32,957 bases of DNA, taken from Bacteroidales bacterium. GTDB lineage: Bacteria; Bacteroidota; Bacteroidia; Bacteroidales; JAFGHD01. Both the position numbers and the translations under genes were made by a program. Location of the stretch: assembly GCA_016939365.1 (NCBI GenBank), contig JAFGHD010000049.1, positions 1-32,957 of the forward strand, written 5' to 3'. Numbering within the stretch: the stretch's first letter is position 1; the number at the start of each line of letters is the position of its first letter. Below, piece by piece: positions 1 through 32,957 of this stretch. The notes below the pieces were generated by a model that was given only the letters and a program-made list of their open reading frames with translations, had not been told where the DNA came from and ran no database searches.

Positions 1-115
1 TAATCATAATATCAAAACGGGAATCAAAGATACATAATCCGCATTTACATTTCATTTACATTCGTTAATTCTTGTTAATTGACGCATTGAATAATCATGA
101 TACGCAAAAAAAAAA

Positions 116-123
116 TATTTTTG
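116..123 (+). promoter_or_regulatory. Possible Bacteroidota -7 promoter element (TATTTTTG)
   Basis: The octamer TATTTTTG matches the Bacteroidota primary-sigma -7 consensus TAnnTTTG. No convincing -33 TTTG/TTG lies 19-21 bases upstream, so this is only half of a promoter. Its position supports starting the DUF1573 gene at 151 rather than at 97, because a transcript beginning near 130 would exclude the earlier ATG. Confidence 0.4.
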
Positions 124-150
124 CAATTGAATAGTTCAAAAGACACGCAT

Positions 151-663
151 ATGAAAAAGACATTTCTTCTGATGCTTGCAGGGCTTTTTTCAGGCATCTA
201 CCTTTCCGCACAGGTTCAGCAATCGGATGTCAACCGGGCTCCCCGGGATCAGAAACCGCCGGTTCCTGCGCAGGAAGTGGTTGTCAATCCCAATGCCCCG
301 GATATCGTTTTCGAAAAGGTTGAGCATGACTATGGCACCATTTACCAGAACGATGACGGGAGTTGCGAATTCAGTTTCACCAATAAAGGGAAAGAGCCGC
401 TGATCCTGTCAAACGTCCGCTCCTCCTGTGGCTGTACCGTTCCGGAATGGCCGCGTCAACCCATACTTCCGGGTGAATCGGAAGTGATCAAGGTTCGTTA
501 CGATACCAAGCGGATTGGTATCATCAACAAGACCGTCACGGTGATGTCCAATGCCAAAACCGCATCGGTTGTCCTGAAGATCAAGGGAAGCGTGATTGCC
601 CGTCCTGCAGACCAGGTTCCTGAACAGAAGATCGAGGGCACAGGAGCTCCGATAAATAAATAA
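151..663 (+). CDS. DUF1573 family secreted protein
   Basis: A 170-residue exported protein of the DUF1573 family, common in Bacteroidota and of unknown biochemical role. Residues 1-21 form a signal peptide ending LSAQ. After a proline-rich linker (about 25-48) comes one Ig-like, ASH/HYDIN-type beta domain (about 50-150) carrying the family's conserved SSCGCT motif at 91-96, followed by a short charged tail. The frame stays open upstream to an ATG at 97, but the ATG at 151 begins immediately with a Lys-Lys n-region and hydrophobic core, and the likely -7 element overlaps the longer version. The gene is monocistronic: a strong terminator follows at 729-770. Identity at family level is secure; function is not known. 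Confidence 0.9.
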   Translation: MKKTFLLMLAGLFSGIYLSAQVQQSDVNRAPRDQKPPVPAQEVVVNPNAPDIVFEKVEHDYGTIYQNDDGSCEFSFTNKGKEPLILSNVRSSCGCTVPEWPRQPILPGESEVIKVRYDTKRIGIINKTVTVMSNAKTASVVLKIKGSVIARPADQVPEQKIEGTGAPINK

Positions 664-728
664 ATCCGTTTTGTTCCCGGCACTCTGAATCGGAACGGCA
701 ACAGGTTAACAATTCCTGTAAACTCCCA

Positions 729-770
729 AAAAGAGGATGTCTGCGATGAGAGACAGCCTCTTTTTTTTTT
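729..770 (+). terminator. Rho-independent terminator after the DUF1573 gene
   Basis: AAGAGG and GTCT pair with AGAC and CCTCTT around a short loop (stem arms about 731-742 and 751-762), followed directly by a run of about eight further T. This is the clearest intrinsic terminator in the window and it separates the DUF1573 gene from the aminotransferase gene. Confidence 0.88.
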
Positions 771-787
771 AACGGTGCCAAAAAAGA

Positions 788-795
788 TATCTTTG
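788..795 (+). promoter_or_regulatory. Possible -7 promoter element (TATCTTTG) of the aminotransferase gene
   Basis: TATCTTTG fits TAnnTTTG and lies just after the upstream terminator and 40 bases before the chosen ATG at 835. The expected -33 position falls in the terminator T-run and gives only TTT, so the match is partial. It argues against the longer reading frame that would begin at 775. Confidence 0.42.
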
Positions 796-834
796 TTCTT
801 TTGTTTTTCTTTTGTTAAAAATAAAAATATTGTC

Positions 835-2034
835 ATGCCAAGGATTTCCCAGAAAGGACGGATGATGCCGGCTTCACCGATCCGGAAGCTGGTTCCTTTC
901 GCCGAACAGGCGAAAAAGAGAGGGATCAGGGTCTTTCATTTGAATATAGGGCAACCCGACATCGAGACTCCGGAGGTCGCCCTGCGGGCCGTCAGGAATT
1001 TCAGCCAGAAGGTGGTTGAATACAGCCACTCAGCGGGCATCCGCAGTTACCGTGAAAAGCTCGCCGGATATTACCAAAAGAATGACATCGAAATCACCGC
1101 TGACGACATCATCATCGGGGCAGGTGCATCCGAGGCCATTCTTTTCGCCATGCAAACGTGCATGGATCCGGGTGACGAGATCATCATACCCGAGCCTTTT
1201 TATGCCAATTACAACGGTTTTGCCATTAACGCAGGTGTCCGGATTGTGCCGATCCCATCCACTATCGAATCGGGATTTGCGCTGCCCGATATCTCAGAAT
1301 TCGAGAAGGCCATCTCTCCACGTACCCGGGCGATCATGATCTGCAATCCCAACAATCCCACCGGTTATCTATACTCCGTACATGAGCTGGAGGTCTTGAA
1401 GGAGATCGTGCTGAAGCACGATCTGTATCTTTTTGCTGATGAGGTATACCGGGAATTCTGCTATGACGGTCTGACACATCATTCAGTCATGCATTTTGAG
1501 GGTCTGGACGACCACGTAGTGCTGATTGATTCGGTTTCCAAGAGATACAGTGCCTGCGGCGTGAGGATCGGGGCGATGATCAGCAGGAACCGGGAGGTGA
1601 TGCAGACCGCTCTCAAGTTCGCACAGGCACGGCTCAGCCCCCCGACCTTCGGCCAGGTAGCGGCAGAAGCTGCCCTTGATACCCCCGATAGTTATTTCCA
1701 TGGGGTGCTAGAAGAATATCTTGCCCGTCGCAATGTGGTGGTGGAATCGATCAACGGGATGGAAGGGGCATTCTGCCCCAAGCCTTCAGGAGCCTTTTAT
1801 GTGGTCGCCCGGTTGCCGATTGACGATTCCGACCGGTTCTGCCAGTGGTTGCTGGAGGAATTCAGCTTTGAAGGCCAGACCGTGATGCTTGCGCCCGCCA
1901 CAGGGTTCTATGCTACCCCGGGAAAAGGACTCAATGAAGTAAGAATCAGCTATGTGCTGAAGGTTGCGGATCTGGAACGTTCGATGATCTGCCTTCGCGA
2001 GGCGCTTCAGGTCTATCCGGGACAAACCTTCTGA
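835..2034 (+). CDS. PLP-dependent class I/II aminotransferase (aspartate aminotransferase-like)
   Basis: A 399-residue cytosolic fold-type I aminotransferase of the aspartate/aromatic aminotransferase group, close to the usual 390-400 residues. Visible landmarks are the N-terminal GQPD loop (39-42), the cofactor loop GAGASEA (95-101), NPNNPTG (171-177), DEVYREF with the pyridine-nitrogen Asp at 202 and Tyr205, the Schiff-base lysine K236 in SVSKRYS, the phosphate-loop Arg in GVRIG, and the carboxylate-binding Arg370 in NEVRISY. The start at 835 is preferred over 775 because the first 20 codons of the longer frame give an atypical Phe-rich stretch over the probable promoter. Substrate cannot be read from sequence; aspartate, aromatic amino acids or alanine are all possible. 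It stands alone, convergent with the next gene. Confidence 0.92.
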   Translation: MPRISQKGRMMPASPIRKLVPFAEQAKKRGIRVFHLNIGQPDIETPEVALRAVRNFSQKVVEYSHSAGIRSYREKLAGYYQKNDIEITADDIIIGAGASEAILFAMQTCMDPGDEIIIPEPFYANYNGFAINAGVRIVPIPSTIESGFALPDISEFEKAISPRTRAIMICNPNNPTGYLYSVHELEVLKEIVLKHDLYLFADEVYREFCYDGLTHHSVMHFEGLDDHVVLIDSVSKRYSACGVRIGAMISRNREVMQTALKFAQARLSPPTFGQVAAEAALDTPDSYFHGVLEEYLARRNVVVESINGMEGAFCPKPSGAFYVVARLPIDDSDRFCQWLLEEFSFEGQTVMLAPATGFYATPGKGLNEVRISYVLKVADLERSMICLREALQVYPGQTF

Positions 2035-2062
2035 GACTCCTCCCTGTGCGGCAGGGTCTCAG
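2031..2062. terminator. Bidirectional hairpin spanning two convergent stop codons
   Basis: CTGAGA (2031-2036) pairs with TCTCAG (2057-2062), and inside it CCCTG (2042-2046) pairs with CAGGG (2052-2056), with a five-base bulge on one side. The stop codons of the plus aminotransferase (2032-2034) and the minus beta-helix gene (2059-2061) both lie inside the stem. There is no T-run on either side, so termination strength is uncertain. Confidence 0.4.
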
Positions 2063-2730
2063 TCCGGCACCTGCGATCCCAGACCGCCGTTAGGCCTCCA
2101 TACCTCTATCTTGTCACCATTGTTCACCTCGCCGTCCATGGTGAAATCACCGGGATAGTATCCCGATAATCCGGACTGCACCACCCAGACATCATTCTTA
2201 TCACCGTTATTGATCTCCCCGCTTGCATCACCGTCTCCTCCAACCAGACCCCAGACACCGGAGTCAAGATATGAATAACCTAAAGTTCCGCCATATACCT
2301 GTCCCGGACCGGTCGAGAAATCGTAGGAATATATCCCGCCTGCTGAAGTCAGTGCATTGGCGGACATAATGCCCAAATGGTTCCGGTGCCATAAGACCGC
2401 GAAAAGGGAATGATTGATACCGGCATTGACGACAGGATGGCTGGTTCCGTCTGTCCCTGTGATGGTACCATCCTTGTGGAGAAATGCAGCCGTCCGGGCG
2501 ATGATCGAAGCTGGCGTGGCCAGGGAGGCAGAAGGGGCATCCCGCAACTCTACCAAAATCCAGTCGACGATATCCGGATCCGGAATGGATGCCACCGCCT
2601 CCGTTCCATTGTAAAGCCATGGGCTATTATTGTAAGGCTGTGACAAGGGCAGCATACCCTGCATGTTCAGGTTCGTGCGCATGTAAGGGCCGATGTATGG
2701 CCCTTCCAGATATGCCTTCAGATTCAGCGT
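2059..2730 (-). other. Shared C-terminal module, copy A
   Basis: Residues 587-809 of the beta-helix protein. The order of motifs is LEGPY, QPYNNSPWLYNGTEAV, VDWILVELRD, WHRNHLGIMSA, GVWGLVGGDGD, then two EF-hand-like loops (DGDASGEINNGD and DFTMDGEVNNGD) each followed by (N/E)-[DV]-W-type residues, and the terminal RPNGGLGSQVPD. It is the only copy with an extra Asp after the terminal Pro. The paralogy is plain at protein level but not at DNA level. Confidence 0.85.
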
Positions 2731-4488
2731 GATATCATTGGAGGCAGGGATCACGGTCACGGTAGTTTCATCCGTGACGCTCACGCCATAACTGTCCCTT
2801 ACGGTAAGCGTATATACTGTTGTCTGCATCGGCCCGCAAACAGGATTGGGAATATTGGGATTGCTCAATCCCGTTGCAGGCGACCATGTGTAGGAATAAG
2901 GAGAAATGCCCCATTCCACCGATCCGTTAAGGATCGTGTTGGTGCCGAAGACCAGAACGACGTCTGGACCCGCATCCGGTACAGGCATCATATAGGTGAA
3001 ATCGCTGTTCTGATACCTGAGCTTTGCCTGGATAGTCCCTGAGGAAATGGTGTTCGGTATGCCGATACTCGGCCAGTTCATGTTGATATCCCAGAATTCT
3101 GGCTTCTGGGAACAATAGTAGGACTCATCTGGCAGGTTGTTGGTCCCCGACGGAATAATGTTGCCCTTCAGGTTGTTGCCGTACTCGAAATGATTGGAAC
3201 CGCTGAGACTGTATTGCCCCATCAGGAAACCCGTGTTGGTGATCTCATTGCCCACATAGTTCTGGTAGCTTGTGGTCAATGTGCCTGAGGTAATGATAAT
3301 GCCATACAGTTCAGCACGGTTCCTGAAGAAAGAATTGTAGGGGCCGCTGGGGCCCCATGCATGATCGGTGATGATATTCTGCACAATGTTGCCCTCAAAC
3401 AGGTTGCAAAAAGAGAAATGCCCGTGCAGCGATATATCGCCGCTGTAATTGTTCGGGTATTCCGTCCGGTACACATCCAATGAGTAATTGTATCCAAAGA
3501 CATTGCCGTTGGCCCCCACTTTGGTCATCATGGCATGCCGGAGATGCTTGAAGATGTTGTTCTCCACAAGGCACAGCCCGCAATGATTGTTGAGGGTGAC
3601 GCCGTAGCCATGGTTTGAGGAGCCGTCGTAGGCAAAGGCGTCGTGGAAATAGCAACCTGAGATTTCGATATGGGTGCTCCAGCGGACCACGATATGGCTG
3701 CCTACGCTTTTGTTACTCTCCACTCCCCTGATCCAGCAATCCTTTGCAAAGCTGATCAGAACATTGTTCGGTCCTGAGGTGGGAACGTCATCGATCCGTT
3801 CTATATAAAGGGATTCTATTCCAGCATGAGTTTTTGGGGTGAAAGGGCCGGCAGTGGGATTCAGAGAGGCCTCAAAGGTGATGCGGAGGGGATCCTCCAG
3901 AAAAAGAGTATCACCCGAAATGGAAACCACCCCCACGATCTGGCCGACTGCATATTCCGCCCATGTCGCCGGATTGGTATCCCAGCTTCCGTTATCTTCC
4001 CTGATCTGGATATAATCCCCGGCAGAAAAAAGACCCGGGTCGGTGACACGTATCCATCCGGAATCTTTGACATATCCTGTGATCAATGGGGTATAGGAAG
4101 AAGGTCCCGTTCCGGAGACATTGACACAAGCCATATTCAAACCGCCCAGGTTGAATCTGAGCCTGGACTGCAGTCCGGCCACTCCCCTGAGGATGACGCT
4201 GTCCGGCAAAACAAGGCCTGTATTGAGAAGATAATTTCCGGCAGGGAAAAAAACCACACCCTGATTGCCACCCAGTGCGGCAATCGCCGCTGCCACTGCC
4301 GGATAATCATTGGTGACACCGTTACCGGTGGCTCCGAAGTCCATGACATTGACCACAAGTGCAGGGTCGGGGAAACTCCCCGTGAATCCGGCGGTGCTCC
4401 AGTTCACCCTCCGGTCCAGGGGGATCACCTGCGCCCCGGCCCATAAAGTGATTGCCAGCAGCGCGTAAACAAGTAAAATTCTTTTCAT
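2059..4488 (-). CDS. Secreted pectate-lyase-fold (right-handed beta-helix) protein with dockerin-like C-terminal module
   Basis: An 809-residue secreted protein. A signal peptide (1-20, ending WAGAQ) is followed by a segment typical of the pectate lyase 3/GH28-like beta-helix family (VMDFGATGNGVTND, about 48-61, then FFPAGNYLL near 80-88). A long run of beta-helix rungs rich in N, G and aromatic residues extends to about 500. Next is a PKD/SprB-like Ig domain (about 505-582, with YSYTWSPATG), then the ~220-residue module shared with three other proteins here (587-809) with two calcium loops and the tail GGLGSQVPD. The start is the MKR at 4488; the frame runs 10 codons further up but those precede the signal peptide. 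Likely a polysaccharide lyase, hydrolase or adhesin; no catalytic residues can be assigned. It has no type A T9SS tail. Confidence 0.82.
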   Translation of the reverse strand: MKRILLVYALLAITLWAGAQVIPLDRRVNWSTAGFTGSFPDPALVVNVMDFGATGNGVTNDYPAVAAAIAALGGNQGVVFFPAGNYLLNTGLVLPDSVILRGVAGLQSRLRFNLGGLNMACVNVSGTGPSSYTPLITGYVKDSGWIRVTDPGLFSAGDYIQIREDNGSWDTNPATWAEYAVGQIVGVVSISGDTLFLEDPLRITFEASLNPTAGPFTPKTHAGIESLYIERIDDVPTSGPNNVLISFAKDCWIRGVESNKSVGSHIVVRWSTHIEISGCYFHDAFAYDGSSNHGYGVTLNNHCGLCLVENNIFKHLRHAMMTKVGANGNVFGYNYSLDVYRTEYPNNYSGDISLHGHFSFCNLFEGNIVQNIITDHAWGPSGPYNSFFRNRAELYGIIITSGTLTTSYQNYVGNEITNTGFLMGQYSLSGSNHFEYGNNLKGNIIPSGTNNLPDESYYCSQKPEFWDINMNWPSIGIPNTISSGTIQAKLRYQNSDFTYMMPVPDAGPDVVLVFGTNTILNGSVEWGISPYSYTWSPATGLSNPNIPNPVCGPMQTTVYTLTVRDSYGVSVTDETTVTVIPASNDITLNLKAYLEGPYIGPYMRTNLNMQGMLPLSQPYNNSPWLYNGTEAVASIPDPDIVDWILVELRDAPSASLATPASIIARTAAFLHKDGTITGTDGTSHPVVNAGINHSLFAVLWHRNHLGIMSANALTSAGGIYSYDFSTGPGQVYGGTLGYSYLDSGVWGLVGGDGDASGEINNGDKNDVWVVQSGLSGYYPGDFTMDGEVNNGDKIEVWRPNGGLGSQVPD

Positions 4489-4499
4489 CTTTTTTTCTT

Positions 4500-4507
4500 C
4501 AAATGTA
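4500..4507 (-). promoter_or_regulatory. Possible -7 promoter element for the minus beta-helix gene
   Basis: CAAATGTA on the plus strand reads TACATTTG on the minus strand, a full TAnnTTTG match 12 bases upstream of the ATG at 4488. The predicted leader would be extremely short and no good -33 element is present, so the assignment is tentative. Confidence 0.35.
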
Positions 4508-4566
4508 AAAAATATCAATTATATTTACAGGGTGTAACAGACGTATCTGAAGAAATTTTATTTTAT

Positions 4567-4574
4567 TAGTTTTG
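4567..4574 (+). promoter_or_regulatory. Possible -7 promoter element for the plus beta-helix gene
   Basis: TAGTTTTG fits TAnnTTTG and lies 50 bases upstream of the ATG at 4625, in a 136-base AT-rich divergent intergenic region that serves both beta-helix genes. The -33 element is not recognisable. Confidence 0.42.
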
Positions 4575-4624
4575 TAACCTGATGGGATTCTAAAGCAAAT
4601 AATTATAGAAAAAACAAACATATC

Positions 4625-7600
4625 ATGAAAAACAAGCCGGTTTACAGGCGGTACCTGTGGTCATCGCTTGTATTTGTGTTTTCGTCCATGATGCTGTTGC
4701 AGGTGACTGCTCAGGTAACCTATTTTGTGGATGATGATACGGGTGACGATAGCCGTACCCCACTGGAAGCGCAAAACCCCCTTACACCGTGGCTGACGAT
4801 CCAGCATGCCATCAACAGTGCCGCCAACAGTGATACCATCGTTGTTGCACCGGGCACTTATCAGGAGCAGATTTCTCTGCAGAAATCCCTCACATTGCGG
4901 GGTGCTACATACCAGATCAACAAGAACGGCTACCCGGTTCCACCCAACTATGCCTGGGATGACAATGTCGAATCGATCATTGATTGTGCACCGGCAGTCC
5001 AAACATTATTCACCATCAAGGATGTAAATGATGCCACTCTGGAAGGATTTATCCTTCAGGCACTCTACCGTGACAACAACAGTCAGAACCACCTGCTCCA
5101 TATTTTCGCGTACACGCAGAACATGGACAATATCGTTATCCGGAACAATATTATCGGGCCCAATACACACATCACCCTTCAGGATGGCACAATGGGAAGG
5201 ATGAACGTCTGGATCGACCTGAACGATTACGATTACGGCCTTACAAACAGTCTGATCACCGGAAACAAGGTATTCGACTCTAAAGGAAATGGCAACAACA
5301 TCTTTATATTCGGTTCCTATGAGTTGTATTCATACAGCATTTCAGCTCCGATGAACGGCACGGTGATGTCCGGCAATGAACTTTCCGGCAGCCACCGTTC
5401 CGGAATCGAGGTGGCGGGTGGTATTGACGGTCTGTCGATCTTAAACAACCACATATTCGGCAATACAGGATTACCAGGAGACCCTCCGGGAGACATGAAA
5501 TACGGCAATGGTATCGTCATGGTGAGAGGATCGAGCGACCTTGTCTCGGGCGCCAATGCCCACGGCCCCACAAACACCCTGATCGAAGGAAACCGCATTT
5601 ATGGGAACCAGAAAAACGGAATTTACCTCGGACCTGTCGATTCCAACCTGGTTTTCAGGAACAACAGCTGTATCCTGAATGGATGGGACAATATCCGCGT
5701 GGATATGGAGGAACATTACTATGACGGCAACGTGAACCTGACCCCTGTCTATGACAAGCTGTATGACATCTTCACACGTTACAACAACATTTTTGACAGC
5801 GACAGCGCGGGTGCGCGGGTCATCGGGGTACCCACCAACGGCTTCTTTCTCCAGAGCGAATATGATTACTGGGGTGCTGAGGACGGTCCGTCAGGCGTTG
5901 GTCCGGGCAGCGGCGACGAGGTCAGTCAGACCATTGCCTTTACCCCGTGGGTGGATGATGAGATCCTCGATTATGAGCACATTACCACTACCTCACCTGC
6001 ACTGCTCGGTCCGGCAGGCGGATCCCTTCAAACAACCATCACCTCCATACCCGGTCCGGCCGATCTCCTTGACGGTTACCAGACCGGGGAATTTACCGAT
6101 ATACCGGAAACAGACGAAGACTTCATCACCAACAATACCGGGTGCATTTTAAGATTTAAGCTGCTATGGGGGCTCGTGGAAACCGGAAGCGTCAGTGCAG
6201 ATATGTTTTTCGACTACAGCGGTCAGCCGGGCATTACGGATCCCTCCAGCATCATCATACTGAAAAGGGACAATGCACTGGATCCTTCCTGGGAATATTT
6301 CCCTGAAACATCAAGGGATGACCTGGCAAGAACAATTACCATTGCAGGAGTTACAGAATATGGCGAGTTTGTGCTCGGCCTGAAAGGAAAAATCTGGGTC
6401 GACGGAAACGGCAACACGGATTGGAATGACCCATTCAACTGGTTCTCCTTCGGAATTCCTGCAACCACCGACAATATCACCATACCTGCCGGGCTGCCCC
6501 TTTATCCGGAGACAAACAGCGGCCCGACAGCCGTATGTAACAGCATATACATCGAAAATGGCGCCCATGTCACCGTCCCGCCTGACAATGCCCTGACTGT
6601 TTACGGAGATATTCTGTGCGAAGGGATGATCAACATTGCAACGGATAATGCGGGACACGCTGGATCACTGATCACTCATGGATTTGTTGCCGGTACCGGC
6701 ACCTTCTCATTCAACCGGGATATGACCGGAACAGGAGCATGGGGAGGACCCGCCGGCTGGCACCTGATATCAAGCCCGGTGGAAGGGGTGAGTTGTCATG
6801 ACTTCTTCGATTACTATATCAATGTATGGACAGAGAGTATTAACGAGTGGGAATATTTTTGTCCCGGAGATACTCCATGTGTTGCAGGGCCTAACCTGCC
6901 TCTGGCACCGATGAAGGGATTCAGCATCAAGCGGGAATTGAACTATGTCTGCAATGCCATCAATCCGGCAACAGGGAACATCGTTGAACTCGAAGGTCCC
7001 GCAGCAGGACTCCACAGCGGCACCATGAGCCACATCATTACCGGTACAGATTTCGAACCGGGAGATCCCAACGGCCTGAACAACTGGAACCTCATCGGCA
7101 ATCCCTACCCCTCTCCCATCGACTATGAGCTTTGGTTCAACATCATGGGAGGCATACCGGCCGGTGTCGACAATGCCATCTACTTCTGGGATGACGACGC
7201 CCTCACCTACCGCTCATGGGTCGCAGGTGTCGGATATACACAGTATATCCCCGCCACACAGGCCTTCTTCATGCATGTCAATACAGCCGGCTCCTATACA
7301 CTTAGCATGGATAACTCCATCCGTGTACATAACGGAAGCAATGAGTTCTTCAAGTCGGATGTCAGCGACCTCCTCACCCTCGAAGTGTCTGGCCGGGGAT
7401 ACTCCGATCAGACCTACATACGTTTCCTCGATCATGCACAGGAAGGATTCGACAGCCGTTTCGACGCATACAAACTGCTGAGCGAAGTGCAGGAAGTGCC
7501 GCAATTATTCACCAGATCGGGCAATACCAGGCTGTCGATTAACAGTATGCCTGCCAGGCCATCCATAGAATTGCACTTTTTGGCCGGAACTGCCGGTGAA

Positions 7601-7993
7601 TACACCATCCGCACCCGGGAATCCAGCGATTTTGAAATGGTGCTGCTTGAAGACCATGAAACAGGCACCCTGACTGACCTTACAATAAATCCATACACCT
7701 TTTACTATAAAGAAGGAGAACCGGAAAACCGGTTCATGATCCACTTCATGAGTTCCGGCGAAAATAAATTGGGAATCTCAGGGATATTCTCCGACGGAAC
7801 CCGGGTCTTTGTAATCAATACCGGCGAACTCGAAACTACACTGACAATGAACAACCTTTTGGGGCAGGAGGTGATGAAGACCCGTTTACAGAAGGGATTG
7901 AATACCATCATTCCCGGAAACCGTTCAGGATACTTCATCGTTCAGGTGCGGAATGAAAACGGCATGAATTCAGAGAAGGTATACCTCAGATAA
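4625..7993 (+). CDS. Large secreted right-handed beta-helix protein with type A T9SS C-terminal sorting domain
   Basis: An 1122-residue secreted protein. The signal peptide ends near residue 30 (LLQVTAQ). The opening YFVDDDTGDD and then LTIQHAINSA...DTIVVAPGTY are hallmarks of right-handed beta-helix repeat proteins; rungs with NNxIxGN-type repeats continue to about 440. A WNDPFNW/PATTDNITIP segment (about 595-620) and a GWHLISSPV...NLIGNPYPSPID segment (about 711-835) match beta-sandwich regions common in Bacteroidota surface proteins. The last ~70 residues (about 1052-1122) form a typical T9SS type A sorting domain: NNLLGQEVMK, then SGYFIVQVRNENG and the terminal KVYLR. It is divergent from the other beta-helix gene and ends in a strong terminator. 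No catalytic function can be claimed; adhesion or polysaccharide binding are both possible. Confidence 0.85.
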   Translation: MKNKPVYRRYLWSSLVFVFSSMMLLQVTAQVTYFVDDDTGDDSRTPLEAQNPLTPWLTIQHAINSAANSDTIVVAPGTYQEQISLQKSLTLRGATYQINKNGYPVPPNYAWDDNVESIIDCAPAVQTLFTIKDVNDATLEGFILQALYRDNNSQNHLLHIFAYTQNMDNIVIRNNIIGPNTHITLQDGTMGRMNVWIDLNDYDYGLTNSLITGNKVFDSKGNGNNIFIFGSYELYSYSISAPMNGTVMSGNELSGSHRSGIEVAGGIDGLSILNNHIFGNTGLPGDPPGDMKYGNGIVMVRGSSDLVSGANAHGPTNTLIEGNRIYGNQKNGIYLGPVDSNLVFRNNSCILNGWDNIRVDMEEHYYDGNVNLTPVYDKLYDIFTRYNNIFDSDSAGARVIGVPTNGFFLQSEYDYWGAEDGPSGVGPGSGDEVSQTIAFTPWVDDEILDYEHITTTSPALLGPAGGSLQTTITSIPGPADLLDGYQTGEFTDIPETDEDFITNNTGCILRFKLLWGLVETGSVSADMFFDYSGQPGITDPSSIIILKRDNALDPSWEYFPETSRDDLARTITIAGVTEYGEFVLGLKGKIWVDGNGNTDWNDPFNWFSFGIPATTDNITIPAGLPLYPETNSGPTAVCNSIYIENGAHVTVPPDNALTVYGDILCEGMINIATDNAGHAGSLITHGFVAGTGTFSFNRDMTGTGAWGGPAGWHLISSPVEGVSCHDFFDYYINVWTESINEWEYFCPGDTPCVAGPNLPLAPMKGFSIKRELNYVCNAINPATGNIVELEGPAAGLHSGTMSHIITGTDFEPGDPNGLNNWNLIGNPYPSPIDYELWFNIMGGIPAGVDNAIYFWDDDALTYRSWVAGVGYTQYIPATQAFFMHVNTAGSYTLSMDNSIRVHNGSNEFFKSDVSDLLTLEVSGRGYSDQTYIRFLDHAQEGFDSRFDAYKLLSEVQEVPQLFTRSGNTRLSINSMPARPSIELHFLAGTAGEYTIRTRESSDFEMVLLEDHETGTLTDLTINPYTFYYKEGEPENRFMIHFMSSGENKLGISGIFSDGTRVFVINTGELETTLTMNNLLGQEVMKTRLQKGLNTIIPGNRSGYFIVQVRNENGMNSEKVYLR

Positions 7994-8008
7994 ACCTCCT
8001 CACTATGG

Positions 8009-8043
8009 AAAAACCCGGGTCGGCAAATCCTCCCGGGTTTTTT
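8009..8043 (+). terminator. Rho-independent terminator after the plus beta-helix gene
   Basis: AAAACCCGGG and CCCGGGTTTTTT form a 10-base-pair stem around a 12-base loop, with the T-run following on the plus strand. It lies 15 bases after the stop codon at 7993 and separates that gene from the lipoprotein gene. Confidence 0.88.
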
Positions 8044-8092
8044 CTTACCCTCCGGCCCAGAAAAGACAGTAACAATAAAAACAGACCGGACA

Positions 8093-9718
8093 ATGAATTT
8101 TTTTCAAACGCTCATCCTGAGAAAAGGCTTGATCTGGCCTGTCATCAAAGGCTTGCTGGCCATCATGATGCAGGGTTGCATTCAGGAAGAGCTGGAATTC
8201 GACAAGATCAAGAGCCCGGATTGGAGCTCCCAATGGGCTGTCCCGCTGATCAATACCGAATTCGACCTGTATGATTTCCTTAAGGACAGCAGTACGATCA
8301 TCACCGGTGAAGACGGATTGGTCGCACTGGTATATGAAAACAAGGACCTCATCAGTATTGATGCCTACGAAGAAATCCAGATTCCTGACCAGGAATGCGA
8401 CATGCATACGGAATACCCCCTGCCCCCTCTACCCTCCGGTACTATGGGGTCAGTCCCACTGACTCTCACCGCCGGATTTGACACCGATGAGGAGGATCAG
8501 CGCATCGACAGCGCATGGTTAAAGGGTGGAAGTTTCAGGCTGGAGTGCCATTCCAGCCTGAATAAGGACTTTGCCACCGCGGAGTTTATCATCCGGTCCC
8601 TGATCCATCAGACCACACGGGACACACTCCGGTTCATTATGGATATCGGTAATCCGGGTGGATTGCCCGAAGTGATGAGGGACACGACCATCCCGATGTC
8701 GGAATATATCCTCGTTCCCGAGCCCGATGCATTTCAGAACCAGGAGATACACATACAGGCCATTATCCATTTTATGGCGGATGGCAACCCGGATTTGTCA
8801 CCCTATTACCTGAAACTTGAAAACTCATTCGTTAGCATGGACTTCAGCCGCATATACGGCTATCTGGGTCAATACTCCGAAATCATGGAAGACACGATCC
8901 TGCTGGATATATTCAAGATCAATGAGGAAGGGCATTTTACATTTGCTGAGGGAAGTGTCGGGCTTAAACTCAAGGTAAGGAACAGTTCCGGCGTTCCCGG
9001 TCGGCTGACGGCTGAACGCTTCACCGCATTTCATCAGGAGGGAAGTGATTCTGCCGATATCCACCTGATTCCCGATGTTTTCGGGATCCATCATGCCTTG
9101 CCGGGACAGGAAGGACAGTATGTATTTACCGAGCAACTGTTCGAAAGCCCCGACATTCACGAAGCACTCAATATATCCCCTTACAGGCTTCTGTTGCGCC
9201 TGAAGGGAGAGATGAACTGGCAAGGAGATACGACGGTCTTCAATTTTGTGCTGGACAGCAGCAGAATACAGGCGGATATGGAGGTCGAACTCAGACTGTA
9301 CGGTGCAGTTGAAGGTTTTCAGGTCTCCGACACCGTTTCGTTCGAACTGGAACCTATATCAAACCTGGGAGCTCTTCAGTTGAACATATGGGTCAGCAAC
9401 GGATTTCCAATAACGGCAGGTGTCGAATTACTTCTGGTCGACTCGACCTGGCAGGTGGTTCATACTCTCATGCAGCTCAATGATCCGTTGATGATGGCCG
9501 CAGGAGTGGGACCACCTCCCGGTCTCAGGGTTGAATCGCCTGCGGAAACGCTCTCAGCGATCACCATTGCCGATGAGGAGACACTGGAGAAAATCTATCG
9601 GGCCACCTGGGCCATTGTCAGGGTGCGGATTGAAACTCCGCCGGGCCAGCTTGTAAAGATCTATCCTGACTATAAAATCCGCCTCAGGGCGGGTGCCCTG
9701 GTGGGCATGAAACCCTGA
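8093..9718 (+). CDS. Putative lipoprotein, partner of the downstream outer-membrane barrel
   Basis: A 541-residue protein with an unrecognised main domain. The first 29 residues look like a lipoprotein signal: basic residues, a hydrophobic stretch, then MMQGC with the candidate lipidated Cys29. The rest is beta-rich and acidic, with repeated alternating-hydrophobic segments and few Lys/Cys, as in periplasmic or surface beta-sandwich proteins. No catalytic motif is visible. The stop is 17 bases before the start of a DUF5723-like barrel gene, so the two are almost certainly co-transcribed. Lipoproteins of unknown function next to DUF5723 barrels are a recurrent Bacteroidota arrangement as far as I can recall, suggesting a cell-envelope role. 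No promoter is evident between the upstream terminator and the ATG. Confidence 0.75.
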   Translation: MNFFQTLILRKGLIWPVIKGLLAIMMQGCIQEELEFDKIKSPDWSSQWAVPLINTEFDLYDFLKDSSTIITGEDGLVALVYENKDLISIDAYEEIQIPDQECDMHTEYPLPPLPSGTMGSVPLTLTAGFDTDEEDQRIDSAWLKGGSFRLECHSSLNKDFATAEFIIRSLIHQTTRDTLRFIMDIGNPGGLPEVMRDTTIPMSEYILVPEPDAFQNQEIHIQAIIHFMADGNPDLSPYYLKLENSFVSMDFSRIYGYLGQYSEIMEDTILLDIFKINEEGHFTFAEGSVGLKLKVRNSSGVPGRLTAERFTAFHQEGSDSADIHLIPDVFGIHHALPGQEGQYVFTEQLFESPDIHEALNISPYRLLLRLKGEMNWQGDTTVFNFVLDSSRIQADMEVELRLYGAVEGFQVSDTVSFELEPISNLGALQLNIWVSNGFPITAGVELLLVDSTWQVVHTLMQLNDPLMMAAGVGPPPGLRVESPAETLSAITIADEETLEKIYRATWAIVRVRIETPPGQLVKIYPDYKIRLRAGALVGMKP

Positions 9719-9735
9719 GCCAACCCCACCTTCTT

Positions 9736-11160
9736 ATGACAAAGCGGATCATTGACCGGCAAAGGAGAATGGCAGTGGCCATTATCCTCCTCATGTGTAC
9801 CTCAGTAGGTCTGAAGTGCCAGGTTTCCCGCACCTCTTACTTCCTTAATGAATTACCCGAATCCGGCCTGCTCAACCCTGCTTCAGCACCCTCTTCACGC
9901 TTTTATGTGAACCTGCCTTTCATTTCTGCTTTTCATATGGGGTTTGAAAGCCCTTTTGCATTTGATGAACTGACCGCAGAATGGCCGGGCGGCGATTCGC
10001 TTTACCTCGACAGGGAGACCATAATGGGTACCCTGTCCCGAAAGAACTACTTCGCTCTATCTGTTTATGACCAGCTGGCGGCGGCAGGAGCGGCTTTCGG
10101 AAAACACAGTATCAATCTGACCGTGGCACAGGTATTCTCCACCCATTTTATATTCAGTGAAGACCTCGCCAGGCTCATTCTTTATGGAAACGGCGATCCG
10201 GTCCTCATCGGGAACAATGTGACCATCGATAAATCCCACCTGAGCATGAACTCATACCATGAATTCGGTCTGGGATATGCTTTCCGGTGGAACGACCGGC
10301 TGACCATCGGTACAAGGATCAAATATCTGAACGGCGATTTCAACGTCTGGATGGAAAAAGGCAACATCGATCTTTTCACCAGCGATACCCCCGATTACCC
10401 CATCACCATGGCATCTGACATCAGGCTTCACACCTCTTCAACTATCAGCGATTTCGACGATCTGATCGCACAGGTAGAGAAGTATCAATGGTTCGACCTG
10501 ACCCGCAACCACGGATGGGCAGCTGATCTGGGAGCCTCTTTCAGGTTGAATGATCACTGGTCATTTTCGGCCAGTGCTGCGGATATTGGACGGATCAGGT
10601 GGAAAGATGATGTTCGGCGGTTCATTTCCCGGAACCCCGGTCTCGCTTGTTCCTTCGGTGGGTTTGAGCTGGATGATTTTTTTGCAGACGGTAGTTTCAG
10701 GGATACCCTCGGTATCCTGGACACATTGCAGCATCGTTTCGGACTGGAAGAATACAACGATCCTTACCGGGCCTGGATCACACCCAAGACCTACATCGGG
10801 GCACTCTATCACTTCATTCCTGCAGACGGTCTTGGGATCATGGTGCGGTCAGCCTTTACCGGCGGGATCATCAGACCCTCAGCGACCCTGAGCTACTATA
10901 GGATTCTCTGGCAAAAGCTCACCCTGGGAGCCAGCTATTCATTGGTCAATGATGACTTCCTCAATATCGGACTGGTCACCAGCCTGCGGATCGGACCCGC
11001 TCAAATATATGTGATGACCGATTTTGCCAAAGGATGGATCAGTGGAAGAGCCTCTCCCAACTATAGCTCCCATTTCGGGATCAGTTTTCATATCGGAGCC
11101 AATAAGCCTTCAGAAGGGGAACGCAGCTTCGGGGAAGATGAAGAGAATGCCGGACCGTGA
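9736..11160 (+). CDS. DUF5723-like outer-membrane beta-barrel protein
   Basis: A 474-residue outer-membrane protein. An N-terminal signal sequence (about 1-28, ending GLKCQ) is followed by LLNPASAP near 45-52, a motif typical of the N-terminal luminal hatch of FadL-like and DUF5723-type barrels. Then come many amphipathic strands with aromatic girdle residues (for example FGLGYAFRWNDRLTIGTRI and the last strands AQIYVMTDFAKGW and SSHFGISFHIG). The protein runs past the last strand into a short acidic tail. It is translated 17 bases after the lipoprotein gene. The barrel fold is well supported; cargo or substrate is unknown. Confidence 0.8.
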   Translation: MTKRIIDRQRRMAVAIILLMCTSVGLKCQVSRTSYFLNELPESGLLNPASAPSSRFYVNLPFISAFHMGFESPFAFDELTAEWPGGDSLYLDRETIMGTLSRKNYFALSVYDQLAAAGAAFGKHSINLTVAQVFSTHFIFSEDLARLILYGNGDPVLIGNNVTIDKSHLSMNSYHEFGLGYAFRWNDRLTIGTRIKYLNGDFNVWMEKGNIDLFTSDTPDYPITMASDIRLHTSSTISDFDDLIAQVEKYQWFDLTRNHGWAADLGASFRLNDHWSFSASAADIGRIRWKDDVRRFISRNPGLACSFGGFELDDFFADGSFRDTLGILDTLQHRFGLEEYNDPYRAWITPKTYIGALYHFIPADGLGIMVRSAFTGGIIRPSATLSYYRILWQKLTLGASYSLVNDDFLNIGLVTSLRIGPAQIYVMTDFAKGWISGRASPNYSSHFGISFHIGANKPSEGERSFGEDEENAGP

Positions 11161-11175
11161 TGACACCTGTAACTG

Positions 11176-12348
11176 TCAATCAATAACGAACCTTCCTGCA
11201 AAGGTTCCGTCACCGGAAAGTTCAACAATGTATTCCCCATGAACCAAACTTCTGGTGTCAAGGGTGATCCGGTTGTCCGGCAAATCACATTCCTCAATGA
11301 CATCTCCCTGGTTATTCAGGATGATCAAATGATACAATTCCTTACCAGGATTTTCAAATTCCAGGGTTATCTGTTTGCTGAACAGGCCGGGGATGACCTG
11401 AAATGACAACAAGCAGGACTCCCTCCGGATATCCCCGGTCTCACAGGGAAGGAGCAGGTCGGCAGAAAGGTAATTCATCCATTCAATTCCATCGGAAATT
11501 CTTGTGGTTCCATGCAAAATATTCTGGTTTACTTCGTATACAGTTCCAGCAGTTTCATACCATTCACCCCTTTTACCGTCCCAACAGAAAGCTGAAGAAG
11601 CCAGCATGTTACCAACTGCATCGCAGCTGTAACGCTCCCTCATGACAAACTGCCAGCTACCTGGCAATTCCCTCCGGCTTCTGGTCATCATCGAAAGATG
11701 CCCATGACGATCATAATCATAGGTTACCCGGCAAACGGGATCATCCCAGTCAGCACCATTCCAGTAACTGACGGTTTCGGAAACCTTTTGACCATCTTCA
11801 GAGAAACCGAAAACACGTCTCATCTGGTATTGCCAACCGTCAGTGTAACGCATGGTCACCATTCCGCACTGCACGCCGTTTTCTGAATAATTCATCACCT
11901 CCCTGATATCAGGGATGATACTGTCTGTGAATACATGGTTTCCGGTTACCGATATCAGCCTGCCGGAAGGATCATATGAATATATGTGCAAGTAGGTCTC
12001 TTTCCACCTCAGTTCTGCTTCACTCCAAAACATCTCCTCCACGACTGACGGTTTCGCCGGCTGGTAATACTGATATGATTTCATGCTGTAATTCACCCAT
12101 TTTTTACGGCATTGTATCTGCACGACTTCGGTCAGTCTTGACGCATCGCCCCTGATCACGATGGTCCGGTCGACCAGATCCCACCCTTCCTTCCTGTGAT
12201 TCCACTGACGTGTGTACAACGTATCGATGTTAATATGATAGGCTTCTGATGTAAACCACAGAAGCATAAAGGCAAGCATAACCCATATTCCTGTGGTTTT
12301 TCGGATGGGAAACAGGAGACCCCGTTGAGTGTAGGTTTTTGTTTCCAT
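11176..12348 (-). CDS. Secreted protein of unknown function with a probable T9SS type A tail
   Basis: A 390-residue protein. An N-terminal hydrophobic segment (about 20-37) after a basic region acts as signal peptide. The body contains repeated W/Y-rich strands of the type YSYDPSGRLISVTG, VTYDYDRHGHLSMM and YSCDAVGNMLASS, resembling the YD-like repeats of RHS-type or DUF3836-like Bacteroidota proteins but in a short array. The last ~60 residues look like a compact T9SS type A sorting domain: YHLIILNNQGDVI, then LVHGEYIVELSGDGTFAGRF and terminal VID. It is convergent with the barrel gene (15 bases between stops) and has the best promoter match in the window. Not recognised beyond fold-level features. 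Confidence 0.7.
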   Translation of the reverse strand: METKTYTQRGLLFPIRKTTGIWVMLAFMLLWFTSEAYHINIDTLYTRQWNHRKEGWDLVDRTIVIRGDASRLTEVVQIQCRKKWVNYSMKSYQYYQPAKPSVVEEMFWSEAELRWKETYLHIYSYDPSGRLISVTGNHVFTDSIIPDIREVMNYSENGVQCGMVTMRYTDGWQYQMRRVFGFSEDGQKVSETVSYWNGADWDDPVCRVTYDYDRHGHLSMMTRSRRELPGSWQFVMRERYSCDAVGNMLASSAFCWDGKRGEWYETAGTVYEVNQNILHGTTRISDGIEWMNYLSADLLLPCETGDIRRESCLLSFQVIPGLFSKQITLEFENPGKELYHLIILNNQGDVIEECDLPDNRITLDTRSLVHGEYIVELSGDGTFAGRFVID

Positions 12349-12373
12349 TTTGCCTGATTTTTGGTTTACCGGT

Positions 12374-12404
12374 CAAAAATACATGCCGGAAAGGGGGGAT
12401 TCAA
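12374..12404 (-). promoter_or_regulatory. Bacteroidota-type promoter of the minus-strand secreted protein
   Basis: On the minus strand, TTG (plus 12402-12404) is followed after exactly 20 bases by TATTTTTG (plus 12374-12381). Both the elements and the 19-21 base spacing fit the Bacteroidota primary-sigma promoter (-33 TTTG, -7 TAnnTTTG), although the -33 has only three of four bases. It lies 26 bases upstream of the ATG at 12348. Confidence 0.65.
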
Positions 12405-12545
12405 GTCTTATTTAGGGAATGGCATGGGTACCGGTGTTAAGGTGCGGATCGGATTATTCTGTGGAGATTTCAGGTCACCGGAAATTGCATGAAAAAGTTT
12501 CCTTTTTAAGTGAAATTATTCGGAACCTTTCATAAGCACAACTTA

Positions 12546-12553
12546 TATCTTTG
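12546..12553 (+). promoter_or_regulatory. Possible -7 promoter element of the aminomutase operon
   Basis: TATCTTTG matches TAnnTTTG but no -33 TTTG is found at the expected distance. It would produce a leader of about 170 bases before the ATG at 12730. Confidence 0.38.
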
Positions 12554-12729
12554 ATTATCAAATATATTTCTGTTAATTATCCGATGAAAAAATTTTGTTA
12601 AAAAAAAACAACATCGAACAATAGTTTGTTTATAATTGCAGGCCATTTCAAAAAGCGCCTGGTTTAAAGCAACCAATTAATATTGAATTTATTACACCAG
12701 GGCTTACAAATGGCAATAACAAACCATTG

Positions 12730-13989
12730 ATGAAAACGGTGAAAAAAGATGTTAAGGCTTCAATCTTCTGTGAGGAGAAGGAAGCCGAGCCTCCAAGTAT
12801 GGGTCATCCCGACCCGGTACTGCTGACCATGACCCGGCAGGAAAATGGATTGAAAAATGATTTTCCTGTAAACATCCGATCCCTGGAATTCAGAAACAGG
12901 TACTTCCCTGAAACCTCACTCCGCGACTGGAACAACTGGCAGTGGCAGATCAGAAACAGCTACACATCCTACGAGCAGATACAACAGTTTCTGCATCTCT
13001 CCGAGGATGAGGTAAAGCCATCCGGCAATGGTAACAACCTGCCGATCAGGATCACTCCCTATTATGCAAGCCTTCTGGATCCCTATGATGCGCTACAGCC
13101 CCTCAGGCGAACCGTTATTCCGGTGCTGGATGAGCTGATTACATCGCCCGAAGAAAAACCTGATCCGCTGGGAGAAATGAATGACAGTCCGGTAAACCAC
13201 ATTGTACACCGGTATCCGGACAGGGTATTGTTTCTGGTCACGGGATTTTGCTCAACCTATTGCCGATACTGTACCCGCTCGCACATGGTCTCCAAAAAGG
13301 ACAAGTGCCATGCGATGAAAAGCGAGTGGGATGAAGCCATCGGTTATATCCAACAACATCCGGAAGTACGCGATGTGGTCATTTCAGGAGGCGATCCGCT
13401 GACACTTCCTGAAAGCAGGTTGCAATACCTGTTGTCGCGTTTGAGGGCGATCAGCCATGTCGAGATCATCCGCATCGGCACCAAAGTACCCGCTGTGCTG
13501 CCCATGCGTATCACCCCTCCCCTCCTTAGGATGATCAGGCAATATCATCCGGTTTTCATGAGCATCCATTTCACCCATCCGGACGAGTTGACACCTGAGG
13601 TATGTACAGCCTGTGAACGGATCGCCGACGCGGGTATTCCGATGGGAAGCCAGACTGTGCTGCTCCGCGGGATCAATGACGATCCGGTTGTATTCAGGAA
13701 ATTGATGCAGGGATTGCTTAAAATAAGGGTAAGACCCTATTACCTGTATCAATGCGATCCGATCCCGGGTTCAGCGCATTTCAGGACGCATGTGGAAAAG
13801 GGCCTGGATATCATCAGGAGCCTGCGCGGCTTCACATCAGGATACGCCATCCCCCATTTCGTCATCGATGCGCCCGGAGGCGGAGGCAAAATACCGCTTC
13901 TTCCCGAATATTTCCAGGGCAGGTCTGATGGTCGTGTGGTGCTTACCAACTACGAAGGAAATACTTACTATTATCCTGATCCGGACTGA
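12730..13989 (+). CDS. KamA-family radical SAM aminomutase (lysine 2,3-aminomutase-like)
   Basis: A 419-residue radical-SAM, PLP-dependent enzyme that should move an alpha-amino group to the beta carbon of an amino acid. The [4Fe-4S] motif CSTYCRYC gives Cys174, 178 and 181, followed by Arg183, equivalent to the carboxylate-binding Arg of clostridial lysine 2,3-aminomutase. Asp343 (QCD), Asp380 (VIDAPGGGGK) and PLP-lysine K387 keep exactly the 37 and 7 residue spacing of Asp293, Asp330 and Lys337 in that enzyme. The two Asp bind the substrate epsilon-amino group; glutamate 2,3-aminomutases replace them with Lys and Asn, so lysine is the best guess. The C terminus stops soon after the barrel and lacks the CxC...C zinc tail of the clostridial protein. 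A TTG at 12727 is in frame, but ATG at 12730 is the better start. First gene of a four-gene operon. Confidence 0.88.
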   Translation: MKTVKKDVKASIFCEEKEAEPPSMGHPDPVLLTMTRQENGLKNDFPVNIRSLEFRNRYFPETSLRDWNNWQWQIRNSYTSYEQIQQFLHLSEDEVKPSGNGNNLPIRITPYYASLLDPYDALQPLRRTVIPVLDELITSPEEKPDPLGEMNDSPVNHIVHRYPDRVLFLVTGFCSTYCRYCTRSHMVSKKDKCHAMKSEWDEAIGYIQQHPEVRDVVISGGDPLTLPESRLQYLLSRLRAISHVEIIRIGTKVPAVLPMRITPPLLRMIRQYHPVFMSIHFTHPDELTPEVCTACERIADAGIPMGSQTVLLRGINDDPVVFRKLMQGLLKIRVRPYYLYQCDPIPGSAHFRTHVEKGLDIIRSLRGFTSGYAIPHFVIDAPGGGGKIPLLPEYFQGRSDGRVVLTNYEGNTYYYPDPD

Positions 13990-14005
13990 TTTGACGGATC
14001 ATTAT

Positions 14006-14055
14006 GCCGGCAGGCATGCTTCAGGTGTCGCGGGTACCGGTAACCGCCTGCCGGC
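14006..14055. repeat. Perfect 10-base inverted repeat between aminomutase and ATP-grasp genes
   Basis: GCCGGCAGGC (14006-14015) and GCCTGCCGGC (14046-14055) are perfect reverse complements around a 30-base loop. It sits in the 87-base gap between the first and second operon genes, where all other gaps are short or absent. There is no proper T-run after it. It could be an mRNA processing/stability hairpin, a partial terminator, or a dispersed REP-like element related to the palindrome at 32889-32939. Confidence 0.6.
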
Positions 14056-14076
14056 AACAATTTTGATCTGAGAAAA

Positions 14077-15054
14077 ATGAATATCGGGATCACTTATGAC
14101 CTTCGTGAAGATTATCTTAAAATGGGATTTTCACCGGAGGAGACCGCCGAGTTTGACAGGCAGGAAACCATCGATGCCATTGCCGCAGCACTGGAGAAAA
14201 ACGGTTTCCGTACCAACAGGATCGGCAATATCCATCAATTATGCAGGCGCCTTGCAAAGGGAGACCGGTGGGATATTGTCTTTAACATCTGCGAGGGCTT
14301 GTACGGAATGGGGCGCGAAGCACAGGCCCCTGCGCTTCTGGATGCCTTTAACATCCCCTACGTTTTTTCCGATCCATTGGTATTGGCCCTGACACTGCAC
14401 AAGGGTATGACCAAAACCCTTGTACGTGCCGCCGGAATACCCACAGCCGACTACCACATGGTTCACTCGCCGTCTGATATTCCCCAAGTGAATATGCCTT
14501 TCCCGCTTTTTGCCAAACCGGTGGCAGAAGGTACCGGAAAAGGGATCCATTCCGGTTCGGTGATCCAGACACCCGGACAATTGGAGGCGGCCTGCAGGTC
14601 GCTTCTTTCATCGTTCCGCCAGCCCGTATTGGTCGAAAGGTTCCTGCCCGGCCGGGAATTCACGGCCGGTATTGTCGGAACCGGGGAGCATGCGCAGTGT
14701 ATCGGGGTGATGGAAATTGTACTGAAAGAGGAGGCCGAGACCAGCGTTTACTCCTATCATAACAAGGAAGATTACGAAAAACTCGTGGAATATCATGTCA
14801 AGGACGACCCCATCGTGGAACAGTGCGTAAAGGTGGCACTTGATTCATGGAGGATGCTCGGGTGCCGCGATGGCGGCCGCGTGGATATCCGGTGTGACGA
14901 GCATGACATCCCCAATTTTATTGAAGTGAATCCCCTGGCCGGGCTGCATCCGGTACATTCCGACCTGCCCATCCTCGCATCCCGCAAAGGCATCGGGTAC
15001 CCTGAACTGATCGGGATGATCATGCAGTCCGCCCTCCGCCGGGTCTCCTCATAA
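14077..15054 (+). CDS. ATP-grasp ligase, D-Ala-D-Ala-ligase-like (first of two)
   Basis: A 325-residue cytosolic ATP-grasp carboxylate-amine ligase. The Rossmann-like N-terminal domain begins MNIGITYD and contains FNICEG (69-74), as in D-Ala-D-Ala ligases. ATP-binding lysines are probably K109 and K147 (FAKPVAEGTGKGI, with a glycine-rich loop at 151-156). VERFLPGREFTAGIVG (186-201) is the typical segment before the metal site, and metal ligands are Asp270 in RVDIR, Glu283 and Asn285 in FIEVNPLAGL. The loop EGTGKG differs from the Ser-containing loop of housekeeping Ddl, so a substrate other than D-Ala is likely. It should activate a carboxylate as acyl phosphate and join it to an amine. Downstream of the aminomutase and 11 bases before a second, divergent ATP-grasp gene. 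Confidence 0.87.
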   Translation: MNIGITYDLREDYLKMGFSPEETAEFDRQETIDAIAAALEKNGFRTNRIGNIHQLCRRLAKGDRWDIVFNICEGLYGMGREAQAPALLDAFNIPYVFSDPLVLALTLHKGMTKTLVRAAGIPTADYHMVHSPSDIPQVNMPFPLFAKPVAEGTGKGIHSGSVIQTPGQLEAACRSLLSSFRQPVLVERFLPGREFTAGIVGTGEHAQCIGVMEIVLKEEAETSVYSYHNKEDYEKLVEYHVKDDPIVEQCVKVALDSWRMLGCRDGGRVDIRCDEHDIPNFIEVNPLAGLHPVHSDLPILASRKGIGYPELIGMIMQSALRRVSS

Positions 15055-15065
15055 ACATATCGATC

Positions 15066-16034
15066 ATGGAAAAGGCATTGATACTGATCAATAAGATGTC
15101 TTCCGATCCGGCCGAAGATGAGCTGGACGTCCTTGAGCAGGCACGGGTCGTGGAAGAGGCACTTTTGGAGAACGGATATCAGGTTCACCGGGAATTCCTC
15201 GATCTCGATCTGCTGACCGCCCGGACAGCGATCATGTCATTCCATCCCGACCTAATCTTCAACCTGGTGGAAAGCCTTGACGGCAAAGGTGAGCTGGTGT
15301 TCCTACCCACCGCTCTGCTGGAGAGCCTGGACATCCCCTATACAGGCTGCCAGCTTGACAGCATGTACCTTACCTCCAATAAGGTGCTTGCCAAAAAGAA
15401 ACTCATACAGAAAGGACTCCCTACAGCAGACTGGTACACTTCCGCACAAGCCTCAATGATCCCCCCTGATAAACGATACATCATCAAACCGGTCTGGGAA
15501 GATGCTTCCGTTGATATCGACGACCATGTGGTTTTTACCGGTTCTGATCCCGGCCTGAAGGAATACTTCATCAGAAATCCCCTTAAAAAAGCCTTCATCG
15601 AAGAATACATTGAGGGAAGGGAATTCAACATCTCCATCCTCGGCGGAGAAAATGGCCCGGAAGTGCTGCCTCCTGCTGAGATCAGGTTCATGAATTTCCC
15701 TGAGGGGAAACCCAGGATTGTTGGATACAGATCGAAGTGGAAGGAGGATTCCTTTGAATACCGGAACACCATCCGGAGTTTTGACTTCCCTGTTGAGGAC
15801 AGGGACCTTCTTGCGCGGCTGAAAGCCTTATGCCTCTCCTGCTGGAAGGAATTTAACCTCAGGGGATATGCACGTGTTGATTTCCGGGTGGACGGCAAGG
15901 GACATCCCTTCATCCTCGAGATCAATGCCAACCCGTGTATCTCACCCGATGCCGGTTTTTATGCAGCCTGCCAAACGGCAGGGTATCCTTTCTCTGATGT
16001 GATCCTCAGAATTATTTATGATGCCTTTCATTGA
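15066..16034 (+). CDS. ATP-grasp ligase, D-Ala-D-Ala-ligase-like (second of two)
   Basis: A 322-residue ATP-grasp enzyme related to but clearly distinct from its upstream neighbour. The N-terminal domain contains FNLVESLDGKGE (65-76), matching the Ddl-type FNxxxGxxGE region. ATP lysine K141 lies in IIKPVWEDASVDID, a more Ddl-like loop than in the first enzyme. EEYIEGREFNISILG (179-193) precedes the metal site, with Asp272 in RVDFR, Glu285 and Asn287 in LEINANPCIS. The gene follows the first ligase by 11 bases and the acetyltransferase starts 10 bases (or fewer, with overlap) after it, so co-expression is near certain. Two successive ligases imply two amide bonds or two alternative substrates. 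Not a housekeeping ddl by context, since no cell-wall genes are nearby. Confidence 0.87.
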   Translation: MEKALILINKMSSDPAEDELDVLEQARVVEEALLENGYQVHREFLDLDLLTARTAIMSFHPDLIFNLVESLDGKGELVFLPTALLESLDIPYTGCQLDSMYLTSNKVLAKKKLIQKGLPTADWYTSAQASMIPPDKRYIIKPVWEDASVDIDDHVVFTGSDPGLKEYFIRNPLKKAFIEEYIEGREFNISILGGENGPEVLPPAEIRFMNFPEGKPRIVGYRSKWKEDSFEYRNTIRSFDFPVEDRDLLARLKALCLSCWKEFNLRGYARVDFRVDGKGHPFILEINANPCISPDAGFYAACQTAGYPFSDVILRIIYDAFH

Positions 16035-16044
16035 TCACCCGGGT

Positions 16045-16545
16045 ATGAGTATCCGCGCTGAAGTCAGGACTCCCGATCCTGAAGCCGTCCGCAAAATAGT
16101 GAAATCCACAGGTTTTTTCAGGGATGATGAGATCGCCGTTGCGGTTGAGTTGGTGGAAGAAACACTGTTGAAAGGAAAGGATTCCGGATATGAATTCCTG
16201 TTCATTGATCACAAGGATAATCCGGTTGCCTACAGTTGTTTTGGACTGATACCCTGCTCGCTTCTGAGCTGGGATCTGTACTGGATCGTCACCCATCATC
16301 AATACCGGGGAAAGGGATTGGGATCAATGCTCCTGATGGAAACCGAAAGGATTGTCCAGGCGCGGGGAGGTAAAGCCGTATATGCTGAAACCTCATCCAA
16401 GGAACAATACCTGCCCACCCGGATGTTTTATGAGAAGAACGGTTATACCATCAAAGCCCGCTTCGAGGACTTTTATGATCTGGGTGATGATAAAATTGTT
16501 TATATGAAACTCACGGGGAGCGCTGAAGTCTCCCCGCGAGTTTAA
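16045..16545 (+). CDS. GNAT family N-acetyltransferase
   Basis: A 166-residue GNAT acetyltransferase. The acetyl-CoA pyrophosphate-binding motif A is YRGKGLGS (87-94) after the central strand LYWIVTHH; the last conserved helix/strand is RMFYEKNGYTIKARFEDFYD (126-145), typical of amine acetyltransferases. The start at 16045 opens with MSIRAEVRTP, the usual first GNAT strand; ATGs at 16018 and 16021 are in frame and would overlap the ligase gene, adding 8-9 residues, so translational coupling is possible. Last gene of the operon, where it probably acetylates an amino group of the intermediate or product, in the manner of AblB acting on beta-lysine. A hairpin at 16510-16540 lies within its last codons. 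Confidence 0.85.
   Translation: MSIRAEVRTPDPEAVRKIVKSTGFFRDDEIAVAVELVEETLLKGKDSGYEFLFIDHKDNPVAYSCFGLIPCSLLSWDLYWIVTHHQYRGKGLGSMLLMETERIVQARGGKAVYAETSSKEQYLPTRMFYEKNGYTIKARFEDFYDLGDDKIVYMKLTGSAEVSPRV
16510..16543. terminator. Hairpin inside the last codons of the acetyltransferase gene
   Basis: The arms 16510-16520 (CTCACGGGGAG) and 16530-16540 (CTCCCCGCGAG) pair at 10 of 11 positions around a 9-base loop, followed by TTT and the stop codon. The minus-strand C25 peptidase gene ends 13 bases further on, so the structure may terminate transcription from both sides of this tight convergent junction. Confidence 0.5.
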
Positions 16546-16552
16546 GGTAATA

Positions 16553-17218
16553 TCAGGGAACCTGGCAGCCGTTACCGCTGTTGGGGCCCCATACTTCCAC
16601 CTTATCGCCGTTGTTCACCTGTCCATCAAGATTAAAATCGCCGTACAGGTAGCCTGATTGTCCGGATTGCTGCACCCAGACATCTATTTTATCGCCGTTG
16701 CCGATCTGACCGTCGCAGTCACCGTCACCTCCCATCATACCCCACAATCCGGGTTCTACCTGCTTGTGACCCAAGGAGCCGCCATAGGCCTGCCCCTCTC
16801 CGGTGGAAAAATCGTAAGTGAAAACGCCACCGTTAAGGATCAGCGGGTTGTTGGAAAGGACTCCCAGATGGTTGCGATGCCAGACCACTGCAAAGAGGTT
16901 CTGGCTGAAAGATGCTGCGAACATGAGGGGGCTGACGGCATCTGTTCCTGTAATGGAACCGTCAGAAAGGAGCAATCCTGCCTGAATGGCGATCTGTGTG
17001 CTCTGGTTGGCATTGGCTGCCGCATCGGCATCCCTGAGCTCAACAAGCACCCAATCCACCACATCGGGAGCCGGCGTTCCCTGTATGGTTTCCGTACCGG
17101 TGTAATACCAGGGGGCACCGCTGTAAGGCTGAACCATTGGAAAGTCCGGCATCCCGCACAGTATCGTATTCATTTGCCCGTTGTTGCAAGGCCCTTCGAG
17201 GATCACCTTCAGTGACAC
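16553..17218 (-). other. Shared C-terminal module, copy B
   Basis: Residues 1471-1691 of the C25 peptidase. Motifs are LEGP, QPYSGAPWYYTGTE, VDWVLVELRDA, WHRNHLGVLS, GLWGMMGGDGD, loops DGDCDGQIGNGD and DFNLDGQVNNGD, and the terminal GPNSGNGCQVP. The penultimate region carries Cys where copies A and D have Ser. Confidence 0.85.
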
Positions 17219-20200
17219 ATCATAACCCTGGCCAATGGTCAGGGTGGCAGGTACCACCATCAGAGGCGCGTCAGGATCATTGCTGTTGATGAGGATATCT
17301 GCGGTGTATGTGCCCAGGGGCAGAGTGCCTGCATCAAATCCCACGGTAATGTCATGGGTGACACCTGGGCCAACCGAATTGCTGACCATGTTGCCACCAT
17401 CGAGGGTAAGCCATGTGTAAGGAGGATTGTAGGTGTAATCCACCACCAGGTAAGGCTTGTTGGTCTCGTTCCATCCCTCGAATTTGATATAGTAGGAACT
17501 GGAGTTATCCCTGGAATCCATGCCCATACCGAACCAACCCTGAGCCAGGGCCGTTTCAAGATCGGCATTGGCCTGGGCATTCAGGGTATAGTTATGCCAA
17601 CCGGTCGCAAAGCTGCTGGATTCGTTCCGGTATACATACGCAAGGCTCTGGCTGTTGTGCGCCTGGATCCAGTCCTTCAGCTCGGAAGCGGTTGCCGTAA
17701 CCGGATCCATGGGCAATGATGTAGCACTCCAGTATGGATAATAGGTTTCATAGACATACCCATAAAACTCAATGCTGTTGATGGTCGATCCGACGGGAAT
17801 GGAACTCACATCAAACTTGAACCATCCGTCCTCACTGTTCCATCCGATCACCAGGCTGTTCTGCGTCTTGGAGGAGCCGTTGGTCGTGCCGCTCCAGTAT
17901 GGTTGGGCGGAAGGATAGACCGTGGCCACGTTGCGGGATTCAGCATTGTACACCACCTGGGCGGTGAAGTCCAGTGTCATGTCCCCGTTGTTGGCGATGG
18001 ACAGCATATCCTGGCAGGTGCCGGCAGGAGGGAGCATTTTATCAAAGGAGGCCGGAGCCGGCAGAATATCCGGACCCAGTCTGCCACAGCCAGTCACAGC
18101 CACATAGGACAGCGGTGTGTCGGGATCATTGCTGGCAATCTCCACATTGTCAGAAAAGCAAAGCGGTTGAGTGGGCTCGAAGGTCACATAAATATCCAGG
18201 CTGTTTCCCGGACCGACAAGGAAGGTGATGACATTCTTGCCTTGCTCCTTGAATAGACTGCCTTCGGTAACATCGCTGACACTATAGCCCTGTGGAGCGG
18301 TAATGGTACCGGTCAGGTTATCGCTTCCATTGTTGCTGATGGTAAAAGTCTCGGTTGAGTTTGTGCCGATGACCACATCCCCGAAGTCGATGAATACGGG
18401 AGATACGGCAATGTCCGGCTCGATGGCGGCCAGCGGCGGGAAGACGATGTAGTCGACCCATCCGCAGTCAGAACCACCTGTCATGGAAACGTCTTTGTCA
18501 TAAACCCATCTGAAGGTATGCAGACCGGCGGGTACGAAGTAGGCCTCCCTGGCCCACCCCATCTCACCCGACCATTCCTCCTTGAGTGTCCCGTCAATAT
18601 AGAACTGAAGGAAGTCATAAGTTGCCTCAGAGGAGACCTTGCGGTAAAAGGAGATACTGTCCGAAGCCACCGTCTCGAGCACGATGAACAGTTCCGATGA
18701 CTGATAGTTTCCGGCAGGGCCAGATTTGGCACAATAGACCCCTTCCCAGGGAGCGGAGGAAGTTATTTCCCATGGGGCATTCCCTCCGAATTGCCAGGGG
18801 TAGCTTGCAAAACCGCCCGACTCCCAGTCTTCGATCACCAGGCCTACGGTCAGCATGAATGTCTCAATGAAACCATATGCTCCTGCAACGACATCGATAG
18901 TCAGGTCCACGACGGTACCAACCGGAGTTGCCGGATCGACAGTGATATTGAAAACTGCGGGTGCCGTGCTGCCTGCAGGGATGGCTCCCGGCACTGCAGT
19001 GCCCGAATTCACCGTTATATACGGGCTGGATGTGGTCAGACCGGCAGTGGCGTTGGGAGAAAGGCTGTGTCCGTTGTTGGCTACCGTAATGGTGACACCG
19101 GCGGTCTCACCCGGATCCAGCAGACCGTTGCCGTTGCCACCCGCAGCATCATCCACCTGTGGATAGCCGCTGGTCCCAAGGAGGGGTGCATGCAAGGCAA
19201 ATGAGAGATTGGAGCTCCAGGTCTCATTGCCATCGGTCACTTCGATCGTGAAAAGGGCAATATGCTCGTCGGGGGCGTTTGATGCCACGCTCAGACCGAA
19301 AGCACCGGCCTGAGAAGAAGTAGCCTGTGGCGGTATGTCCGGCCATGACTGAACCGGGTCGGTAATGGTAATATAAGGATCCATACTCATCAGGGTGGCT
19401 GTCAGGTTTGTTCCGGTAGTGCTGCCCATGTTTTTCAGGGTGACATCCAGCAGGATGCTCTCGCTGTAATCGGCCAGGCCATTGGCGTTTCCGGCTGCAT
19501 CATCAATCTGGAAGTTTTCCAGGAGTACATAAGGGCCTGTTGGTGAGGCTACAACCACCGTTCCGAAGAAAGGCTCACCGTTCTGGCGGGTGATCACGAC
19601 ATCAGCCGTACCGGGCACTGTAATCGGATCCAGCTGGACATCAGCCACACCCGTGGCATCTGCAACGGCTACACCATGCAGTACACCATCTTTTGAAATG
19701 GCTACATATGAATATGGATCGGTGTTCACCACAAAGGAGGTTGAGGCCAGGGGCATCAGGGGATCATAGGAGGCTGAAATAGACGGAGGCACCGAAAAAT
19801 AAATCATCACAGAAGGGTCTCCCATCAGGTGGTATATTTCCCAGTAGTAGGTTTCCCTGCTGGATCCGGACTGTGTTACGGCCAGGTTGCCCGCAGATAC
19901 CATCTGGCCCTGCGTGACATACCATTCGGCCAGGGGCTCGCCATGGTCATGAAAAGTTCTGTCGTAGGCACCCAGATGGCTCGGATTGTAGGTTGGATTG
20001 GCTGAGATGGCCTCAAACCCTACACCCCACCAGAAATCCTCATCCCAGTAAGTGCTGTTGGAGCCACCAATGTACCCCAGAGCGCCCTTGTCCGCCGCGC
20101 GGAGGATCTCCTCTCCAAAACAGGTTGTCTGAAACTCCAATGAAGAACAGCAGTTGCCCACCATCAAAGGGTATTTGTGCGCGTTCGTCAATGCGGAGAT

Positions 20201-21628
20201 ATGGCTGATCGTGAAGCTGGGATCGGCCCAGCCATTGGTGCTGCAATGGGCCGTATAGTTGGCATATGCAACACCATCGCTGACATTCTGCCTGATCAGC
20301 TGGGAATAGTTGCCCCCGGAGGGTTCAGGCTGCAGATAGGTGTGCGAGTATAGCCCGTGCGCCGCATTAAAATAATAGGTAGTCCCGTAGTTGATCTGGC
20401 CGTTGCCCCACGTTTGCGCATGGGAAGCATCCGCACCGGACACCATCACCACCTCACCCAGGAAAGCCGGATCAGGCATCAGGTATTGCTCGTATTCCAG
20501 GGTCTTGTCGATCTGAGGCTGCAACTGGGTCAGGTTGGTAGCAGAGAATCTGCCGTAAAAACACTCGGGGTAGAGGTCATTGGTATATTCGCAATAATAA
20601 AGATCGGTCACATGCGACCCTGCCGTACCATTGAAGGTGGGTATCTGTGCCACATCTCCCACGAATAGAACAAAACTGTGGGGATGGTATCCTGAAGGGG
20701 GACTGAGGAACAGATTCTTCAGATAGGTCTTGATCGAAGTGGTCGTGGTGCCTACATTTGGATCATTCGTGTAAGCTTCAATGATCCGGAAACCCTTCTT
20801 CGTCTTCCACTGGATAAAGGGTTGCAGCGCCGCCTGAAACATCGGATCGGAAACGATCACATAGGTAACAGGCTCATCCATAATCAGCGAATCCGTCGTC
20901 ACCGGCTGGTAATTGGCTACAAAACTGTATATTCCTTCAAACCAGGGCGAGAAATACTTCTTCCGTGCCGCTTCAGTCGCCTGAATATCCGCCCCGGTGT
21001 ACTCCACCATGGCCTCCAGGTGGGTAATGATCCTCAATACTTTTTGAACAGGATTGTACTGAAACGGTGAGACTTCCAGACGGGCCAGCCTGAAGCCTCT
21101 CATCGAGCCCAGTATGTTGACGGTCACCGGATCCTGTCCCAGGAATTTGTCCATACCGTAAGTTTCCCAGTTCACAACGAAATCCAGGTCGTACGGGTCC
21201 TCAATATTCTTGGAGACGGGCGGCTGCGCAGGGATGATCAGGTTCTGAATGTCCGCCGAGGACAGATCCAATTCCGAGTAAGACACCGAAAGGATCCTTA
21301 CCGTCGCCTCTGCGCCGGCAGGTATCCCGATCAACCTCCTCAGCACGGGAATTTTCGGATCGCCCTCAACCGTTGAGTACCCATATCCGGCTATAGTTAC
21401 CTGAGTGAAGACACCTTCACGCGTGTTCACATCCACATAGCTGAATTCCCCTACAGAGCTGGTGAAACGCAATAGCGAGTAGTCACTTTGAAGGATGGAG
21501 AACTCTGTACTTCCTCCACCCGGAACCTTCACATCGCCTGCCATAAGCCTCACACCTGAAAGTAAAACCAACATGCCGGTGAGACATATCATGGCAAAGC
21601 AGAAGAATTTGTTACACAGGGTTTTCAT
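16553..21628 (-). CDS. Gingipain-type C25 cysteine peptidase, giant modular secreted protein
   Basis: A 1691-residue secreted peptidase. The signal peptide ends near 30 (RLMAGD). A C25 propeptide-like region (about 40-240, with GDPKIPVLRRLIGIP) is followed by the catalytic domain (about 250-610): YVIVSDPMF, FVLFVGDVAQIP, ANYTAHCS with the probable catalytic His461, and VGNCCSSLEF with the nucleophile at Cys493 or Cys494. Then come an Ig-like domain (about 615-700), two CARDB-like domains each opening with DDAAGNxNGL (about 708-930), a jelly-roll domain with FYRKVSSEATYDFLQFYIDG (about 930-1065), an ASH-like domain (about 1070-1180), a DNRLRE-like domain (about 1225-1400), a BACON-like domain, and the shared C-terminal module (1471-1691). 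The start at 21628 (MKTL) is chosen over 21670 by signal-peptide position. It probably acts at the cell surface or outside. No type A T9SS tail is seen. Confidence 0.88.
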   Translation of the reverse strand: MKTLCNKFFCFAMICLTGMLVLLSGVRLMAGDVKVPGGGSTEFSILQSDYSLLRFTSSVGEFSYVDVNTREGVFTQVTIAGYGYSTVEGDPKIPVLRRLIGIPAGAEATVRILSVSYSELDLSSADIQNLIIPAQPPVSKNIEDPYDLDFVVNWETYGMDKFLGQDPVTVNILGSMRGFRLARLEVSPFQYNPVQKVLRIITHLEAMVEYTGADIQATEAARKKYFSPWFEGIYSFVANYQPVTTDSLIMDEPVTYVIVSDPMFQAALQPFIQWKTKKGFRIIEAYTNDPNVGTTTTSIKTYLKNLFLSPPSGYHPHSFVLFVGDVAQIPTFNGTAGSHVTDLYYCEYTNDLYPECFYGRFSATNLTQLQPQIDKTLEYEQYLMPDPAFLGEVVMVSGADASHAQTWGNGQINYGTTYYFNAAHGLYSHTYLQPEPSGGNYSQLIRQNVSDGVAYANYTAHCSTNGWADPSFTISHISALTNAHKYPLMVGNCCSSLEFQTTCFGEEILRAADKGALGYIGGSNSTYWDEDFWWGVGFEAISANPTYNPSHLGAYDRTFHDHGEPLAEWYVTQGQMVSAGNLAVTQSGSSRETYYWEIYHLMGDPSVMIYFSVPPSISASYDPLMPLASTSFVVNTDPYSYVAISKDGVLHGVAVADATGVADVQLDPITVPGTADVVITRQNGEPFFGTVVVASPTGPYVLLENFQIDDAAGNANGLADYSESILLDVTLKNMGSTTGTNLTATLMSMDPYITITDPVQSWPDIPPQATSSQAGAFGLSVASNAPDEHIALFTIEVTDGNETWSSNLSFALHAPLLGTSGYPQVDDAAGGNGNGLLDPGETAGVTITVANNGHSLSPNATAGLTTSSPYITVNSGTAVPGAIPAGSTAPAVFNITVDPATPVGTVVDLTIDVVAGAYGFIETFMLTVGLVIEDWESGGFASYPWQFGGNAPWEITSSAPWEGVYCAKSGPAGNYQSSELFIVLETVASDSISFYRKVSSEATYDFLQFYIDGTLKEEWSGEMGWAREAYFVPAGLHTFRWVYDKDVSMTGGSDCGWVDYIVFPPLAAIEPDIAVSPVFIDFGDVVIGTNSTETFTISNNGSDNLTGTITAPQGYSVSDVTEGSLFKEQGKNVITFLVGPGNSLDIYVTFEPTQPLCFSDNVEIASNDPDTPLSYVAVTGCGRLGPDILPAPASFDKMLPPAGTCQDMLSIANNGDMTLDFTAQVVYNAESRNVATVYPSAQPYWSGTTNGSSKTQNSLVIGWNSEDGWFKFDVSSIPVGSTINSIEFYGYVYETYYPYWSATSLPMDPVTATASELKDWIQAHNSQSLAYVYRNESSSFATGWHNYTLNAQANADLETALAQGWFGMGMDSRDNSSSYYIKFEGWNETNKPYLVVDYTYNPPYTWLTLDGGNMVSNSVGPGVTHDITVGFDAGTLPLGTYTADILINSNDPDAPLMVVPATLTIGQGYDVSLKVILEGPCNNGQMNTILCGMPDFPMVQPYSGAPWYYTGTETIQGTPAPDVVDWVLVELRDADAAANANQSTQIAIQAGLLLSDGSITGTDAVSPLMFAASFSQNLFAVVWHRNHLGVLSNNPLILNGGVFTYDFSTGEGQAYGGSLGHKQVEPGLWGMMGGDGDCDGQIGNGDKIDVWVQQSGQSGYLYGDFNLDGQVNNGDKVEVWGPNSGNGCQVP

Positions 21629-21735
21629 AAAATGGGTTTTTGAATTATTTTCTCGATATGTTCCCACCAATCATACGGGGTTAAATCATCACACCCCTGG
21701 GCCGATTCCCATCAGCCGGTCGTTTGAACAGGCAT

Positions 21736-21771
21736 CCGGATCCTCACCATAGCGGGCAAGGATCCGGTTTT
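21736..21771. terminator. Possible terminator hairpin downstream of the carboxypeptidase gene
   Basis: CCGGATCC (21736-21743) and GGATCCGG (21760-21767) form a perfect 8-base stem with a 16-base loop. On the plus strand it is followed by TTTT, but the gene it would serve is on the minus strand, where no T-run follows. It may still slow or end transcription, or protect the mRNA end. Confidence 0.35.
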
Positions 21772-21803
21772 AAAATTTCAAGGTACATAGAGGCTTTCGA
21801 ACA

Positions 21804-22469
21804 TCAGGGTACCTGGCATCCCCTGCCGGCATTCGGACCCCAGATATCGATCTTATCACCGTTATTCACCTGGCCGTTCATATCAAAATCGCCGTTCAGG
21901 TATCCCGACATTCCTGACTGTACCACCCAAACATCCATCTTGTCGCCGGTGGATATCTGTCTGTCGCCGTTACCATCTCCGCCGATCATCCCCCAGACAC
22001 CTGTTGCCAGTTCCTTGAGGCTATTGGTTCCGCCAAATGCCTTGCTTGAGTTGTCAGTGAAATCCCATAAATATACTCCGCCGGAAAGGGTTAAAGGCGC
22101 TCCCGACATGATCCCCAGATGGTTCCTGTGCCAGATCACGACATAAAGGTTGTCTGTGATGTCCAGGGCAAACGTCAGGGGGCTGGAACCGTCAAGGCTC
22201 ACAACATCGCCGAATTGCATCACGAAAGCCGCCTGCCTTGCGATAATGGAATCTGCAGTTGCGGTGGCGGCACTTCCTGTCGTTTCCCTAAGTTCCACCA
22301 GTACCCAGTCGATCACGTCACTGTTGGGTATGGCCGCCACACTTTCTGTACCATTATAATTCCATGGTGGGTTGTTGTAAGGCTGGCTGAGCGGGACATA
22401 TCCCAGGTTGTTGAGGTAGTTGGCCATGAACATGCCTGTAAAGGGTCCTTCGAGGTTGACTGTGATATC
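21804..22469 (-). other. Shared C-terminal module, copy C
   Basis: Residues 1222-1442 of the carboxypeptidase. Motifs are LEGPF, QPYNNPPWNYNGTESV, IDWVLVELRET, WHRNHLGIMS, GVWGMIGGDGN, loops DGNGDRQISTGD (Arg in place of the usual Gly at loop position 6) and DFDMNGQVNNGD, and terminal GPNAGRGCQVP. Like copy B it has Cys in the tail. Confidence 0.85.
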
Positions 22470-25400
22470 CAGGATGGCCACGCCGCCTAGTTCAAGGCTG
22501 ACAGGAATGATCACCTGAGGATTGACCGGGTCGTTGCTGGTCACGGTGATCTCTGCCTGGTAGAGGCCTGGAACCATTCCCGTTGAATTGGCATGGACCA
22601 CCATATCCAGTGTACCTCCTGCAGGAGGCACCACTCCGGTGGCATTGCTTGTGATACTCAGCCAGTTGGATCCTGACTGGTATGCGATCGAGGTGGAATA
22701 GGATAATGACCCGGTACCTGTATTGGTCACAGTGACGGTCTCATCCTGCCCTGAATTGGGAGGAAGTATATAGCTGATGCTGGAGGGAGAGATCCCGATG
22801 ACTGCAATACCGCTTTCCCCGCCAATCCAGAAATCATCGATGGCCATGTCACTGGTGTAATTGGTGCCGGTAATTCCACGGAACCTGATCTTTATGGTCT
22901 GCCCCAGGTAGGCATTCAGATCTACGGTTTTCTGGTACCAGGCATTTCCCTGGTTCCCCGAAATGGCAGGCATGATGTCATTGATCCAGGTGCTGTTGGT
23001 ATAGATATCGACATGAAGGCTGCCCATAGCTGTACCATACATATGATACCAGAACTTCATCTCTATGGAGGTCATTCCGGCCAGGTCGAACATAGGCGAT
23101 ATCAGGTTGGCCGTCTTGTTGGGATAATTGGGACTTGAAGATTCGGTGTACACGTAATAACCCGTTCCGGTGGTATGATCACCGGAGGGTCCGGTTCCGG
23201 AGGAGGGAGTGCCTCCCGCATCCACGGTCCAGTCGAAGTCATCACCCGTCGCATTGATCCAGGCATATGGCATTTGCCCGCCCTCCTCGAAGTCCTGCTC
23301 GTAAGGCAAGGCAAAACCGGATATCCCGGAACCCGTTACTGTGATGATCACATTTCCGCCGGTAGCATTATGGGTGATGACCACATCACCGTTGTAGCCC
23401 TGGATGGCCATCGGTGCAAAGGTGAGGTTGAATGTCTTTGACGATCCGGGATTGACGGAATATGAGAGTGTGTTGTCGGCAAGGTTCACAGTATAACACG
23501 CAGGTGTGGTGATGTTTCCGCTGAGAAGGGCACTGCCGGTGTTGGATATGATAAATGTCTTGGTAAGCTGGTCTCCCACGAAGACGCCGCCGTAATCCAG
23601 TGAAAGGGGTGAGACACTGATGGCTGGAGCCGGAGGAGCCAACGGCGGGAAGATGATATAGTCCACCCAGGCACAATCCGATCCGCCCACAGTATTCGCA
23701 TCCTTCATATACGTCCATGTAAAGGTATGATTGCCCGTGCCGACAGGGAAACTCACTTCACTCCAGGCAACAGTGCCGGCCCACTTATTCTGCAGGGCAC
23801 CGTCGATATAAAACTCAAGGAAATCATATCCGGCCTCCGAGGATACCTTCCTGGCAAAAGAAAGCTGGCCGGCGGCCAGGACATTGACGGTAAGGTACAT
23901 GGTGGTCGTGGCATTGTTACCGATCACACCCGATCTGGCGCAGTAGATACCTTCATACGGCGCTACATTGGTGATGGTCCAGTTGGCGCTGCCACTGAAC
24001 TGCCAGGGGAAGGCAGAGAAGTTGCCCGTCTCGAAATTCTCCACGATCAGCCCTACTGTGAAATTCAGGTTGAAACTCGCCGTGTAGGCACCGCTGTTGG
24101 CCGTGACATCCAGGTTGAAGCCTGCAACATGCCCGATCGGGGTGCCTGCATCCACCGAAAAGGTAAAGGTTCCCGTACCGGTCATTCCGGGCTGTATCGT
24201 GCCGAAATTCGCATTGCCGGTGATCATGGTGATATAGGATGAGAGCGTGCTCAACACTCCTGAGGTATTTGATGCGGGCTGATCGCCGTTATTCCTGAGT
24301 GTCACGATCAGGTTGGCTGTTTCTCCCGGATCAAGGCGACCGTTATTGTTGCCCATGGCATCGTCGATCTGGGTGTCGTAGACAACCAGGTAAGGTCCCG
24401 GTATAGGTTCAAATGCTTCAATGGCATCCAGGTCATATCCGGCGTCGGCGATCACTGCCGTTCCGTCGCCGTCGTCCAGTATCCTGATATACTGTGCTTC
24501 AATAAGGCTTCCGTTTGCAAGGTCGAATTCGGCTGTGCCGGTAGCCGTACCCAGGCTGATCCAGGGTCCGTCAATATCATTGGATGCAAAGCATGTGTAC
24601 CCCTCGGGGGAAACATCTCCCTCATGCACCTTGAAATCATTTCCGGGTGTATCCTGGATGGGATTCTGCATATCTACAACCACCCAGCCGTTTTTACCGA
24701 TCGAATAGTTTATGTCGTCAGGGGCCCCGGTTGCAGCAGGGGTGTAACCCTCATCCGAATGATTGTTATCCGGAATCTGGCTGCTGCTGATGCGGTAGCC
24801 GTAGTGACCCTGGAGCGGCTGCAGCTGGACATTGGCAATGGTATTGTTCATACTGGTCACCACCACGCCGTTCACCATCTGGGTCTGGTAGCCGTTGGCC
24901 ACCACCCTGAGGTTATAGGTTCCGGGATTCAGGAACTTATGATAATCGCCCACCACCGGATCGGAGAAAACGGGATAATTGCTCCCCACATAGATCAGTG
25001 CGGCTACCGGCAATCCGGTTGTGGCATCAGTAACCGTTCCGCTCACACCATAACCGCCATATTCGATCATCTTGATCATGGAGGGCTTGTTGTAATTGTA
25101 GTACATCATGATCTGGCTCGTTGGCGGCTGCTTGCTGTAAGAAATCTCCATGGTGAAGCTGACCGTGCCCATGATGCCGTAATTGCAGTCCTTGGTGCTG
25201 CCGTTGATGGGGTACATTCCGCTGTAACCCTGATGGTAAGGCAGGCTGGAATAGCCGGAGTTATTTGAATATATCCCGGCGATAGTATGAATATGAGGCT
25301 GATCGGGCGCCACATCGGGCCGGTAGCTCCAGGGGTAGGAGATCTCCTCTGTGCCGCTGTGATAGGTGATATGAATCACTGCCTGGTGATCGAGCATCCA

Positions 25401-26132
25401 GCTTCTGAGGGCCCTGGATTCCACCTGTGAAAAGGGGCCGGGACTGCCACCCCAGGCGTCCCACATGTACCCGGCATCCCTGTTCAGGTCGACACCGTTG
25501 TTGTTGTAGCGGGACATATTCACACGCCCGTCAGGATTGACCATCAGGTAAAGCCATACCTCACGGTTGTTGATCAGGTTGGTGATGGTGGGATCTGAAC
25601 CATAGGCCAGACAGAGATCCCTGGCAAAACGGATCACATTCTCAGAAGCCCCGATCTCATCACCATGAATGCCTCCATCAAAAAGTACTTCAGCCTCATT
25701 CTCATCGGTCGACACGTTATCGCTGATCTTCAGTGCCGCCAGTTGCCGGCCTCCGACCGAGGTACCATACAGATGCTTGGAACAGATATTGGGGAAATGG
25801 GTTGCAAGACTGTCGGCCAGGGCTATGATCTGGTCGTAGGTGTGATAAGCATCTTCGCCGAGCCAGAAATCCTGATAATGGACATTCAGGTCGGGGATGG
25901 TTATCTCGTAAGGAATACCTGCGGCCTTCAGCTTGTCAAGCTCCGCAGGAACGAGGTACAATACGGCCTTGTCGTCGTAGTAATCTCCATTAAACCTGAG
26001 CTCGAGCAGTGCCGAAACCTGAGTTTCATTCTGAGGGAACGCCCGAATCTCCATCTCTCCCTTACGCCAGCCTTCAGCCAGTGTAACTGATGTAATCAGA
26101 AGGAAGAGTACCAGGGTAAAAAGGTTTTTCAT
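21804..26132 (-). CDS. M14-type zinc carboxypeptidase, giant modular secreted protein
   Basis: A 1442-residue secreted peptidase with signal peptide to about residue 19. The M14 catalytic domain (about 85-360) shows the zinc ligands His156 and Glu159 (GGIHGDEIGASE), NPDGR at 199-203, substrate-binding GVDLNRD (Asn217, Arg218), the third ligand His258 (TYHSG) and catalytic Glu329 (FTMEIS). A transthyretin-like carboxypeptidase regulatory domain follows (VSGTVTDATTGLPV, about 361-440), then a discoidin-like region (about 455-575), a CARDB-like domain (DDAMGNNNGRLDPGE), a jelly-roll domain (FARKVSSEAGYDFLEFYIDG, about 758-777), an ASH-like domain, a MAM-like domain (about 940-1103, ending MAIDDFWIG), a BACON-like domain and the shared module (1222-1442). 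It should cleave C-terminal residues of peptides outside the cell, downstream of an endopeptidase such as the neighbouring C25 enzyme. Start at 26132 is clear. Confidence 0.9.
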   Translation of the reverse strand: MKNLFTLVLFLLITSVTLAEGWRKGEMEIRAFPQNETQVSALLELRFNGDYYDDKAVLYLVPAELDKLKAAGIPYEITIPDLNVHYQDFWLGEDAYHTYDQIIALADSLATHFPNICSKHLYGTSVGGRQLAALKISDNVSTDENEAEVLFDGGIHGDEIGASENVIRFARDLCLAYGSDPTITNLINNREVWLYLMVNPDGRVNMSRYNNNGVDLNRDAGYMWDAWGGSPGPFSQVESRALRSWMLDHQAVIHITYHSGTEEISYPWSYRPDVAPDQPHIHTIAGIYSNNSGYSSLPYHQGYSGMYPINGSTKDCNYGIMGTVSFTMEISYSKQPPTSQIMMYYNYNKPSMIKMIEYGGYGVSGTVTDATTGLPVAALIYVGSNYPVFSDPVVGDYHKFLNPGTYNLRVVANGYQTQMVNGVVVTSMNNTIANVQLQPLQGHYGYRISSSQIPDNNHSDEGYTPAATGAPDDINYSIGKNGWVVVDMQNPIQDTPGNDFKVHEGDVSPEGYTCFASNDIDGPWISLGTATGTAEFDLANGSLIEAQYIRILDDGDGTAVIADAGYDLDAIEAFEPIPGPYLVVYDTQIDDAMGNNNGRLDPGETANLIVTLRNNGDQPASNTSGVLSTLSSYITMITGNANFGTIQPGMTGTGTFTFSVDAGTPIGHVAGFNLDVTANSGAYTASFNLNFTVGLIVENFETGNFSAFPWQFSGSANWTITNVAPYEGIYCARSGVIGNNATTTMYLTVNVLAAGQLSFARKVSSEAGYDFLEFYIDGALQNKWAGTVAWSEVSFPVGTGNHTFTWTYMKDANTVGGSDCAWVDYIIFPPLAPPAPAISVSPLSLDYGGVFVGDQLTKTFIISNTGSALLSGNITTPACYTVNLADNTLSYSVNPGSSKTFNLTFAPMAIQGYNGDVVITHNATGGNVIITVTGSGISGFALPYEQDFEEGGQMPYAWINATGDDFDWTVDAGGTPSSGTGPSGDHTTGTGYYVYTESSSPNYPNKTANLISPMFDLAGMTSIEMKFWYHMYGTAMGSLHVDIYTNSTWINDIMPAISGNQGNAWYQKTVDLNAYLGQTIKIRFRGITGTNYTSDMAIDDFWIGGESGIAVIGISPSSISYILPPNSGQDETVTVTNTGTGSLSYSTSIAYQSGSNWLSITSNATGVVPPAGGTLDMVVHANSTGMVPGLYQAEITVTSNDPVNPQVIIPVSLELGGVAILDITVNLEGPFTGMFMANYLNNLGYVPLSQPYNNPPWNYNGTESVAAIPNSDVIDWVLVELRETTGSAATATADSIIARQAAFVMQFGDVVSLDGSSPLTFALDITDNLYVVIWHRNHLGIMSGAPLTLSGGVYLWDFTDNSSKAFGGTNSLKELATGVWGMIGGDGNGDRQISTGDKMDVWVVQSGMSGYLNGDFDMNGQVNNGDKIDIWGPNAGRGCQVP

Positions 26133-26174
26133 AATGATAACTGTGATTAAATGTTAGGATGAATGTTCATGTGT

Positions 26175-26182
26175 CAAAGTTA
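26175..26182 (-). promoter_or_regulatory. Possible -7 promoter element of the carboxypeptidase gene
   Basis: CAAAGTTA on the plus strand reads TAACTTTG on the minus strand, matching TAnnTTTG, 42 bases upstream of the ATG at 26132. The -33 element at the expected distance is not convincing. Confidence 0.42.
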
Positions 26183-26300
26183 AATAAATAATATACAAAA
26201 AAAACGGATTGGAAAATTTCCCAAGACGGATAGACATGACCATCTGGCCAGAGGTTGGCTGCATCCCGGTTATTTAAAGTGCTTCCAATTACCGGGAAAC

Positions 26301-26330
26301 AAAACCCCCGTGCGGGATTGCGCACGGGGG
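26301..26330 (-). terminator. Rho-independent terminator after the beta-propeller gene
   Basis: CCCCCGTGCG (26305-26314) and CGCACGGGGG (26321-26330) pair perfectly over 10 bases with a 6-base loop. On the minus strand the stem is followed by TTTTG and a further TTT. It lies 38 bases after the end of the propeller gene, so the carboxypeptidase gene probably has its own transcript. Confidence 0.85.
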
Positions 26331-26367
26331 TCCAGGCCGGATCAACGGCCATTGAGGTTCATTTCGG

Positions 26368-27030
26368 TCAGGGGACTTGCGAACCGTTTCCGCTGTTGGG
26401 TGCCCACACATCCACCTTGTCAGGGTTGTTCACCTGTCCGTCCATGTTGAAGTCACCTGCCAGATAGCCTGCAGCACCGGCCTGCATCACCCAGACATCG
26501 ATTTTGTCCGTATTGCCCACCTGTCCGTCGCCATTGCCGTCACCGCCGAACATGCCCCAGACGCCCGGAACCAGTTCCGTATGTCCCAGGGCGCCTCCAT
26601 AGACCTGCCCGGCGCCGGTGGTGTAATCCCAGGAATAGACATTGCCGGCGGCAGCCAGCGGACTTGCCGACATGACCGCCAGATGATTTCTGTGATAAAC
26701 GACAACGAAGAGATTGTTGGCTACAGTTACATTGAAAGTGGGATTGGAGGTACCGTCAATCGCTGTGACCGATCCATCGTTGAACACAAAGACAGCCTGT
26801 TGTGCGATCATGGTTGCAGAGGTGGCCGAGGCAGCATCCACGGCATCCCTCAACTCGATAAGCAGCCAGTCCACAATATTGACATCCGGAATGGCGGCTA
26901 CAGCTTCCGTACCGGTGTAGTTCCAGGGTGCAGCGTTGAAAGGCTGGGCCAGTGGCAGGAATCCCAGGCTATTCAGCGAAGTGCCCATCGTGGTTCCGCT
27001 GTATGGCCCCTCCAGGAATACCTTCAGATC
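26368..27030 (-). other. Shared C-terminal module, copy D
   Basis: Residues 660-879 of the propeller protein. Motifs are LEGPYSG, QPFNAAPWNYTGTEAV, VDWLLIELRDA, YHRNHLAVMSA (Tyr for Trp), GVWGMFGGDGN, loops DGNGDGQVGNTD and DFNMDGQVNNPD, and terminal APNSGNGSQVP. Its loops are the closest to canonical dockerin calcium loops. Confidence 0.85.
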
Positions 27031-29007
27031 CACCTCCAGCGCTGCGGCACCACCACTCAGATCGATCAGGTTGACATACCCGTAGTTACCCGAAATTATG
27101 GTGCCCAACAGGTTGTTATTACGGTCAATATGATGAAAACCGCTGCTGTTGGTGGTGAGCAGCGTCAGGTCGGGCAGCTCATAAGCACCCCGGTTACCCG
27201 TGATGACATCGTAAATTCCTACCAGGGTACCATCGGGCAGGTATTCGTGTACTCCCTGAGGCGTACTGAAACATCCCGCGAGGATGTTATTGTTGGCGGC
27301 AATGGCCAGCTGTTCGGGGAAGTTCACATTGCTGGTGATGATGCCGACAAAATTCCCATTGGCGTCGAACTGCTTGATATGATCAGGGTTTTCAATGTCA
27401 GCTACGAGGTAGTCGTTGGTGGCCGGCCTGTACAGGATATCGAAGGGATCGGTCTGACCGGCCGCAATGAACTGGCCGATGTAATTGCCGTCCGTATCGA
27501 ATTCAACCACCGAATTGTCATTGGTACCGCCACTGACCGTAACGAGGAGGTGCCCGTCAGGTTTCAGGCAGATGCCCCGGATGTTATCCATGATGGCCGG
27601 ATTCTGACCGCCGATGGGCGCGAAGGTACCCAGGAAGTTTCCGACGAGGTCGAATTCCTGGATCACATCCAGCACCTGGTCGGAGATCAGGATGCTCTGG
27701 CCGTCGTGGCTGAGGATGGCTTCAACCGGGGTGCTGAAGAAACCGCCATTGGGAATGAACTCTGCGTTGAGCAAGACTCCTGTGGAAGGATCAAACGCTG
27801 AAACCCTGTCCCCAGAACGGTCGGGGCTGAGCAGTACCATATTGCCCATTATAATATTGGTCACCGTGGTCATCTTGCAATCGTTGGCTGTGTTTTCGTC
27901 CCCGGGCATGTCCGTACAAACGTCAACCTGGTATGTCCCTGCGGCAGAGAGGTCCACCATTGCTGCAAAGGTATAGCTGACCGATCCGAGAGAAGGTACC
28001 GGTCCCGGAACCGTTTCATAGACAGGTGAACCCAGATCCAGCATGTAATAAACGGGAACGTTGCTCTGGACATTGGTACCATAATTGAACACCGTCACTG
28101 TGACCTGCTCCATACCGAGATTGAGTCCCGATACCGGGGAGGTGATGGCGGTGATACCCACATCATTGGCCGGTTGTGATCCTGAAGTCCCGTCTATGAG
28201 GAAAACGAAATCCTGCGGGCCGATGTCGGTCACCGGCGCCCACCCGGTTGTGGTGTATTGCAGGGCATTGCCGGTGCCGACGGAACCCAGCACGGTGACC
28301 GGAGGCGTCCATGGCCCGGTGTAGCTGCCGCTGCCGCCCATCTGATACTCCAGCCAGTATGTCCCGGCACTCAGCGTCAGACCCGGTGTGGCAGCCACAA
28401 TCTCATAAATCTTACGTGCAGTATTGGTGAGATCCGTATCCAGCACGCGGTAACAATTGGGAAAGTTCGCAGCGGAAAACAGGTTGGTGGTGAGATTACC
28501 CCAGACGACCGTGCCGCCGGCATTGGGAGGCCCATCATAGATCTGTACCCTGATGTCATTGATCGTTGCCGTCCCTGCATTGGTCTGATATCCCAGGAAG
28601 GTGATGGCGTTTATCGTCCAGGTGCCGGTAACAGTGAAATCATCTGCAACGGAGTTGCCCGCCGATATCTGGCATCCATATCCGTAAGTGCCCATTCCCA
28701 GTGCGGTCTGCAATGCGCTTGCATCGGCACCGCCGGAACCACCTCCCGGATGAGTGACATAGGGTCCGTTATCCCAGAGCAGTGCATCAGTCGGATAAAT
28801 CTGCGGAACAGTATTGAGCCCTTGGAACGGGACTCCCAGATAGGGTACACGCCCCGGTAATGCATCAAATGAAGTCTGCGGGATCGCTGCTTCCGAGATA
28901 CTCTGTCCTTCCGCCTCTTCTGCTCCTGATAAGCTCTGCGCCTGTGATGAAAAAGTGAACATCACAAGAGAGGCGAAAACAACCAATAATAGTCTTCTGC
29001 GTTTCAT
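26368..29007 (-). CDS. Secreted beta-propeller (NHL/SMP-30-like) surface protein with shared C-terminal module
   Basis: An 879-residue secreted protein with signal peptide to about residue 24 (FSSQAQ). The N-terminal region (about 90-275) is a beta-sandwich like those preceding choice-of-anchor domains, with VADDFTVTGTWTINAITFLGY. A CARDB-like domain follows (about 277-385, VTVTVFNYGTNVQSNVPV). Then comes a propeller of repeated NHL/SMP-30-type blades (about 387-655), for example VVEFDTDGNYIGQFIAAG, IKQFDANGNFVGIITS and VHEYLPDGTLVGIYD. The shared module closes the protein (660-879). No enzymatic motif is visible; binding to glycans, proteins or the cell surface is the likeliest role. Its start (MKRRRL) and terminator are both clear. 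It has no type A T9SS tail. Confidence 0.82.
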   Translation of the reverse strand: MKRRRLLLVVFASLVMFTFSSQAQSLSGAEEAEGQSISEAAIPQTSFDALPGRVPYLGVPFQGLNTVPQIYPTDALLWDNGPYVTHPGGGSGGADASALQTALGMGTYGYGCQISAGNSVADDFTVTGTWTINAITFLGYQTNAGTATINDIRVQIYDGPPNAGGTVVWGNLTTNLFSAANFPNCYRVLDTDLTNTARKIYEIVAATPGLTLSAGTYWLEYQMGGSGSYTGPWTPPVTVLGSVGTGNALQYTTTGWAPVTDIGPQDFVFLIDGTSGSQPANDVGITAITSPVSGLNLGMEQVTVTVFNYGTNVQSNVPVYYMLDLGSPVYETVPGPVPSLGSVSYTFAAMVDLSAAGTYQVDVCTDMPGDENTANDCKMTTVTNIIMGNMVLLSPDRSGDRVSAFDPSTGVLLNAEFIPNGGFFSTPVEAILSHDGQSILISDQVLDVIQEFDLVGNFLGTFAPIGGQNPAIMDNIRGICLKPDGHLLVTVSGGTNDNSVVEFDTDGNYIGQFIAAGQTDPFDILYRPATNDYLVADIENPDHIKQFDANGNFVGIITSNVNFPEQLAIAANNNILAGCFSTPQGVHEYLPDGTLVGIYDVITGNRGAYELPDLTLLTTNSSGFHHIDRNNNLLGTIISGNYGYVNLIDLSGGAAALEVDLKVFLEGPYSGTTMGTSLNSLGFLPLAQPFNAAPWNYTGTEAVAAIPDVNIVDWLLIELRDAVDAASATSATMIAQQAVFVFNDGSVTAIDGTSNPTFNVTVANNLFVVVYHRNHLAVMSASPLAAAGNVYSWDYTTGAGQVYGGALGHTELVPGVWGMFGGDGNGDGQVGNTDKIDVWVMQAGAAGYLAGDFNMDGQVNNPDKVDVWAPNSGNGSQVP

Positions 29008-29066
29008 AGTTCTTTAATGTTTGAATAGTTAACAATTTCAATTCAGTCAGGTGATCGAACATCTTT

Positions 29067-29074
29067 CAAAAATA
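29067..29074 (-). promoter_or_regulatory. Possible -7 promoter element of the beta-propeller gene
   Basis: CAAAAATA on the plus strand reads TATTTTTG on the minus strand, a full TAnnTTTG match 59 bases upstream of the ATG at 29007. No -33 TTG is found at the expected spacing. Confidence 0.4.
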
Positions 29075-29259
29075 ACAATTATTTTGGAAAATTCACAGAG
29101 TTGTCAATAAGATTTCAGCTCTCTCGAAATCAAACAGCTTATCCTTTCGCAGGATCACGGTCCAGGTCGATCCCTTCACCTACCGGATTTCACAAATAGA
29201 CAACTTCCGGATACATCCGTATTGCCGGATTTCTTTACTTTGCTTCCGAAGCAGATGAT

Positions 29260-29820
29260 ATGCTTATTCTGGACAACATATTGATTGGTGATGATATCAC
29301 GGGGGCCCGGTTTGCCTGTGACCTTGCTCAATGCAAGGGTGCATGCTGCATTCAGGGGGATACGGGGGCCCCGCTCGAACCGCTGGAGATTGCAGAGCTG
29401 GAGGATCATCTGGATGATATCGCCCCTTTCATGACCCGGAAGGGGCTGGAAGTGGTCAGGAAGGAGGGTGTGTTCGATTATGATCAGAACGGTCATTTCG
29501 TCACCCCGCTTGTGAACGGACGGGAGTGTGCCTTTGCCGTCTTTGAGAAGAGAATTGCACGCTGTGCCATCGAAAAAGCATATGAAGCCGGGCGGATACC
29601 TTTTGGCAAACCCATTTCCTGCCACCTCTACCCCATCCGGCTTTCGCAAACCGGAAATTTCACAAGCATGCAATACCACCGGTGGCACATCTGCCAGCCT
29701 GCCAGAACCTGCGGGAAAAAGAAAAACATACCGCTTTGCCTCTTTCTGAAAGATGCACTGATCAGGAGGTTCGGTGCGGATTGGTTTGAAAGGCTTGATG
29801 CCCGTTTGAACAAACCCTGA
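29260..29820 (+). CDS. DUF3109 family cysteine-rich protein
   Basis: A 186-residue cytosolic protein of the DUF3109 family, related to the YkgJ-type proteins proposed to bind an iron-sulfur or zinc cluster. Conserved cysteines are visible at 20, 25, 29 and 30 (CDLAQCKGACC), 90, 102, 121 (SCHLYPIR), 145, 151 and 160. The charged N-terminal half contains LEPLEIAELEDHLDDI, typical of the family. Length matches the family. It is flanked by the minus-strand propeller gene and a convergent minus-strand protease gene, so it is probably a single-gene unit. Function unknown. Confidence 0.88.
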   Translation: MLILDNILIGDDITGARFACDLAQCKGACCIQGDTGAPLEPLEIAELEDHLDDIAPFMTRKGLEVVRKEGVFDYDQNGHFVTPLVNGRECAFAVFEKRIARCAIEKAYEAGRIPFGKPISCHLYPIRLSQTGNFTSMQYHRWHICQPARTCGKKKNIPLCLFLKDALIRRFGADWFERLDARLNKP

Positions 29821-29843
29821 TCGTGTATTTTGATGGATCAGGG
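29815..29843. terminator. Possible hairpin terminator overlapping the DUF3109 stop codon
   Basis: CCCTGATC (29815-29822) and GATCAGGG (29836-29843) are perfect reverse complements with a 13-base loop; the stop codon (29818-29820) lies in the left arm. It is followed by A rather than T, so it may act as an mRNA-end hairpin rather than a strong terminator. Confidence 0.38.
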
Positions 29844-29916
29844 AAAAACAGAAAGGCAGGACCTCCCGAACGGGACAGCATCCGGTTTTGCGTTTGATAA
29901 CTTTTCTTTTAATTGA

Positions 29917-30060
29917 TTATTCACAGACAACCTTGATTTCAGGTTTGCGGAAAAGCACGGAAGCGGCTGTGGTCTGCATGATGTACCGGATATTTGCAGC
30001 CTGGATTTTTACCGCATCGGCTGAATCAAGGAACCGGAATGGATCATAAAAGGCCCGGCC
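29917..30060 (-). pseudogene. Possible 3' remnant of a lost gene (unidentified)
   Basis: In the 245-base gap between the DUF3109 and CPBP genes, the minus strand holds 47 open codons ending in TAA at 29917-29919. Their composition looks coding, for example FYDPFRFLDSADAVKIQ and SVLFRKPEIKVVCE, with C/G-rich third positions like the real genes here. No start codon is available except by running into the CPBP gene out of frame. I do not recognise the sequence. It may be the tail of a decayed gene, or chance. Confidence 0.3.
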
Positions 30061-30065
30061 ATTCT

Positions 30066-30791
30066 TTATCCGAACAGCATCATGATTGATCCGTATACAT
30101 TGGCCAGGATGTGGATCAGTATCGCAGGGTAAAGGCTTCGGGACCGCTCACGGAAATACCCCGCAAGGAGGCCCAGGATGAAAGCTTGCGTTATGATGAA
30201 CATAGTAAAGAACAGCTTGCCGGGACTGTAAACGGAAAGGTGCATTGCGCCGAACATCAGGCCGGAGAGCCAGACGGGCAAGCTTAATTTCATGAATTTG
30301 TAACCGGTCAGTTTGCCGAGCAGGCTTTGAAACAGTCCCCGGGTGTAAATCTCCTCAGTGATGCTCGACCAGATCCAGATGGACAGCACCATCGACAGAA
30401 ATGACTGCCCCTCTGACATGTCCGCCGGTGTTTCCACAACCTTTGCAAAGATGTGGTTGAGCAGCCCCAAATAAAGGATGCTGAAGATGATGGCACCACC
30501 GACGACTATTACGAAGGTCAGCCATAGGATGGTGACGTAGTTCACCCTCTCCGGCTTTCTGAATCCGAAATCTTTCCAGGTATAACCCGGCAATGCGGCC
30601 ATGATACCCAGGGAGAAGATCACCATGAAAAACTTGTAAACACCTGATTTGTGCCGGAAATCAGGCAGGATATGCTCCACGACTATATCATCTGCCCATC
30701 CGGCCAGCGCTCTTGAAATGAACCGCATGACCAGCAGCAGGATGACCACGGAGAGGATGCGAATGACCGGATTGGATAACATTTTCTTCAT
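30066..30791 (-). CDS. CPBP family intramembrane glutamic protease
   Basis: A 241-residue polytopic membrane protein of the CPBP (CAAX protease and bacteriocin-processing) family. Hydrophobic segments lie near 8-28, 52-68, 88-112, 131-148, 170-188, 190-211 and 220-240. The family's active-site motifs are present: EEIYTRG with Glu146, Glu147 and Arg151, His184 in FGAMH, and His227/Asn231 in HILAN. Substrate is unknown; family members process proteins or prenylated peptides or act in bacteriocin immunity. No bacteriocin genes are nearby. It is convergent with the DUF3109 gene and follows the TolB-like gene on the same strand with a 132-base gap. Confidence 0.9.
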   Translation of the reverse strand: MKKMLSNPVIRILSVVILLLVMRFISRALAGWADDIVVEHILPDFRHKSGVYKFFMVIFSLGIMAALPGYTWKDFGFRKPERVNYVTILWLTFVIVVGGAIIFSILYLGLLNHIFAKVVETPADMSEGQSFLSMVLSIWIWSSITEEIYTRGLFQSLLGKLTGYKFMKLSLPVWLSGLMFGAMHLSVYSPGKLFFTMFIITQAFILGLLAGYFRERSRSLYPAILIHILANVYGSIMMLFG

Positions 30792-30923
30792 CTTTCCAAT
30801 ATTTTATATCAGATTGGTTTTGTCAGAGCAACCACTGGTGGTGGTCATAGGTGCGGGGATTAAGAGCAGCTACTCCGGATTACGAAGTAGTAAAGTTCAG
30901 AATAATGCCTTGAAATAAAATCC

Positions 30924-31832
30924 TCACTGATCCTTGTCGTAAATCCGGAGAACGAAGCATGCCCAGCCATCCCATTCAGGGTGGAAGGTGAGCCGCTGCA
31001 GGTTGTTTCCGTCGACATCGATCCGGCAGACATCAAAATTCCCTTCAGCGACCCTTTGGAATACCACCGACCGGCCGTCGGGTGACCATGCCGGGTTTTC
31101 GTCCCGGTCCTCCCTTGCGGTCAGTTCCCTGTCGTTGCTGCCGTCGGAATTCATAAGCCGGAGACCGCCCATCATCATACCATCTATCCTGATCTTCTGA
31201 GCGTATGCGATCGTTTTACCATCGGGAGACCAGACCGGAAAGATCTCAAACCAGGGGGTATCGGTCAGCCGGGTCTGGTTGCTGCCGTCGGCATCCATGG
31301 TATAAATCTCATAGTTCCCATCGCGATTCGACATGAACACGATCTTCGACCCATCAGGTGAGAGGAAAGGCCGTTCATCTCTGAATGGATTATCTGTCAG
31401 CTGCCACTGATTCGATCCGTCCTGATCCATGATCCAGATTTCGGTCCGTTCGCTATGATCCTTCAGGAACAGGATATTCTTCCCATCCGGGCTGTACTGG
31501 GGATGTTCCTTGGTCACACCGCAGGAGGTGAGCTGCTCCACATGGTTCCCGTAAATATCCATTATGTATATCTCCATGATACCCGACCGGTCACTCAGAA
31601 AGACCACCTTCCTGCCGTCGGGCGATACCGAGGGACAATTATCCCTGGCCGGGTGATTCGTGATGTTCAACGGTTCCTTTTGATCCGGATACAGGATGTA
31701 AATATCCTGGTTGCCGTTCCTTCCTGAATAGAACAGTATGGGATAATCCTGGCTGCGGATATAACCACAAAGGCAAAGAAACGAGAAAAGCAGTACCGCT
31801 GAGGAGTTCATCCTGACAATATTTTTTATCAA
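30924..31832 (-). CDS. TolB-like PD40 beta-propeller protein
   Basis: A 302-residue exported protein made of PD40/WD40-like repeats. Five SPDG blades are visible (SPDGRKVVFLS, SPDGKNILFLK, SPDGSKIVFMSN, SPDGKTIAYAQ, SPDGRSVVFQR) with matching IYIMD/IWIMDQDGSN strands, plus the first strand FYSGRNGNQDIYIL closing a six-bladed propeller. The N terminus carries a signal peptide (about 8-28). The start at 31832 is preferred over the ATG at 31811 because it supplies the positive residues (Lys3, Arg7) needed before the hydrophobic core. No Tol-Pal or Omp partner genes are nearby, so it is probably not TolB itself but a related periplasmic or extracellular sensor/binding protein. Confidence 0.85.
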   Translation of the reverse strand: MIKNIVRMNSSAVLLFSFLCLCGYIRSQDYPILFYSGRNGNQDIYILYPDQKEPLNITNHPARDNCPSVSPDGRKVVFLSDRSGIMEIYIMDIYGNHVEQLTSCGVTKEHPQYSPDGKNILFLKDHSERTEIWIMDQDGSNQWQLTDNPFRDERPFLSPDGSKIVFMSNRDGNYEIYTMDADGSNQTRLTDTPWFEIFPVWSPDGKTIAYAQKIRIDGMMMGGLRLMNSDGSNDRELTAREDRDENPAWSPDGRSVVFQRVAEGNFDVCRIDVDGNNLQRLTFHPEWDGWACFVLRIYDKDQ

Positions 31833-32065
31833 TTAAACTACTTGTTTCATTATTCAGGTTTGAAGCACCATATAATATCGTGCAATTTAGCATATTATTT
31901 TATGCCAGGAGGCGATGTCCGACATTTTTTGCCGAATATCGCCGGCACGAAACCTGATTAACCCGGGTAATATTATAATACCCGGTTACCAAAATCCTGA
32001 ACAGTTTTGTAGGCACAGGGATAAATCCACCAGGTGCTGGCACCATGGTCTGTTTTTCAACGCTT
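31833..32065. other. AT-rich intergenic stretch with an imperfect hairpin
   Basis: No gene is seen in these 233 bases. An imperfect inverted repeat, TAACCCGGGTA (31959-31969) with TACCCGGTTA (31979-31988), one base bulged, flanks a 9-base all-A/T loop. It could end the minus-strand DUF1801 transcript or be an operator; no T-run follows. Confidence 0.4.
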
Positions 32066-32365
32066 TTATTTCCCGGCCCGGGCATTCTCAAGCACCCGGG
32101 ACTCTATGATCCGGCCGATCAGCTCCAACGGCAGGGGCTGATCAAGGGGGAATTGTACAGAACCTTTACCCTGTTTGTAGCGGGAAAGCTCCATGGCAAA
32201 TTGCTCATGCCCTGAAGGTGTTGCGTAAAAACCGATGTGGTTCTTGAATGTGGCGAAATAGACCAATGGTTTATTGAAAGCCTTATAAGACGGCATACTG
32301 TAAGCGATACCTTCCTCTGCTTCCGGTGCCTTTTCCCGGATCACTTCCCTTAAGGAAGATAACAT
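32066..32365 (-). CDS. DUF1801 (YdhG-like) family protein with damaged or unusual 5' end
   Basis: The ATG-initiated frame gives 99 residues of a DUF1801 protein: KAPEAEEGIAYSMPSYKAF, LVYFATFKNHIGFYATPSG and KGSVQFPLDQPLPLELI are all family hallmarks. Family members are normally about 110-120 residues and begin with a DEYI-x-SFP segment. That segment (DDYIGSFPPEIPV) is present in frame directly upstream, up to about 32404, but no start codon serves it: the frame reaches a TGA at 32426-32428. An ATG at 32466 (MKPIS, a plausible family start) and one at 32417 are in other frames. This suggests a one-base frameshift, a sequencing error or non-ATG initiation. Small cytosolic protein; function poorly known (linked to iron handling in Bacillus for some members). 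Confidence 0.8.
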   Translation of the reverse strand: MLSSLREVIREKAPEAEEGIAYSMPSYKAFNKPLVYFATFKNHIGFYATPSGHEQFAMELSRYKQGKGSVQFPLDQPLPLELIGRIIESRVLENARAGK

Positions 32366-32505
32366 GACCGGGATCTCTGGCGGGAAACTTCCGATATAGT
32401 CATCTGCGTGCCTGCATAATAACCTTCAGGATGTTTCTTATTTTGAAAACAACTAATTGGTTTCATGCCTTCCATGGACCCGGATCATTATTTCTCCGGT
32501 ATTTG

Positions 32506-32811
32506 CTATTCATCTGCAAAAACATCAAAATGCACAACATTCTTTTCGAATTTCAGCAGATAATCATTATCCTCAGGATAATACTTTGCATTATTGATAT
32601 TCTCCCCGGCAAATTCCCTGATCACATCCAGGTTCTCCCAGAAAGTGATCAATGTGAAACAGCCAAAATTTCCTTCTGTTCTCCTGAGAAAGACCAATTT
32701 GATAAAACCTTCGGTCTTTTTATAATCAGGAATAGCCACCCGCCTCAGGAAGGCGGTGTAGGCTTCAAAGTTCCCTATCCGGATACTGCCATGCCAGATA
32801 CGTGCGATCAT
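32506..32811 (-). CDS. ABM-fold (antibiotic biosynthesis monooxygenase-like) protein
   Basis: A 101-residue protein of the dimeric alpha/beta-barrel ABM superfamily. The pattern MIARIWHGSIRIGNFEAYTAF starts the first strand and helix, followed by FIKLVFLRRTEGNFGCFTL and LITFWENLDVIREFAGEN, then AKYYPEDNDYLLKFEKNVVHFDV, the usual strand-helix-strand order with an aromatic pair before the last strand. Length is normal for the family. Members range from quinol monooxygenases to heme-binding and purely structural proteins; the sequence gives no cofactor clue. It may be co-transcribed with the downstream DUF1801 gene, 140 bases away. Confidence 0.8.
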   Translation of the reverse strand: MIARIWHGSIRIGNFEAYTAFLRRVAIPDYKKTEGFIKLVFLRRTEGNFGCFTLITFWENLDVIREFAGENINNAKYYPEDNDYLLKFEKNVVHFDVFADE

Positions 32812-32888
32812 AATTTAATGTTGGATGATATTTTTGTATTTCTTCGTTCTTTGTTTTTCTTTACAACAGGTATACTGATGCTGTTTGA

Positions 32889-32939
32889 TTTTGCCTGCCT
32901 GATCGGCCCGCCTGTCGTCGGACAGGCAGACAGGCAAAA
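32889..32939. repeat. Nested GC-rich palindrome near the window end
   Basis: An outer perfect inverted repeat, TTTTGCCTG (32889-32897) with CAGGCAAAA (32931-32939), encloses an inner one, GCCTGTC (32910-32916) with GACAGGC (32921-32927) around GTCG. The GCCTG-type units recall the inverted repeat at 14006-14055. It may be a dispersed REP-like element or a terminator for a gene outside the window. Confidence 0.6.
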
Positions 32940-32957
32940 GCAAAATCTTACAGATCA

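Follow-up and report, generated by a model that had tools for sequence, protein, structure and literature searches.

A dockerin-like C-terminal module on secreted peptidases and other proteins of a Bacteroidales bacterium: a candidate docking tail for cohesin-bearing surface proteins

In C. thermocellum, X-module–dockerin dyads (XDocs) have as their binding partners the type II cohesins on scaffoldins that provide the surface anchor (PMC5141474), and an assembly of dockerin-bearing enzymes with a cohesin scaffoldin that ends in a CTD has been predicted for Cloacimonadota (Ca. Stygibacter; PMC8542988). Among the CTDs of the type IX secretion system (T9SS), type B (TIGR04131) comes with a neighbouring gene for its PorP/SprF shuttle (PMC12618676). 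The locus described here resembles each of these in part. It lies in a window of 32,957 nucleotides—the whole stretch of DNA that was analysed, contig JAFGHD010000049.1 of a Bacteroidales bacterium (assembly GCA_016939365.1)—in which four proteins have a domain of about 230 residues in common, here called the module.

The module and its copies

The original prediction had reported four copies that align end to end, and these are indeed present at the places given: they are 52–55% identical to the first copy, with a mean column identity of 69% and 77 invariant columns; the motifs DW.L.ELR and HRNHL are strongly conserved. In the ATG-started proteins, the module comprises residues 585–808 (beta-helix protein), 1468–1691 (C25 peptidase), 1220–1442 (M14 peptidase) and 657–879 (protein encoded at 26368..29007). 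The features of the window are as follows.

2059..4518, minus strand: secreted protein with pectate-lyase/rhamnogalacturonase-like beta-helix (PF12708, E 1e-11), 809 aa from ATG, module at end
2242..2751, minus strand: module copy 1, X-like beta-sandwich part (by alignment; fold transferred from the homologous copy 3, which was modelled)
2062..2241, minus strand: module copy 1, dockerin-like part with two calcium loops, end QVPD (by alignment)
16553..21670, minus strand: C25 (gingipain-type) peptidase (PF01364, E 3e-53), module at end
16733..17242, minus strand: module copy 2, X-like beta-sandwich part (by alignment)
16556..16732, minus strand: module copy 2, dockerin-like part, end CQVP (by alignment)
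21804..26132, minus strand: M14 zinc carboxypeptidase (PF00246, E 8e-45), module at end
21984..22496, minus strand: module copy 3, X-like beta-sandwich part (modelled residues 1–171 of 230; AlphaFold pLDDT 97 for the whole, 96 alone)
21807..21983, minus strand: module copy 3, dockerin-like part (modelled residues 172–230 with helices 183–193 and 212–222; model and alignment)
26368..29007, minus strand: secreted protein, module at end; no Pfam family above cut-off (originally read as a propeller)
26548..27051, minus strand: module copy 4, X-like beta-sandwich part (by alignment)
26371..26547, minus strand: module copy 4, dockerin-like part, end SQVP (by alignment)

The domains upstream of the module, which had been described as unrelated, are not wholly so, for choice-of-anchor D/HYDIN Ig domains occur in both the C25 and the M14 protein. 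Two neighbouring proteins had been credited with type A T9SS tails, and these tails score below threshold: 17.9 bits with TIGR04183 (cut-off 23) for the beta-helix protein at 4625–7993 and 16.5 bits with PF18962 (cut-off 27) for the one at 11176–12348. Directly behind the gene of the former follow two others (8093–11160), one for a putative 541-aa lipoprotein and one for a putative outer-membrane protein of 474 aa. A further stretch, 12727–16545, contains in a row what by eye look like a radical-SAM aminomutase gene, two ATP-grasp ligase genes and a GNAT-type acetyltransferase gene; the combination of lysine 2,3-aminomutase and acetyltransferase presumably recalls N-epsilon-acetyl-beta-lysine synthesis.

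A profile built from the four window copies yields 64 matches in the 3.67-Mb source genome, with E-values down to 1e-126; two of these are fragments of one broken copy, which leaves 63 module copies. At the extreme C terminus, with 0–22 residues behind them and a conserved ..QVP end, are 55 of the 63, so that dozens of secreted proteins in this genome end with the module. By a crude hydrophobicity rule, nearly all module proteins with a complete start have a Sec-type signal peptide. The assertion that the module is always C-terminal is correct for the window; genome-wide, however, eight of the 63 copies (13%; loci L026, L038, L043, L050, L051, L061, L064 and L067) are internal and followed by FISUMP (Fib_succ_major) and/or PKD domains, several of them beginning directly after the signal peptide. 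Among 53 module proteins, the catalytic domains encountered frequently belong to peptidase families (C25 on seven, M14 on three, C10 and C1 on two each), and no glycoside hydrolase family occurs among the 25 commonest of the 52 families on these proteins, that is, the plant-cell-wall hydrolases typical of a cellulosome do not appear there. Pfam and NCBIfam contain no family that covers the module. Viral contigs contained no relative of either the module or two partner proteins (see below), and no match at E 0.001 came from viral structures.

A dockerin-like fold

The last 60 residues of the module are dockerin-like, consisting of two canonical 12-residue calcium loops with a helix behind each, as in dockerins (residues 183–193 and 212–222 of the AlphaFold model, pLDDT 98). 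The loops follow the pattern D-x-[ND]-x-[DN]-G-x-[IV]-N-x-x-D, more precisely D-G-N-x-D-G-Q-[IV]-N-N-x-D for loop 1 and D-F-N-[ML]-[DN]-G-Q-V-N-N-x-D for loop 2, and the Asp residues at positions 1 and 12 are present in 99–100% of 98 aligned copies. These F-hand loops (D174/N-D176/D-N178/D185 and D203/N-D205/D-N207/D214) have the acidic or Asn residues at positions 1, 3 and 5 and the Asp at position 12 that characterize dockerins. In a sequence profile search of the PDB, the sole matches were 1daq and 2mte, the dockerin of a cellulosomal enzyme, at a weak E of 0.3. With the Pfam family Dockerin_1 (PF00404), the window copies stay below the cut-off of 22.9 bits, one of the four reaching E 0.32; a module at locus L191 scores 21.1 bits, and an archaeal member (L103:7310-8368) passes the cut-off with 27.1 bits.

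For the 230-residue module as a whole, AlphaFold gives a model with a pLDDT of 97. In a comparison of this model with VIA-align, XDoc chains from cellulosome scaffoldins occupy each of the top eight rows (Z 9.3–10.4, the next row dropping to Z 5.4), and these matches extend over both parts of the module (residues 4–230, with 143–150 residues aligned); Foldseek also ranks XDoc chains first. The module is thus predicted to combine a beta-sandwich and a dockerin in the arrangement of an XDoc dyad. When modelled alone (pLDDT 96), the beta-sandwich finds only transthyretin/CnaB-like folds of a generic kind (Z at most about 5) and has no preference for X-modules. What the model supports, therefore, is the dockerin identity and the dyad arrangement, not descent from clostridial X-modules.

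Cohesins and the partner gene

The source genome contains 12 matches to the cohesin family PF00963, almost all of them concentrated on three contigs. A profile built from nine of these domains matches solved cohesins at E 2e-5, so by sequence the genome encodes bona fide cohesins. Several cohesins per protein occur on contigs C85 and C99, with four in locus L144, as is typical of scaffoldins. Some cohesin proteins on C77, C85 and C99 themselves end in the module; other cohesin proteins on C77 have T9SS-type tails with sub-threshold scores (TIGR04183 17.9 bits in one and 12.0 in another). Two ordinary dockerins above cut-off are located on neighbouring proteins, one of which (on C85) has a T9SS tail. 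Within the set of module-positive genomes, cohesins were also found in 13 of 14 further genomes and in 32 of 48 distant ones. The numbers in the source genome are unequal, with 63 modules facing about 12 cohesins. At one place on C77 (G000:C77:22685-31897, i.e. L186:2686-11898), four cohesin proteins, three with T9SS-type tails and one with the module, surround a protein with an ordinary dockerin, a cluster that is possibly a small scaffold locus.

In distant Bacteroidota, the module gene is typically followed by a gene of 360–470 aa, which mostly starts 0–80 nt later and encodes a signal peptide, an N-domain of about 150 residues, an Ig-like region and a T9SS tail. TIGR04183 matches 25 of 41 of these tails; type B accounts for one more and type C for another. 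This two-gene cassette is absent from the source bacterium's own family. The possibility that the downstream gene encodes a PorV/SprF-type shuttle was rejected, its product being read as T9SS cargo. Two profiles of the partner N-domain, A7 and A8, were derived from genes adjoining modules and searched over the same 394 Bacteroidota genomes as the module; an A8 match in L140 turned out to be a histidine kinase and was dropped. Of 42 genomes positive for A7 or A8, 36 also have the module (Fisher 8e-34), a figure inflated because the profiles were built from module loci. The fair figure is that for held-out genomes, i.e. with the profile sources excluded, where the module is present in 8 of 14 A7/A8-positive genomes versus 13 of 352 negative ones (P 7e-8). 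Moreover, when four apparently lone A7 loci were fetched, the gene directly upstream of each proved to contain a divergent module.

With the first sequence profiles, the partner domain was not recognized as a cohesin, and a moderate match appeared only with a larger cohesin set. In profile comparison, the probability is 56% between cohesin and A8 and 66% between A8 and A7, with unrelated controls below 1%, and the N-domain of locus L300 is matched by both profiles. A8 N-domains thus seem weakly to moderately cohesin-like at the level of sequence profiles, and A7 N-domains only through A8. In L191, an explicit cohesin protein with a T9SS tail (PF00963 E 4.5e-8; PF18962) precedes the module protein, whose own N-domain looks cohesin-like by eye.

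Docking, sorting and known systems

The original prediction had left two roles open for the module, namely that it replaces or extends the T9SS signal or that it docks the proteins, either on one another or on the cell surface. It was right that the four copies lack a type A T9SS tail: TIGR04183, TIGR04131 and NF033708 (E up to 1) as well as PF18962 find nothing on the module, and on sequence grounds it was assigned to none of the T9SS domain types A, B and C. The source genome has 125 PF18962 matches, and in 20 of its regions 18 T9SS-tail proteins share upstream parts with 21 module proteins (E < 1e-10). Among them, the C25 peptidase of the window has a T9SS-tailed paralogue in the same genome with 61% identity over 1079 residues, as has the M14 peptidase, with 60% over 706 residues; the two tails are therefore found on the same sorts of extracellular enzyme. 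By the coordinates of the matches, no protein of the source genome has both a type A tail and a module. The sorting role is partly right in effect, since the module stands where paralogues carry the T9SS tail and every module-positive Bacteroidota genome sampled has SprA, but the module is not a known sorting domain. The docking role is the favoured one, because the module is predicted to be dockerin-like and cohesins are encoded in the genome.

The dockerin signature, the dyad-like model, the cohesins, the cassette, the interchange with T9SS tails and the co-occurrence with SprA, all obtained by computation, are in our opinion best explained by an XDoc-like module for docking, by which enzymes lacking a CTD are fixed to cohesin-bearing proteins that T9SS brings to the surface, a reading to which we assign a probability of about 0.72. 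The module would be a dyad in which a beta-sandwich of about 170 residues packs against a dockerin that has two calcium loops and forms the C terminus. Through it, secreted enzymes and structural proteins without a T9SS tail of their own would bind cohesin or cohesin-like domains, which, sitting on T9SS-tail proteins, would be placed on the cell surface; binding and its location are what we infer from these data. The outcome would be a cellulosome-like but protease-rich surface assembly in a T9SS bacterium, which in many other Bacteroidota could be reduced to the two-gene cassette of an XDoc protein and then a cohesin-like-CTD protein, the T9SS-tail protein downstream of the module gene perhaps being the matching socket.

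How does this compare with the module being a further class of T9SS sorting signal besides A, B and C, with its own shuttle and a dockerin-like appearance due to ancestry or second use? Such a class would fit the predominantly C-terminal position, which also holds for 88 of 102 near and about 29 of 30 distant copies, the latter mostly ending in ..VP, and it would account for the replacement of T9SS tails in paralogues that never combine both. Type B signals, too, reach a considerable length (up to 235 aa) and have an adjoining partner gene (PMC12618676). SprA is encoded in 49 of 49 module-positive genomes versus 305 of all 394 Bacteroidota sampled (P 1.4e-6), but this statistic ignores phylogeny, and since SprA-negative genomes largely belong to a few clades, the co-occurrence is phylogenetically confounded. 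Furthermore, internal copies are at odds with strictly C-terminal sorting, profiles of known signals do not match and the partner is T9SS cargo rather than a PorV/PorP-like barrel. A link to T9SS appeared in Bacteroidota, but not in the Thermoplasmatota MAG JAFGML (G394), the only positive one among 293 of its phylum, which has ten modules, two cohesin domains and no SprA; subject to the caveat of mis-binning in a MAG, the module appears to be used there without T9SS, and its occurrence there together with cohesins also favours docking. In this MAG (loci L099 and L103), one module is on a C25 gingipain-type peptidase and another on a protein that is anchored in the membrane by its C terminus; the contig of the latter also includes an archaeal-pilin-like gene (PF07790 17.1 bits, below the cut-off of 25.2), and the modules were likely gained laterally from Bacteroidales. 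The original prediction had itself named three observations that would speak against sorting, and each has been made to some degree in the form of the resemblance to dockerins with their non-sorting role, the 13% of internal copies and this SprA-less archaeal MAG. Overall, we consider a stand-alone sorting signal unlikely. As a separate observation, module genes occur in tandem in a few genomes (L256 in G014:C12; L230), and L256 features module variants in which a calcium loop reads GQVKYSGSGNDR instead, a sub-family with a loop insertion.

Two other explanations appear still less probable. A ligand-binding (e.g. glycan-binding) beta-sandwich with a calcium-stabilized tail could hold proteins to an extracellular polymer without any cohesin, in line with the strong conservation of DW.L.ELR and HRNHL and with the resemblance of the isolated beta-sandwich to transthyretin/CnaB and some carbohydrate-binding folds; this is quite improbable, as it leaves the dockerin loops, the XDoc-type arrangement and the conserved cohesin-like-CTD partner gene unexplained. 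Alternatively, gene adjacency may just reflect a common operon for surface proteins, with the module docking elsewhere, e.g. on cohesins of other module proteins. Several cohesin proteins do end in the module, so chains of module proteins are possible, and in Bacteroidales MAGs module genes often adjoin other module genes and not the partner; yet what accompanies the module in many families, held-out genomes among them, is specifically the A7/A8 domain and not T9SS cargo of any kind, which makes a mere operon effect very improbable indeed.

Docking on cohesins by itself leaves the crossing of the outer membrane by the cargo unexplained. A tentative and at present rather doubtful extension is piggy-back type IX secretion, in which signal-less cargo would pass the SprA channel as a passenger of its cohesin-CTD partner: the cargo would fold in the periplasm, plug its X-dockerin tail into the partner's cohesin or cohesin-like domain and, after SprA passage, stay on the surface bound to the T9SS-CTD partner. 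T9SS substrates are predicted from C-terminal signals, and module-tailed proteins—63 in the source genome, with the module present in 49 of the 394 Bacteroidota genomes sampled—would therefore be overlooked or wrongly classified. Should the tail indeed dock on cohesins, modular assembly of the cellulosome type would extend to protease-rich anaerobic Bacteroidota and would have become a two-gene surface cassette throughout the phylum; should the partner take its cargo through SprA as well, this would be a new secretion route. As a pair of one module and one partner, the cassette can be directly expressed and tested.

Our search of the open-access literature on cohesin, dockerin and T9SS found nothing on the module or the cassette. 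The closest structural relative is the XDoc of CipA/ScaA and CipB (PDB 2b59, 3kcp, 4u3s, 5g5d, 5k39, 5m0y), which likewise has a C-terminal beta-sandwich packed on a two-loop dockerin; identity is only 15–16%, however, the beta-sandwich of the module is much larger (about 170 versus about 95 residues), and the module is found on enzymes, mostly peptidases, of Gram-negative T9SS hosts instead of on one scaffoldin. With Ca. Stygibacter, our system shares secreted enzymes, a C25 peptidase among them, that have a dockerin at the C terminus, as well as a scaffoldin-like cohesin protein with a surface-attachment CTD, but the dockerins there are plain ones that serve one giant cohesin/CBM scaffoldin, and neither an XDoc-like module nor a two-gene cassette is reported (PMC8542988). 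The T9SS type A CTD (TIGR04183/PF18962) takes the same C-terminal position on paralogues but is an Ig-like fold of about 100 residues with PorV as its shuttle, in contrast to the 230-residue sandwich plus dockerin, which has no sequence match to it. Finally, the type B CTD is also a long C-terminal domain with a partner encoded next door; it differs in sequence, and whereas its partner is an outer-membrane barrel, that of the module is itself a secreted T9SS cargo.
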